Shown here piece by piece: positions 1 to 48,656 of a DNA stretch of 48,656 nt; position 1 is the stretch's first letter, and every line of letters begins with the position of its first letter. Under the pieces are notes generated by a model, which worked only from the letters and a program-made list of their open reading frames with translations, made no database searches and was not told the origin of the DNA. Where the stretch lies: contig CAIOOA010000274.1 of NCBI GenBank assembly GCA_903859815.1, positions 1 through 48,656 of the forward strand, read 5' to 3'. Source of the DNA: an uncultured Methylococcaceae bacterium. Lineage in GTDB: Bacteria > Pseudomonadota > Gammaproteobacteria > Methylococcales > Methylococcaceae. Both the position numbers and the translations under genes were made by a program.

Positions 1-616
1 CCTGCGACAAGCCGCTGGCCTGCCAGTCCTCAATGTGGTTTTTCCAACGTGCCGTTATAGCCATTGTTCATCCTCGTGCAAAAGCCAGAGAATGCCAATT
101 TATTCGTCAATATGACATGTGGATGCGCCGGAGTCATACAAGGCAAACGCGGAAACTGGCGAATGGCGAGGGTTTGTTAGGGAGGGGTATTGGCAAGGCA
201 GAGGCAGGACTTAGCACACCGTGCCAGGCTCACGGGCAGACAAGCAAATATCATGAGCGAATTTCAACCGTACATCAAAGACATTCGCTGGATGTTTGCC
301 CTATGCAAACAAGCTGGCATCGAACCCACCAAGGGCGAACACTGCGAAACCTTCGCCGAGCGGGTAGACATCATCCTTGCCGATGGCGAAATGACCGAAA
401 CTTAAGCTCGGGCCTGTGCCTTGGCGGGGTATTTAGAGCAGAGGCAACGCATTTCGCTAGTTTGTCCATCAAGTAAAGCTTTAAAGTTTGGCATAATAGC
501 GGAAATATATCAGTAATTGACGGGGGCATGTGAACTACCACCTCTCGCTGCGTCAGAAAAGTGTAGTGGATAGATATAGTATTTGTATTTTTTTGAAAGT
601 CTTAAATGTTCCAGAT
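1..616. other. Left-edge region with little recognisable content
   Basis: No gene of recognisable family is seen here. Apart from the doubtful 50-residue reading frame at 253-405, the sequence has no convincing coding signal, and the open frames on either strand have no family-like features. It lies downstream of the Sel1-repeat gene, which ends at 617. Confidence 0.4.
253..405 (+). CDS. Possible small hypothetical protein (50 aa)
   Basis: A short frame starting MSEFQPYIKDI and ending before TAA at 405. The composition is protein-like (a mix of charged and aromatic residues, one CKQAGIEP segment), but there is no clear Shine-Dalgarno sequence and no family is recognised. A longer in-frame start exists at 190, but its added N-terminus looks non-coding. 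It could be a remnant of a longer gene. Existence is uncertain. Confidence 0.3.
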   Translation: MSEFQPYIKDIRWMFALCKQAGIEPTKGEHCETFAERVDIILADGEMTET

Positions 617-2278
617 TTAATGATTATACCACTTGTCCGTTTCATCTGACTCTCGATCTACACTTTCATTTTTTTGACTCATAAAACCAAGCTGAATTTT
701 TGCTGATGTACACCCCTGTTCTGCCGCTTTACCAATCCACTTGATTGCTTCCTTTTCATCTTCTGTTACATGAAATCCCTCAAGGTATATCATGCCAAGT
801 TGATATTGTGCATAATCATAGCCATTTTCGGCAGAATAGTGATACCACTTTACTCCTTCATCTTCGTTTTTTGCTACACCAATACCATAAAAATACATTG
901 CCGCAATATTCCCTTGGGCAATAGCGTGACCCTGCTTTGCCGCCTTTTGATACCATAGAAATGCTTCCTCTTCATCTTTAGTTACTTCATATCCTCTTTC
1001 ATACATCAAACCTAACATGTATTGGGAATTTGCAATACCTTGCTCTGCGGCTCTTCGATACCACTTAATTGAATCCTTATGGCTTAACTTTACACCGTAT
1101 CCCTTACTGTATAGCCAACCAAGATAGTCTTGAGCTTCTGCATGTCCCTGCTCAGCAGCTAATTTACACCACTTGGCTGCCTCTATGCTTCCATATTTCC
1201 CAAAATCCCTTAAGTTTAACAAAACAGATAGACAGAATTGCGCCTTGGCATGTCCTTGTTCGGCAGATTTTCTATGCCAGTATATAGCTTTTTCACGGTT
1301 GATACTTTCATAAGGGTCATATTCATCATAAATATTGTCTTCTTCAGATTCTTTTTCATACTCATCAACATCAAAATCATCTTCATCTTCATCCTTATCT
1401 GTGGTCGTATTATTATATTGTTTTGAGTTACAAGCAAATTCATCAATCACTTCAATTTTTTTTTGCTGATATAATAATGCGAGATTAAACTGAGAATCAG
1501 CATCGCCATTTGTAGCTGCTTTAGTATACCATTTAGCTGATTCATCGTAATCCTGATCAATATTAATACCATTTAAAAATATATTTCCTAATTTTTGTTG
1601 TGTCTGTATACTCAATAAATTAGGCAATAATTCTTTTAGTTTTGTTACTTTGATTACATTATTACCATGTTCATAGGGTGATGAAATATTCAAAATTCCA
1701 TTTAGATCAATTTTAAATATTAACTCTATTTCATTTTGAATATCCTCACAGCAAACCACGTAAGTACATAAATAATTTTGTAGAATTAAATTTCTATCAC
1801 TAATTAGCCAATTAAATATATACTTTTTTGAACACAATTCAGATTTATCTAATTTAAGTATCTTTTCGCATGGCACATCCATTCCTTTATGAAAGATTGT
1901 GATTAATAGTCCATTTTCTAACTCAATGCAATATTGGGTTGGCAACTTATGAGTGGGTTCATCAATTAAATGTATAGTCTTTAATGCCATCGCCCAAGAT
2001 ACTACAGACCATGTTGCGATTGTTTGTTCTAAGCCTAAATTGTCATGAAGCTGTTTAGCTAAACGTTGGATCAAAATCGAAGCTGGTAAGTTAGGCGTAG
2101 AGTTGAGCAATTCATCAACAACTTTTTCATGCATAGCACAAATTAGAACAAAGATTTCCTGTTTGTGTTTACTACAATAATCATTGAGTAAGGTTTCGCA
2201 CAAACGAGGGTCTTTACACAATGGAAGACCGTGTTTAGCTATTAAATCAATCAAGTGCTTGCGGGGTAGGTCATTCAT
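617..2278 (-). CDS. Sel1-repeat (TPR-like) protein
   Basis: A 553-residue protein whose second half is a row of about eight Sel1-like repeats of 36-44 residues, each of the pattern 'A..G...AQ..LG..Y..G.GV' (for example GHAEAQDYLGWLYSKGYGV). Such repeats stack as an alpha-solenoid and usually bind other proteins. The first 220 residues match no family I know. A very acidic linker rich in D and E (about residues 290-330) interrupts the repeat row between the second and third repeats. No signal peptide is visible, so it is probably cytoplasmic. The gene is visibly AT-rich compared with the housekeeping genes to the right, which suggests acquisition by transfer. Function is unknown; a scaffold or regulatory role is inferred only from the repeat class. 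Confidence 0.85.
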   Translation of the reverse strand: MNDLPRKHLIDLIAKHGLPLCKDPRLCETLLNDYCSKHKQEIFVLICAMHEKVVDELLNSTPNLPASILIQRLAKQLHDNLGLEQTIATWSVVSWAMALKTIHLIDEPTHKLPTQYCIELENGLLITIFHKGMDVPCEKILKLDKSELCSKKYIFNWLISDRNLILQNYLCTYVVCCEDIQNEIELIFKIDLNGILNISSPYEHGNNVIKVTKLKELLPNLLSIQTQQKLGNIFLNGINIDQDYDESAKWYTKAATNGDADSQFNLALLYQQKKIEVIDEFACNSKQYNNTTTDKDEDEDDFDVDEYEKESEEDNIYDEYDPYESINREKAIYWHRKSAEQGHAKAQFCLSVLLNLRDFGKYGSIEAAKWCKLAAEQGHAEAQDYLGWLYSKGYGVKLSHKDSIKWYRRAAEQGIANSQYMLGLMYERGYEVTKDEEEAFLWYQKAAKQGHAIAQGNIAAMYFYGIGVAKNEDEGVKWYHYSAENGYDYAQYQLGMIYLEGFHVTEDEKEAIKWIGKAAEQGCTSAKIQLGFMSQKNESVDRESDETDKWYNH

Positions 2279-2365
2279 AGGATTTAAATGTGATCAAAGT
2301 TAAGTGAATAATAGTAGCCTAAATGGAATATTGCGAGCCATCTTTAATAACTTTTTTTTAACAGA

Positions 2366-2540
2366 ACCATGGCAAGGGACGACGAACTGGCAAATTCCTT
2401 CAAACCGTCAAGGCCACGGGACTAGCGAGAGGAACCCTGCCCTTGGGCGGTGGTGATCGAAGCCACGGGCAAGGCCGGAACCACGGTCAAGCCAGAGGGC
2501 AAGGCCGGAACTTGGCACGGGCAACTGTTACGGGACTCCC
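2366..2540. repeat. Partial copy of the ~260-bp GC-rich intergenic repeat
   Basis: Contains the blocks 'cgtcaaggccacgggacta', 'gcgagaggaaccctgccc', 'gatcgaagccacgggcaa' and 'ggcaaggccggaac' in the same order as the copies at 5615-5865 and 6489-7161. It fills most of the gap between the Sel1 gene and the helicase, immediately upstream of the helicase start. I see no gene in it. Confidence 0.75.
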
Positions 2541-2588
2541 CTAAAACGTCTGCAAATTATTTGCTTGGCATGACAATAAAAGGGCAAT

Positions 2589-5585
2589 ATGGGAAAATCC
2601 CCGCGAGGATCGAAACCCATGCCACAAGAAAAACAAAATCAAGAAAATGAATGGAACATCCATGCGAAGCGGGGGAAAATTGCTTGTTTGATTTATAGCA
2701 GAAATGGCTCCTTGCTTTGCCAAAATGAGGCAGGATTGCAGATCAAAGGGGATGGCACTGAATTCCTGATAGGAATTACAGAATTGACCGCTCCGACTTC
2801 GTTGAAAATCGGCCTATTCTGGTCAACGCTTACAATCCAGACAGCCAGAAGGCGGCATACTTTTCCAGGCTTCAAGCATGACGGATTGTCACGCTTGGCG
2901 AACAGCCTAAATGATCAACTTCGGCGACACGCGGAAACACAGCTTGATGCTGCGTGTTTACCACTAGTGACCGTGCGGAAGGCAATCGAAAAGTTTCTTG
3001 GGCAACAACATTATTCTCGCGACTCCCAACGCCAAATGTTGGCGCAAAGTGCAGGACGGGCTATTGTGGTGGAGCAACATAGGTATTGGCCTTTTTTTGC
3101 AACCGAATCACAAAAGGCAACTATCGGGTTCGTCAAGCATTTCATTTTGCACTCTCAAAGCCTAGTGAATTCTGCTAATGTTGGTTTCGTTGCAAGGGAA
3201 ATACAACGATTTAAGGATTTCTTCGACACCATTGAAAGCAAACCGTTGACGCTTGCCCAGCGTCGAGCCTGTGTCACCAATGAGGATAACAATTTGGTTC
3301 TCGCTGGGGCCGGTACTGGCAAAACCAGCGTAATGATTGGTCGTGCTGGATACTTGCTGGCCACCAGAGAATCCCGTCCTGATGAATTGTTGATGCTTGC
3401 TTTTGCGAAAAAAGCCATGCAGGAAATGCAAGAACGTCAAGACAAGCGATTGAGTACCCTACTCAAAGGTGAAACCCCAACCATTAAGACTTTTCATTCG
3501 CTTGGACTTGAAATCATCGGCAAAGCGGAAAGCAAGCGACCTTCGCTAAGTCCTTTTGATGAAGACAAGCAATTATATATGCGCTTTATTGACAAGCTGT
3601 TGATAGAGCAACTTAAGAATGCCCTCTTTAAGAGCAAAGTTGTCAAATTTTTTACTAGTTACCTTTACCCTTATCGAAACCCTTTCGATTTTTCCAATAT
3701 GGGTGAATACAATAATTACGTGCGCAGCAATGAGCTTAGGACTTTACAAGCGGAAACTGTAAAGAGCTTTGAGGAATGCGAAATAGCTAACTTTTTGTTG
3801 CAACATGGGGTTAATTATCAGTATGAAGCCAATTACATCATCGACACGGTGACAGCCGATTACCGGCAATACAAACCGGACTTTTATTTGCCTGACTATG
3901 ACATCTACATTGAACATTTTGCATTGGACAAACAATGGCAACCCCCTAGCCATTTTGACCAAGTACGATATTTGGAAGGTATTCGCTGGAAGCGTGAACT
4001 CCATCAAAAACATGGCACTACCCTGATAGAAACCTATTCTTTTCTGAAACGTGAAAAGCGATTGTTGACATTTCTGGCAGATGCCTTGAACTCTGCGGGA
4101 GTTGAACTTACCAAGCGACCGGACGATGAATTGCTTGAAAAGTTAAAGCTTAAGGGTGTAATTTCAGAATTTTCTGGTTTGCTTGGCAGATTTTTAAAAT
4201 TATTCAAGCAATCTTCTCTAGGATGGTTGGCTTTGTCAGAAAAAGCGAGAAACCATCGTGATATGGAGCGTATGACATTTTTGCTGGAAATCTTCAAGCC
4301 TATATTCGATGCTTACCAGCATCACTTGGCGGAGCGCAATGAAATTGACTTTGCAGACATGATTGGAAGGGCTGTAGATCATATCGAGGCTGGGCGCTAT
4401 CGCTCCCCTTACACGCATATACTTGTTGACGAATTTCAAGATATTAGCGCGGCTAGAGCCAAGCTTATCATGGCACTTCTCAGGCAGCGACCGGAATCAG
4501 TATTATTTGCCGTGGGCGATGATTGGCAGTCCATCTATCGTTTCACCGGTAGCGATATTGGTCTAACCAAGCATTTCGGCAAAGCATTTGGCATTACGGC
4601 AACCACGGCACTTGATACAAGTTTTCGCTTCAATAATATGATAGGCGATGTTGCGGCAAGTTTTGTGCTGAAGAACCCCGATCAAGTCACAAAATCTATT
4701 GAAGCAATCAGGAAGATATACGAACCATCTATTTCGCTGATTCGCACTCAAGGTATGGAAAAGGGGTTGAAGTTAGCTTTGGATGCTATCAAAGATAGAA
4801 AAAACTCAATAGATAGTCAAAATATCAGCGTATTAATTCTTGCCCGTTATAATTATTTAATAGATGATTTGAAGTCATCATCTGCCATAAATTCTTTTGA
4901 GAAGGCTTTCCCAAATTGTAAACTGGAAAAGATGACCATCCACTCTGCTAAAGGAAAAGAAGCGGATTATGTGATAACCCTAGGTTTGGAAAAGGGTAAA
5001 TATGGTTTTCCTAGCGAAAAGGAATCCGATGCACTGCTTGAATTTTTACTCCCGGATAAAGAGGCTTTTTTATTTGCAGAAGAGCGAAGATTGTTCTACG
5101 TGACTTTGACTCGCGCTCGTCATCGTGTGTATCTGGTTTACAATCCGTTAATGGTATCCAAATTCATTAAAGAATTGATGAGCGGGGAATATCCAATTTG
5201 TTTGGATGAATTCGATGAAAGTTCGATTGATCCATACCTTGAGGAAGTATCTTGCCCGATCTGTGAAGATGGTAATCTTGTCCCGAAAACAAATCGTAAA
5301 AACGGTTCAATTTTTATCGCTTGCAACAACTATCCTTACTGCAAATACACTGAACGCCCTTGCCCTCAATGCAAGGGACTTATGCGCCGAGAAGGACGAT
5401 TTAAAGTATGTACCAATCAGGCTTGCGGGGAAGTGCAACCAACTTGCTTGAAATGCGGGGCCGTGATGGTGCAACGAACTGGCCCGTATGGGCCATTCTG
5501 GGGGTGTCTAAATTATAGTAGCAATTCAGATTTTGTTTGTACTTACAAGGAAAAGCACATTAGGTTTCCAGCAAAGGCAGTTTAA
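2589..5585 (+). CDS. HelD-type (helicase IV) superfamily 1 DNA helicase with zinc ribbons
   Basis: A 998-residue UvrD/Rep-like helicase closest in its motifs to E. coli helicase IV (HelD). Visible motifs: Q motif and Walker A (GAGTGKT, near residue 240), Walker B DEFQDIS (near 614), motif III FAVGDDWQSIYRF, motif V MTIHSAKGKEADYVI and motif VI YVTLTRARHR. Two parts are extra to E. coli HelD (about 684 residues). One is an insertion near residue 430 with PDFYLPDYDIYIEHF, resembling a PD-(D/E)xK nuclease-like core. The other is a C-terminal tail from about residue 889 with three Cys4 zinc ribbons of topoisomerase type (CPIC...C, CPQC...C, CLKC...C). ATP-driven 3'-5' unwinding is the family role; nuclease activity is inference. 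The start has AGGG 5 bases upstream. Intergenic repeats of one family flank it on both sides, suggesting an accessory gene, possibly for DNA repair or defence. Confidence 0.85.
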   Translation: MGKSPRGSKPMPQEKQNQENEWNIHAKRGKIACLIYSRNGSLLCQNEAGLQIKGDGTEFLIGITELTAPTSLKIGLFWSTLTIQTARRRHTFPGFKHDGLSRLANSLNDQLRRHAETQLDAACLPLVTVRKAIEKFLGQQHYSRDSQRQMLAQSAGRAIVVEQHRYWPFFATESQKATIGFVKHFILHSQSLVNSANVGFVAREIQRFKDFFDTIESKPLTLAQRRACVTNEDNNLVLAGAGTGKTSVMIGRAGYLLATRESRPDELLMLAFAKKAMQEMQERQDKRLSTLLKGETPTIKTFHSLGLEIIGKAESKRPSLSPFDEDKQLYMRFIDKLLIEQLKNALFKSKVVKFFTSYLYPYRNPFDFSNMGEYNNYVRSNELRTLQAETVKSFEECEIANFLLQHGVNYQYEANYIIDTVTADYRQYKPDFYLPDYDIYIEHFALDKQWQPPSHFDQVRYLEGIRWKRELHQKHGTTLIETYSFLKREKRLLTFLADALNSAGVELTKRPDDELLEKLKLKGVISEFSGLLGRFLKLFKQSSLGWLALSEKARNHRDMERMTFLLEIFKPIFDAYQHHLAERNEIDFADMIGRAVDHIEAGRYRSPYTHILVDEFQDISAARAKLIMALLRQRPESVLFAVGDDWQSIYRFTGSDIGLTKHFGKAFGITATTALDTSFRFNNMIGDVAASFVLKNPDQVTKSIEAIRKIYEPSISLIRTQGMEKGLKLALDAIKDRKNSIDSQNISVLILARYNYLIDDLKSSSAINSFEKAFPNCKLEKMTIHSAKGKEADYVITLGLEKGKYGFPSEKESDALLEFLLPDKEAFLFAEERRLFYVTLTRARHRVYLVYNPLMVSKFIKELMSGEYPICLDEFDESSIDPYLEEVSCPICEDGNLVPKTNRKNGSIFIACNNYPYCKYTERPCPQCKGLMRREGRFKVCTNQACGEVQPTCLKCGAVMVQRTGPYGPFWGCLNYSSNSDFVCTYKEKHIRFPAKAV

Positions 5586-5614
5586 AGCCGAATAGCGGGC
5601 TAGTAGCACAAATC

Positions 5615-5865
5615 AGCACACACCAACCAAGGCACAGGCAACCGGCGCAAGCCTTCACGGTCTGGCAGGGTTAGCCGATTGCCGTTAGCACCACGGGCAA
5701 GGCTCCACGATCTGGCGATAGCCTTCCAAACCGTCAAGGCCACGGGACTAGCGAGAGGAACCCTGCCCTTGGGCGGTCTGGTTGGATGAAGGTCGAAGCC
5801 ACGGGCAAGGCCGGAACCTCGATCAAGCCAGACGGCAAGCTAGAACTTGGCAGAGCAAGGCCAAT
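5615..5865. repeat. Copy of the ~260-bp GC-rich intergenic repeat
   Basis: A near full-length unit with the same order of blocks as the array at 6489-7161: 'caaggcacaggcaaccggcg', 'ccttcacggtctggcaggg', 'cacgggcaaggctccacga', 'cgtcaaggccacgggacta', 'ggcggtctggttggatg', 'gccggaacctcgatcaag'. It follows the helicase gene directly; its partner at 2366-2540 precedes that gene. No gene is visible in 5586-5961. Confidence 0.8.
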
Positions 5866-5961
5866 ACCGAGCGAATTATTGAGTAAATTGTTCTATACTT
5901 TAAGCTTATGCAAAATAAATATCACTGCTTTATCAAAACAACAAATAGGAGATAGTAAACG

Positions 5962-6465
5962 ATGAATATTTATCATTATTTTCTTGTAATCTTAGTATTG
6001 ATCTTATCCTCGATTGGTCATGCGGACGAACAATATAAATGGGTAGATGAAGATGGAAATATTATCTATAGCCAAAGAAATCCAGGCGGGACATATAAAC
6101 TTGAAAAAACTATTCATTACGAAAACGAATGGCAAAGTGACATTGATGCTATGAAAAGAGAAAATACCAGAAAACAAATTGAGGCAGAAAATGCTAGGCA
6201 AGAGGCTCAACAGCGAATGATCTTTGAGCAGGAGCAGCAGCAAAGACAAAATGAATTAGAGACAGCTCGCCATAACCAAGCTGTTGAAGCACAACTTAAA
6301 GAAACCAATAACAAAATCGATCAAACCAACAAGGAGTTGAACCGCGCTAGAAGACAGGAGGCGATTCAACGCCAATTAGATCGAGATCAAGCTAGACTTC
6401 GTAATTCTAGGGGAATGAACTGCCGCCCAAATTATAGCGGTGGATTCGATTGTGAAAATCGCTGA
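5962..6465 (+). CDS. Secreted DUF4124-domain protein
   Basis: A 167-residue protein. Residues 1-21 form a signal peptide (hydrophobic core LVILVLILSSIG, likely cleaved after HADE or nearby). A DUF4124 motif follows (YKWVDEDGNIIYSQRNPGG), then a long charged, Q/E/R-rich helical region (about residues 60-145) likely to form a coiled coil. Two cysteines sit in the tail (NCRP, FDCENR). DUF4124 proteins are periplasmic proteins of unknown role common in gamma- and betaproteobacteria. A good ribosome site (AGGAG) lies about 12 bases upstream of the ATG. The gene sits alone between two blocks of the GC-rich repeat. Confidence 0.8.
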   Translation: MNIYHYFLVILVLILSSIGHADEQYKWVDEDGNIIYSQRNPGGTYKLEKTIHYENEWQSDIDAMKRENTRKQIEAENARQEAQQRMIFEQEQQQRQNELETARHNQAVEAQLKETNNKIDQTNKELNRARRQEAIQRQLDRDQARLRNSRGMNCRPNYSGGFDCENR

Positions 6466-6488
6466 ATCTCTTGATTTTTTTAGAAATT

Positions 6489-7161
6489 AAGGGGGTAGAT
6501 CGAAGCCACGGGCAAGGCCGGAACCTCGATCAAGCCAGACGGCAAGGCCGGAATTGGGCAGGGCTTCACAGTCTGCCAGCACACCGCCACCAAGCAAGGC
6601 ACGGGCAAACGGCGCAAGCCTTCACGATCTGGCAGGGCAAGCCGATTGCCGTTAGCACCACGGGCAAGGCTCCACGATCTGGCGAGAGCCTCCTAACTGT
6701 CAAGGCCAAGGGACTAGCGAGAGGAATCCTGCCCTTGGGCGGTCTGGTTGGATGGTGATCGAAGCCACGGGTAAGCCGGAACCCCGACAATTAGGACGGC
6801 AAGGCCGGAATTGGGCAGGGCTTCACGGTCTGCCAGCACAACGCCACCAAACAAGGCACGGGCAACCGGCGCAAGCCTTGACGGTCTGGCAGGGTTAGCC
6901 GATTGACTAGCGCACCATGGGCAAGGCTTCACGATCTGGCGAGAGCCTTCCAACCGTCAAGGCCACGGGACTAGCGAGAGGAATCCTGCCCTTGGCGGTC
7001 TGGTTGGAGGGTGATCGACACGGGCAAGGCCGGAACCTCGATCAAGCCAGACGGCAAGGCCGAAATTTGGCAGGGCTTCACAGTCTGCCAGCACACCGCC
7101 ACCAAGCAAGGCATGGGCTACCGGCGTAAGCCTTCACGGTCTGACAGGACAAGCCGATTGC
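6489..7161. repeat. Tandem array of a ~256-268 bp GC-rich repeat, about 2.6 units
   Basis: Three successive units: 6489-6756, 6757-7012 and a partial unit 7013-7161. Each begins 'gatcgaagccacgggcaag' or a variant, passes through 'cagggcttcacagtctgcca', 'ccgccaccaagcaaggcac' and 'ccgattgccgttagcacca', and ends 'ggcggtctggttggatggt'. The unit is itself built of shorter related motifs (ggcaaggcc, acgggcaagg). It can be read through as open frames on both strands, but these look like repeat translation rather than genes. Single or partial units occur at 2366-2540 and 5615-5865. Function unknown. Confidence 0.85.
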
Positions 7162-7264
7162 CAAAAATCAGCCTGTACGGAAAAGGGGTAGTTATCCACA
7201 GGCAAGAAAGCCAGCAACCACGCGGGTTTGATTTGGTGAAAATGGGTGTACGTTAAACAGTCGT

Positions 7265-7302
7265 TTATCGTACAATTGTGCTATACTGTAATCATACGAT
7301 AA
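7265..7302 (+). promoter_or_regulatory. Inverted repeat around a -10-like box upstream of the recombinase
   Basis: The 8-base arms ttatcgta (7265-7272) and tacgataa (7295-7302) flank a TATACT box (7282-7287), about 35 bases before the recombinase ATG. It could be an operator for autoregulation or a recombination site half-site pair; no clear -35 box is seen. Confidence 0.35.
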
Positions 7303-7321
7303 CAGTACAGGAGCGCAAGCC

Positions 7322-7945
7322 ATGAATACCAAGAGCCAAAAACGCATAGCCCTCTATTTGAGAGTTTCCACCGATGGACAGACCACCGAGAACCAACGGC
7401 TTGAACTCGCCAAGATAGCCGAGCAAGCAGGATGGGAGATAGTGGAGACATACGAAGATCAAGGCATATCAGGGGCGAAAGGCCGCGACCAACGCCCTGC
7501 TTTCGATAAGCTTTGCAAGGATGCAGCACGGCGTAAATTCGACATGATAGCCGCTTGGAGCGTTGACCGGCTAGGGCGAAGCTTACAACACCTTGTCACC
7601 TTCTTGGAGGAATTGCATGGCCTAGGCATTGATCTTTACCTACACCAGCAAGGCATAGACACCACCACGCCAGCAGGAAAGGCAATGTTTCAAATGCTAG
7701 GCGTATTCAGCGAATTTGAACGCGCCATGATAAAGGATCGGGTAAACGCTGGACTTGCCAGAGCCAAGGCAGAAGGGAAGACTCTAGGAAGGCCAAAAAC
7801 CTCGACCGATACCGAGCAAGCCATAATTGAAGCCTTAACCAAGGGCGGGAAAGGAATGCAGAAAATAGCCAAGGAGTTTGGCGTAGGAACCTCAGTAGTG
7901 CAACGACTGGCCAAGGCAGAAGCCAATTTATCAATGCCCATTTGA
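7322..7945 (+). CDS. Serine recombinase (resolvase/invertase family)
   Basis: A 207-residue site-specific recombinase of the small serine (Hin / Tn3-resolvase) type. The N-terminal catalytic domain carries the nucleophile in YLRVST (Ser16), the R/D/R active-site block SVDRLGRS (about residues 79-86) and the helix that ends FSEFERAMIKDRV. The C-terminus (about 150-200) is a helix-turn-helix (GGKGMQKIAKEFGVGTSVVQRL). Length is normal and all key residues are present, so it should be active. AGGAG lies 10 bases upstream. It sits between the repeat array and tRNA-Leu, at what looks like the edge of the accessory region, and may be responsible for rearrangements there. Its target site is not proven. 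Confidence 0.9.
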   Translation: MNTKSQKRIALYLRVSTDGQTTENQRLELAKIAEQAGWEIVETYEDQGISGAKGRDQRPAFDKLCKDAARRKFDMIAAWSVDRLGRSLQHLVTFLEELHGLGIDLYLHQQGIDTTTPAGKAMFQMLGVFSEFERAMIKDRVNAGLARAKAEGKTLGRPKTSTDTEQAIIEALTKGGKGMQKIAKEFGVGTSVVQRLAKAEANLSMPI

Positions 7946-8029
7946 AACCCAGACTAAGGCAAAAAGCATTTCCTAGCCGCCGAGAAACGGCAACGGAACG
8001 GCAACGAAAAAAGAAAAATCACGCGAAAA

Positions 8030-8066
8030 TAAAAAAGGCTTGCCCAGAAAACTGTGCAAGCCTTTG
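8030..8066 (-). terminator. Rho-independent terminator of tRNA-Leu
   Basis: Read on the minus strand, an 8-bp stem AGGCTTGC / GCAAGCCT (arms 8056-8063 and 8036-8043) is followed by a run of T (8030-8036). It lies directly after the tRNA 3' end. Confidence 0.75.
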
Positions 8067-8073
8067 TTTAAAT

Positions 8074-8160
8074 TGGTGCCTCGGGCCGGAGTCGAACCGG
8101 CACACCGGTTAAGGCGAGGGATTTTAAGTCCCTTGTGTCTACCAATTTCACCACCGAGGC
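8074..8160 (-). tRNA. tRNA-Leu (anticodon UAA)
   Basis: The minus strand folds as a type II tRNA of 87 bases including an encoded CCA (8074-8076). The acceptor stem GCCTCGG pairs with CCGAGGC, the anticodon loop is CTTAAAA giving anticodon TAA, there is a long variable arm, and the T-arm GGTTCGACTCC is present. The body closely resembles other bacterial tRNA-Leu(UAA). It marks the border between the accessory region at the left and the housekeeping genes at the right. Confidence 0.95.
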
Positions 8161-8243
8161 AAACGTTTATCTATGCTTTTATTTTATCTTATTTGTGTGG
8201 CTACCACACGTACCATGATTGAGTATGGTGTTAACAAAATGCA

Positions 8244-8885
8244 TCAAACCGAATCCACTACCACATTATGCTTCAAGGCCAAACGCATCAGTTCAACATC
8301 GTTTTTCAAACCTAGCTTGTCGTAAATCCGGTGGCGATAGGTGCTAACGGTTTTCGCACTGATCACTAGGCTCTCAGCAATTTCATTCAGATCTTTTCCC
8401 TGCAAGGTCATCATGACTACTTGGACTTCCCTACGCGACAATAGCTCGAATGGGGAATTGTTTCTTCCCGATAAATTTGAAAACGCCAGTTTGCTTGCCA
8501 TTTCGTGGCACAAATAGCGTCCTCCCGCATTCACCACCAAAATGGCATCCACCAGTTCCTTATGGGAGCAAGTTTTGGTCACATACCCATGCACACCATC
8601 ATTTAACATCTGTTGTGGCACTGGCCCATCGGACAACACAGTTAAGATAATTATCTTAACATTTGGATTTTTTTGGTTTATTTTGTGACTTGCTTCCATG
8701 CCTCCTATCCCCGGCATGTTGATGTCCATTAATACAACATCGGGTTTTAGCGCATCAACCAACTTAATGGCTTCCTCGCCCGTTCCTGCCACCCCCACTA
8801 CATTGATCGATTGGGTTGATTCCAATAGAAGCTGGATGCCACTACGGACAAGCTCATGATCATCAACCAACAATACATTGATCAT
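8244..8885 (-). CDS. uvrY: UvrY/GacA-type response regulator
   Basis: A 213-residue two-component regulator. The receiver domain (1-120) has the acidic pocket VDDHE, the phosphoacceptor Asp54 in LMDINMPG, the conserved Thr (ILTVLSD) and Lys (GYVTKTC). The C-terminal LuxR-type helix-turn-helix (about 145-205) has LSRREVQVVMMTLQGKDLNEIAE and ISAKTVSTYRHRIYDKLGL. Length and motifs are those of GacA/UvrY, which in gammaproteobacteria is phosphorylated by BarA/GacS and drives small RNAs that titrate CsrA. The gene stands alone here; uvrC, its common neighbour, is not present. Confidence 0.88.
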   Translation of the reverse strand: MINVLLVDDHELVRSGIQLLLESTQSINVVGVAGTGEEAIKLVDALKPDVVLMDINMPGIGGMEASHKINQKNPNVKIIILTVLSDGPVPQQMLNDGVHGYVTKTCSHKELVDAILVVNAGGRYLCHEMASKLAFSNLSGRNNSPFELLSRREVQVVMMTLQGKDLNEIAESLVISAKTVSTYRHRIYDKLGLKNDVELMRLALKHNVVVDSV

Positions 8886-9106
8886 GGCTAAATCTTGCTC
8901 AACTATGGGGAATTATTAGGCTGGTTTGGTTGGCATTTCATCAATGATCCAAACTTATAAAGTTATCAATTCCTTACCGGTCTCGCGTGAGTGTCTCCGT
9001 TGAGTTGATATTTTAGCATCGTTAAGGTCGTCAGGTATACATCAAGATGGCTGTTTAGCCCGTTTTTTTAATAAACTCAAGACGCTGTCATTCTTGGTCG
9101 GCGAAC

Positions 9107-10525
9107 TTATCGACCGCGTTTTTCTGACACTCTCCCAAACAAGCGACCGTCCATCAAACGGATTTCCATCATGTCATCCAAGTTTACATCTTCAATACTA
9201 CGCAGGATTTTTTCACCTTTACTGGCAATCGCATAACCTCTCTCCAAAGTTGCCAAGGGGCTGACGGCGTGAAGTTTCTCGCCATGGGCCTTGACAAACT
9301 GGCGGCGTCGTTCCAACAATCGAGTGATTACGGCTGCCAGCCTGAGATGCAAGGCATTTCGACGAGTTTCCAGTAATTGCAAGCGTTGAACTGGGTGATG
9401 ACTATTGAGCTTGGCGGTGATTGTTTGCAGCTTGGTTCCGCGTTTGGCAATCCCTGATAAAGCGGCTCGGTTAAGCCGTAATTCCAATTCGTCCAAGCGC
9501 TGTGCATTGCGCTGCATTTGCTTTTCAGGATGGGATTGTTGCAAGCGTTTCAACAAATGGGTCAAAGACTGAGCCTCGTGGCGCAATTTGAGACTAATGT
9601 GTTGCTGAAATCGGGATTCCAAGCGAATAAAACGCCCCAACCATTCGCCAGAATCAGGGCTGATGGCTTCGGCAGCGGCTGTCGGCGTGGGTGCGCGTAA
9701 GTCTGCGACCATGTCTGCAATGGTGAGGTCCGTTTCATGCCCGACCCCACTAACGATGGGGATTGAGCAAGCCGCCATTGCCCTTGCTACAATTTCCTCG
9801 TTGAAAGCCCATAAATCTTCCAGCGAACCACCGCCACGGGCCAAGATCAAGGCATCGCATCGTTGCAAACGGTCGGCTAGGGCAATGGCACGGGCAATCT
9901 CGTGCTTAGCTTCGTTGCCTTGCACTTTAACCGGAAACACGATGACGGGCAGGGCAGGGAAGCGGCGTTTTAATACGGAGAGAATGTCCCGCACTGCCGC
10001 GCCCGTCGGGGAGGTGATAACCCCCACGCATCGGGGTGGGACTGGAATGGGTTTCTTACGTTTGGTGTCAAACATTCCCTCGCCAGACAGTTTGGCTTTC
10101 AAAACTTCAAACGCCCGGCGTAACGCCCCGTCACCGGCTTCTTCCAAATAATCGACGATTAACTGATATTCGCCGCGTGGTTCGTACAGCCCTACTTGCG
10201 CCCTCGCCAGTACTCTCATCCCGTTGGCGGGTTTAAACAATAAGCTTCGGGCTGAACCCTTAAACAACGCACAACGCACTTGGGCATCTTGATCTTTCAG
10301 GGTGAAATACAAATGACCGGAGGAGGGCAGGGCGAGGTTGGAAATTTCCCCCTCAACCCAGATCGTGCCGAAATGGCTGCTCAGTAATAAACGCACCGAC
10401 CCATTCAGTTCGGTGACGGTATAGATGGTGCGGGGTGGAGATATGGCGTTCAAAATATCTGGTTCTTGGGGCGTAGTTTCACTGTATGTATTCCTTGAAG
10501 TCGTCCAGTGGCTCATTAAAATCAT
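9107..10525 (-). CDS. xseA: Exodeoxyribonuclease VII large subunit
   Basis: A 472-residue protein with the XseA order. The N-terminal OB-fold has TVTELNGSVRLLLSSHFGTI, WVEGEISN and SGHLYFTLKD. The catalytic region has GVITSPTGAAVRDI and LARGGGSLEDLWAFN, then PIVSGVGHETDLTIADMVAD. A coiled-coil region follows (about 290-410), then a conserved C-terminal beta segment (LERGYAIA). With XseB it degrades single-stranded DNA from either end in mismatch repair and recombination; xseB is not in the window. The start could be residue 1 or Met4 (MSHW); no strong ribosome site decides. Confidence 0.93.
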   Translation of the reverse strand: MILMSHWTTSRNTYSETTPQEPDILNAISPPRTIYTVTELNGSVRLLLSSHFGTIWVEGEISNLALPSSGHLYFTLKDQDAQVRCALFKGSARSLLFKPANGMRVLARAQVGLYEPRGEYQLIVDYLEEAGDGALRRAFEVLKAKLSGEGMFDTKRKKPIPVPPRCVGVITSPTGAAVRDILSVLKRRFPALPVIVFPVKVQGNEAKHEIARAIALADRLQRCDALILARGGGSLEDLWAFNEEIVARAMAACSIPIVSGVGHETDLTIADMVADLRAPTPTAAAEAISPDSGEWLGRFIRLESRFQQHISLKLRHEAQSLTHLLKRLQQSHPEKQMQRNAQRLDELELRLNRAALSGIAKRGTKLQTITAKLNSHHPVQRLQLLETRRNALHLRLAAVITRLLERRRQFVKAHGEKLHAVSPLATLERGYAIASKGEKILRSIEDVNLDDMMEIRLMDGRLFGRVSEKRGR

Positions 10526-10610
10526 CCGACATCCATATTTTTCCTTTTAATGAACCCGCTTTAGGGTGAGGTCGAAAAGATGAAGCTAATGGTATCAATT
10601 TTGCGACAGG

Positions 10611-10709
10611 TTATTCATGTTCGGTCAACACGATTTCCTCGTCTGGCTTTAACTCTGCTATAAGCGTGGCGAGCGGGGGTAGATTTTGGTTTAGAGCATA
10701 AGTTTTCAT
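10611..10709 (-). pseudogene. Truncated Phd/YefM-like antitoxin remnant
   Basis: A 32-residue frame starting MKTYALNQNLPPLA and continuing LKPDEEIVLTEHE before a stop. This is the beginning of a typical Phd/YefM antitoxin (usually 70-90 residues), which normally continues with '..G.PVARL'. The DNA-binding start is kept but the toxin-binding part is absent, and no toxin gene follows. GGACGAA lies upstream. Most likely a decayed toxin-antitoxin locus in the 350-base gap between xseA and hslR; nothing else is seen in the gap. Confidence 0.45.
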
Positions 10710-10875
10710 GAGATATTTCGTCCGATGCAATGTTTTCTATTGAATATCATAAATTGATTCAGAATTTCCACCATTCTCTTTATTTCTCAATTAATTTGGC
10801 ATGACTAATAAAGACTTGCATTGTAATATCCTCATTTTGTAAGCAAAGGATTATTTTCCATTGAGAGCGACTGAT

Positions 10876-11304
10876 TCAACCCTCCCCCATCTCCCTCTTA
10901 AACCGATGTATCAAACGCCGGTCTTTCTTGTCGGGCCGTTCGTCGGGTTGTCCGCCCATATCCCTTATGAGCTTGCGGCGCTCCACTTCGGCTTGGCGTT
11001 TGGCGTGGCTTTCGGGGGTTTCTTCGTAGAGTAATGCGGCTTCGGAGGCGGGGCGGCGTTGGGCTTTCAACGCGGTGACGGTAATATCCCAAGTATATTG
11101 GTCTTTGCTAATTTCCAGTCTTGCGCCAATGCCGATTTCCTTGCCCGACTTGGCGCGTTGGCCGTTGAGATGAACTTTGCCGCCGTTGATGGCTTCGGTG
11201 GCGAGTGCGCGGGTTTTGAAGAAACGTGCGGCCCAAAGCCATTTGTCCAGCCGCATGCTGTCCTTGCCATCGCTTTCCTGTTCGTCGTGGGAATGACGAG
11301 ACAT
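10876..11304 (-). CDS. hslR: Hsp15-like ribosome-associated heat shock protein (S4 domain)
   Basis: A small basic S4-domain protein of about 142 residues. The S4 domain (MRLDKWLWAARFFKTRALA...INGGKVHLNGQRAK) is followed by a highly charged tail rich in R, K, E and D (RKLIRDMGGQPDERPDKKDRR). Hsp15 recycles stalled 50S subunits that still carry a nascent chain. I chose the ATG at 11304 (MSRHSHDE), 4 bases after the rhodanese stop; an upstream in-frame ATG at 11337 would overlap that gene by 29 bases. Probably co-transcribed with the rhodanese gene. Confidence 0.85.
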   Translation of the reverse strand: MSRHSHDEQESDGKDSMRLDKWLWAARFFKTRALATEAINGGKVHLNGQRAKSGKEIGIGARLEISKDQYTWDITVTALKAQRRPASEAALLYEETPESHAKRQAEVERRKLIRDMGGQPDERPDKKDRRLIHRFKREMGEG

Positions 11305-11308
11305 GCTG

Positions 11309-11680
11309 TTACGCTGCCGGGGTGACGACTTCCCCATCGGCTTGTTGCCAGCCGTTAAAGCCGCCAGCCAAACTGACTGTTTTGCTCCATCCGAGCTTTT
11401 GCAATACTTCGACTGCCAGAGCGGAACGACCGCCAGTCAGGCAATAAACTAGGATTTCTTCATGCTGTTTGCCTTGAAATGCGGGATGGCTGTCAATTTT
11501 AAATTCCAAAACCCCGCGTGGGATATTAACAGCACCGGGTAATGAGCCAGCGGCAAATTCGCCCGGTTCACGCACATCCAGCACTAAGGATTTAGTAACT
11601 AAGGTTTTGGCTTGGGCCACATCGACTTCAGTAATCTGTTGTTTTGCTGCGGCAACCAAGTCCATTGCTGTTGATGCCAT
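11309..11680 (-). CDS. Rhodanese-domain sulfurtransferase
   Basis: A 123-residue single-domain rhodanese. The active-site loop with the persulfide-carrying cysteine is VYCLTGGRSA (CxxGxR type), and LDVREPGEFAAGSLPGAVNIP is the standard rhodanese N-terminal block. It moves sulfane sulfur between donors and acceptors in the cytoplasm; no signal peptide is present. It lies 4 bases upstream of hslR on the same strand and is probably in one operon with it. Confidence 0.9.
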   Translation of the reverse strand: MASTAMDLVAAAKQQITEVDVAQAKTLVTKSLVLDVREPGEFAAGSLPGAVNIPRGVLEFKIDSHPAFQGKQHEEILVYCLTGGRSALAVEVLQKLGWSKTVSLAGGFNGWQQADGEVVTPAA

Positions 11681-11777
11681 ATTAAAACCTCTGTTTATAT
11701 TTTGTTAAAATTGATTGATTAATGCCTTTCATGGACATTATTGTTATCGGCTTTGGGTTCAGAGCTTGCTTTGTGGG

Positions 11778-11893
11778 TCAAAGCAAGCTTTGACGCTCCA
11801 CTATATGCCAAAGCAAGCTTTGACGCTCCACGATATTTCAAAGCAAGCTTTGACGCTCCACGATACGTCAAAGCAAGCTTTGACGCTCCAAGC
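11778..11893. repeat. Four tandem copies (30-bp period) of a palindromic 16-mer
   Basis: The palindrome tcaaagcaagctttga (7-bp arms around AA), or a one-base variant, is repeated four times with 30-bp spacing, each followed by 'cgctcca'. The unit between palindromes is nearly constant (cgctccacgata), so this is not a CRISPR array. A degenerate fifth copy starts near 11763. The same 16-mer recurs at 40735-40846. The array lies between the rhodanese start and the ispH stop. Confidence 0.85.
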
Positions 11894-11900
11894 TATGGGC

Positions 11901-12836
11901 CTATTTCATCCTTAGTTCCTTCGGCAGCGAGAAGACGACTTTTTCTTCGATGCCGGCATTTTCCGTCACCATTTTACCGCCCCAAGATTTGAGCTGTGAA
12001 ATGACTTTTTTGACCAGTATTTCAGGTGCGGATGCACCGGCAGTGACACCGACTTTTTTAGCACCCTCAACCCATTCCCGTTTCAATTCGGTCGCGTCAT
12101 CAATCAGATAAGAGCCTTTGCCCAATTTATCGGCAATTTCACGCAGACGGTTGGAGTTGGAACTATTGGGCGAACCCACCACCAAAATCACATCACAATC
12201 GGCAGCCAAGGTTTTCACCGCATCTTGCCGGTTTTGCGTGGCATAGCAAATATCGTCCTTTTTCGGGCCGATGATTTTAGGGAAACGCTCACGCAAGGCG
12301 ACAACAACGGCTTGGGTGTCATCAATGGAGAGCGTCGTTTGGGTCACATAAGCTAGGTTATCAGGGTTTTTGACTTCTAGTTTGCCCACATCGGCAGGGG
12401 ATTCGACCAGATAAATCCCGCCATTGGGATTAGTGTATTGGCCCATGGTGCCTTCCACTTCCGGGTGGCCTGCGTGGCCGATGAAGATGATTTCACGCCC
12501 TTCATTGGCATGGGCATGAACTTCGATGTGAACTTTAGTCACCAACGGGCAGGTGGCATCAAATACCTTCAATCCGCGTTCCTTGGATTCCAGTTGGATT
12601 TGCTTGGATACTCCATGGGCGCTAAAGATGACGGTGGAGTTTTCCGGCACTTCGGACAATTCCTCCACAAACACGGCCCCCCGTTCACGCAGTCCGTCAA
12701 CGACATAGCGATTATGCACCACCTCGTGGCGAACATAGATGGGTGCGCCAAACTCTTCGATGGCGCGTTCAACGATTTCGATGGCACGGTCTACACCGGC
12801 ACAAAAACCTCTAGGATTGGCAAGTATAATTTCCAT
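11901..12836 (-). CDS. ispH: 4-hydroxy-3-methylbut-2-enyl diphosphate reductase
   Basis: A 311-residue IspH (LytB), the last step of the MEP isoprenoid pathway, making IPP and DMAPP from HMBPP with a [4Fe-4S] cluster. The three cluster cysteines are visible in [12 protein letters not shown] (Cys12), [11 protein letters not shown] and [13 protein letters not shown]. Other conserved parts: [27 protein letters not shown] (the proton-donor glutamate), [12 protein letters not shown] and [13 protein letters not shown]. Full length with nothing missing. It stands alone between two repeat-bearing gaps. Confidence 0.96.
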
Positions 12837-12912
12837 TGGATATTTCTGTTTTATTTGAAAAATGAATAGAATGGCATTGTGTCACTTTGGCGCTATGGAC
12901 GCAACGCACCTA

Positions 12913-13119
12913 CAGCAATTCTCATTATGAGGTAAAGAGTTGACACGTAACCCGTCATTCCTGCCGGGAAGCAGGAAACCAGTCACAAGGACGTGAAACT
13001 TGGGTTTACTCACAGCGCTTAATCAAACACTTAAGCAGCCGACCCGTTACCGTCCATGGCACTGGATTCCGGCAGTCCATGCCAGAATGACGGCTTCCGC
13101 GCCAAAATGAGAATTGCTG
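12913..13119. mobile_element. MITE-like element with 14-bp terminal inverted repeats
   Basis: Ends are exact inverted repeats: cagcaattctcatt (12913-12926) and aatgagaattgctg (13106-13119). Inside is a second inverted pair, 'cgtcattcctgcc' near 12953 and 'gccagaatgacgg' near 13081, with 'ctggattccggcagtccatg' between. The latter resembles the very common interspersed 'CGTCATTCC...GGAATGACG' repeat of proteobacteria. No protein is encoded. It fills the gap upstream of ispH and downstream of the adenosyltransferase gene. Confidence 0.7.
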
Positions 13120-13166
13120 ACGCACCTAAGGCTGGATAGATTTTTGAAAGCAGAAACAGTCAAGTT

Positions 13167-13715
13167 TCATTTTTGCCCACCCCCACGCCATAGCACTTCA
13201 CCGCCATCTGCCCTTGCCATTACACGGGCGGCGACGAACAGAAAGTCGGACAAACGATTAATGAAGGCAAGGGCCGATGGTTCAACGGCTTCCTGTCGTC
13301 CCAAGGCCACCATCAAGCGTTCTGCCCGCCGACAAACTGTTCGGCTGATGTGACAGGCAGCCGCAGGTGGGTTGCCCCCCGGCAAGATGAATTCCTTTAA
13401 AGGGGGTAGGTCGTCATTGAGTTTGTCTAGCTCCTGCTCCAGCCAAGTGACATGTTCGGGCTTGATGAAAACATAGCCAGGCATACATAGTTCACCGCCC
13501 AAATCGAATAATAAATGCTGAATTTCGCAAAATGTCTCCCTCAGATTCAAAGGGAGTTCGTAAGTCAACACCATGCCTAAGTGGCTGTTCAACTCGTCCA
13601 CCGTGCCGTAAGACTCGACGCGCAAACTGTCTTTCGCCACCCGGTTGCCATCTCCCAGCCCGGTCGTGCCGTCATCGCCGGTCCGGGTATAGATCTTTGA
13701 TAGTCGATTGCCCAT
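13167..13715 (-). CDS. ATP:cob(I)alamin adenosyltransferase, PduO type
   Basis: A 182-residue PduO/MMAB-type adenosyltransferase that makes adenosylcobalamin from cob(I)alamin and ATP. The N-terminal ATP-binding signature is YTRTGDDGTTGLGDGNRV; other conserved blocks are VESYGTVDELNSHLG, FDLGGELCMPG, FILPGGNPPAAACHISRTVCRRAER and FINRLSDFLFVAARV. Length and motif order fit the family, and the protein should be a trimer. It starts 9 bases after the rraA stop on the same strand, so the two are probably one transcript. Confidence 0.92.
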   Translation of the reverse strand: MGNRLSKIYTRTGDDGTTGLGDGNRVAKDSLRVESYGTVDELNSHLGMVLTYELPLNLRETFCEIQHLLFDLGGELCMPGYVFIKPEHVTWLEQELDKLNDDLPPLKEFILPGGNPPAAACHISRTVCRRAERLMVALGRQEAVEPSALAFINRLSDFLFVAARVMARADGGEVLWRGGGQK

Positions 13716-13724
13716 GGACCTGCC

Positions 13725-14213
13725 TTAAATCAGTTTATCTTCTGCGACAACGATGCCGTCTTCATCTGCATAAAGATAGCTGCCCGTGCGGAAATTGACC
13801 CCGGCAAAGGTTATCAAACAATCTTTATCACCGCCGCCGCGTTTATGGCTTTTCATCGGGTGGGTGTGCAAGGCGCGGACACCAATGGGCAATTGGGCAA
13901 TCTCCAAGGAATCACGGATGCAACCATAGACGATGATCCCCTTCCAGCCATTGTCACAGGCCAATTTCGTCAAGTTACCGCCAAATAAAGCACAACGGTG
14001 CGATCCGCCGCCATCGATCACCAACACCCTGTCCTCGACTTTTTCTTCCAATACTTTCCGCAATAATACGTTGTCCTCAAATGTCTTTAGTGTGGAAATA
14101 CGTCCACAAAAAGAATGAATGCCGCCAAAGGATTTGAATACTGGGTCGGCAATTTGCAAGTGACGGTTGTTGTCTGCGAATTGATCGCATAGGTCGGGAG
14201 TTCTGAAGCTCAT
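13725..14213 (-). CDS. rraA: RraA-family protein (ribonuclease activity regulator / aldolase-like)
   Basis: A 162-residue RraA-family protein from the chosen start MSFRTPDLCDQ, a usual length for RraA. Conserved blocks: FGGIHSFCGRISTLK, VLVIDGGGSHRCALFGGNL, GWKGIIVYGCIRDS, and DEDGIVVAE at the C-terminus. RraA inhibits RNase E in E. coli; many relatives instead have 4-hydroxy-4-methyl-2-oxoglutarate aldolase activity, with the catalytic metal held by the 'GG.SRRALFGGN' and 'RD' residues, which are largely kept here. An in-frame start at 14309 would add a 32-residue N-terminus not seen in the family. Divergent from rluC. Confidence 0.88.
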   Translation of the reverse strand: MSFRTPDLCDQFADNNRHLQIADPVFKSFGGIHSFCGRISTLKTFEDNVLLRKVLEEKVEDRVLVIDGGGSHRCALFGGNLTKLACDNGWKGIIVYGCIRDSLEIAQLPIGVRALHTHPMKSHKRGGGDKDCLITFAGVNFRTGSYLYADEDGIVVAEDKLI

Positions 14214-14380
14214 GCTTGGGGTTCCATTTTTCTTGATATAGGGTTTAGGTAATTGCAAGCTTTGGGACAGCCAAACCGTTAAAGGGTTCAAGCTGGCAAA
14301 TTTTGGCATTCCGTCAATTATACATCGGCCTGAAAATAATCCATGCCCTCAAAGCCGCTGTCCTCTGTTATGATTGTAAA

Positions 14381-15340
14381 ATGACAGACGATATTTCCCC
14401 GGCCACATCCAAACCATATTTCATTGAAATCGGCGAGGAAAGCGCAGGCCAGCGCATTGATAATTTTCTATTCACCCAACTCAAGGGTGTCCCCAAAAGC
14501 CATGTCTACCGGCTCCTGCGCAAGGGAGAGGTGAGGGTCAATGGCGGACGCTGCCAAGCCCAGCGAAAATTGGAGCTAGGCGACAAACTACGCATCCCCC
14601 CTGTGCGCGTGGCCGAGCGAGAGGAGGCAGAAATACCCGAAAACTTGGTACAACAGCGTCTGGAAGGGCGCATTTTACATGAAGACGACGATTTTTTAGT
14701 GATCAACAAGCCGGCGGGGATGGCCGTGCATGGTGGGAGTGGGCTGAGTTATGGTGTCATCGAAGGTTTGCGAGCGCTCCGGCCCAATGCGAAATTTCTT
14801 GAACTGGTGCATAGGCTTGACCGGGAAACCTCAGGTTGTTTGTTAATTGCCAAAAAACGCAGCGCTTTGCGCCATCTGCATGAGATGTTTCGCGAAGATC
14901 ATCAGGTTAAAAAGGTTTATGTCGCCTTGTTGACCGGGGCTTGGGCAAGAAAGGGCCTGATGGTGGATGCCCCGTTGAAAAAAAATATTCTGCAAAGTGG
15001 CGAAAGAATGGTCAAAGTGGCAAGGGATGGCAAACCCGCCCGTACCGATTTCCGTCGTACCCGCAAATTTGCCAATGCCACATTGGTGGAGGCTAGTTTG
15101 TTGACTGGCCGCACCCATCAGATTCGTGTCCATGCTTTATCCATCGGGCATCCTATCGCCTGTGACGAACGTTATGGCGACGAAGGATTGAATGCGGAGT
15201 TCCGCCGTTTGGGTTTGAAAAGGCTATTCCTCCATGCCTCGGAATTGTCTTTCGCCCATCCACGCGACAACCGGCCTTTTCATATCAAAATACCCTTGGA
15301 ACCTGAATTAGAGGAATTTCTCGAACGTCTGCCACCATGA
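14381..15340 (+). CDS. rluC: 23S rRNA pseudouridine synthase RluC
   Basis: A 319-residue RluA-family pseudouridine synthase from the start MTDDISPATSK. The N-terminal S4 domain has GQRIDNFLFTQLKGVPKSHVY and RKGEVRVNGGR. The catalytic domain has the motif with the nucleophilic Asp (LVHRLDRETSGCLLIAK), and TGRTHQIRVHALSIGHPIAC near the end. RluC makes pseudouridines 955, 2504 and 2580 of 23S rRNA; assignment to RluC rather than RluD rests on the S4 domain and the HAD neighbour. A longer frame begins at 14303, but its first 26 residues look non-coding. The stop overlaps the next gene by 4 bases (ATGA). Confidence 0.9.
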   Translation: MTDDISPATSKPYFIEIGEESAGQRIDNFLFTQLKGVPKSHVYRLLRKGEVRVNGGRCQAQRKLELGDKLRIPPVRVAEREEAEIPENLVQQRLEGRILHEDDDFLVINKPAGMAVHGGSGLSYGVIEGLRALRPNAKFLELVHRLDRETSGCLLIAKKRSALRHLHEMFREDHQVKKVYVALLTGAWARKGLMVDAPLKKNILQSGERMVKVARDGKPARTDFRRTRKFANATLVEASLLTGRTHQIRVHALSIGHPIACDERYGDEGLNAEFRRLGLKRLFLHASELSFAHPRDNRPFHIKIPLEPELEEFLERLPP

Positions 15341-15987
15341 AAAATCGATTTGACCTAATTGTGTTCGATTGGGATGGAACCTTGATCGATTCCGTCCACT
15401 GGATCACCGAATGTTTGCAACAAGCTGCCCGTGACTGCGAAATGGAGGTTCCCGATGCCCGTCTAGCCCGCTCGGTGATTGGGCTTAGTCTGGACAGGGC
15501 CATGTCGACCTTGTTTCCCCATGCATCCAAGGCTGAGCTACCGCCATTGATTGCGGCCTACCACCGTTACTACGATGTGAAAATCTTAGGGCAGAGTGAT
15601 TTGTTTGACGGTGTGCCTCAGTTGTTGGATGATCTGCTCGAACAAGGCTACCAGTTGGCAGTGGCTACCGGCAAAAGCCGAAATGGTTTGAATCAAGCAC
15701 TCTCCAGCACCGGATACACCGACTGGTTCCATGCAACCCGTGCTGCCAATGAAACCGCTTCCAAACCTAACCCGCTCATGTTGCTGCAACTGATGGAAGA
15801 ATTGGGTAGCCCTCCCGAGCGGACATTGATGGTGGGGGATTCGGTGCATGACCTCGAAATGGCTAATAATGCCAATATTGGCGCAATCGGAGTGGTCACA
15901 GGGGCAAATGACAGGGACGAGCTATTGGCTTTAAACCCCGTGCTGGTGTTAAACCAAACCTCTGATCTGCGTGAATTATTACTTTAA
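15337..15987 (+). CDS. HAD-family phosphatase (phosphoglycolate phosphatase-like)
   Basis: A 216-residue haloacid-dehalogenase-type phosphatase. The nucleophile motif is FDWDGTLIDS (first Asp), motif II is AVATGKSRNG, the lysine is in ETASKPNP, and motif IV is MVGDSVHDLEMANNA. A helical cap lies between motifs I and II, as in subfamily IA. Translationally coupled to rluC by a 4-base overlap. This rluC-HAD pairing is conserved in many gammaproteobacteria; the substrate is not known, and small sugar phosphates or phosphoglycolate are possible. Confidence 0.9.
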   Translation: MKNRFDLIVFDWDGTLIDSVHWITECLQQAARDCEMEVPDARLARSVIGLSLDRAMSTLFPHASKAELPPLIAAYHRYYDVKILGQSDLFDGVPQLLDDLLEQGYQLAVATGKSRNGLNQALSSTGYTDWFHATRAANETASKPNPLMLLQLMEELGSPPERTLMVGDSVHDLEMANNANIGAIGVVTGANDRDELLALNPVLVLNQTSDLRELLL

Positions 15988-16089
15988 TCATTGTCAAAAC
16001 AGCCAAACCTACCAATAGGTTAAACTAGGTTTATCGTCGGCCAATTCTAAAATGCTTAGGCCGGAAATCGAATACAGTTAGAGGTAATC

Positions 16090-17079
16090 ATGAGCGAAGA
16101 AAATCAAGCTTCACCCCAGACCACAACAAAATATGAGAGCAAACCCCTGCCCACTTGGGAACGTGAAACCTTGGAAAAGGTGTTGCTGGCCTCGGTGAAC
16201 GAGCAGCGGCGAGGACGCATCTGGGGCGCAGTGTTAAAGTTGGGGTTTCTGCTGTATTTGATCGTGGTGGCTGTCTTGGCATTTCGACCCGCTAACGGCT
16301 TCTTCAACCAAGCGACTTCCAAAGAACATACTGCGGTGATTGATGTGGCCGGCGCAATCATGGAAGGCAATCCCACCGATGCTGACAATTTGATTGAGGG
16401 CTTGCGTGATGCCATCAAAGACAAGGCCACCAAGGGCATCGTTCTGCGCATGAACAGTCCCGGCGGCAGCCCAGTGCAGGCAGCTTATGTTTATGAAGAA
16501 ATACGCCGCATTAAGAAAGAAAACAGCAAAATGCCCATTTATGCTGTCGTTTCCGACATGTGTGCATCAGGTTGTTATTACATTGCAGCGGCTGCGGACA
16601 AAATCTATGTTCACCCGGCGAGTGTGGTCGGGTCCATCGGCGTGATTATGAATGGATTTGGTTTTGTCGATTCCATGCAGCGACTCGGGGTCGAGCGCAG
16701 GCTCATGATTGCAGGCAGTCATAAAGCCTTGATGGACCCGTTTTCACCGGTCAATGAATTTGAAAAAAACCACATACAAGGCGTGATCAACACGGTGCAT
16801 CAACAATTCATCGACGCGGTGAAGCAGGGCAGGGGAGATAGGTTGAAGGACAATCCAGACCTGTTTAGTGGATTGGTCTGGACTGGACAAGATTCGATAA
16901 AATTGGGCCTTGCCGATGAGGTCGGAAATGCTCGCGAAGTTGCCGAGAACGTCATTGGGGCAAAGGAAACCGTCAACTTCACCCCTAAGGAACGTTTACT
17001 TGACCGCATATCTCAGCGCTTGGGTGCCAGTTTAGGGGCTGCATTGCAATCGGCGATAGGTTCCTTCCAATTGCGTTGA
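16090..17079 (+). CDS. sppA: Signal peptide peptidase SppA-like protease (S49 family)
   Basis: A 329-residue membrane-anchored serine protease of the short S49 type. A single N-terminal membrane segment (about residues 50-68, LGFLLYLIVVAVLAF) is followed by the protease domain: VIDVAGAIMEG, MNSPGGSPVQAA, the catalytic Ser in SDMCASGCYYIAAAADKIY, PASVVGSIGVI, and the general-base Lys in AGSHKALMDPFSP. It degrades cleaved signal peptides in or at the inner membrane. Lies 102 bases after the HAD gene and 13 bases before nudF, so rluC-HAD-sppA-nudF may be one operon. Confidence 0.92.
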   Translation: MSEENQASPQTTTKYESKPLPTWERETLEKVLLASVNEQRRGRIWGAVLKLGFLLYLIVVAVLAFRPANGFFNQATSKEHTAVIDVAGAIMEGNPTDADNLIEGLRDAIKDKATKGIVLRMNSPGGSPVQAAYVYEEIRRIKKENSKMPIYAVVSDMCASGCYYIAAAADKIYVHPASVVGSIGVIMNGFGFVDSMQRLGVERRLMIAGSHKALMDPFSPVNEFEKNHIQGVINTVHQQFIDAVKQGRGDRLKDNPDLFSGLVWTGQDSIKLGLADEVGNAREVAENVIGAKETVNFTPKERLLDRISQRLGASLGAALQSAIGSFQLR

Positions 17080-17092
17080 ACGGGGTAGGGCG

Positions 17093-17704
17093 ATGAGTGG
17101 TTCGATCAAATCTTTTGAAGTGAGTGAAGAAACCTTGGTCTACGAAGGTTTCTTTAAAATGAGCCGGCTACGCCTAAGGCACACATTGTTTGGCGGAGGA
17201 TGGAGCAAAGAACTTTTCCGTGAATTATTGCACCGGGGTTCCTGCGTGGCGGTCTTGCTCTACGACCCCATCATGGATGCCGTGGTACTCATCGAACAAT
17301 TCAGAGTGGGCGCAGTCACCTTTAAAGAGGTTCCATGGCTTCTGGAAATAGTCGCTGGGGCGGTGGAAACAGGAGAAAGCCCGCAACAGGTCGCCCATCG
17401 GGAGGCTTTGGAGGAGGCAGGCTGTCAAATTGACCATTTGTTCAAAATTTCCGAATTTTTCACCACTCCGGGCGCATTTGGCGAGAAGATAACGCTATTT
17501 TGCGGTATTGTTGATGCATCGACGGCGGGTGGGGTTCATGGCCTTGAAGAAGAGGACGAAGATATTCGCGTCGAAGTCGTCGGGTTCGATCAGGCTTGGG
17601 GTATGCTGGAAAATGGCTCCATCGATTCGGCCATTCCCATTATTGCATTGCAATGGCTGGCAATGAATCGTGAGCGCCTTCAGGCGGAATTTAACGGCGA
17701 ATAG
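17093..17704 (+). CDS. nudF: ADP-ribose pyrophosphatase (Nudix)
   Basis: A 203-residue Nudix hydrolase of the NudF/ADPRase type. The full Nudix box is present: GAVETGESPQQVAHREALEE followed by AG (GX5EX7REUXEEXGU). Family blocks before it include LLHRGSCVAVLLYDP and VVLIEQFRVGA; the blocks FFTTPGAFGEKITLFCGIVD and EEEDEDIRVEVV follow. It splits ADP-ribose into AMP and ribose-5-phosphate. Preceded closely by sppA; GGTAGGG lies before the ATG. Confidence 0.92.
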   Translation: MSGSIKSFEVSEETLVYEGFFKMSRLRLRHTLFGGGWSKELFRELLHRGSCVAVLLYDPIMDAVVLIEQFRVGAVTFKEVPWLLEIVAGAVETGESPQQVAHREALEEAGCQIDHLFKISEFFTTPGAFGEKITLFCGIVDASTAGGVHGLEEEDEDIRVEVVGFDQAWGMLENGSIDSAIPIIALQWLAMNRERLQAEFNGE

Positions 17705-17740
17705 TTTCATATTGAAGCAATCGTTTTTATAGGCAATAGT

Positions 17741-18529
17741 ATGTCGGAATTATTACAAAAGTTAAGCGCAAGAGCTTGGTTTATTGGTTCGCGGATCGAG
17801 TTACGGGAATTGTCGAAAGGCAGCACGGTAGCCTTGGGTCCACTGACCATGTTGATCGGTCATCACGGCTACAGTATGATTTTTCGCTTCGGGGTGGTGG
17901 TGATGTTTGGGCTGTCAGAAGCCGAAGAGAAAGAAATTATCGATGGCCTGAAAGATTCCGTACACAATCGTTACGACCGTCCCGAATGCGAGTCAGCCGT
18001 GATTTCCATCGACCCCAATGCGTCAGAACGGCTTGATTCTGATGGGCATATTACCTTACGCGAAGCTTCCGTCGGGCGCTTGCAGGTCGTTGCCCACGTA
18101 CTCGCCAAAAGCGGTGTGTTGTCATACTACGAAAACAGTGTGGCGGAGGTGTTTGACCGCATCGAACAATTGGCCGAACGTCTGTGTCGGGGTTTAAGCC
18201 CAGCGGGTGGGAAAAATGAAATACTCGGCGAAATTGGCAATGCGCTATTGATCCAAGCCCGTACTGTAGGCCGAGTGGAAATCACCGAGAAACCTGAAAT
18301 TGTCTGGGAGGAGGTGGAATTGGATCGCTTATATGAGCGCCTCGCCACTGAATACGAATTACGCGACCGTGATTTGGCATTGGCTAGGAAGCTGGATTTG
18401 ATTGCACGGACTGCCGAAACCTATCTGGATTTGGTCAACCATCGACAAGCCTTGCGAGTGGAATGGTATATCGTCATCCTGATTGTGGCGGAAATTGTGC
18501 TATCTCTTTGGCAGATTTTAATTCACTGA
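17741..18529 (+). CDS. RMD1/DUF155-family protein
   Basis: A 262-residue protein of the RMD1 (DUF155) family. Signature parts: an N-terminal alpha/beta region with FRFGVVVMFGLSEAEEKEII, a helical region with LAKSGVLSYYENSVAEVFDRIE, the block RLYERLATEYELRDRDLALARKLD, and a C-terminal membrane segment (VEWYIVILIVAEIVLSLWQI). In yeast, relatives sit in mitochondria; bacterial function is not established. The gene overlaps the end of hda by 7 bases tail-to-tail. Confidence 0.85.
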   Translation: MSELLQKLSARAWFIGSRIELRELSKGSTVALGPLTMLIGHHGYSMIFRFGVVVMFGLSEAEEKEIIDGLKDSVHNRYDRPECESAVISIDPNASERLDSDGHITLREASVGRLQVVAHVLAKSGVLSYYENSVAEVFDRIEQLAERLCRGLSPAGGKNEILGEIGNALLIQARTVGRVEITEKPEIVWEEVELDRLYERLATEYELRDRDLALARKLDLIARTAETYLDLVNHRQALRVEWYIVILIVAEIVLSLWQILIH

Positions 18530-19221
18530 TTCTCTGTCAAATAACGTTTTAGAAAGGGGATGGTCAATTTTCGTTTTGCCGCCAAAGTGGCCCTGTCCAA
18601 ATGTTCTAATAAGGCCATTAAACCCGGCAAGTCGCGTCGGTAATTAGTCAACAAGAATCGACCAACCGCCGCTGGCAAATCCAAGCCCAACAATTTTGCG
18701 CGTAAAGACAGCGCGGCCAGTTTGTCCGCATCGGAAAAGTCGCGCAAGCACAAGGTCAAGCCCCAGCTAAACCGTGTCTTGAGGTCGGGTAGGATCACCG
18801 GCAACTCCACCGGAGGTGTTCTTGAGGAAATGATGAAGCCATTCCCTTTGTCACGCAAGCGGTTGAACAGGTCAAATAGTGCCTGCTCCCAAGCCTGATC
18901 CCCTGCAACTGCCTCAAGATCGTCGAGGCAAACCAAGTCTAGCTCTTCAAGCCCTTCCAACACTTCACCGCCGAATGATTGCAAACCTTGCAACGGGATA
19001 TATGAGACTGTAAGTCCGGCTCGATGCGCCTCCCGGCAACAGGCATGAAGCAAGTGAGTTTTACCTAAACCCGGAGAACCCCAAAGATAGATAAAATGTT
19101 CGCCTTTGCCCATGGCGGCTTGCCGCAGATGGACAACCGCTTCAGCATTCCCCCCGGCATGGAATTCGTCAAAATCATGTTCGGGGTTAAAGGCAAGCGG
19201 AAGGGGGATTTGCCGGATCAC
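18523..19221 (-). CDS. hda: DnaA regulatory inactivator Hda
   Basis: A 232-residue DnaA-like AAA+ protein lacking the DnaA DNA-binding domain. The N-terminal clamp-binding peptide is IRQIPLPLAF; Walker A is LWGSPGLGKTHLLHACC; Walker B is LVCLDDLEAVAG; sensor region IISSRTPPVELP and the arginine-finger/lid block KLAALSLRAKLLGLDLP follow. With the beta clamp, Hda stimulates ATP hydrolysis by DnaA after initiation. It begins directly after the DUF2069 stop, in the wrbA-DUF2069-hda operon seen in many gammaproteobacteria. Confidence 0.93.
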   Translation of the reverse strand: MIRQIPLPLAFNPEHDFDEFHAGGNAEAVVHLRQAAMGKGEHFIYLWGSPGLGKTHLLHACCREAHRAGLTVSYIPLQGLQSFGGEVLEGLEELDLVCLDDLEAVAGDQAWEQALFDLFNRLRDKGNGFIISSRTPPVELPVILPDLKTRFSWGLTLCLRDFSDADKLAALSLRAKLLGLDLPAAVGRFLLTNYRRDLPGLMALLEHLDRATLAAKRKLTIPFLKRYLTENQ

Positions 19222-20243
<1,022 letters not shown>

Positions 20244-20349
20244 TTACCGCTTTTGCAGTGCATGTGGGGACATGGTGGAAATTTGTTGGTTGGTGACAAT
20301 TTGGCACATTGTGTTAAACTTTGGAATAAGATATTTAAGAGTTCCCCCC

Positions 20350-20673
20350 ATGCCTACCTCATCACTGGAACGCGGTCGAATTACTGCCCGTGTCCCCATT
20401 CATGTACAAGAGACATTGGAAACCGCCGCGTCGCTTGTTGGCTCTACGGTTAACCAATTCGTCGTGCAAGCAGCTTTGCGCGAAGCTGAGCGCATTATCG
20501 AACAAGAGCGCGTCATTCGGCTCAGTGCCGACGATGCACGGTATTTCTTAGTTGCACTTGACAACCCACTGCCGCCCAACGACCAGTTGATGTCGGCCCT
20601 TCAAGATTACGCAGCAATCCGCAATGATCAGACTGGAAGCCTTGACTGGGCACCACGACCGAAGCGGGTTTGA
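20350..20673 (+). CDS. DUF1778 (TacA-like) antitoxin
   Basis: A 107-residue antitoxin. The N-terminal ribbon-helix-helix part (RITARVPIHVQETLETAASLVGSTVNQFVVQAALREAERI) is the DNA-binding domain; the C-terminal tail (LSADDARYFLVALDNPLPPN) is the toxin-neutralising segment typical of the TacA family. It pairs with the acetyltransferase toxin that begins inside its last 50 bases in another frame. Start chosen at MPTSSLERG; the frame extends upstream to 20152, but that part overlaps wrbA and looks non-coding. Autorepression of the pair is the family rule. Confidence 0.9.
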   Translation: MPTSSLERGRITARVPIHVQETLETAASLVGSTVNQFVVQAALREAERIIEQERVIRLSADDARYFLVALDNPLPPNDQLMSALQDYAAIRNDQTGSLDWAPRPKRV

Positions 20674-21187
20674 CTGCGGTGTGGATGCCCTTGACGCTTG
20701 GTTGAAGCGAACGGCTTTGCAACATCAGGGCATGGGTATCTCGCGCACATTTGTCGCTGTTCCAGAAGACGATGCCAGCGCCTTGAATTTCCAGCATGAC
20801 GGTTACGCGGATGTCCACGCCGACAGCATCCTTGGCTTTTACGCCTTGGCTTCTGCCTTTGTACTGATTGAGGAATTGCCGCCTGAATTTGGCAAACGTT
20901 ATCCGCGTCAGATACCAGTCACCCGGCTTGGCCGGCTTGCCATTCGAATCGACATGCAAGGACAAGGACTTGGACGCCTACTTCTCGCTGATGCGGTGAA
21001 TCGGGCGCGAACAGCCGCCCAGGTTGTCGGAAGCGCAGGCGTATTCGTCGATGCAAAAGACGAGAAGGCCGCCCAGTTTTATCAGCATTATGGCTTTAAA
21101 CCCTGTTCGGCACTAGCTAGCCCTCAAACTTTATCTTCCGCTGTGGTAGAGGACACGCCTTATGGTTTCAATTATCGACGCAAATAA
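20624..21187 (+). CDS. GNAT acetyltransferase toxin (TacT-like)
   Basis: A 187-residue GNAT-fold toxin. Signature blocks: FDCGVDALDAWLKRTALQHQ at the start, DSILGFYALAS, PVTRLGRLAIRIDMQGQGLGRLLLADAVNRA (the acetyl-CoA loop is QGQGLG), and AAQFYQHYGFKP near the end. TacT-type toxins acetylate the amino group of charged tRNAs and block translation. It overlaps the antitoxin by 50 bases and the DGR target gene by 26 bases, so the three reading frames run together and may be co-translated. Confidence 0.9.
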   Translation: MIRLEALTGHHDRSGFDCGVDALDAWLKRTALQHQGMGISRTFVAVPEDDASALNFQHDGYADVHADSILGFYALASAFVLIEELPPEFGKRYPRQIPVTRLGRLAIRIDMQGQGLGRLLLADAVNRARTAAQVVGSAGVFVDAKDEKAAQFYQHYGFKPCSALASPQTLSSAVVEDTPYGFNYRRK

Positions 21188-24100
21188 TACGGTGAGTGGT
21201 GAAATTCACTTGCAGCAATTCCGAATTTTTCTGGCCTCACCCGGCGATGTGCTGTTGGAACGCACACTGGCCCGTGAAACCATCGTCCAAATCAATGGCG
21301 AGCGGCAGTTTCGCGGTCGTATTGCATTAGAAACCATCGCTTGGGACCAACCCGGTGCGAGTGTGGCGATGGAAGCCGCGATGACCCCTCAGCAAGCCAT
21401 TGCACTAGGCTTGCCCAAACCAGAAGACTGTGATTTGGTCGTCGTCATTTTGTGGTCACGCATGGGTACGCCGCTTCCCGCCGAATTTGAATTAAAACAG
21501 GATGGAACAGCTTATTTGTCCGGCACCGAATGGGAATTCTTGAATGCTTTGAAAGGATATAAAACCAACAACCAACCCAAGAATATTTGGGTATTCCGAC
21601 GCATGGAAGAACCCAAATTCGCCGTCAACGATCCAAATCGCAACAGCATTATTGAGCAGTGGGAAAAACTGCAACAATTCCTCTCCAGTTTTACCAATCC
21701 TGACACCTCACTCAATGGTGGGATCAATCCCTATCAAACACCGAGCGATTTCGGCCAACTGTTCGAGCGTTTCCTGCGTGACCGTTTGGTCAAGCTGCTG
21801 GAAACCTTGCCTCCGCCCAACCATGCAACCGATTCCATCAATGCCCCGGCAAAACCCATCTGGACCGAATCGCCCTATCCGGGTTTGGAGGCGTTCACCC
21901 CGGAACAAGCCCCGATTTATTTTGGCCGTGGGCGCGAAGTCGATCAATTGCTGAGCCAGTTTGCCGACACTAAGCTTCGGTTTGTCGCCGTCGTCGGCGT
22001 GTCGGGTTCCGGCAAGTCGTCACTGGTCAAGGCGGGTTTGCTGCCGCGTTTACGCACCGGCATGATTGACAACGCCCCGTGGATAGACCTGATCTTCAAA
22101 CCCGGCGAGCGCGGGAACAACCCTTTCCTCGCCTTGGCCTTTGTCCTCAATACCGAACTAAAACTTTCCGGGCAAACCGAAACCGAACTGGCCCGGTCTT
22201 TACAAGCCGACTGGCCGCTTGCGCAAAGCAATGTGGTTGAATTAACACCTTCCCCCCACGGGGGAAGGCCGGGATGGGGGCGATCAAAAGGAGGTGAACC
22301 CACTGATTTTACGCGCCCCCACCCTAACCCTCCCCCGTGGGGGGAGGGGACTGGCTCGCTTAATTCAACAGCATTGCCGATGGGGCAGGGGACTCTCACG
22401 CCTAATCCAACAGTATCGCTTGCGCAAAGCCACCTGAACACTGTACTGGCAAAATATCCGCATGCTAAAGAGTTACTCTTGGTCATCGACCAATTTGAGG
22501 AACTGTTCACCCAATGCCAGCCTAGTGAAACGGCTGATTTCCTCAAGCTGTTGGAACATCTAGTGTCGCTGCCAAACATCCGTGCCGTGGTGACCTTACG
22601 CGCCGATTTTTATGCCACCGCCATCGCGCAACCCATCTTAGCCAATTTATTGCGGCAAGATCGCGGCACGTTCCCGCTGGATTTGCCGGGGACTGGCGCG
22701 ATTCATCAAATGATTACTCGTCCTGCCGAGGCGGCGGGAGTGGAACTTGAAGACGGTTTGGCCAGCAAGCTACTGGACGAAGCCGGACGCGGACCCGGCG
22801 CAATGGCGCTGATCGCCTATACCTTAAATCAGTTGTACGAGCAGGAACAGCATTCACGCCATTTGACGATAGCCGCTTATGAAAGATTGGGCGGCGTGAA
22901 CGGGGCCATCCAACAACGGGCCAACACCGCTTTGGCTGGATTGGAAAAGCGACTGGATTTAAACACCGCATTACCCAAACTATTCGCGCATTTGGTCGAA
23001 GTCAATGAGCAGGAAGTCGCCACCCGTCGCCGCGCCTTGCAAAAAGACCTCAGCGCAGACTTGAACCCGTTAACCGCTGCCTTGATTGATGCGCGGCTGC
23101 TGGTTTCTGGCGTTGGCGAACAAAACCAAGCCACGTTGGAAGTCTCCCATGAAACTGTGCTGAGTGGTTGGGATCGTTTGCGGACTTGGATTTTGGACTT
23201 TGCCAAATCTTTAAGGTCTCGGCGGGATTTGGAGCAGGTCGCCACAGAATGGAGCAAGGCCGGTCAGCCGAAAGCGGGCTTGCGCACTGGGAATTTGCTC
23301 AAGGGTTATTTGACGGCGGCGGAACCCCGCTCGGCAACCGCCAATGCCTACCTGAAAGCCTGTCAAACCCAACAGCGCCGGATGCATTGGGTTTATGCGG
23401 TCTCGGGCGTTGGTCTGCTGCTGTTGATTGGGGTTTATGCGCATGTTAGCCGCTCCGCCTATCCGCCCGCGCTGGCAACCAAGGCGCTATTCGTGCAATT
23501 GCACCTGTGGCCGTTGGATGAACCGAAGATGGTCGAAATGCCTGCGGGTTCATTTCAAATGGGCGATCTGAGCGGAGAGGGGCAAGAGGATGAGAAACCG
23601 GTGCATACCGTTGTGTTTGCCAAACCTTTCTACATGGGCCAGTTTGAAGTCAGTTTTGACGAGTATGATTTGTTTGCCGCCGCCACCGGACGCGAACGGC
23701 CCAATGACCAAGGCTGGGGGCGCGGCAATCGTCCGGTCATCAATATCAGTTGGGACGATGCCGTGGCCTACACGCAATGGCTGTCCAAGCGCACCGGCTT
23801 GCATTACCGGCTGCCATCGGAAGCGGAATGGGAATATGCCACCCGTGCCGACACGACCACATCCCGATTTTGGAAGGAAAGTCCGCAAGCCCAAGATGAT
23901 GCGGCCTGTACCTATGCCAACGTGTTCGATCAGAACAACGAGGCTAGGATTAAATCCACGTATGGCGGCATCACTTGGGAGCCGTTCAAATGTTCGGATG
24001 ATTTTCCGTTCACCGCCCCGGCGGATGCCTTTCAACCCAACCCTTGGAGGCTGTACAATACCTTGGGCAATGTTTGGGAATGGACTCAAGACTGTTATAC

Positions 24101-24293
24101 CAAAAACTATGACGGTACGCCTGTGGATGGGGCTGCGAGGGAGTCAATTAAGCAAGATAGATGCCAATTACGGGTGTTGCGCGGTGGCTCGTGGAACCTC
24201 GGAACTCTGTACGTGCGTTCCGCTTCCCGCCTCAGGAGCACTACTGATGACCGCAACAGCGATATCGGCTTCCGTCTCGCCAGGACGTTTTAG
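21162..24293 (+). CDS. DGR target: DUF4062 - STAND-type ATPase - membrane segment - FGE/lectin domain
   Basis: A 1043-residue receptor-like protein. Order: DUF4062 domain (about 16-160; FRIFLASPGDVLLERTLA), a linker, PYPGLEAFTPEQAPIYFGR leading to a STAND-type P-loop ATPase (Walker A GVSGSGKSS near 281; Walker B LLLVIDQFEELF near 438; helical lid to about 715), one membrane segment (about 744-762, preceded by KACQTQQRR), and a sulfatase-modifying-factor/FGE domain (790-1043; MPAGSFQMGD, LPSEAEWEYATRA, NTLGNVWEWTQDC, VLRGGSWN). Residues 1004-1041 are the variable repeat. Arg/Lys before the membrane segment suggest N-inside topology, so the variable lectin face would be periplasmic; that is inference. 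Residues 352-418 derive from an inserted repeat. DUF4062 and STAND parts resemble bacterial conflict or signalling proteins. The start overlaps the toxin gene by 26 bases. Confidence 0.9.
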   Translation: MVSIIDANNTVSGEIHLQQFRIFLASPGDVLLERTLARETIVQINGERQFRGRIALETIAWDQPGASVAMEAAMTPQQAIALGLPKPEDCDLVVVILWSRMGTPLPAEFELKQDGTAYLSGTEWEFLNALKGYKTNNQPKNIWVFRRMEEPKFAVNDPNRNSIIEQWEKLQQFLSSFTNPDTSLNGGINPYQTPSDFGQLFERFLRDRLVKLLETLPPPNHATDSINAPAKPIWTESPYPGLEAFTPEQAPIYFGRGREVDQLLSQFADTKLRFVAVVGVSGSGKSSLVKAGLLPRLRTGMIDNAPWIDLIFKPGERGNNPFLALAFVLNTELKLSGQTETELARSLQADWPLAQSNVVELTPSPHGGRPGWGRSKGGEPTDFTRPHPNPPPWGEGTGSLNSTALPMGQGTLTPNPTVSLAQSHLNTVLAKYPHAKELLLVIDQFEELFTQCQPSETADFLKLLEHLVSLPNIRAVVTLRADFYATAIAQPILANLLRQDRGTFPLDLPGTGAIHQMITRPAEAAGVELEDGLASKLLDEAGRGPGAMALIAYTLNQLYEQEQHSRHLTIAAYERLGGVNGAIQQRANTALAGLEKRLDLNTALPKLFAHLVEVNEQEVATRRRALQKDLSADLNPLTAALIDARLLVSGVGEQNQATLEVSHETVLSGWDRLRTWILDFAKSLRSRRDLEQVATEWSKAGQPKAGLRTGNLLKGYLTAAEPRSATANAYLKACQTQQRRMHWVYAVSGVGLLLLIGVYAHVSRSAYPPALATKALFVQLHLWPLDEPKMVEMPAGSFQMGDLSGEGQEDEKPVHTVVFAKPFYMGQFEVSFDEYDLFAAATGRERPNDQGWGRGNRPVINISWDDAVAYTQWLSKRTGLHYRLPSEAEWEYATRADTTTSRFWKESPQAQDDAACTYANVFDQNNEARIKSTYGGITWEPFKCSDDFPFTAPADAFQPNPWRLYNTLGNVWEWTQDCYTKNYDGTPVDGAARESIKQDRCQLRVLRGGSWNLGTLYVRSASRLRSTTDDRNSDIGFRLARTF
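22216..22430. repeat. In-frame insertion of an interspersed palindromic repeat in the ATPase
   Basis: The 14-bp sequence cgcttgcgcaaagc occurs at 22216-22229 and again at 22417-22430, exactly 201 bp (67 codons) apart in the same frame. Between them lie inverted repeats gttgaattaa (22236-22245) and ttaattcaac (22360-22369) enclosing GC-rich palindromic blocks that translate as SPHGGRPGWG and RPHPNPPPWGEG, the signature of a widespread interspersed repeat of proteobacteria. Removing one duplicate plus the insert restores a continuous protein ...WPLAQSHLNTVLAKYP.... The open frame is kept throughout. Confidence 0.8.
24171..24283 (+). repeat. DGR variable repeat (VR), 113 bp
   Basis: The C-terminal codons 1004-1041 of the target. 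It aligns without gaps to the template at 25809-25921. The 14 differences (24198, 24199, 24202, 24208, 24210, 24225, 24226, 24231, 24232, 24238, 24242, 24249, 24259, 24261) all fall where the template has A. The first 27 and last 22 bases are identical; the latter would be the initiation (IMH-type) end. Ten residues are changed (1013, 1014, 1016, 1017, 1022, 1024, 1026, 1030, 1033, 1034) and one change is silent (1027). Confidence 0.96.
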
Positions 24294-24332
24294 CTTTTTT
24301 CTTTTATCTTTTTCCCTTTTGCTTTTGGGGGT

Positions 24333-24351
24333 ATGGGGGCGTAGCCCCCAT
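24333..24351 (+). terminator. Hairpin downstream of VR
   Basis: Perfect 8-bp stem atgggggc / gcccccat around a GTA loop, about 50 bases after the VR. A short A/T tract then a T-run (24356-24364) follows, so it can act as an intrinsic terminator of the target gene. In phage DGRs a GC-rich hairpin at this place aids mutagenic homing, so it may serve that role instead. Confidence 0.55.
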
Positions 24352-24367
24352 TAAATTTTTTTTTAAC

Positions 24368-24715
24368 ATGGTTCAACATTCCTTACCTAAAGCTGTTCAA
24401 GATTGCCACAATTTAATGATTTGGCTTATTCCTTTATTGGATAACTTTCCGCGTAATCGGCGGTTTACTTTAGGCGAACGGCTAGAATCCAGGCTGCTTG
24501 AGATTTTGGAGTTATTGGTGGAGGCGGCCTTTGTAAAAAACAAGCGAGAACTATTGAAGCGGGCAAACTCGCGGTTGGCAGTCGTGCGACATCTATGGAG
24601 AATGGCTTATGAGTTACGCACCATCCCGGTCAATCGCTATGAGTATGGCGCAAAATTATTGGATGACTTGGGCAAACAAGTGGGTGGCTGGTTGAAAAGC
24701 ATTGAAATACCCTAA
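24368..24715 (+). CDS. avd: DGR accessory variability determinant (Avd)
   Basis: A 115-residue helical protein of the Avd / four-helix-bundle (S23-like) family. Recognisable blocks: WLIPLLDNFPRNRRFTLGER, LLEILELLVEAAFVKNKREL, LAVVRHLWRMAYELRTI, and YGAKLLDDLGKQVGGWLKS. Avd forms a positively charged pentameric barrel that binds the DGR reverse transcriptase and the template RNA and is needed for mutagenic cDNA synthesis. Placed 15 bases before the RT gene and 74 bases after the target gene. There is no strong ribosome site; the start at 24368 gives the usual family length. Confidence 0.93.
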   Translation: MVQHSLPKAVQDCHNLMIWLIPLLDNFPRNRRFTLGERLESRLLEILELLVEAAFVKNKRELLKRANSRLAVVRHLWRMAYELRTIPVNRYEYGAKLLDDLGKQVGGWLKSIEIP

Positions 24716-24730
24716 TCATAGTGTTAAGCA

Positions 24731-25795
24731 ATGAAACGTTTGGGGAGAATCTGGCCTGAAGTAACCAGTTTTAGTAATCTTCTAATAGCCTATCGCAAGG
24801 CGCGCAAGGGCAAACAATCAAAACCCTCGGTAGCGGAATTTAGTTACAATTTAGAAAACGAACTGCTTGGCTTGCAGCAAGAACTGATTGATTTCACTTA
24901 TAAACCCGGTTCATATCGGCTGTTTACCATATATGAGCGCAAAAAACGTCAGATTGCCGCTGCCCCGTTTCATGATCGGATTGTACACCATGCCCTATTG
25001 AATATCATCGAGCCTTTTGTTGATAGGCGCTTTATTTTCGATAGTTATGCTTGCCGCCAAGGAAAGGGGGTGCATGCTGCGGTCAACCGTTATCAGCAAT
25101 GGTCAAGAGAATATCCTTATGTTCTGAAGATGGATATTGAACAATATTTTCCTTCCATTGACCATACCTTATTGAAAGCAAAATTACGGCATTATCTTAA
25201 AGACAAATATGTACTCGATTTGATGGATAAGATTATCGATACAACACCCATGGAAATTGGCAGGGTAGATTTATGCTATTTTCCGGGGGATGATTTGCTG
25301 ACCCCCCTTGAACATAGGACAGGTCTGCCAATTGGCAATTTAACCAGTCAGTTTTTTGCCAATCTCTATCTTGACGCTGTGGATCATTTCATTCAAAAAG
25401 AACTCAAGGTAAGTGGTTATCTAAGATATGTCGATGATTTAGTGGTAATGGGCGGAGACAAAGAAAAGTTGCACACCATTAGAGAAAACATTCGGGAAAG
25501 GCTCGCGAAAGATCGATTGCGCTTGCATCCGCGCAAGGCACATATTTATCATACGGCCCATGGCATAGATTTGTTCGGCTATCAGATATTCCCATTCAAG
25601 CGAAAACTGCGCAACGATAACGGTCATGCATTTCACCGGCGGCTGCGCAAAATGGCTAGGCTATATCATGAGGGTAGGTTGGATTTCGACGAGATTCACC
25701 CACGAGTGAGAAGTTGGATTGGACATGCTGTACACGGTGAGACCGAAGGTTTGCGAAAGAAACTATTCGGTTCTATAATCTTCCGTCGAGGGTGA
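24731..25795 (+). CDS. DGR reverse transcriptase
   Basis: A 354-residue reverse transcriptase. Visible RT motifs: RKKRQIAAAPFHDRIVHHAL (motif 1-2), RRFIFDSYACRQGKGVHAA, VLKMDIEQYFPSIDH (motif A with catalytic Asp), LPIGNLTSQFFANLYLDAVD (motif B; the IGxxxSQ form is characteristic of DGR RTs rather than QG of retrons or group II introns), YLRYVDDLVVMG (motif C, YVDD), and HPRKAHIYHTAHGIDLFGYQ (motif D/E). Error-prone at template adenines by family knowledge, with Avd. The template repeat begins 14 bases after its stop. Confidence 0.96.
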   Translation: MKRLGRIWPEVTSFSNLLIAYRKARKGKQSKPSVAEFSYNLENELLGLQQELIDFTYKPGSYRLFTIYERKKRQIAAAPFHDRIVHHALLNIIEPFVDRRFIFDSYACRQGKGVHAAVNRYQQWSREYPYVLKMDIEQYFPSIDHTLLKAKLRHYLKDKYVLDLMDKIIDTTPMEIGRVDLCYFPGDDLLTPLEHRTGLPIGNLTSQFFANLYLDAVDHFIQKELKVSGYLRYVDDLVVMGGDKEKLHTIRENIRERLAKDRLRLHPRKAHIYHTAHGIDLFGYQIFPFKRKLRNDNGHAFHRRLRKMARLYHEGRLDFDEIHPRVRSWIGHAVHGETEGLRKKLFGSIIFRRG

Positions 25796-25808
25796 TGCCG
25801 GGCATTGC

Positions 25809-25921
25809 CGGGTGTTGCGCGGTGGCTCGTGGAACAACGAAACTCAGAACGTGCGTTCCGCTAACCGCAACAGGAACACAACTGATAACCGCAACAACAA
25901 TATCGGCTTCCGTCTCGCCAG
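25809..25921 (+). repeat. DGR template repeat (TR), 113 bp
   Basis: Invariant template of the VR at 24171-24283 (offset 1638). It has 31 adenines; 14 are changed in the VR, and none of the 82 non-adenine positions is. If read in the VR frame it carries many AAC/AAT codons (NN, N.N, RNNN), the usual design since mutating AAY reaches many amino acids without making stop codons. A small stem tcaagg / ccttga (25937-25954) follows. Confidence 0.96.
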
Positions 25922-25996
25922 TCCGCCCGTTTGCTGTCAAGGTTTTGTCCTTGATCGTTACCAGAATTCTAGTTGCCCAAGGGCGCTAGAAGTGTG

Positions 25997-26278
25997 TTAG
26001 CGGGTGTCCATGGCATCGCCTTCAGGCACGTCAGGCCGATAATGCCGAATAGTTTCCGCAGGGCAGCAGTGAAACGGAATCTGTAGCAAATGCGAAAATT
26101 CCGTTTCAGTTTCAGACGCCAACGCTACCAAGTCTCCTTTGATGCCATTTAAGCCGGTTTCCACCGCACTTAACCGGTCTTCTTTGATTTCGCGCAGTTC
26201 GTTCTCTATTCGGTCTTGTCCTGTTCGCAAGGCTATTAGATGCTCTAACACTAAGTTTTCTAGGTTGTCTGCATTCAT
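25997..26278 (-). CDS. Small coiled-coil protein, partner of ParD-like antitoxin
   Basis: A 93-residue protein of unknown family. The first 60 residues are charged and heptad-like (LENLVLEHLIALRTGQDRIE, then ELREIKEDRLSAVETGLNGI), so a coiled coil is likely. The tail (FHCCPAETIRHYRPDVPEGD) is not helical. Its start overlaps the ParD-like gene by 4 bases (ATGA), exactly where a ParE toxin would be expected, but it has none of the ParE fold signature. It could be an unusual partner or simply a neighbour. No toxin activity is shown by the sequence. Confidence 0.6.
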   Translation of the reverse strand: MNADNLENLVLEHLIALRTGQDRIENELREIKEDRLSAVETGLNGIKGDLVALASETETEFSHLLQIPFHCCPAETIRHYRPDVPEGDAMDTR

Positions 26279-26544
26279 GCCTTGTCTGCCTGCCGTCTTT
26301 TGGCCTCCTTGATTATATCCTCCATGGTTTCAAACTGTCCCGGCCCGCTGTCGATTCCTTCTTGCCATAACGCCCTCAAGGCTTCGGCTTTGCTTGCCTC
26401 GGCGTCTTTCCGTTCTTTCCACTCCCTCAGTGCTTCCCGAATGATTTCGCTATGGCTTGCATATTCGCCGCTTTCGACTGTCTGCCGAATGAATGCGGCC
26501 ATTTCTTCATCAAGGGCGATGCTGACTTTTTCGACGTTTGCCAT
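26275..26544 (-). CDS. ParD-like ribbon-helix-helix antitoxin
   Basis: An 89-residue ParD-family antitoxin from MANVEKVSIALDEEMA. The RHH DNA-binding part is EKVSIALDEEMAAFIRQTVE, then SGEYASHSEIIREALREWKE; the tail (LRALWQEGIDSGPGQFETMED) is the toxin-binding extension common in CC2985-type ParD proteins. GGAGAACACA lies directly before the ATG. The frame extends upstream to 26583, but the ribosome site supports 26544. No parE gene is found next to it; a coiled-coil protein takes its place. Confidence 0.88.
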   Translation of the reverse strand: MANVEKVSIALDEEMAAFIRQTVESGEYASHSEIIREALREWKERKDAEASKAEALRALWQEGIDSGPGQFETMEDIIKEAKRRQADKA

Positions 26545-26668
26545 TGTGTTCTCCGATAGGTGAGTGGTAAACATTATTACCATTGATGTCGGTTGTTATC
26601 AATATCTGAACGCTAATGATGAAAATAAGCAAATGACCGACGAGTAACAACAATTATGATGCGCAATG

Positions 26669-26688
26669 CAACATATTTGTTGTATTAT
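26669..26688 (+). promoter_or_regulatory. Palindrome and -10 box upstream of hicA
   Basis: Palindrome caaca-tatt-tgttg (26669-26682) is followed at once by TATTAT (26683-26688), a -10-like box about 28 bases before the hicA ATG. It is a likely operator where the HicB DNA-binding domain would repress its own operon. Confidence 0.45.
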
Positions 26689-26715
26689 GCATCAATGCAA
26701 TAAAAGGGCTATGAC

Positions 26716-26895
26716 ATGAAGTACAGCGAGTTCAAGCGGTGGCTGCAACAACAGGGAGCAGTACTTACATCGGCCAAAGGGAGCCATTTCAAAGTGACGC
26801 TCAACGGGAAAATCAGCGTATTCCCGGATCACGGGGCTAAGGAAATTCCAAAGCCACTGATGCTATCAATCAAAAAAGACTTGGGTTTGAAATAG
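26716..26895 (+). CDS. hicA: HicA-type mRNA interferase toxin
   Basis: A 59-residue HicA toxin. The family fold is plain: MKYSEFKRWLQQQGAVLTSA, then KGSHFKVTLNGK with the catalytic histidine in GSHF, then FPDHGAKEIPKPLMLSIKKD and LGL at the end. HicA cleaves mRNA and is held off by HicB. An upstream ATG at 26711 is out of frame. hicB starts 8 bases downstream. Length is at the usual lower limit and it looks intact. Confidence 0.92.
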   Translation: MKYSEFKRWLQQQGAVLTSAKGSHFKVTLNGKISVFPDHGAKEIPKPLMLSIKKDLGLK

Positions 26896-26903
26896 GAGAC
26901 ACC

Positions 26904-27329
26904 ATGCTACGTTACCCGGTAACACTAACCACAGACACCGAAACCAACACGGTGTTAGCAGATTTCCCCGATGTCCCTTGGTGCCACAGCGCGGGATACG
27001 ACGAATCGGAAGCCCTGCTAAATGCAGAGGACGCACTTACGAGCGCATTGGGAGTATTCATAGAGAGGCGTCAAGCGATCCCGGAGCCTTCAGAGATAAA
27101 ATCCAACGAAGCATACATAACACTAACCGCACTAACAACGGCAAAAATCCTGCTCTGGAACGAGATGATAAAACAAGGGGTAAGAAAATCGGACCTAGCA
27201 CGGCAACTAAACTGCCACATGCCTCAGATAGACAGACTGTTGGACTTCGAACATAGCTCGAAAATAGAGCTTGTGGAAACCGCGCTAAAACATCTCGGAA
27301 AACAGCTAAGTGTGCAACTGGCTGCGTAA
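26904..27329 (+). CDS. hicB: HicB-type antitoxin with DNA-binding tail
   Basis: A 141-residue HicB. The N-terminal pseudo-RNase H fold (YPVTLTTDTETNTVLADFPD and ALLNAEDALTSALGVFIERR) neutralises HicA; the C-terminal helix-turn-helix (VRKSDLARQLNCHMPQIDRL) binds the operator. TAGGAGACACC before the ATG is a good ribosome site. Transcribed with hicA; a bidirectional terminator lies 180 bases downstream. Confidence 0.92.
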   Translation: MLRYPVTLTTDTETNTVLADFPDVPWCHSAGYDESEALLNAEDALTSALGVFIERRQAIPEPSEIKSNEAYITLTALTTAKILLWNEMIKQGVRKSDLARQLNCHMPQIDRLLDFEHSSKIELVETALKHLGKQLSVQLAA

Positions 27330-27508
27330 GGCAACCCGAAAGACTTAAGCAACCTAGCAAAAACGGGTCAAGCACAGGAAGGCGAAACAGGCGCAGTTTG
27401 CAATGCGCTTACACCAAGTTGCGCATAATGCGTATTATGTTAAATCATAATCTCTCACAAATTAACCCTTAACTAATCAAGTAATCACTGCATGGATTGT
27501 TGTGTAAA

Positions 27509-27536
27509 AAAAAAGCGCCTTGTTAGGCGCTTTTTT
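27509..27536. terminator. Bidirectional intrinsic terminator
   Basis: Stem aagcgcc / ggcgctt (27513-27519 and 27526-27532) with an A-run before and a T-run after, so it can end hicAB transcripts from the left and cupredoxin-operon transcripts from the right. Confidence 0.85.
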
Positions 27537-27593
27537 GATTTGCTGGAACTAAGCCCACCTGTGCAAGCAATATGTGGGCTTAGCTGGATGCCA

Positions 27594-28535
27594 TCATTCT
27601 TTCGGCAACAACTTGTCTTTTCCTTTCACTTGATTTACCAACCAAGTGACTAAACGCACTATCGCATTAAACAAGTCAGTCAGCAATTGCATGGTGCAGT
27701 TCAGAACGTCTGCTGCCGTTTTTCCTTGGCAACGCGATTCAATCTCACGGAATAGAAACGGTGCGCCGACAAAGCCCACTAACAAACCAATGATTAAGGA
27801 ACCTGAAAAGAAGCTGGATGGTTCCTCGGTCACCGCCGCTACCGCAACCGGCACTGTTCCAGCCGCTGCGGGAGTGGTCGCAGCATTGGCATCTGCCTTG
27901 GTCACAGCAACCGGAGTCGTTGGTGACGGCGGTTTATTTCCGCCTGGACCGTAATTGTCGGCAATTGCCGGATCAGTAACACCCGGTATCGACGGAAAAG
28001 TGCCACTGCCCTTGCCTACGACCAACTGCCCTTTCATGCCTTTTTCCATGTGTTGGGCTTCATCGCAGTGGACTAGGTAAGTCTTGTCTTCGGCGGGCAG
28101 TATCAAAGTTCCGGTCACTTTCGCAGGGCCAGTCACTTCAAGATGGAACATGCCCTTGTCATACATGAACTTGGGCAAGCCGTGCATCATCCATTGATGC
28201 CTGACATGGTCTTCGTTGACAAAGGTGACGGTCAATCGGGTACATGGTTTGACCCGCCATTCGTGCTTGTCAAATCCAAATATGGTTCCCGGATACTCTT
28301 TGGAGTATTTCCGTCCAGCGTGAACTTCAATCTTGACGTCTTCCGAAACTTTGTCACAACCGGCTGGCAGCTTATCTTTGTTTTGGCCCATTATCATGCC
28401 GCCATCCATGTCCATGAGATGACCGTCGCCATGATCCATCAACTGATTATGGTCGATGATCTTCTGTTCCTCTGCACTGTTTGCGGAACTGACGATTATG
28501 AAGCTTAAAACAATGGCGGATAAGATCGTTTTCAT
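27594..28535 (-). CDS. Secreted cupredoxin-domain protein with C-terminal membrane segment
   Basis: About 313 residues from MKTILSAIVL, chosen because GGAGATTAAGC precedes it. A signal peptide (residues 1-20, ending SANSA) is followed by a His/Met-rich stretch (DHGDGHLMDMDGGMIMG), then a cupredoxin domain with likely type-1 copper ligands: His in HVRHQWMMHGLP, Cys and His in LVHCDEAQHMEKGM, and Met in the same loop. A Pro/Ala/Thr-rich linker leads to a membrane segment (LIIGLLVGFVGAPFLF). It is the last gene of a cluster with the multicopper oxidase, from which it is separated by 11 bases. It probably passes electrons to or takes copper for the oxidase at the periplasmic face of the membrane; that is inference. 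Confidence 0.85.
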   Translation of the reverse strand: MKTILSAIVLSFIIVSSANSAEEQKIIDHNQLMDHGDGHLMDMDGGMIMGQNKDKLPAGCDKVSEDVKIEVHAGRKYSKEYPGTIFGFDKHEWRVKPCTRLTVTFVNEDHVRHQWMMHGLPKFMYDKGMFHLEVTGPAKVTGTLILPAEDKTYLVHCDEAQHMEKGMKGQLVVGKGSGTFPSIPGVTDPAIADNYGPGGNKPPSPTTPVAVTKADANAATTPAAAGTVPVAVAAVTEEPSSFFSGSLIIGLLVGFVGAPFLFREIESRCQGKTAADVLNCTMQLLTDLFNAIVRLVTWLVNQVKGKDKLLPKE

Positions 28536-28546
28536 GCTTAATCTCC

Positions 28547-30313
28547 TCATTGCTTATCCTTCGACAGGTTGGTCAATCTTCCAGCCACACTCATCACCTG
28601 CTCTCTCTTCAGGTAAAAAAAGTAACCTAATACGCCAAGGAGCAAGCCGGTGAACAGGCTTCCCCAGCCTCCACCATTACCGTTGGTTGCACTTGGCGTC
28701 GCATTGGCGGGATTGGTTGAGCTAAAGATTGGAGGTGGCGCGATGGCGGCTGTCGGCGTGCCAGTGGGTAAAGCACCTTCAGCGGGTTGCCCCAAGCTTC
28801 CCCAGTCATCCGCCCAATTTTGCCAAACCGGGATTTTCCTTTCCCAATATTTCTTAGTGAAATACGGAGCCAAATCCATCCCATGGACTTTAGGTGTGCC
28901 GTTATCGTCCAAGTAACTTTTATATGCGATCAGGCTGATACTACCGCCCTCCCCCATTCCATTGGTCGTGAATGCCTTTTCCACATGGTCATGGAACATC
29001 CATAAGCCTTGCCCATAGCTATGCAAGCCGTCATCCGTGGTATTAAGTTCCAAATCCACACGCTGGGCCGGGGCGAGCGCATACACGTCACGGGTGATCT
29101 GCGCACTGGGGTTCTGCTCGACACCGTCATAATGCGTTTCAGTGGCCTTGTGACCGTGTGTGTGCAATGCCAATGACTCGGTGTGACCATTCAGGACACG
29201 CAATTTTACTTTTTCATTGGGGTCAACGACGATCAAAGATTCACGCAATGTGTACGGGAAAGACCGTCCATTGAGCATGTAATAATCGTCACTCGCATCG
29301 GTAATGTCATAGTCTTGGTTCATCGCTTTCGCAATCAACCTAGGATCATTCGCAATTTGAGGGATTTGATGCAATTCTTTGTCGGCTGATTGGAAGAACA
29401 AATCATACTCTTGAGTATATTTTTCCCTGACCGCCACAGAAGGCGCACGAACCTTGCCATTGCCCACGTTAAATGTTTGCACCCAGTTATTCGGGCGGTT
29501 TTCTTCGACGATGAACAAACCAGCAAGCCCCATGGGTATATGGGTATGCGGTTGAACATGGCAATGATAATACATCGTGCCAGGCTGGCGAGGTTTGATG
29601 ACATAAGTTTTGCTCTGACCGGGCATCACGTCCATTTGTGCAGTTTGCCCTACCCCGTCATTGCCTTCGCCACCATGATCCATGTAAGGATGGTCAACTC
29701 CATGAAGATGGATGGAATGAGGGAAATAATGAGTGTTTTCCAGCACGATCCAAACTACATCACCTTGTTCGACTCGAATCGCAGGTGAAGGCATACGCAG
29801 CAGCGAATTGGCCTCCGCACTGGCAAAACTCTTGGTCGACATATCACGGGTTTTGGGCGTGTAAACCCAAAAGCTAGGCTGCACTCCCGGTGCGATGTCG
29901 AAGGTGGGCACCACACCCGGAAAATCAGGCGAGTGTCCGTTTAATTCCATAACTTCCAGTTTGATGACGATGAGGTCTGGGTCACCGTCTCCGTCCGTGT
30001 CATTGGATAAGGTCAGCGCGTCGGCTGCCAAATTGGTGTCCATCAAGGTCTGCATGGAGATGTTGTTGGTCCCTTTGACAAAAGCGGCAATATCGGCCGG
30101 ATTGTCGGGATTACAAACCCTTTGCTCTTGAATCTTGACACCTTCCACCGTTTGCGCATCGCGCCATTCGGGTGGAACGCCACTTTTACAAAAAGGTTCT
30201 GCCTCGCCAATATCGACTTTCACGGAGGGAGGTGGCGTGGTGACCGCTCCAACCCCGAAGGAAATCGTCATGAGGGCGTAACCCAGCAATAATACGAGGG
30301 ATTTTGTCTGCAT
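28547..30313 (-). CDS. Multicopper oxidase, periplasmic
   Basis: A 588-residue multicopper oxidase. A signal peptide (1-23) is followed by cupredoxin domains. All copper-binding blocks are seen: HSIHLHGVDH, MYYHCHVQPHTHIPMGLAG, LALHTHGH, and MFHDHVEKAFTTNGMGEGG. The last block (HDHVEKAFTTNGM) is close to the usual HCHxxxHxxxxM but has Asp where the type-1 Cys normally stands, so the type-1 site may be in the earlier HCHVQPHTHIPMG block, as in two-domain or nitrite-reductase-like arrangements. C-terminal membrane segment (LFTGLLLGVLGYFFYL). It has a Ca-binding-like DTDGDGDPD stretch near residue 105. Natural substrate unknown. Clustered with the cupredoxin downstream and the AHGG protein upstream. 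Confidence 0.85.
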   Translation of the reverse strand: MQTKSLVLLLGYALMTISFGVGAVTTPPPSVKVDIGEAEPFCKSGVPPEWRDAQTVEGVKIQEQRVCNPDNPADIAAFVKGTNNISMQTLMDTNLAADALTLSNDTDGDGDPDLIVIKLEVMELNGHSPDFPGVVPTFDIAPGVQPSFWVYTPKTRDMSTKSFASAEANSLLRMPSPAIRVEQGDVVWIVLENTHYFPHSIHLHGVDHPYMDHGGEGNDGVGQTAQMDVMPGQSKTYVIKPRQPGTMYYHCHVQPHTHIPMGLAGLFIVEENRPNNWVQTFNVGNGKVRAPSVAVREKYTQEYDLFFQSADKELHQIPQIANDPRLIAKAMNQDYDITDASDDYYMLNGRSFPYTLRESLIVVDPNEKVKLRVLNGHTESLALHTHGHKATETHYDGVEQNPSAQITRDVYALAPAQRVDLELNTTDDGLHSYGQGLWMFHDHVEKAFTTNGMGEGGSISLIAYKSYLDDNGTPKVHGMDLAPYFTKKYWERKIPVWQNWADDWGSLGQPAEGALPTGTPTAAIAPPPIFSSTNPANATPSATNGNGGGWGSLFTGLLLGVLGYFFYLKREQVMSVAGRLTNLSKDKQ

Positions 30314-30356
30314 ATATTAAAAAAGCCGTTGGAACTGAACTTCAAAACACGCCGTC

Positions 30357-30388
30357 ACCCCTATCCAGATTGCATTCCAGATAGGGGT
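30357..30388. other. Intergenic hairpin before the multicopper oxidase
   Basis: Stem acccctatc (30357-30365) pairs with gataggggt (30380-30388). It lies between the end of the AHGG-protein gene and the multicopper oxidase start. No T-run is present on the minus strand, so it may be an attenuator or a stability element rather than a terminator. Confidence 0.4.
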
Positions 30389-30397
30389 CACCGAACT

Positions 30398-30991
30398 TTA
30401 TGCTGCTTTTTTCGCACGCGCGAACAAGCCGTCAATGAACGACTTGAATGGAGCGCTGGAGAGGTAAAGCAAGTATAGGCCAGCCACTAATACCGTAATA
30501 ATGATGATCTTGGTGCTGCTGGAAACTTCCCCTTTAGCCGTTCCGACTTTAAACGGAACATGGGCATCAATCTTTTGTCCTTCGTTGATCAGTGTCACAT
30601 GGGCCAGATATTTACCACTTTCAGTGAAATTGTAAGAGGTGTTGAATGTGCCGCTGGCATGGGTGGAAGGTGGCAAATAGGCAATTCGCGTACCTTCGGG
30701 TTCTTTGGTGAATTCCACCTCTACCGTCATGTTGCGGAGCGCTTTTCCCTCATAATCAAATACCATGATGGTTGTTCCCAACTCAGGTATTTCGCCGCAA
30801 AATTCGGCGGAACCCGTCAATTGTGGTTGGTAAGCCGTGAAATGCACCAAGTGTGGACCCACAAAAATTCTACACTGGTCTGTGTCAACACTCGCCCCGC
30901 CGTGCGCCCAAGCTGAAGTAGCCGGAAGCAAAGCTGTCAGCAAGAGTCCCAAAGTCAAAGCCAAGCTTTTGAAAAAGGTTAGATTTCGCAT
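30398..30991 (-). CDS. Periplasmic membrane-anchored protein of the copper cluster
   Basis: A 197-residue protein I cannot assign to a named family. A signal peptide ends near SAWAHGG; the mature part has two cysteines (DQCRIF, EFCGEI) and beta-rich character (VTLINEGQKIDAHVPFKV), like an immunoglobulin or CopC-like fold. A single membrane segment lies near the end (TKIIIITVLVAGLYLLYLS) with a short basic tail (FARAKKAA). GAGGGAAGAGAT is a good ribosome site. First gene of the cluster with the multicopper oxidase and the cupredoxin; the AHGG start suggests a possible N-terminal His copper site after cleavage, which is inference. Confidence 0.7.
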   Translation of the reverse strand: MRNLTFFKSLALTLGLLLTALLPATSAWAHGGASVDTDQCRIFVGPHLVHFTAYQPQLTGSAEFCGEIPELGTTIMVFDYEGKALRNMTVEVEFTKEPEGTRIAYLPPSTHASGTFNTSYNFTESGKYLAHVTLINEGQKIDAHVPFKVGTAKGEVSSSTKIIIITVLVAGLYLLYLSSAPFKSFIDGLFARAKKAA

Positions 30992-31261
30992 ATCTCTTCC
31001 CTCGTTATATTTATCGTGTTAGGGTAACGGAAATGTTTAGGGCGCAATTAGTTTAAGCCCCCCAACGTCGCCTTGCCTCCGAATGTCCTGTTCTAAGGAA
31101 AATAGGAAGCCGTGATCGAACTGTTGCAGCTTAACAGATGCCGATATTTAATAAAAGTTCCCGTTGACCTTGCAATGCTTCAAGCTGCCATGTAACAGAT
31201 TTTTACTAAACTGAACACAGTGCAAAATTTTGGTAGGCTTGGTCGATTGAGCCTTCAAATT

Positions 31262-32464
31262 TTAGAACCCACCCTCGGCCTCGGGTGATGAACTGATCTT
31301 GTGAATCGTCAAATCCGCGCCATTGAACTCCTCTTCCGGGTCTAGGCGTATACCCACGCTGTATTTCAAAGCCCCGTAGACGATAAACCCTCCCGCCAAG
31401 GCTATTGACACCCCCAAGCCAGTGCCTATGAGTTGGGACGCCAAGCTCACACCGCCCATGCCGCCCAATGCCTGTTGACCAAAAATTCCAGCAGCGATGC
31501 CTCCCCATGCCCCACATAAACCGTGAAGAGGCCATACGCCTAGCACATCGTCAATTTTCCAGCGATTTTGGGTTAACGTAAACATTAAAACAAACAATAT
31601 CCCGGCAATGGCTCCCACCACCAAAGCACCAAGCGGGTGCATCAAATCAGAACCCGCGCAGACCGCCACCAAACCGGCCAAAGGCCCGTTATGGACGAAA
31701 CCAGGGTCATTACGTCCTATAATCAACGCTGCCAAGGTGCCTCCCGCCATCGCCATCAGCGAATTAAGGGCCACCAAGCCACTGACCGCGTTCAAAGTTT
31801 GCGCAGACATCACATTGAAGCCAAACCAACCGACCGTCAATATCCATGCACCCAAGGCCAAAAACGGGATACTGGACGGGGGATGTGAAGACATTCCACC
31901 ATCACGGTGATATCGGCCTCTGCGAGCGCCCAACAGGATGACGGCCCCCAAAGCGATCCAGCCGCCGACTGCATGAACGACCACAGAACCCGCAAAATCG
32001 TGGAACGATGCGCCAAAGGTCTGTTCCAGCCATGCTTGAACACCCAAATTCTTATTCCAAGCGATACCTTCAAAGAACGGATAAACGAACCCCACTAGGA
32101 GGAAGGTTGCAGCCCCTTGCGGATTGAATTTTGCGCGTTCGGCAATGCCGCCGGAGACAATGGCGGGCACGGCTGCCGCAAAGGTCAGCAGAAAGAAGAA
32201 CTTCACCAGATCGTATCCACATTTCTGCGCCAAGATTTGAGCCCCGGAGAAAAACTGCACACCGTAGGCGATGTAATAACCGATGAAGAAATAAGTGACC
32301 GTTGAAATGCAAAAATCGGTCAGAATTTTCACCAAGGCGTTGATTTGATTTTTCCTGCGGACTGTTCCCAATTCGAGGAAAGCAAATCCAGCATGCATGG
32401 CCAACACCATGATGGCGCCGAGGAGAATAAAAAGGACGTCGTTACTTGTATTGTTTGATTCCAT
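31262..32464 (-). CDS. amt: Ammonium transporter (Amt family)
   Basis: A 400-residue ammonium channel, start chosen at MESNNTSNDVL with GAGAG upstream. Eleven membrane helices are expected. The twin-histidine pore is visible in HDFAGSVVVHAVGG (with the conserved Asp) and WPLHGLCGAWGG. Other family blocks: LGAIMVLAMHAGFAFLELG and GWFGFNVMSAQ. Cytoplasmic C-terminus LDPEEEFNGADLTIH is the usual regulatory tail bound by PII proteins. No glnK is adjacent. A sigma-54-like promoter lies just upstream. Confidence 0.94.
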   Translation of the reverse strand: MESNNTSNDVLFILLGAIMVLAMHAGFAFLELGTVRRKNQINALVKILTDFCISTVTYFFIGYYIAYGVQFFSGAQILAQKCGYDLVKFFFLLTFAAAVPAIVSGGIAERAKFNPQGAATFLLVGFVYPFFEGIAWNKNLGVQAWLEQTFGASFHDFAGSVVVHAVGGWIALGAVILLGARRGRYHRDGGMSSHPPSSIPFLALGAWILTVGWFGFNVMSAQTLNAVSGLVALNSLMAMAGGTLAALIIGRNDPGFVHNGPLAGLVAVCAGSDLMHPLGALVVGAIAGILFVLMFTLTQNRWKIDDVLGVWPLHGLCGAWGGIAAGIFGQQALGGMGGVSLASQLIGTGLGVSIALAGGFIVYGALKYSVGIRLDPEEEFNGADLTIHKISSSPEAEGGF

Positions 32465-32501
32465 AATTTTGCTCTCTGCTAAGACTTTAACCCCGCAAAC
32501 A

Positions 32502-32518
32502 ACCAAGAATCGGGCCAG
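32502..32518 (-). promoter_or_regulatory. Sigma-54-like promoter of amt
   Basis: On the minus strand, CTGGCCCGATTCTTGGT fits the consensus CTGGCACGNNNNTTGCW with two mismatches (A to C, and C to G at the -12 pair). It ends 38 bases before the amt ATG, a plausible distance. Nitrogen-regulated amt genes usually use sigma-54. The imperfect -12 element makes this tentative. Nothing else is evident in the gap 32519-32872. Confidence 0.4.
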
Positions 32519-32872
32519 TTCATAAAAATCGAGTTAATAAGTTGATTTGTTTCATGCGGGAATAGCTGAAACCTGATTTGAATGCATTACAATGGTGCGC
32601 ATTAAAAAATTTTGCATTAATATGGGGCAGGCTTGTTCGTTTCAGGTCACATGAATCGCATCCATTGACTTAACCTTCACAGTCATGGAGGGAAATTGAG
32701 TGCAGGACAAGCATCAAACACAAAGTAATCGGATCATTCGCTATGGGTAGACACAGAGTTCTATTCCGCTAAGACTCCGTTTTAGGGTTTAATACAGGAG
32801 CAGGAGTTTGACTAACGGCCCTAAACAATGGGCCTACCCATTAACCAGCAATCATGAACTACAGGAATTACC

Positions 32873-34120
32873 ATGGCATCACCCAAGCCTGTAATACCCG
32901 TCGGCGGGGAACCTATCCGCATGTCCCCTTCCGGTGGTCTGCAAGTCCCCGACCATCCTATCATTCCCTTTATTGAGGGCGACGGCACCGGACCCGATAT
33001 TTGGCGAGCCTCGGTTCGAGTGGTCGACGCAGCGGTTGAAAAAGAATTTGGCGGAAGCAAGAAAATCGCCTGGGCCGAGGTTTACGCGGGCGAAAAGGCA
33101 AAAAATCTATTCGACACCTGGTTGCCTGACGAGACCTTGGACGCTTTCAGGGATTATCTTGTCGGCATCAAAGGACCGCTCACCACCCCCGTTGGCGGCG
33201 GCATCAGGTCATTGAACGTTGCCATACGCCAAATGCTTGATTTGTATGTATGTCTTCGGCCTGTCCGCTACTTCGCGGGGGTGCCATCGCCCGTTAAAAA
33301 ACCAGAGAAGGTGGATATGGTGATCTTCAGGGAAAATACTGAGGACATCTATGCGGGGGTTGAGTGGGCTGCCGAAACGCCAGAGGCCAAAAAAATCATC
33401 GACTTCTTGCAGAAGGAGATGGGGGTCACCAAGATTCGTTTCCCCGCCACCAGCGGCATAGGCATCAAACCGGTTTCCAAAGAGGGCTCACAGCGTTTGC
33501 TCAGGGCCGCTTTCGACTATGCTTTGCGGCATCAACGCCGAAGCATTACCATGGTCCACAAGGGGAACATCATGAAGTTCACCGAGGGCGCGTTCAGAGA
33601 CTGGGGCTATGAACTTGCTAGAACGGAATATGCTGGCAGAATCATCGGTTGGGACGATTGCAATGGCAAACCACCCGCCGGACAAATTCTATTGAAGGAT
33701 TCAATCGCAGACATCACCTTGCAGCAGGTGCTGACGCGGCCTGAGGAGTTCGACGTGATAGCGACTTTGAACCTGAACGGGGATTACCTTTCGGATGCGC
33801 TGGCCGCACAGGTGGGCGGTATAGGCATAGCCCCCGGGGGGAATGTCAATTACCTGACCGGACATGCCATTTTCGAGGCCACTCACGGAACGGCTCCGAA
33901 ATATGCCAATCTTGACAAGGTGAACCCAGGTTCTGTGATTCTATCCGCCGTCATGATGCTGGAATATCTCGGTTGGGAAGGCGCGGCGGCACGCATTGTC
34001 AAAGGTCTTGAACAGGCGATCACCAAAAAAACCGTCACTTACGATTTTGCCCGGCTAATGGAGGGTGCCACTGAGGTTGCTTGCTCGACATTCGCCGACT
34101 GCATCATAGCCGAACTGTGA
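32873..34120 (+). CDS. icd: NADP-dependent isocitrate dehydrogenase
   Basis: A 415-residue dimeric-type isocitrate dehydrogenase, TCA cycle. Substrate and cofactor blocks: [15 protein letters not shown] near the start, the phosphorylation-loop serine in [67 protein letters not shown], and [19 protein letters not shown] at the NADP site. Length matches E. coli Icd (416). It stands alone, divergent from amt. A perfect hairpin lies about 65 bases downstream. Confidence 0.96.
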
Positions 34121-34186
34121 CCCTGTCAGACAGTGACAAACATCTGATTGACGACGTACTTTAGCTAGCAGTGCCTTTGTGAATCG

Positions 34187-34214
34187 ATAGGCTTGGATGC
34201 AAATCCAAGCCTAT
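34187..34214. terminator. Perfect 12-bp hairpin after icd
   Basis: Arms ataggcttggat (34187-34198) and atccaagcctat (34203-34214) with a GCAA tetraloop. Likely the transcript end of icd and of the small gene on the other strand; no clear T-run follows. Confidence 0.6.
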
Positions 34215-34235
34215 TGCTTGAGCGGTTATCTTAGT

Positions 34236-34328
34236 TTAATTCTTGTTTTTTCTGAAAAAAGTCGCCCAGATAACGATGACAACCGCCACCAGTGCCGCGA
34301 TAATGATGCCAAGTCTTGCTGTATACAT
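34236..34328 (-). CDS. Small single-span membrane protein (30 aa)
   Basis: A 30-residue protein MYTARLGIIIAALVAVVIVI, then WATFFRKNKN. One hydrophobic helix (residues 6-24) is followed by a basic end (RKNKN), giving an N-out/C-in or positive-inside anchor. GACGAGG lies about 8 bases before the ATG. No family recognised, but composition and ribosome site support a real gene; many such small membrane proteins are missed in annotation. Confidence 0.5.
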   Translation of the reverse strand: MYTARLGIIIAALVAVVIVIWATFFRKNKN

Positions 34329-34431
34329 GTCAATGCCTCGTCGTAACCCTATAAATTAAAACCCAATTCTAATCGATTTGTTAACACTGTGTGTAGCAAC
34401 CCTTGCCAATGCCCTCGGACTGATTTGGCAA

Positions 34432-35205
34432 TCAATCCAACATCTCTGTAAAGCCTCCCAAGGGATCAAACGTTTTTCGTGCTGCCAAAATGTAATTGAT
34501 GCCTACGTAAGGGGTTAGGCGGAAACGTTTCGTGAATGGGTTCACTGTCACCCCCGTGCTGGTAAAAACTCGCATTCCATCGCCAGCCAGCAAATTCTCC
34601 ACTTCCACCGGGGTTGGGAAGCGCGACCACCGATGCGTGCCTCGTGGCAACCAGCCAAGCACATATTCAGCCATGATGATGGCCCCCAACCAAGAAGCGA
34701 TGGTGCGATTGATGGTTGCCACTACCATGACGCCGCCTGGGCGAACCAGCCTCATGCAAGCATTCATAAATAAATCCAGTTCGGCCACATGTTCGACCAC
34801 TTCCATGTTCAGCACCACATCGTAAACCTCCCCGCGTCCTGCAAGGATTTCTGCACTGGCAAGCTCATAGTCAATGGCCAAGCCACTCAGTTCAGCGTGT
34901 TGTGCCGCTATAGCGATGTTTTTTGTCGCCACGTCAACCCCATGCACCGAAGCCCCTAAACGCGCTATGGCTTCACTGAGAATGCCGCCGCCACAACCGA
35001 TGTCTAAGATGCGCAATCCCTGCAAGGGACTATCCGATGTCGGGTCCAGACCAAATTCAGTCATCAATGTGTCACGAATAAAACCCATCCGAACGCCATT
35101 CATGCGGTGCAAAGGCCAAAACGGACCACCCTCTTGCCACCATAACGCGGACATTTTTTGATAGAAGGCGACCTCTTTTGGATCAATGGTGGTCTGTTTG
35201 TTCAT
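34432..35205 (-). CDS. ubiG: Ubiquinone biosynthesis O-methyltransferase UbiG
   Basis: A 257-residue class I SAM methyltransferase of the UbiG type, start chosen at MNKQTTIDPKEVAFYQ. Blocks: FYQKMSALWWQEGGPFWPLH (family signature near the start), RILDIGCGGGILSEAIARLG (SAM motif I), VHGVDVATKNI, YDVVLNMEVVEHVAELDLF, GGVMVVATINRTIASW, LPRGTHRWSRFPTPVEVENL. It performs both O-methylations of ubiquinone synthesis. A start at 35238 is possible but lacks a better ribosome site. Alone, divergent from the DUF1631 gene. Confidence 0.93.
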   Translation of the reverse strand: MNKQTTIDPKEVAFYQKMSALWWQEGGPFWPLHRMNGVRMGFIRDTLMTEFGLDPTSDSPLQGLRILDIGCGGGILSEAIARLGASVHGVDVATKNIAIAAQHAELSGLAIDYELASAEILAGRGEVYDVVLNMEVVEHVAELDLFMNACMRLVRPGGVMVVATINRTIASWLGAIIMAEYVLGWLPRGTHRWSRFPTPVEVENLLAGDGMRVFTSTGVTVNPFTKRFRLTPYVGINYILAARKTFDPLGGFTEMLD

Positions 35206-35330
35206 AATTTTCGTCCAATGGCTTAACGGGTTCGCCATTTGCCCCTATACTTATCGTACTAACATTAGGATTGTGTTTAAGCATCTCTTCAATAACGCAT
35301 CGGCGAAAGAGGAACTTTTCCTTAGGACCT

Positions 35331-36710
35331 ATGCAAGCCCCTTCCCCAATGGTTTCCATGGCAGAAAAAACGGCTCAACAACCTGACGCATTTATGGCTT
35401 TTGTCGTATTGTTCCGCTATGCGGAATCACAAGCCCAAAAAAACTCGGCCGATGCGTCAATGAATTTCGATCCAGCGGTGATGATTGGCGCTTTGAGGAA
35501 ATTGTACAACACAAATTCAAATCAACAGACTTACTATTTGACCGCTCCACGGCTATTGTCCGGCTTGGAACAGATTCTAGCGCAAACCGGCCAGGAAAAC
35601 TTATTGACCCACTTGTACGTCAGGGAAAATTTACAGATCATCGGGCTACTTCTCGACACCATTCTGTCTGACACGGCGATTCCCGAAGGCATCACGCCAT
35701 TTTATCAAAAGCTTCAATTTCCCCTGTTTATCGCAGCTTTCGCCGACCCATCACTGTTGGACGGGAAAAGCCATCCCGCCCGTGAATTGCTGAACCAATT
35801 GGCTTTGCTATCTTTGGCTGCCAACCCACAAGGGCAAATCGACAATGCGGAATTGCTCCATGGCTTGGAACAAGCCATGGGCATCATCACCGTCGATGCG
35901 GCCAGCCAGTCGGAAACTTTTTACGATGCTCTGAATACTTTGGCGCAACTGACCACAGGCTTGCTCAAATCGTTTGCCATGCGACTCGACCGCGTGGTTG
36001 ACACCTGCCAAGGGGGGCATCGTTTGGATCGGGCGCGCCTGTTGGTGGGAAGGGAAATAGATGCCCGGATCGGGGGCAAATCCGTACCCAAAATACTATT
36101 GGACTTGCTCACAGCCGGATGGCAACAACTTCTCGTACTCACATTTCTGCGCCAAGGTTCCGAGGATGATGAATGGCGTCAACAATTGAATGTGATAGAC
36201 AGTTTGATGGAACCCTGCGAAGGCGAAACCGCTTTTGGCCTTTCCAAGGCATTGGAACTAAAAAAATTCATTGAGGAAAGGCTACAAACCATAGGTTTGG
36301 AACCTTCCACCGCCAACCGGCTAACCGATGACGTAGAAAAGTATTTACTCAATGAAAGTGGAAAATATAGGGCCGACTATGTTACCTTTCCGCCCGCAGA
36401 GGTGGACAGGGAAGAGAAGGAAGCCATACTGCGTACACGATTGCAGGGTTTCAATGTAGGCGACTGGATAAAAATCGCCACCAACCGAAACGTCTGGCAG
36501 CCTTTGCGGCTGACGTGGATAGGCCAAGAACCGACACGCTATGTGTTTGTCAATCAGAAGGGGGTCAAAAGCCTAGAATTGGACGCAGCGCAATTTGTGC
36601 AGGTACTCGACGAAAAACGGGCCAGCCGCATCGAAAGCCTCGAGCAACTCCCTATCGTTGAACGGGCCGCCAAGGCTTTGCTTTACACCTTGCGTGAACG
36701 CATGCGGTAA
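35331..36710 (+). CDS. DUF1631-family protein
   Basis: About 459 residues from MQAPSPMVSMAEK (TAGGACC just upstream); other starts at 35271 and 35358 are possible. The sequence is alpha-helical, with typical DUF1631 blocks LDRVVDTCQGGHRLDRARL, DLLTAGWQQLLVLTFLRQGS, FNVGDWIKIATNRNVWQPL and RLTWIGQEPTRYVFVNQKG. The end resembles a PilZ-like beta barrel, suggesting possible cyclic-di-GMP binding, though the RxxxR motif is not obvious. It is shorter at the N-terminus than many DUF1631 proteins, which reach 700 residues or more. Function unknown. Confidence 0.8.
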   Translation: MQAPSPMVSMAEKTAQQPDAFMAFVVLFRYAESQAQKNSADASMNFDPAVMIGALRKLYNTNSNQQTYYLTAPRLLSGLEQILAQTGQENLLTHLYVRENLQIIGLLLDTILSDTAIPEGITPFYQKLQFPLFIAAFADPSLLDGKSHPARELLNQLALLSLAANPQGQIDNAELLHGLEQAMGIITVDAASQSETFYDALNTLAQLTTGLLKSFAMRLDRVVDTCQGGHRLDRARLLVGREIDARIGGKSVPKILLDLLTAGWQQLLVLTFLRQGSEDDEWRQQLNVIDSLMEPCEGETAFGLSKALELKKFIEERLQTIGLEPSTANRLTDDVEKYLLNESGKYRADYVTFPPAEVDREEKEAILRTRLQGFNVGDWIKIATNRNVWQPLRLTWIGQEPTRYVFVNQKGVKSLELDAAQFVQVLDEKRASRIESLEQLPIVERAAKALLYTLRERMR

Positions 36711-36800
36711 CTGCAAATTTATGTAGGCTAGGATTTAATTGACGAGGCAGTTATTTTGCTGCCATCCCGACAGAACACTGACAATAATAGGCTACACGTT

Positions 36801-37307
36801 ATGGCTGAGACCTACGGAAAACTTGAAACGGCATTCCAAAAACATCTAATTATCGGACTATTGTATGCCTTGGTCATTTCCTATCATGGCTTATTGTTTG
36901 CCGAGAATATTGGGCAATTCGAATATAAACTTGAAGGGGAGAGTTTCCCTTATTCCGTCAAGCAAACAGGGGAGAACTTCATGTTTGAATTTTCCAATAA
37001 CCCCGGTAAAGTCGACAAAAGACTCAAAGCGACAGTCGATGTATTACACTCGGTTTATGGCGATACTTCCATTAACCCGACATATAGCGAAACCTTTATG
37101 AAGGAAAGCGCCCAATGTTTTGTGTTCGAAGCTAATTTTTACACTTACCGGTCTTGCTTTCTCCCCAATGATTACTCACCCGGCAATCGTGACAGGTTCT
37201 GGGGGTTTGTGACCCAACTCCCAAATGCCATGTGGTTGATTACCCGAAACCTACTCCCTGCCCTGCTTGGCATCGGACTGTTTTTCTATTTCTTTAGGGC
37301 AAAATAA
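36801..37307 (+). CDS. Hypothetical two-span membrane protein
   Basis: A 168-residue protein from MAETYGKLETAF. Membrane segments are predicted near the start (LIIGLLYALVISYHGLLF) and the end (LLPALLGIGLFFYFF), with a roughly 110-residue domain between them, likely periplasmic, containing two cysteines (QCFVFE, RSCFLP) that could form a disulfide. The frame can start as early as 36756 on TTG, but the ATG at 36801 fits better. No family recognised. Confidence 0.65.
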   Translation: MAETYGKLETAFQKHLIIGLLYALVISYHGLLFAENIGQFEYKLEGESFPYSVKQTGENFMFEFSNNPGKVDKRLKATVDVLHSVYGDTSINPTYSETFMKESAQCFVFEANFYTYRSCFLPNDYSPGNRDRFWGFVTQLPNAMWLITRNLLPALLGIGLFFYFFRAK

Positions 37308-37568
37308 TCCTTGCCCAGACCTAACAACAATAGAAAAGATTGGAATCATAACCCTCATGCGAGTCCTTCAATTCACATGAAAAAGATTGTTTCCAATGAC
37401 TCACCTAGTTAGGCTAGTGTTGCAAACCGTTTACCCAAGCACAAAATTCAACCCAATCCAACCTATGCGGATGGCGGTGACATTCATTAAACACGCCCTT
37501 TACAGAAAGAGACTGTTCACAGTCGTCTTTTACGCATAAAGTAACCGCAATATTCTTTGGAGAACAAC

Positions 37569-38741
37569 ATGACCAATATTCACCATGCCCTCGTCCTCAA
37601 CCTTCATCAGCCGCCAAACAATTTGGAAAATTTGTTTGCCGAAAATGAATGGGAAGCGAAGGAAATCCTCTTCGCCTACGACCGCATCGCCCGATCGTTG
37701 TGGGGTTACGAAGACGTGGGCAGGGTGCATTTGTCACTCTCAGGCACTTTGCTAGAAAGCCTATCCAGCCCAGAATTTCAAGAAAAGACCTATGGCATCG
37801 TTGATAGCGGTTCAGTATTGTGGCACTGGCAAAACCGTAGCATCATCGAAATACTAGGCACGGGTTATTATCATCCAGTGTTCCCGTTGATACCCCAAGC
37901 CGATTGGGATGAGCATCTCACCCGCTGGCGTGCCATGTCGCGGCATCTGTTTTGGCGGGAAAACTTCAAAGGCTTCTGGCCCCCGGAAATGGGTTTTTGC
38001 ATGGAGATGATTCCCCATCTTGCCAAATTAGGTTACCGCTATGTCATCGTGGATTGCGATCATGTCGAACCAAAAAGTGCCATGCGTTGGGAGGAATTGC
38101 GTTATCGCCCCCACATCGCCCGCTATGGAGACGCGGAAATCATTGTTGTGGTGCGTGACCGTGACTTGTCCGACGCCCAAGAAGCCGGCATGGAATTTGG
38201 CTGGTTCGAATATGAAGTGGCACAAAGGACGAAATGGTGCAATTTTGAACCGCTGGTGACGACTGCCACTGACGGAGAGAACGGCGGCTGGTTCCGCAAT
38301 GTCACCGAAGGAAGCAATTTCTGGAGCTGCTTCTATCGTGAGTTGATGGACCGTGCGCGCGGTGATGGGTCCATCAAACCCACATTCATCGATGCCTATC
38401 TGGACAAATTTGGTGCGACTGGCGAGGTGACGGTCAAAGAAGGGGCTTGGAATACAGGCTGGCATCATGGTCGAGGTTTCCTGCAATGGACAGGCTCGCA
38501 AGCGCAAAAGGATGCTTTGGCTAGAGTTGCGGAAATCAGCGGGCTAGTCAACGCCGCCCGCGCCAAAGCCATCGACACCGAACAACATGACCCGGAGGTG
38601 TGGCATACGCTAACAGAAGCCCAATGGCATTTACTGAGAGGCGAAACCAGTTGTAACTTCTATTGGGGCGAGGATTGGGTCCATCGCGCCCACACCGACC
38701 TAGACGCGGCTTATGAGGCATTGCAGAGGTTGCCCTCTTAA
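37569..38741 (+). CDS. Glycoside hydrolase family 57-like protein
   Basis: A 390-residue GH57-type catalytic domain, with the ATG at 37569 placed by GGAGAACAAC just upstream. Family motifs: LHQPP near the start (motif 1), GFWPPEMGF with the nucleophilic Glu (motif 3), DGENGGW with the acid/base Asp (motif 4), and HLSLSGTLLESL. GH57 enzymes act on alpha-glucans (amylase, branching enzyme, 4-alpha-glucanotransferase). No signal peptide, so probably glycogen metabolism in the cytoplasm. Substrate cannot be told from the sequence. Shorter than the branching enzymes (about 550). Confidence 0.85.
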   Translation: MTNIHHALVLNLHQPPNNLENLFAENEWEAKEILFAYDRIARSLWGYEDVGRVHLSLSGTLLESLSSPEFQEKTYGIVDSGSVLWHWQNRSIIEILGTGYYHPVFPLIPQADWDEHLTRWRAMSRHLFWRENFKGFWPPEMGFCMEMIPHLAKLGYRYVIVDCDHVEPKSAMRWEELRYRPHIARYGDAEIIVVVRDRDLSDAQEAGMEFGWFEYEVAQRTKWCNFEPLVTTATDGENGGWFRNVTEGSNFWSCFYRELMDRARGDGSIKPTFIDAYLDKFGATGEVTVKEGAWNTGWHHGRGFLQWTGSQAQKDALARVAEISGLVNAARAKAIDTEQHDPEVWHTLTEAQWHLLRGETSCNFYWGEDWVHRAHTDLDAAYEALQRLPS

Positions 38742-38816
38742 ACAATAAAAATTTATTGCATTTGTTCGGACATGTTGCAATCCTAAGTCAAAAACAAAAC
38801 CTCTAGGAGAACAGCC

Positions 38817-39152
38817 ATGTCCAATTTCAAACTAATCATTCAATTTTCCGAGAGCGACACCAAGAAAATAAACAGTGAAGGGGCGGTTTTGGCTATTGTC
38901 AAGGGTCATCACGCCGATGAAACCGACCCCGCGCCTATCTGGGTGGCTCTATCGCCTTTTGATAAAAACACCATCACATGGAAAAGTGTGTATGGCCTTT
39001 ATGCTTCGCCTAATCCTGTCCAAGCAGAAACCGATAACGGCACTACCATCATAATTTCCGAAACAGCGGCTTTGACCGTGAATATGTCAGACAATCCGAC
39101 TCAGACCATACATTACAACGGAACCGAGTTTGTCTTAGGGCCAATAACCTAA
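38817..39152 (+). CDS. Hypothetical protein (111 aa)
   Basis: A beta-rich, weakly acidic 111-residue protein (KLIIQFSESDTKKINSEG, AIVKGHHADETDPAPIWVAL, TTIIISETAALTVNMSDNP) with no signal peptide, no cysteines and no membrane segment. AGGAGAACAGCC is a strong ribosome site, so expression is likely. No family recognised. It follows the GH57-like gene by 75 bases on the same strand. Confidence 0.7.
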   Translation: MSNFKLIIQFSESDTKKINSEGAVLAIVKGHHADETDPAPIWVALSPFDKNTITWKSVYGLYASPNPVQAETDNGTTIIISETAALTVNMSDNPTQTIHYNGTEFVLGPIT

Positions 39153-39188
39153 TCATTAGGTTTTGCCAAGATAGGCTTTTCGCGTTTA

Positions 39189-39629
39189 TCAAGATTCGAT
39201 GGGAAAGAATTCAAGATCGAAGAGTTGTTCCACTGAATATGGACAAGATGACGGAAATGTCTTCTTGTCTAAATTGGTTTCTTTGACTGCCAGCAATACG
39301 CCTTGTGGATAAGCTTTGGTTATCCTCTCATCAAGAATACTCTTCAGGCTTGGATTGTCTTCAATCAGGGTCATCACCGAAAGCCTCTGCTCTTCAATAG
39401 TCGCGTTCCAGCTTCTTGTCCTGTAAGCGGGTTGAAATTGCCATTTTAATAAATGCCCAATCAAAACTTTAAGGCGATTTTGCAATTGATTGCGCTCACT
39501 CGCACCCATGCTTTCGATTTCCTCAATCAGGTTATCAAGATCAATCTCGTGCAATTTTCCAGCCTTTAATAAATCAGCCTGTTGCAGAGTCCAAGCGTGA
39601 AAGTCTTTATCATGAAGGTTTGCGTTCAT
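39189..39629 (-). CDS. DUF29-family protein
   Basis: A 146-residue DUF29 protein. Family signature: DKDFHAWTLQQADLLKAGK, LDLDNLIEEIESMG-like (IDLDNLIEEIESMGASERNQ), LKVLIGHLLKWQFQPAYRTR, SWNATIEEQR. Mostly helical and cytoplasmic. DUF29 is widespread in cyanobacteria and proteobacteria, often in several copies near mobile or accessory genes; function unknown. Confidence 0.88.
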   Translation of the reverse strand: MNANLHDKDFHAWTLQQADLLKAGKLHEIDLDNLIEEIESMGASERNQLQNRLKVLIGHLLKWQFQPAYRTRSWNATIEEQRLSVMTLIEDNPSLKSILDERITKAYPQGVLLAVKETNLDKKTFPSSCPYSVEQLFDLEFFPIES

Positions 39630-39782
39630 GGTTCATTCCGTTATATTGAGTTGATGTTTTCATTGTGGAGCAAAATCAAGTAAGCTTTAACTTCCATGAT
39701 AGGCGAAGCGGGTAATTGTTGGCAAGATAAAGCCGCCAGTCTGCCTCTCCAATACCGCTAAATCCAGCCGGGAGTGATTTTA

Positions 39783-40718
39783 GTGAAAAAGGTTATCCAT
39801 TTTTTTAGGTCAAGCCTTACAGCCCTAATGTTGTTTGGCACTTGTGTCGCAAACGCCGATGTCATCAACGTGGAATTCAAATTCACCCCATTCACGGGTG
39901 ACACCCAAGCAGAACATGTCGAAAGTGTGCCGGGCAAAGCCAAAGTGTTCATCAACAATATTCCAGTAGCCGAACGCGATATCGAAAAACAAGAGCTTCC
40001 AGTGCTATTTGATGAGCGCGAGGTTTCGCCGTCAGTCTGGATACCCGTCGCGTCCATCGGGCCGGTCGTGCGCAAGGGCAAAAACTCCATCCGCATTGAG
40101 TTCGAGCCGTCCCAGTCCACACCTTACAATGCACAATTCAGTTGGGCATCTGTCACCGACCAATCGACCGAAAAAAATGAAGGGGGAAGCTTCAAATCCA
40201 CCAATCAAACTGGCGAGGGCAAGGAAGACAAAAAAGCCACCGGGAATGTTTTGTTTGAACGCGAATTTGTCGCTGATTTCGCGACTGACCAAGTTTGGCA
40301 TCATTATCCCGCAGTGAGTTCGGTTTCCGATGAAGATAAACAGGCGCTAGTCGAGCTATTGAAAGACAGGGCAGAGGCATTCAAGCCAAAATTTGCTGAT
40401 TTGTATCGCTTGCTCGAAAGTAAACCGGGCATCAACCTTGCCGAAGCGCGTAAAGCCAAGTGCTTGGATAAAGCCTATGCCGCCGGCGTCCGCATGTCAC
40501 CGCCCTCCCCTGCAGAATTGGAATTTTTCACGACCGACCATCCCGAAGTCGTCGTCAAGCGCAAAGATGGACCCCTATTTCAACCCGACCGAGCAGCCTT
40601 TAATAAAATTAAAGGCGATGAGATGCAAATGTGTGCGGGCGTTTTGTTATCCCTTATCTACCCTCCGCAATTGATTGTCGTTCATAAGCCGGAAGGTTCT
40701 TGGGAAGCGGTGGATTGA
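39783..40718 (+). CDS. Secreted hypothetical protein
   Basis: About 311 residues starting on GTG (39783) with GGGAG 8 bases upstream; an alternative GTG is at 39774. A signal peptide (KKVIHFFRSSLTALMLFG, cleaved near ANA) is followed by a beta-rich part (INVEFKFTPFTGDTQAEHVE; VWIPVASIGPVVRKGKNSIR) and then a helical part (DEDKQALVELLKDRAEAFKP). Two cysteines lie late in the mature part (AKCLDKAY, MQMCAGVL). Family not recognised. Probably periplasmic. Confidence 0.7.
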   Translation: MKKVIHFFRSSLTALMLFGTCVANADVINVEFKFTPFTGDTQAEHVESVPGKAKVFINNIPVAERDIEKQELPVLFDEREVSPSVWIPVASIGPVVRKGKNSIRIEFEPSQSTPYNAQFSWASVTDQSTEKNEGGSFKSTNQTGEGKEDKKATGNVLFEREFVADFATDQVWHHYPAVSSVSDEDKQALVELLKDRAEAFKPKFADLYRLLESKPGINLAEARKAKCLDKAYAAGVRMSPPSPAELEFFTTDHPEVVVKRKDGPLFQPDRAAFNKIKGDEMQMCAGVLLSLIYPPQLIVVHKPEGSWEAVD

Positions 40719-40734
40719 TAATAAATTTGGAGCG

Positions 40735-40846
40735 TCAAAGCTTGCTTTGACTTGCTATCAAAGCTTGCTTTGACTTGCTATCAAAGCTTGCTTTGACCTA
40801 GTATCATAGATGCAAGGCTTGATTTGCTTGTCAAAGCAAGCTTTGA
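40735..40846. repeat. Second array of the palindromic 16-mer
   Basis: Three copies of tcaaagcttgctttga at 40735-40750, 40758-40773 and 40781-40796 (23-bp period, spacer cttgcta) and one copy in the opposite orientation at 40831-40846. Same 16-mer as at 11778-11893, with the flanking base pattern (cgctcc / ggagcg) also shared. It lies between the secreted protein and purU, again in an intergenic gap. Confidence 0.85.
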
Positions 40847-40925
40847 CGCCCAAACCCTCGCTGATGCTTAACATCAACGAGTAAAATAGCTATCCAGTTA
40901 ACTAATTGAAGCCAGAATATATATT

Positions 40926-41780
40926 ATGACAGCAACTTTATTGCTTTCCTGCCCAGATCAACGCGGTTTGGTTTCTCGCATTGCCCATTTCATATTTGAA
41001 CGCGGAGGGAATATCATCGACCTAGACGAGCATGTGGACGGGGATGAAGGTTTGTTTTTCTTGCGCGTAACTTGGGATATGCGAGATTTTAGCCTATCCG
41101 GCGAAAAAGTTTCAGCGGCCTTCCAACCGTTGGCCGATGAATTTCAAGCGGACTGGATGATAAAAATCAATAATATTCATACTCGCCGCCGATTGGCCAT
41201 TTTCGTATCCAAATACGATCATTGCTTGCAAGAATTACTCTGGCGGCATGGCTTGGGGGAATTTGATGCAGAGCTTGCCTTGATAATCTCCAACCACCCA
41301 GACCTTAAGCATTTGGCTGATTTGCATCAAGTGCCATTCCATGTGTTTCCCATCCATAAAGACAATAAATTGGAGCAAGAACAGCTAGAAATAGCCCTAT
41401 TAAAACAGCAAAACATAGACACAGTCATTCTTGCACGTTATATGCAAGTGCTATCATCGCAATTTGTCGCCGAATACCCCAACCGAATTATCAACATCCA
41501 CCATTCATTCCTACCCGCTTTCATGGGGGGCAATCCTTATAAACAAGCCCATGAACGCGGGGTTAAGATTATTGGCGCAACCAGCCATTATGTCACCGAT
41601 AATCTGGACGAAGGACCCATTATCGAACAAGACATTATTCGAATATCCCATAAAGATAATTTAGCCGATCTGATCCGAAAAGGCAGGGATTTGGAACGTA
41701 TGGTTCTCGCCCGTGCCTTGCGTTTGCATTTGCAAGACAGGATTTTGGTCCATGGCAATAAGACGGTAGTGTTTGATTGA
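40926..41780 (+). CDS. purU: Formyltetrahydrofolate deformylase
   Basis: A 284-residue PurU. The N-terminal ACT domain (LLLSCPDQRGLVSRIAHFIF, IIDLDEHVD) senses amino acids; the C-terminal formyltransferase-like domain has RLAIFVSKYDHCLQELLWRH, ILARYMQVLS, INIHHSFLPAFMGGNPYKQA (catalytic Asn and His) and TSHYVTDNLDEGPIIEQDI (catalytic Asp). It hydrolyses 10-formyl-THF to formate and THF, balancing one-carbon pools. Stand-alone gene, full length. Confidence 0.95.
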   Translation: MTATLLLSCPDQRGLVSRIAHFIFERGGNIIDLDEHVDGDEGLFFLRVTWDMRDFSLSGEKVSAAFQPLADEFQADWMIKINNIHTRRRLAIFVSKYDHCLQELLWRHGLGEFDAELALIISNHPDLKHLADLHQVPFHVFPIHKDNKLEQEQLEIALLKQQNIDTVILARYMQVLSSQFVAEYPNRIINIHHSFLPAFMGGNPYKQAHERGVKIIGATSHYVTDNLDEGPIIEQDIIRISHKDNLADLIRKGRDLERMVLARALRLHLQDRILVHGNKTVVFD

Positions 41781-41847
41781 GTGATTGTTAGGCCGTTTAA
41801 CCTCTGCTTACGCTGTTATGAGTTCTGCTGCTGTCAATTTACCGGAC

Positions 41848-43266
41848 TTAAGGCACTATCAACGTGTATTCTGTGTAATATAACCGATCCATGTCCAGAA
41901 CACCGTTCATATTCGTATCCACGCCAAAGTATAAATAATAGGTTCCGCTCGTAATCATCCTGATATCAAAAAGTGTCAAATTGGTTGCGTTAACCAATGG
42001 CCCTTGGTAAGCCGCAGTGATATTGTTCAAGTTCGTGCCTATGTCTCTCCATTGCAGGGGATAGGAGTAGGAATACCAGTGCCCAGAAGTTGGGGAGTAT
42101 GCCACAAACCACCAGTCGCCATTCACGCCTTGGTAAGGTCCGGGGTCTAGGCTGATGGCGATTTGGTTGCAGTTCTGATAAATACTGGGGGTGGGTGCAA
42201 AGAGACCACCTGTCAAAGAAAGATAACTAGGAACGGCAAGGAACCCGTGCCTTTTTTGATTGGAATCAATATAATAACCTACGACATGACCATTCTCGCT
42301 GATGCCTCCGGGGGAGGTTTGGGTAGCCCCCGGCACGGCCAGCGTGGTGTAATTCCCACTACTGTAGACAAAACCGCGCATCGTGCCACATGCATCGCTA
42401 TACCATCCTAAAACTTGACTGTTGGCATTGATGGCTTGTACAGAAGTGTAAGTGGACCCGGGCATATTCAGCGCAATATAATTACCCTCGTTGAAGACAA
42501 AGTTAATCAGGATGTTGCTTGCATCCCAGTAATTGCCTATCACTTGACCAGAATCATTGATACCGATGGGGTGGGTTGATTTCGCGCTTGGCGGTGTTAG
42601 CGTTTTGTATTGTCCACCGCTGTAGATGAAACCAAACTCACCATTACCATTACTGCTTGTAGGATCGTAACTGTAATTTCCTACGACTTGACTGCTGGAA
42701 CTATTGCCTAGTTGATCGCTGGAACTAATGCCTAGTGCAGAAGTATAGTTAGCACCCGGTACGTCCAGTATCGTGTAATTACCCTCGCTAAATACAAAAC
42801 CATGTGTTTTCCCCAAACTATCCAGCCAAGTACCCACAACTTGACCGTCGATACTGATGCCGTTGGCATAAGTGTAAGTGGCTCCGGGTACTGCCAGCGT
42901 GGTGTATTCCCCCCTGCTGTAAATAAAGCTGCGCGTCGTGCCTAAGGCATCCCGAAAAATCCCCACCACTTGAGCGTAGGCGCTGATGCCTTGAGCCGAA
43001 GTATAGGTCGCCCCTGCGGGATCGAGTGTGCTGTAGTTACCTTCACGATGGATAATGTTCCCGCCACTGTAAATAAAGCCATGCGTGATACCCGATGCAT
43101 CGACATAGGAACCCACGACTTCACTATTCGCATCAACGCCCGTGGCATTTGTGCTGGCAGAACCTGGCACGTCCAAGGTGATATAGTTGTACAAGACCGC
43201 AGAAGTTTCTTGAGCGGTGAAAGCGATTAACAAACCGAATATTAGACTAAATGCTGATTTTAACAT
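41848..43266 (-). CDS. Secreted HAF-repeat protein
   Basis: A 472-residue exported protein, start at MLKSAFSLIFG (GGGA upstream). A signal peptide ends near AQETSA, followed by some seven repeats of about 45-50 residues, each of the form 'Y.TL.VPGAT.T.A.GIS..GQVVG...D..G..HGF.YS' (HAF-type extracellular repeat). The C-terminal 110 residues differ (ISLDPGPYQGVNGDWWFVAY; ITSGTYYLYFGVDTNMNGV), perhaps a beta-sandwich. It follows the MBL gene by 20 bases, in one operon. Function unknown; likely surface or secreted. Confidence 0.8.
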   Translation of the reverse strand: MLKSAFSLIFGLLIAFTAQETSAVLYNYITLDVPGSASTNATGVDANSEVVGSYVDASGITHGFIYSGGNIIHREGNYSTLDPAGATYTSAQGISAYAQVVGIFRDALGTTRSFIYSRGEYTTLAVPGATYTYANGISIDGQVVGTWLDSLGKTHGFVFSEGNYTILDVPGANYTSALGISSSDQLGNSSSSQVVGNYSYDPTSSNGNGEFGFIYSGGQYKTLTPPSAKSTHPIGINDSGQVIGNYWDASNILINFVFNEGNYIALNMPGSTYTSVQAINANSQVLGWYSDACGTMRGFVYSSGNYTTLAVPGATQTSPGGISENGHVVGYYIDSNQKRHGFLAVPSYLSLTGGLFAPTPSIYQNCNQIAISLDPGPYQGVNGDWWFVAYSPTSGHWYSYSYPLQWRDIGTNLNNITAAYQGPLVNATNLTLFDIRMITSGTYYLYFGVDTNMNGVLDMDRLYYTEYTLIVP

Positions 43267-43286
43267 GATGTTTATCCCGCTAATTC

Positions 43287-44732
43287 TTATGACTTGCTTG
43301 GATAAGGATGGGTGCAACCAAAATCGGTAGGGTCATATAAACACGGATCGATGACTTGATCCAGTAATGATTGGTCGAATTGGGCTAGGGGGGCATTCGG
43401 ATAATAAGGGTTGGATTTGTTCGTATCATTATATTTTGGGAGTTTTGTGTTGTAATTCGTTCTCTTTGCGGCTAGTGGGAACCAAGAAAAGTCTGAAACG
43501 ACCGCTTTTTGTTTCTGGATGCTTTCTTTTGATACGGTGATAACCATTAAATCGGTGGCTACAGTCACATCGCCCGAATACCAAGTGCGGATATTATGCA
43601 GGGCCGGATAAATAGTATCATCTTCCGCTTGGAAATGGGTTGCCACGGCAAGCCTTGGAGCTTTCCCTAGTTTGGCGGTTTCGTTAAGGATATAGCCAAG
43701 TGCTTTCTCAGGCGTATGTGAATTTTCTTGAACCGTCCTAGCGGTCAGCAAACCCGCCCCGGTGGGGTTTGGATTCCCTCCGTTTTTGATAGCCCAAACC
43801 TCGGGGGGAACAACCATCTCGCTGATTAGTACATCCACTCCCTTAGTGCCGTTGGTTGCATTGTTTATCAGAAAACGATTAGGTTTGGTGTCGCCTGTGA
43901 AAATCATGGACAAATCATTCCATTCCAATTTGTAGCTGACTGAGCCGTTGCGATCATGCACAGCGGGGAAAAACCATATTTTGACAGTTTTACCCAATTT
44001 ATCTTTACTTTGGTAAGCCAACCATTTTCCTGATTCAGGTTTTGGAATGGACGGGTTGGTGCTCCAATATCTGGAAGTATCGCCGGTTTGCCAATTTAAC
44101 TCAGTCGCAAAAATGTCATAGCCATCCCCTTCCGCATCTTCCCATTGAGTTGGTACAAAACTCTGCGATTCGGTATGCCACCGATTCATTTCCCGAAAAT
44201 GTTGGCAGAAATTCACCGTCCCATCATCATAAGGTTGCTTCGTAATTGGGTCGGGTATGCCTGACGGCGACGGACCCCAGATATATAATGGCGATTTGCC
44301 ATCCTGTTGTGCCCCGAAGCAATAAATATGGGTTAGGTCGCTGGTATGATCGCCGTGTAGATGGGTGAGGAATATCTTCCTCATCTTGGACATCGGTACT
44401 TGCATGGCGCTGTAATTAATAGTGACCCCAGAACCACAATCGAAGACAAACGATTCACCGCTGCCAAGCTCCACAAACACACTGCTGCACACTTGTGTGC
44501 GCCGTTGGACTACAGAGGTTCCCATGAAAGTTATCCGCATTTCATTAGGCCCAAGCGGAGTACCAACGGTATAGGGTTTTAATGAATCGAATAAGGAATC
44601 CTGCTGTGAAGGGTCATTATTCTTTGGAGTCACGCTTTCGCTAGATTCTGACGTGTTGCTGACAACAGCCAAGCTCCCCAAGGCCGCCCCTGATAATTTT
44701 AATATGTCACGTCTACTGACTTTGTCGTTCAT
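43287..44732 (-). CDS. Tat-exported metallo-beta-lactamase-fold hydrolase
   Basis: A 481-residue protein from MNDKVSRRDILKLSG. The Tat signal is SRRDILKLSGAALGSLAVV. The metallo-beta-lactamase fold has the metal motif FLTHLHGDHTSDL, FVFDCGSGV before it, DLSMIFTGDTKPN and AVATHFQAEDD with further ligands. The fold resembles RNase Z / arylsulfatase-like MBL enzymes; the substrate is unknown. Exported folded to the periplasm or beyond, then co-transcribed with the HAF-repeat protein. Confidence 0.85.
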   Translation of the reverse strand: MNDKVSRRDILKLSGAALGSLAVVSNTSESSESVTPKNNDPSQQDSLFDSLKPYTVGTPLGPNEMRITFMGTSVVQRRTQVCSSVFVELGSGESFVFDCGSGVTINYSAMQVPMSKMRKIFLTHLHGDHTSDLTHIYCFGAQQDGKSPLYIWGPSPSGIPDPITKQPYDDGTVNFCQHFREMNRWHTESQSFVPTQWEDAEGDGYDIFATELNWQTGDTSRYWSTNPSIPKPESGKWLAYQSKDKLGKTVKIWFFPAVHDRNGSVSYKLEWNDLSMIFTGDTKPNRFLINNATNGTKGVDVLISEMVVPPEVWAIKNGGNPNPTGAGLLTARTVQENSHTPEKALGYILNETAKLGKAPRLAVATHFQAEDDTIYPALHNIRTWYSGDVTVATDLMVITVSKESIQKQKAVVSDFSWFPLAAKRTNYNTKLPKYNDTNKSNPYYPNAPLAQFDQSLLDQVIDPCLYDPTDFGCTHPYPSKS

Positions 44733-44798
44733 TATTGTTAGCTCTAAATAAGGCAATTAAAAAAATATAAAGTAGGCATTATCCGGGTTACGCTGGTT

Positions 44799-44829
44799 GG
44801 CGTAATACGCGGAATACCACTATTGCGCC
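44799..44829. repeat. Palindromic repeat, GGCGNAATA type
   Basis: ggcgtaata (44799-44807) pairs with tattgcgcc (44821-44829) with one G:T pair. Related copies are at 46571-46595 and 48462-48493. A common interspersed palindromic repeat type. Between this and the hicB end, the gap 44830-45012 holds no gene I can support. Confidence 0.6.
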
Positions 44830-45012
44830 GCGTAGTAACGGTTTGTTATACAAGATTTTACAATTCATATTCGGCTAGTTTGGCATCCTTGAGCAATTGG
44901 CCGAGTGTCCCTATTCTACCTAAAGATGATGTTATTGAACGTCTAATTATTAATTTGGCGGGTATGTTAAGCGGGAATGTCAGATTGGTTCCGCCTTACG
45001 GCCTTGCTCACC

Positions 45013-45399
45013 CTACATGGCTACGGATTGCGCCTTACCACGTTGCTTTTTGCTTTTTTGTTCGGTGTAACCATTAACAAAAGTTTCCAAGGCTCGCACA
45101 ACCACATCATTGAGCGATACATTTTCTGCCAAGGCTTGCATGGCCGCTTTTTTGTGCAATACAGGGGGAATTCGGACGTTAAATTGCCCCTTTAAAGGTT
45201 TCTGTGGCTCTCGACCGAGAATCTTGCAGGTTTCTATGTAATCATCCACTGCCAACTCGAATTCCTTTCGAAGTTCCGCAGGAGACGGGGCTTCATAGGT
45301 CACGAGATCGCTTATAAACAAAATTTTACCACGGCAAACATGGCGAGACATGTCTATGTCAACTGTACCCTCATAGCCTTTATAGTTAAGTATATCCAT
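45013..45399 (-). CDS. hicB: HicB-type antitoxin
   Basis: A 128-residue HicB. The N-terminal fold is YKGYEGTVDIDMSRHVCRGK and ELRKEFELAVDDYIETCK; the C-terminal DNA-binding part is of the Arc/ribbon-helix-helix kind (FNVRIPPVLHKKAAMQALAE then LNDVVVRALETFVNG), unlike the helix-turn-helix tail of the HicB at 26904. Lies 8 bases after hicA on the minus strand. Part of the cassette-like region. Confidence 0.92.
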   Translation of the reverse strand: MDILNYKGYEGTVDIDMSRHVCRGKILFISDLVTYEAPSPAELRKEFELAVDDYIETCKILGREPQKPLKGQFNVRIPPVLHKKAAMQALAENVSLNDVVVRALETFVNGYTEQKSKKQRGKAQSVAM

Positions 45400-45407
45400 A
45401 GTGGCCT

Positions 45408-45662
45408 CTATATAAATTCATAGGTTTTGAGATGCTCAATCACATCAGCGATACAACCCTTGTCCACGTTTGGCGATGGATGAGGGGCATGGCAAACAAT
45501 AAGTGCGTCCCTTTCTTTATGGTAGAACTTCCTCCGCGAACCACTTCCTTTCAACATCGTATAGCCCAAATGTTCCAAAATGCCTTTAAGTTCGTCCCAC
45601 TTGATATCGGATGATGGTGGTTTTGCGCACAATTTCTCCAAGGTTTTGCAGTGCTTTGCCAT
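45408..45662 (-). CDS. hicA: HicA-type mRNA interferase toxin
   Basis: An 84-residue HicA with KWDELKGILEHLGYTMLKGS, then GSRRKFYHKERDALIVCHAP and HPSPNVDKGCIADVIEHLKT. The usual catalytic His of the 'GSH' motif is replaced here: the segment reads GSGSRRKFYH, as in other HicA proteins of this branch. An N-terminal extension (MAKHCKTLEKLCAKPP) is common in this longer subtype. First gene of the pair with hicB at 45399-45013. Confidence 0.9.
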   Translation of the reverse strand: MAKHCKTLEKLCAKPPSSDIKWDELKGILEHLGYTMLKGSGSRRKFYHKERDALIVCHAPHPSPNVDKGCIADVIEHLKTYEFI

Positions 45663-45774
45663 AATTTATTAGACGAAGATGACTGCTGATAGTAACTGAT
45701 AAAAGGTTACCCATTGTCGTTTGTTTACATGCAGGCTGTCAAATTTGATGGAGGCTGTGAAAAGAATTTAAGTA

Positions 45775-45868
45775 GCCTTTTTACGACTCAGTTACCGGGC
45801 CGCGAAAAGGAAGCTGGTTAAAGAAGAACAAGCATCATGCGGGACGGTTGAACCGGAGCGGGTTAGGC
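45775..45868 (-). other. Degenerate attC recombination site
   Basis: On the minus strand the R'' box GCCTAAC (45868-45862) starts it and contains the TAA stop of the 58-residue gene, as is common for integron cassettes. The 5' half (CCGCTCCGGTTCAACCGTC then CCGC) closely parallels that of the attC at 48215-48305. The 3' half (GCGGCCCGGTAACTGAG... AAAAAGGC) pairs with it only partly, and the R' box is degraded. Likely an attC in decay. Confidence 0.5.
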
Positions 45869-46039
45869 GGCTGCTTTCCTTTGATGGGATTCTTTCTGTC
45901 GAGCTAACATGGCTTGAGTACGTTTCTGCCAAAACTCCAATTGTTCTTCTAAGGACAAACCTGCTATTAACTTTGCAACATGTTCAGCGCCACGCCGCTT
46001 TAGCATAACGCATTCAGGTTCACGAATCTTCGTTGTCAT
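45863..46039 (-). CDS. Small protein paired with PIN toxin, possible antitoxin
   Basis: A 58-residue basic, helical protein: MTTKIREPECVMLKRRGAEH, then VAKLIAGLSLEEQLEFWQKR, then TQAMLARQKESHQRKAAA. Small proteins with an 'A..I......LS.EEQLEFW......' core are common next to PIN-domain toxins and are taken as their antitoxins; that is family knowledge and inference. It overlaps the end of the PIN gene by 20 bases. Its stop lies within the attC R'' box. Confidence 0.65.
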   Translation of the reverse strand: MTTKIREPECVMLKRRGAEHVAKLIAGLSLEEQLEFWQKRTQAMLARQKESHQRKAAA

Positions 46040-46479
46040 AATTGATAACCTCTAATGGAGAATAAATGCCAATCTGACCATAGCCGTTGAGTGTATTCAC
46101 CGCATTATATTTGGGAATTTTGTCGAAATGTACAATATGCTTGAAATTCCAGCTTATGATAAGGTTGCATTGCGTTACTGTGGCAATTGCGACATGCAAA
46201 GCATCCTCGGAAGATTTTGGAGTAACAACACCTGACTTGATGTATTGCTGCTGAAGCAAGAGCATTTCTTGAGTGACTTGAGCAATTTCAGCAACCGCTT
46301 CGTAATGGGCGAAAAAATCACGAATCTTCTGGGGTGCTGGCTCTCTCTGCTTCGACAATTGCTGATGTGACAATCGTAAACCGTCCAGCATCTATTTCAG
46401 AAAAAAATTTCTTAGTTGCTTCGGCGAACTCTTCATCAAACACCCCGCCAAAAACCGATGTATCAGCACAAATTCTCAT
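46020..46479 (-). pseudogene. PIN-domain toxin gene with a frameshift
   Basis: Two frames join to one PIN domain. The first (46479-46318) starts MRICADTSVFGGVFDEEF with the first catalytic Asp and continues FTIVTSAIVEAER before running into a stop. The second (within 46391-46020) continues the homology with EPAPQKIRDFFAHYEAVAEI, then SSEDALHVAIATVTQCNLII and SWNFKHIVHFDKI, with the Asp and Asn/Asp of the other PIN motifs. The break is at a GAGAGAG run near 46340, a typical slippage site. Either a true pseudogene or a sequencing error. PIN toxins are RNases. Confidence 0.75.
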
Positions 46480-46570
46480 ATCTTGCTAAGGGTGTTCTTT
46501 TGTTTGTATGTAACAAAAATGCTGGACAACAATGTCTAGTATTCGTAGATTTCGCTCCCTTTATCCATTC

Positions 46571-46595
46571 GGCGGAATACGTCCATGGTTCCGCC
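46571..46595. repeat. Palindromic repeat, GGCGGAATAC type
   Basis: ggcggaa (46571-46577) and ttccgcc (46589-46595) around an 11-base loop; preceded by 'ttatccattc', the same words that precede the copy at 48462. In the 320-base gap 46480-46799 I see no gene, only this and some degenerate 'gcgacttaccgcgttacga' words. Confidence 0.55.
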
Positions 46596-46799
46596 TTACC
46601 GCGTTGTGACTCAATTGAGCCTAGCCGCATGATCATGGTATCAAATTGTTCGTCATGTCGCGCCAAGGTTGAACGAATGGAACGCAGATGTTTTAGGATC
46701 AGATTGGAAATGTTGTCTTCGGTAATGCGACTTACCGCGTTACGAATGCGACTTATAGCGTTTTTTCACAAGACCTGTCCCCGTTCTTTTTTCATAGGT

Positions 46800-47123
46800 C
46801 TATTTAGACTTATTCAGAGCATTTATTTTTTCTTCTAGTTCCTTGATGGTAGATATTAGTTCTCCGTTATTATCAAATGCTCGGTTTTTTTTTGATAGTT
46901 GAAGTCGATAAAATAGCCAGTTTGCTAATAAACCTGCCGGAATACCACTCGAAAAGTTAATCACAACGCTAATAATTACCTCGCTAGTAGTCATCCCTAA
47001 ACTATTAGTTTTAGGCTCAAAAAATATGGAGCAGCCTTCTGGAATGGATTCAAGACCGCTTCCGTCATTCATAAACGAAATATCTCCATTTATAGATTTT
47101 ATTGTGATTTCTATTTTTTTCAT
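46800..47123 (-). CDS. Small membrane protein, partner of the metallopeptidase
   Basis: A 107-residue protein, not recognised. An N-terminal beta-like part (KKIEITIKSINGDISFMNDG) is followed by one membrane segment (VIISVVINFSSGIPAGLLAN then WLFY) and a C-terminal coiled coil (GELISTIKELEEKINALNKS). It follows the metallopeptidase gene by 16 bases and shares its AT-rich composition, so they probably form a two-gene unit of a cassette. Confidence 0.7.
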   Translation of the reverse strand: MKKIEITIKSINGDISFMNDGSGLESIPEGCSIFFEPKTNSLGMTTSEVIISVVINFSSGIPAGLLANWLFYRLQLSKKNRAFDNNGELISTIKELEEKINALNKSK

Positions 47124-47139
47124 GATGTTATAAGCTCTG

Positions 47140-48177
47140 TTATGGGTTTTTCCAATTATTTATAATGTTGTGCGTTATCTCAATGTATAGCAATGCATCC
47201 GAAGCGGGAGGGTAATTTATATTCATCCAAGTTTTTAAATTCTTAAGGCGTAAAGATGGAGGAGGGTGAAGGTTACAAATTGGTTTCCCATTTTTCCGCT
47301 CAACTTCAATTAACCATTCAAATAAAATCCATATTGTGATGAAGTTTGCCCATCTATTAATATCGGCTTTTGAATGTTCGCAAATAGATTTGATTGCAAA
47401 AATATCTGCATTATATTCGGCTTCCCAATACTGTTCTATGTGTGAATATTCAATTTCGTTTTTATTAGAATTTGCTATATGAAAACTATATGTATTCATT
47501 AAGGAAAAATCACCCCGTGCAATGTGTCCAATTTCATGAAGAGTCACAAACTGAAGAATGATGATTGCTACAGATGACTGAGCGGCAGTTGCAGCGCCAT
47601 CAATTTGAGGCGGAAGATGCCCAAAAAACACTTCATTTGCGTTCGACCCGCGCGGGGTTAAAAAATGAGAGATTGCTAATTCAAAACAATCGCTTCCAGA
47701 AGATTTGAACTCTGCAAAATCACCTTGCATGTTCTCTAAGACAAAAGCCTTTCCGAGAAGCTGTGAGCATATCCATAATCCTTCATTAAGACAAACAATA
47801 TAACCATCAAGTTGATTACCTGCCGTGTCTTGATTTAAACAATATCCATCAGCATTAGGAAGAGGTAAAAAAATTAATTCGGTAATTTGAAACTTTACAT
47901 TATCATTTTCATTGATATAATCAGGAATATCTTCTTTTAATTGTTGAGCCAATCTTTCAATATCTGAACTAAGCTCAATTTCATTCGGTGTTTCCAAAAT
48001 TTGCTTTTCTAATTCAGGATATAAATCAAGTTTTCCAAAATATTCAAGAGTTGCTTTTAGTTTTTCACGTTGTCTATCTTCCGTTCCAGTTTTAATACTT
48101 TGCAGTCTCCATCTATCTAACTTGCAATTTTTCACAAGTGTGATTTTGTATTCTTTTCGATCTTTTAGGGAGGACAT
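47140..48177 (-). CDS. HEXXH zinc metallopeptidase-like protein
   Basis: A 345-residue AT-rich gene. A zinc-binding motif HEIGH lies at about residue 214 (LQFVTLHEIGHIARGDFS), with a likely third ligand about 45 residues later (YWEAEYNADIFAIKSI), as in gluzincins. The N-terminal 200 residues match nothing I know. It resembles predicted peptidases found next to defence or phage-exclusion genes (for example Lit-like peptidases), but similarity beyond the motif is not shown. Second gene 16 bases downstream. Just upstream lies an attC site, which places it first in an integron cassette. Confidence 0.75.
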   Translation of the reverse strand: MSSLKDRKEYKITLVKNCKLDRWRLQSIKTGTEDRQREKLKATLEYFGKLDLYPELEKQILETPNEIELSSDIERLAQQLKEDIPDYINENDNVKFQITELIFLPLPNADGYCLNQDTAGNQLDGYIVCLNEGLWICSQLLGKAFVLENMQGDFAEFKSSGSDCFELAISHFLTPRGSNANEVFFGHLPPQIDGAATAAQSSVAIIILQFVTLHEIGHIARGDFSLMNTYSFHIANSNKNEIEYSHIEQYWEAEYNADIFAIKSICEHSKADINRWANFITIWILFEWLIEVERKNGKPICNLHPPPSLRLKNLKTWMNINYPPASDALLYIEITHNIINNWKNP

Positions 48178-48214
48178 ATTTTGTTAAAAATAAATTATGG
48201 ATAACGAATATAGT

Positions 48215-48305
48215 GCCTAATGCCCCCGTTCAGCCGCCCGCGCAGGAGAAGCCAGGATGAACACGTCAAGCATCGACGCGGGTCGGCTTGAACGGCGGGT
48301 TAGGT
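48215..48305 (-). other. attC site of an integron cassette
   Basis: On the minus strand it begins with R'' ACCTAAC (48305-48299) and ends with ATTAGGC (48221-48215). The arms CCGTTCAAGCCGACCCGCG and CGCGGGCGGCTGAACGG pair along their length, leaving two extrahelical A bases in the 5' arm, exactly the structure of classical attC sites such as that of aadA cassettes. The imperfect hairpin has a variable terminal region between. It is oriented like the minus-strand genes to its left. Confidence 0.8.
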
Positions 48306-48461
48306 TGGCGGGGCAATGGGACAATGCCGGGGATTCAGGGCTTTTGCTCTTTGCCTTTGTTTTTCATTCGGCGAATCACATCCCTGTATCCGTCCTATGG
48401 CCCTGAAATCCATAGAACTTCCGATGGATTGTTGATGACATTTTGCTCTTGTTATCCATTC

Positions 48462-48493
48462 GGCGCAATACGCGGCGGAGCCGCTATTGTGCC
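48462..48493. repeat. Palindromic repeat, GGCGCAATA type
   Basis: ggcgcaata (48462-48470) pairs with tattgtgcc (48485-48493) with one G:T pair; an inner stem gcggc / gccgc lies in the loop. Third copy of this family in the cassette-like right end. The rest of 48306-48656 holds no gene I can support. Confidence 0.65.
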
Positions 48494-48656
48494 TTACGGC
48501 CTTAATTAGAATAAGGGAGGATCTTGCAAAATTCATTAAAGCAAGCTGAATTAGCGGCGGCGAGTGCCAATGGAGGGGAAATAACCTGCCCAAAGTGATA
48601 CAATTGAAGTTTCTTAGAAAACAATATCTATCGGCAAATGAACAGGTTGAAAGAGA

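Follow-up and report, generated by a model that had tools for sequence, protein, structure and literature searches.

A 257-bp repeat family as a probable homology joint for cargo exchange among genomic islands of one methanotroph genus

Why does a family of GC-rich repeats surround a helicase gene and precede a serine recombinase gene in an uncultured Methylococcaceae bacterium, and what might the repeats do there? The locus lies in the window, the whole stretch of 48,656 nucleotides that was analysed (contig CAIOOA010000274.1). The initial annotation had proposed that the unit could be a recombination substrate, a mobile non-autonomous element or a structural RNA. Features are collected in Table 1.

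Table 1. Repeat blocks, neighbouring genes and recombination-site candidates of the window
Feature	Positions	Strand	Basis or remark
Partial repeat unit, ~0.6 unit	2366..2520	+	Left of helicase gene; 81% identity to array
UvrD-type helicase, Helicase_IV_N and zinc ribbons, 998 aa, cargo	2589..5585	+	Pfam; PADLOC GajB/UvrD models
Near-complete repeat unit, ~0.9 unit	5614..5856	+	Right of helicase gene; 88% identity to array
Small DUF4124 protein, 167 aa, cargo	5962..6465	+	Pfam E 1.1e-6
Tandem array, 2.6 units of ~257 bp	6493..7162	+	TRF, nhmmer
Conserved segment after array	7163..7246	+	Sequence comparison with G006:C16 and G000:C65
28-bp palindromic recombination-site candidate (site I)	7247..7274	+	20/20 specified positions
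Second 28-bp site candidate (site II)	7282..7309	+	15/20 positions
Small serine recombinase, 207 aa, resolvase/invertase family	7322..7945	+	Pfam Resolvase 1.6e-47; PHROG DNA invertase 1.2e-57
tRNA-Leu (UAA) at island edge	8074..8160	-	ARAGORN; Rfam tRNA

The reported layout was confirmed: repeat blocks stand on both sides of the helicase gene, tandem units precede the recombinase, and the five units or part units of one family would count as six with the middle block divided at the nhmmer unit phase. All three blocks lie on the same strand. The array has a period of 257 (TRF score 1052), and the other two blocks match it far beyond chance (E 6.1e-80 and 1.4e-36). The contrast in composition is also real, with a GC fraction of 0.63 in positions 6501-7000 and of 0.39-0.47 in the 500-base bins that cover 2501-6500. 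The smaller related words that had been described inside the unit are weak, the best internal 30-base match being 22/30, a score equalled by 1 of 200 single-base shuffles. GGCAAGGC occurs seven times on the forward strand and never on the reverse within the 669 bases of the array; no over-represented word in the array was striking, and GCTGGTGG, which we take to be the E. coli-type Chi word, is absent from it. A scan of 5560-7400 gave one promoter-like site overlapping the array end and no terminator-like site. The unit had been annotated as open in several frames and yet apparently non-coding, and a non-coding nature is supported by one-base indels that shift the frame between units. Descent from a protein gene was rejected: frames read well in places, but column variability carries no period of three. 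Two conceptual consensus peptides found no match in PHROGs up to E 1.

Copies are by no means limited to this locus. In the genome itself 3 of 315 contigs, all three with island-type genes, carry 11 matched pieces that form 8 blocks; in one search of this genome the weakest match was a 33-base piece on C17 (E 4.4e-8). Six of the seven genomes of the genus, which we infer to be Ca. Methylumidiphilus, carry the repeat, G004 being the one without a match. None was found in the other genomes of the family (0/31) or of the order (0/24), nor in the plasmids and phages searched. The initial annotation had held that copies confined to this locus and devoid of structure would suggest simple local duplication; structure is indeed lacking (see below), but the distribution across the genus speaks against a local origin. 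PMC8397446, which names Methylumidiphilus, lacks the terms 'genomic island', 'mobile', 'tRNA' and 'recombinase' and has 'repeat' only within 'repeatable'; the word 'repeat' is also absent from the accessible part of PMC12629846, and we recognised no description of this repeat among the literature matches listed. The 257-letter repeat is a new repeat family, so far known from one methane-eating genus.

The setting of the copies is that of genomic islands. Repeat-bearing contigs hold island-type genes (defence, toxin-antitoxin, helicase, primase), with the copies placed between cargo modules, and a tRNA gene lies in the examined stretch of 8 of 11 of them, on the opposite strand after the repeats in six loci and on the same strand before the repeats in two (C65 and G006:C50); none was found in the remaining three. 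Within each locus all repeat copies share one strand. In G000:C65 an integrase stands beside tRNA-Sec, and the last repeat is followed after 360 bp by a partly duplicated copy of the tRNA end (18928-18963). This is the only duplicated att detected at the eight tRNA loci, the window being among the seven without one.

Further evidence comes from comparing islands with one another. In several pairs of loci one flank of the repeat is conserved and the other is replaced, and homology does not resume beyond the repeat on the replaced side. G002:C167 and G000:C17 have in common a tRNA-Pro/typA side (2.5 kb, 94%) and some 50 bases of repeat; before the common repeat lies an antitoxin cassette in one, whereas type III restriction-type genes followed by an array take that place in the other. 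The same cassette, at 94.9% DNA identity from repeat to repeat, lies at different tRNA genes in G000:C65 and G002:C167, and its left border is the same in four loci, which may reflect one event. Of 14 antitoxin matches in the seven genomes, the 3 close copies (99-100% at the amino acid level) all lie in cassettes adjoining the repeat; a scar of an antitoxin gene at the G001 tRNA-Leu (L083) showed no neighbouring repeat. Behind the array, the window and G006:C16 share the sites and the recombinase (93%), and the DNA preceding the array differs. Positions 7156-7321 are 98% identical in G006:C16, and the first 117 bases of that segment are 95% identical in G000:C65. In G006:C50 an ORF block, presumably PIN-like, ends 1 bp from the repeat; in C65 the same block (95%) lies 8 kb from any repeat. 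Between G000 and G006 island modules are 93% identical, core genes 82-83%.

Overall, 9 of 32 homology blocks have, in one locus or more, an end only 1 bp away from a repeat, and for 14 the distance is within 75 bp, a coincidence partly due to the masking of repeats in the block comparison. The other 18 have no end near a repeat; several fall in the replication-gene region, two start at recombinase site I, and one pair (G001:C394 and G002:C167), in which a short repeat piece retains its flanks on either side, is plain inheritance. The window helicase has no second copy in the seven genus genomes at E <= 1e-60 with which the borders of its module could be compared.

These patterns suggest that the repeats are probably homology joints at which islands of one methanotroph genus exchange cargo by homologous recombination, a process read here from draft genomes and not observed. 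With the same 257-bp sequence present in many islands, RecA-type recombination between its copies could swap, add or drop the DNA lying between them, and unequal exchange would make tandem arrays and shortened copies. The earlier proposal of a recombination substrate thus survives in one sense, as the point at which islands pass from shared into unrelated DNA, and fails in another, as a site used by the adjacent serine recombinase. More tentatively, the repeat may be a genus-wide DNA adaptor: one sequence kept at the cargo borders of islands at several tRNA genes, through which host homologous recombination would pass defence and toxin-antitoxin modules from island to island, in a cassette system without a dedicated recombinase.

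An alternative that we regard as unlikely is that a single ancestral island region was duplicated and cut up and left the repeats as debris, recombination at them being incidental and unselected. The copies themselves are what commends it: compared with nhmmer, their ends fall at many unit positions, their sequence drifts by substitutions and indels, and identity between units of the same array (mean 92.5%, 8 pairs) is little above that between units from different loci (90.0%, 28 pairs). Debris does not readily account for a repeat found in six of seven genomes beside several different tRNA genes and recurring at module borders.

It is far less probable that the repeats are an iteron-like replication or partition site of the islands, for which the crr region of satellite P4 offers a parallel. 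Primase, DUF3987 or SSB genes do occur on the repeat-bearing contigs C17 and G006:C16, and TTATCCACA, which we take to be a DnaA-box-like motif, lies at 7192-7200. However, a primase relative is present in all seven genus genomes, including the repeat-free G004, repeats are present in the att-bounded C65 island without any primase match at E <= 1e-20, and the variable ends of the copies do not fit such a site. The island primase has no relatives in viral contigs.

That the repeats are targets of the adjacent serine recombinase is very improbable, even though the array ends 160 bp before its gene and the two are neighbours in G006:C16 as well. Small serine resolvases act at res sites, paired ~28-bp palindromes immediately before the recombinase gene. 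Both site candidates of the window are likewise so placed, but outside the repeat; this res-like pair belongs to the recombinase module, not to the 257-bp unit. A site inside the unit was rejected, the best score of the 28-bp palindrome TRTACGNNAAACNNNNGTTTNNCGTAYA in the window array (11/20, against 20/20 at site I) being at the background of random 700-bp stretches of viral loci (10-14). Furthermore, the 28-bp site type accompanies recombinase relatives in G020 (75%) and G013 (68%), two genomes without a repeat match. A site-I-type sequence lies near two of five more distant recombinases (L053, L054); the consensus was not found at L055, L056 and L058, two of which are gene fragments. Twelve recombinase relatives in viral contigs (46-64% identity) showed neither the site (best scores 11-14, as in the null) nor an array of period near 257. 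We infer that the recombinase forms a resolvase-like module apart from the repeat, with 28-bp site candidates of its own; these candidates also coincide with two rearrangement borders.

The remaining two proposals are barely credible. A structural or regulatory RNA, suggested by GC-richness, low absolute folding energy and a consensus fold whose energy falls a little under that of column shuffles (z -1.4 and -1.85), finds no support in Rfam (no match over the repeats), in three single-strand folds against dinucleotide shuffles (z -0.75, +0.09 and -0.45), or in covariation, with 0 of 75 consensus pairs changing on both sides among 9 units. A MITE-like non-autonomous transposable element would explain several dispersed copies, but ends vary across copies, no inverted repeat of at least 20 bases is listed at unit ends, and the pieces of the genome itself are confined to its three contigs with island-type genes.

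Homology joints of this kind would have partial counterparts elsewhere. In integrons and superintegrons cassettes, toxin-antitoxin among them, are separated by the repeated non-coding attC (VCR), and here too such cassettes are set apart by repeated non-coding sequence. Unlike attC, the 257-bp unit has no unusual fold (z -0.75 to +0.09) and no fixed crossover point, its edges being spread over the unit, although one cassette keeps its left border in four loci. Passages of PMC3898611 describe the neisserial intergenic mosaic elements (NIME), intergenic arrays of 200-2700 bp that combine the 20-bp dRS3, with inverted ends and almost 700 copies, with RS repeats of 30-160 bp, and suggest that they favour recombination with DNA taken up from outside and the exchange of genes at neighbouring loci. 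Intergenic arrays beside variable genes occur here as well, but built from one 257-bp unit, with 8 blocks in a draft genome, on contigs with island-type genes; inspected by eye, the unit consensus lacks the dRS3 pattern given there (ATTCCC N8 GGGAAT). P4-like satellites and P2-like phages, in the part of PMC9122126 available, carry defence genes in fast-changing cargo loci of small mobile elements, as the islands do; their hotspot is flanked by two conserved genes and adjoins cos, and a role of cos ends and homologous recombination is the authors' speculation. In the islands described here, by contrast, it is a repeated DNA unit that sits at the borders of several modules.

Two contigs end inside a repeat, and draft assemblies of the genus can therefore break in these sequences. 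On the rapid movement of defence genes among islands, that part of PMC9122126 offers only speculation, and this for P4-like hotspots. A repeat that recurs at module borders in one genus provides a sequence handle for asking if cargo is exchanged by way of shared homology and not through a dedicated enzyme.

The repeat, a GC-rich, same-strand family with units of ~257 bp, is a new family of island-border DNA that is so far restricted to its genus. The initial annotation had placed copies on both sides of a helicase gene and in tandem before a serine recombinase, an arrangement that is borne out by three blocks in the window (see the table), and the genome-wide count it proposed takes the family beyond the window, to contigs C17 and C65. 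In the genome of origin (G000; 5.8 Mb in 315 contigs, with C274 in its entirety forming the window), 11 matched pieces make up 8 blocks on these three contigs. The repeat was present in six of the seven genomes of the genus (G000 to G006; contigs of the others are written in the form G006:C16) and had no match among 31 family members outside the genus or 24 other genomes of the order. In a genome collection from which own-genome records may be left out, an exact 23-base core pattern occurred in four stretches, spread over three contigs; these belong to two assemblies, one of Candidatus Methylumidiphilus alinenensis AMbin10 and the other of an uncultured Methylococcaceae bacterium. A search of plasmids and phages in 'distant' mode gave no repeat match, and the exact pattern was absent from viral contigs in a pattern search. 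Copy number may be undercounted because G001:C247 and G006:C50 end inside a repeat.

Coordinates of features in the window and of the island on contig C65
Feature	Position	Strand	Remarks
Repeat block 1	2366-2520	+	
UvrD-type helicase gene	2589-5585		Helicase_IV_N and zinc-ribbon domains; between repeat blocks 1 and 2
Repeat block 2	5614-5856	+	
DUF4124 gene			after helicase gene, before array
Repeat block 3	6493-7162	+	tandem array, 2.6 units, period 257
Site I candidate	7247-7274		28-bp palindrome; 20/20 consensus positions; directly before recombinase gene
Site II candidate	7282-7309		weaker second copy; 15/20 consensus positions; directly before recombinase gene
Serine recombinase gene			207 aa; starts 160 bp past array end
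tRNA-Leu(UAA)	8074-8160	-	downstream of recombinase
Island on C65 (stretches L035, L010)	~6330-18963		~12.5 kb, tRNA-Sec to att copy

Eleven repeat-bearing contigs were examined, whole or in part, and the examined stretch holds a tRNA gene in eight of them but none in G006:C25, G001:C247 and G001:C394. The tRNA lies downstream of the repeats on the opposite strand at six loci (the window, C17, G006:C16, G005:C84, G003:C319 and G002:C167) and upstream on the same strand at two (C65 and G006:C50). The clearest island among these loci is that of C65, where a tyrosine integrase adjoins tRNA-Sec. This island carries restriction-type genes; among its contents are a gene that combines Mrr and helicase domains, an HI1420-type antitoxin gene and three repeat blocks. 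The tRNA end and its flank are partly duplicated at 18928-18963, the far boundary; no att duplicate of this kind turned up at the seven other tRNA loci searched, the window among them. Type III modification genes are present on C17, G006:C25 and G005:C84 (with the matching restriction gene on G006:C25), Toprim primase on C17, G006:C16 and G001:C247, DUF3987 on C17, and SSB on G006:C16. The window helicase resembles PADLOC GajB/UvrD models (best E 1.1e-41), and no GajA match was found in its two scanned neighbours (620-2278 and 5962-6462). Further along the window, at 11777-11897, a 30-bp unit with a palindromic core, GTCAAAGCAAGCTTTGACGCTCCACGATAT, is repeated four times in tandem.

The repeats mark borders between modules. 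A comparison of the eleven loci with repeats masked gave 32 homologous blocks with a minimum length of 150 bases. Nine of these end at a distance of 1 bp from a repeat in one or more loci, 14 end within 75 bp, and the other 18 have no end that near. Masking itself makes block ends at repeats, and the informative point is therefore that homology is not taken up again on the far side of the repeats. For example, G002:C167 and C17 have tRNA-Pro and typA in common over 2.5 kb (94%), running on into ~50 bases of repeat, which is preceded by an antitoxin cassette in the former and by an array behind type III restriction-type genes in the latter. The cassette of G002:C167 is in turn common to C65 (94.9%); repeat sequence borders it on both sides, and the tRNA gene at which it lies differs between the two contigs. 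On its left, the cassette has an identical border in C65, G006:C25, G002:C167 and G001:C394, which may reflect a single old event. The three close antitoxin copies sit in cassettes adjoining the repeat, and the 11 other antitoxin matches across the seven genomes are at 48% or less. The window and G006:C16 have the array, post-array segment, sites and recombinase in common, but the DNA before the array differs; the conserved post-array segment contains a DnaA-box-like word, TTATCCACA (7192-7200). One pair, G001:C394 and G002:C167, has retained the flanking DNA on either side of a short piece of repeat. Repeat edges are scattered over many positions of the unit, a pattern more in keeping with homologous or illegitimate exchange than with a single fixed crossover point.

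The recombinase module and the antitoxin cassette of G000 match those of G006 at 93% identity, against 83% for the core gene typA, 82% for the gene at 11901-12836 of the window and 69% for the region past the window recombinase; the modules therefore probably moved between the two species. Stronger constraint on the modules is an alternative, but the 93% figure takes in non-coding parts as well.

The recombinase is a module separate from the repeat. Palindromes of the site I type also precede related recombinases of two other genera, by ~25 bp in G013 (68% identity) and by ~430 bp, with an ORF between, in G020 (75%), and neither genome has a repeat match. They were not found at three other related-recombinase places or at 12 viral-contig relatives, and the best site score inside the window array, 11/20 positions, is background. 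On C65 (L010 8656-8683) a complete site I has its left side as in the window and a different right half; homology to the window stops inside the site and no recombinase follows. This site may have arisen by site-specific recombination. On G006:C25, homology to the recombinase module starts no more than 2 bp from the centre of the site. Both borders hint at a further activity of the recombinase, the rearrangement of islands at its own candidate site. At the tRNA-Leu of G001, positions ~1964-2088 of L083 (a stretch of G001:C203) hold scars of both the antitoxin gene (86 bases, 92%) and the recombinase gene (34 bases), which represent a decayed island; the repeat has no match in that locus.

The unit itself had been thought non-coding, and the alignment of nine full units (mean column identity 93%) upholds this view: indels of one base change the reading frame, and column variability has no period of three (p 0.21). 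A structural RNA, also proposed, gained no support: folds were no better than dinucleotide shuffles for one window unit (z -0.75 and +0.09 on the two strands) or a G006 unit (z -0.45), none of 75 pairs in the consensus fold changed on both sides, and Rfam matched nothing over the repeats. The consensus fold was slightly low against column shuffles (z -1.4 and -1.85, with 9/100 and 3/100 shuffles equally low), values that we do not accept as a sign of RNA structure.

Neisserial intergenic repeat arrays (PMC3898611) work in like manner, yet the present repeat is not a member of that family. Under the working hypothesis with the best support, the repeat offers homology for swapping cargo between islands, a role for which it may have been selected; the exchange itself is inferred from junctions in draft genomes.
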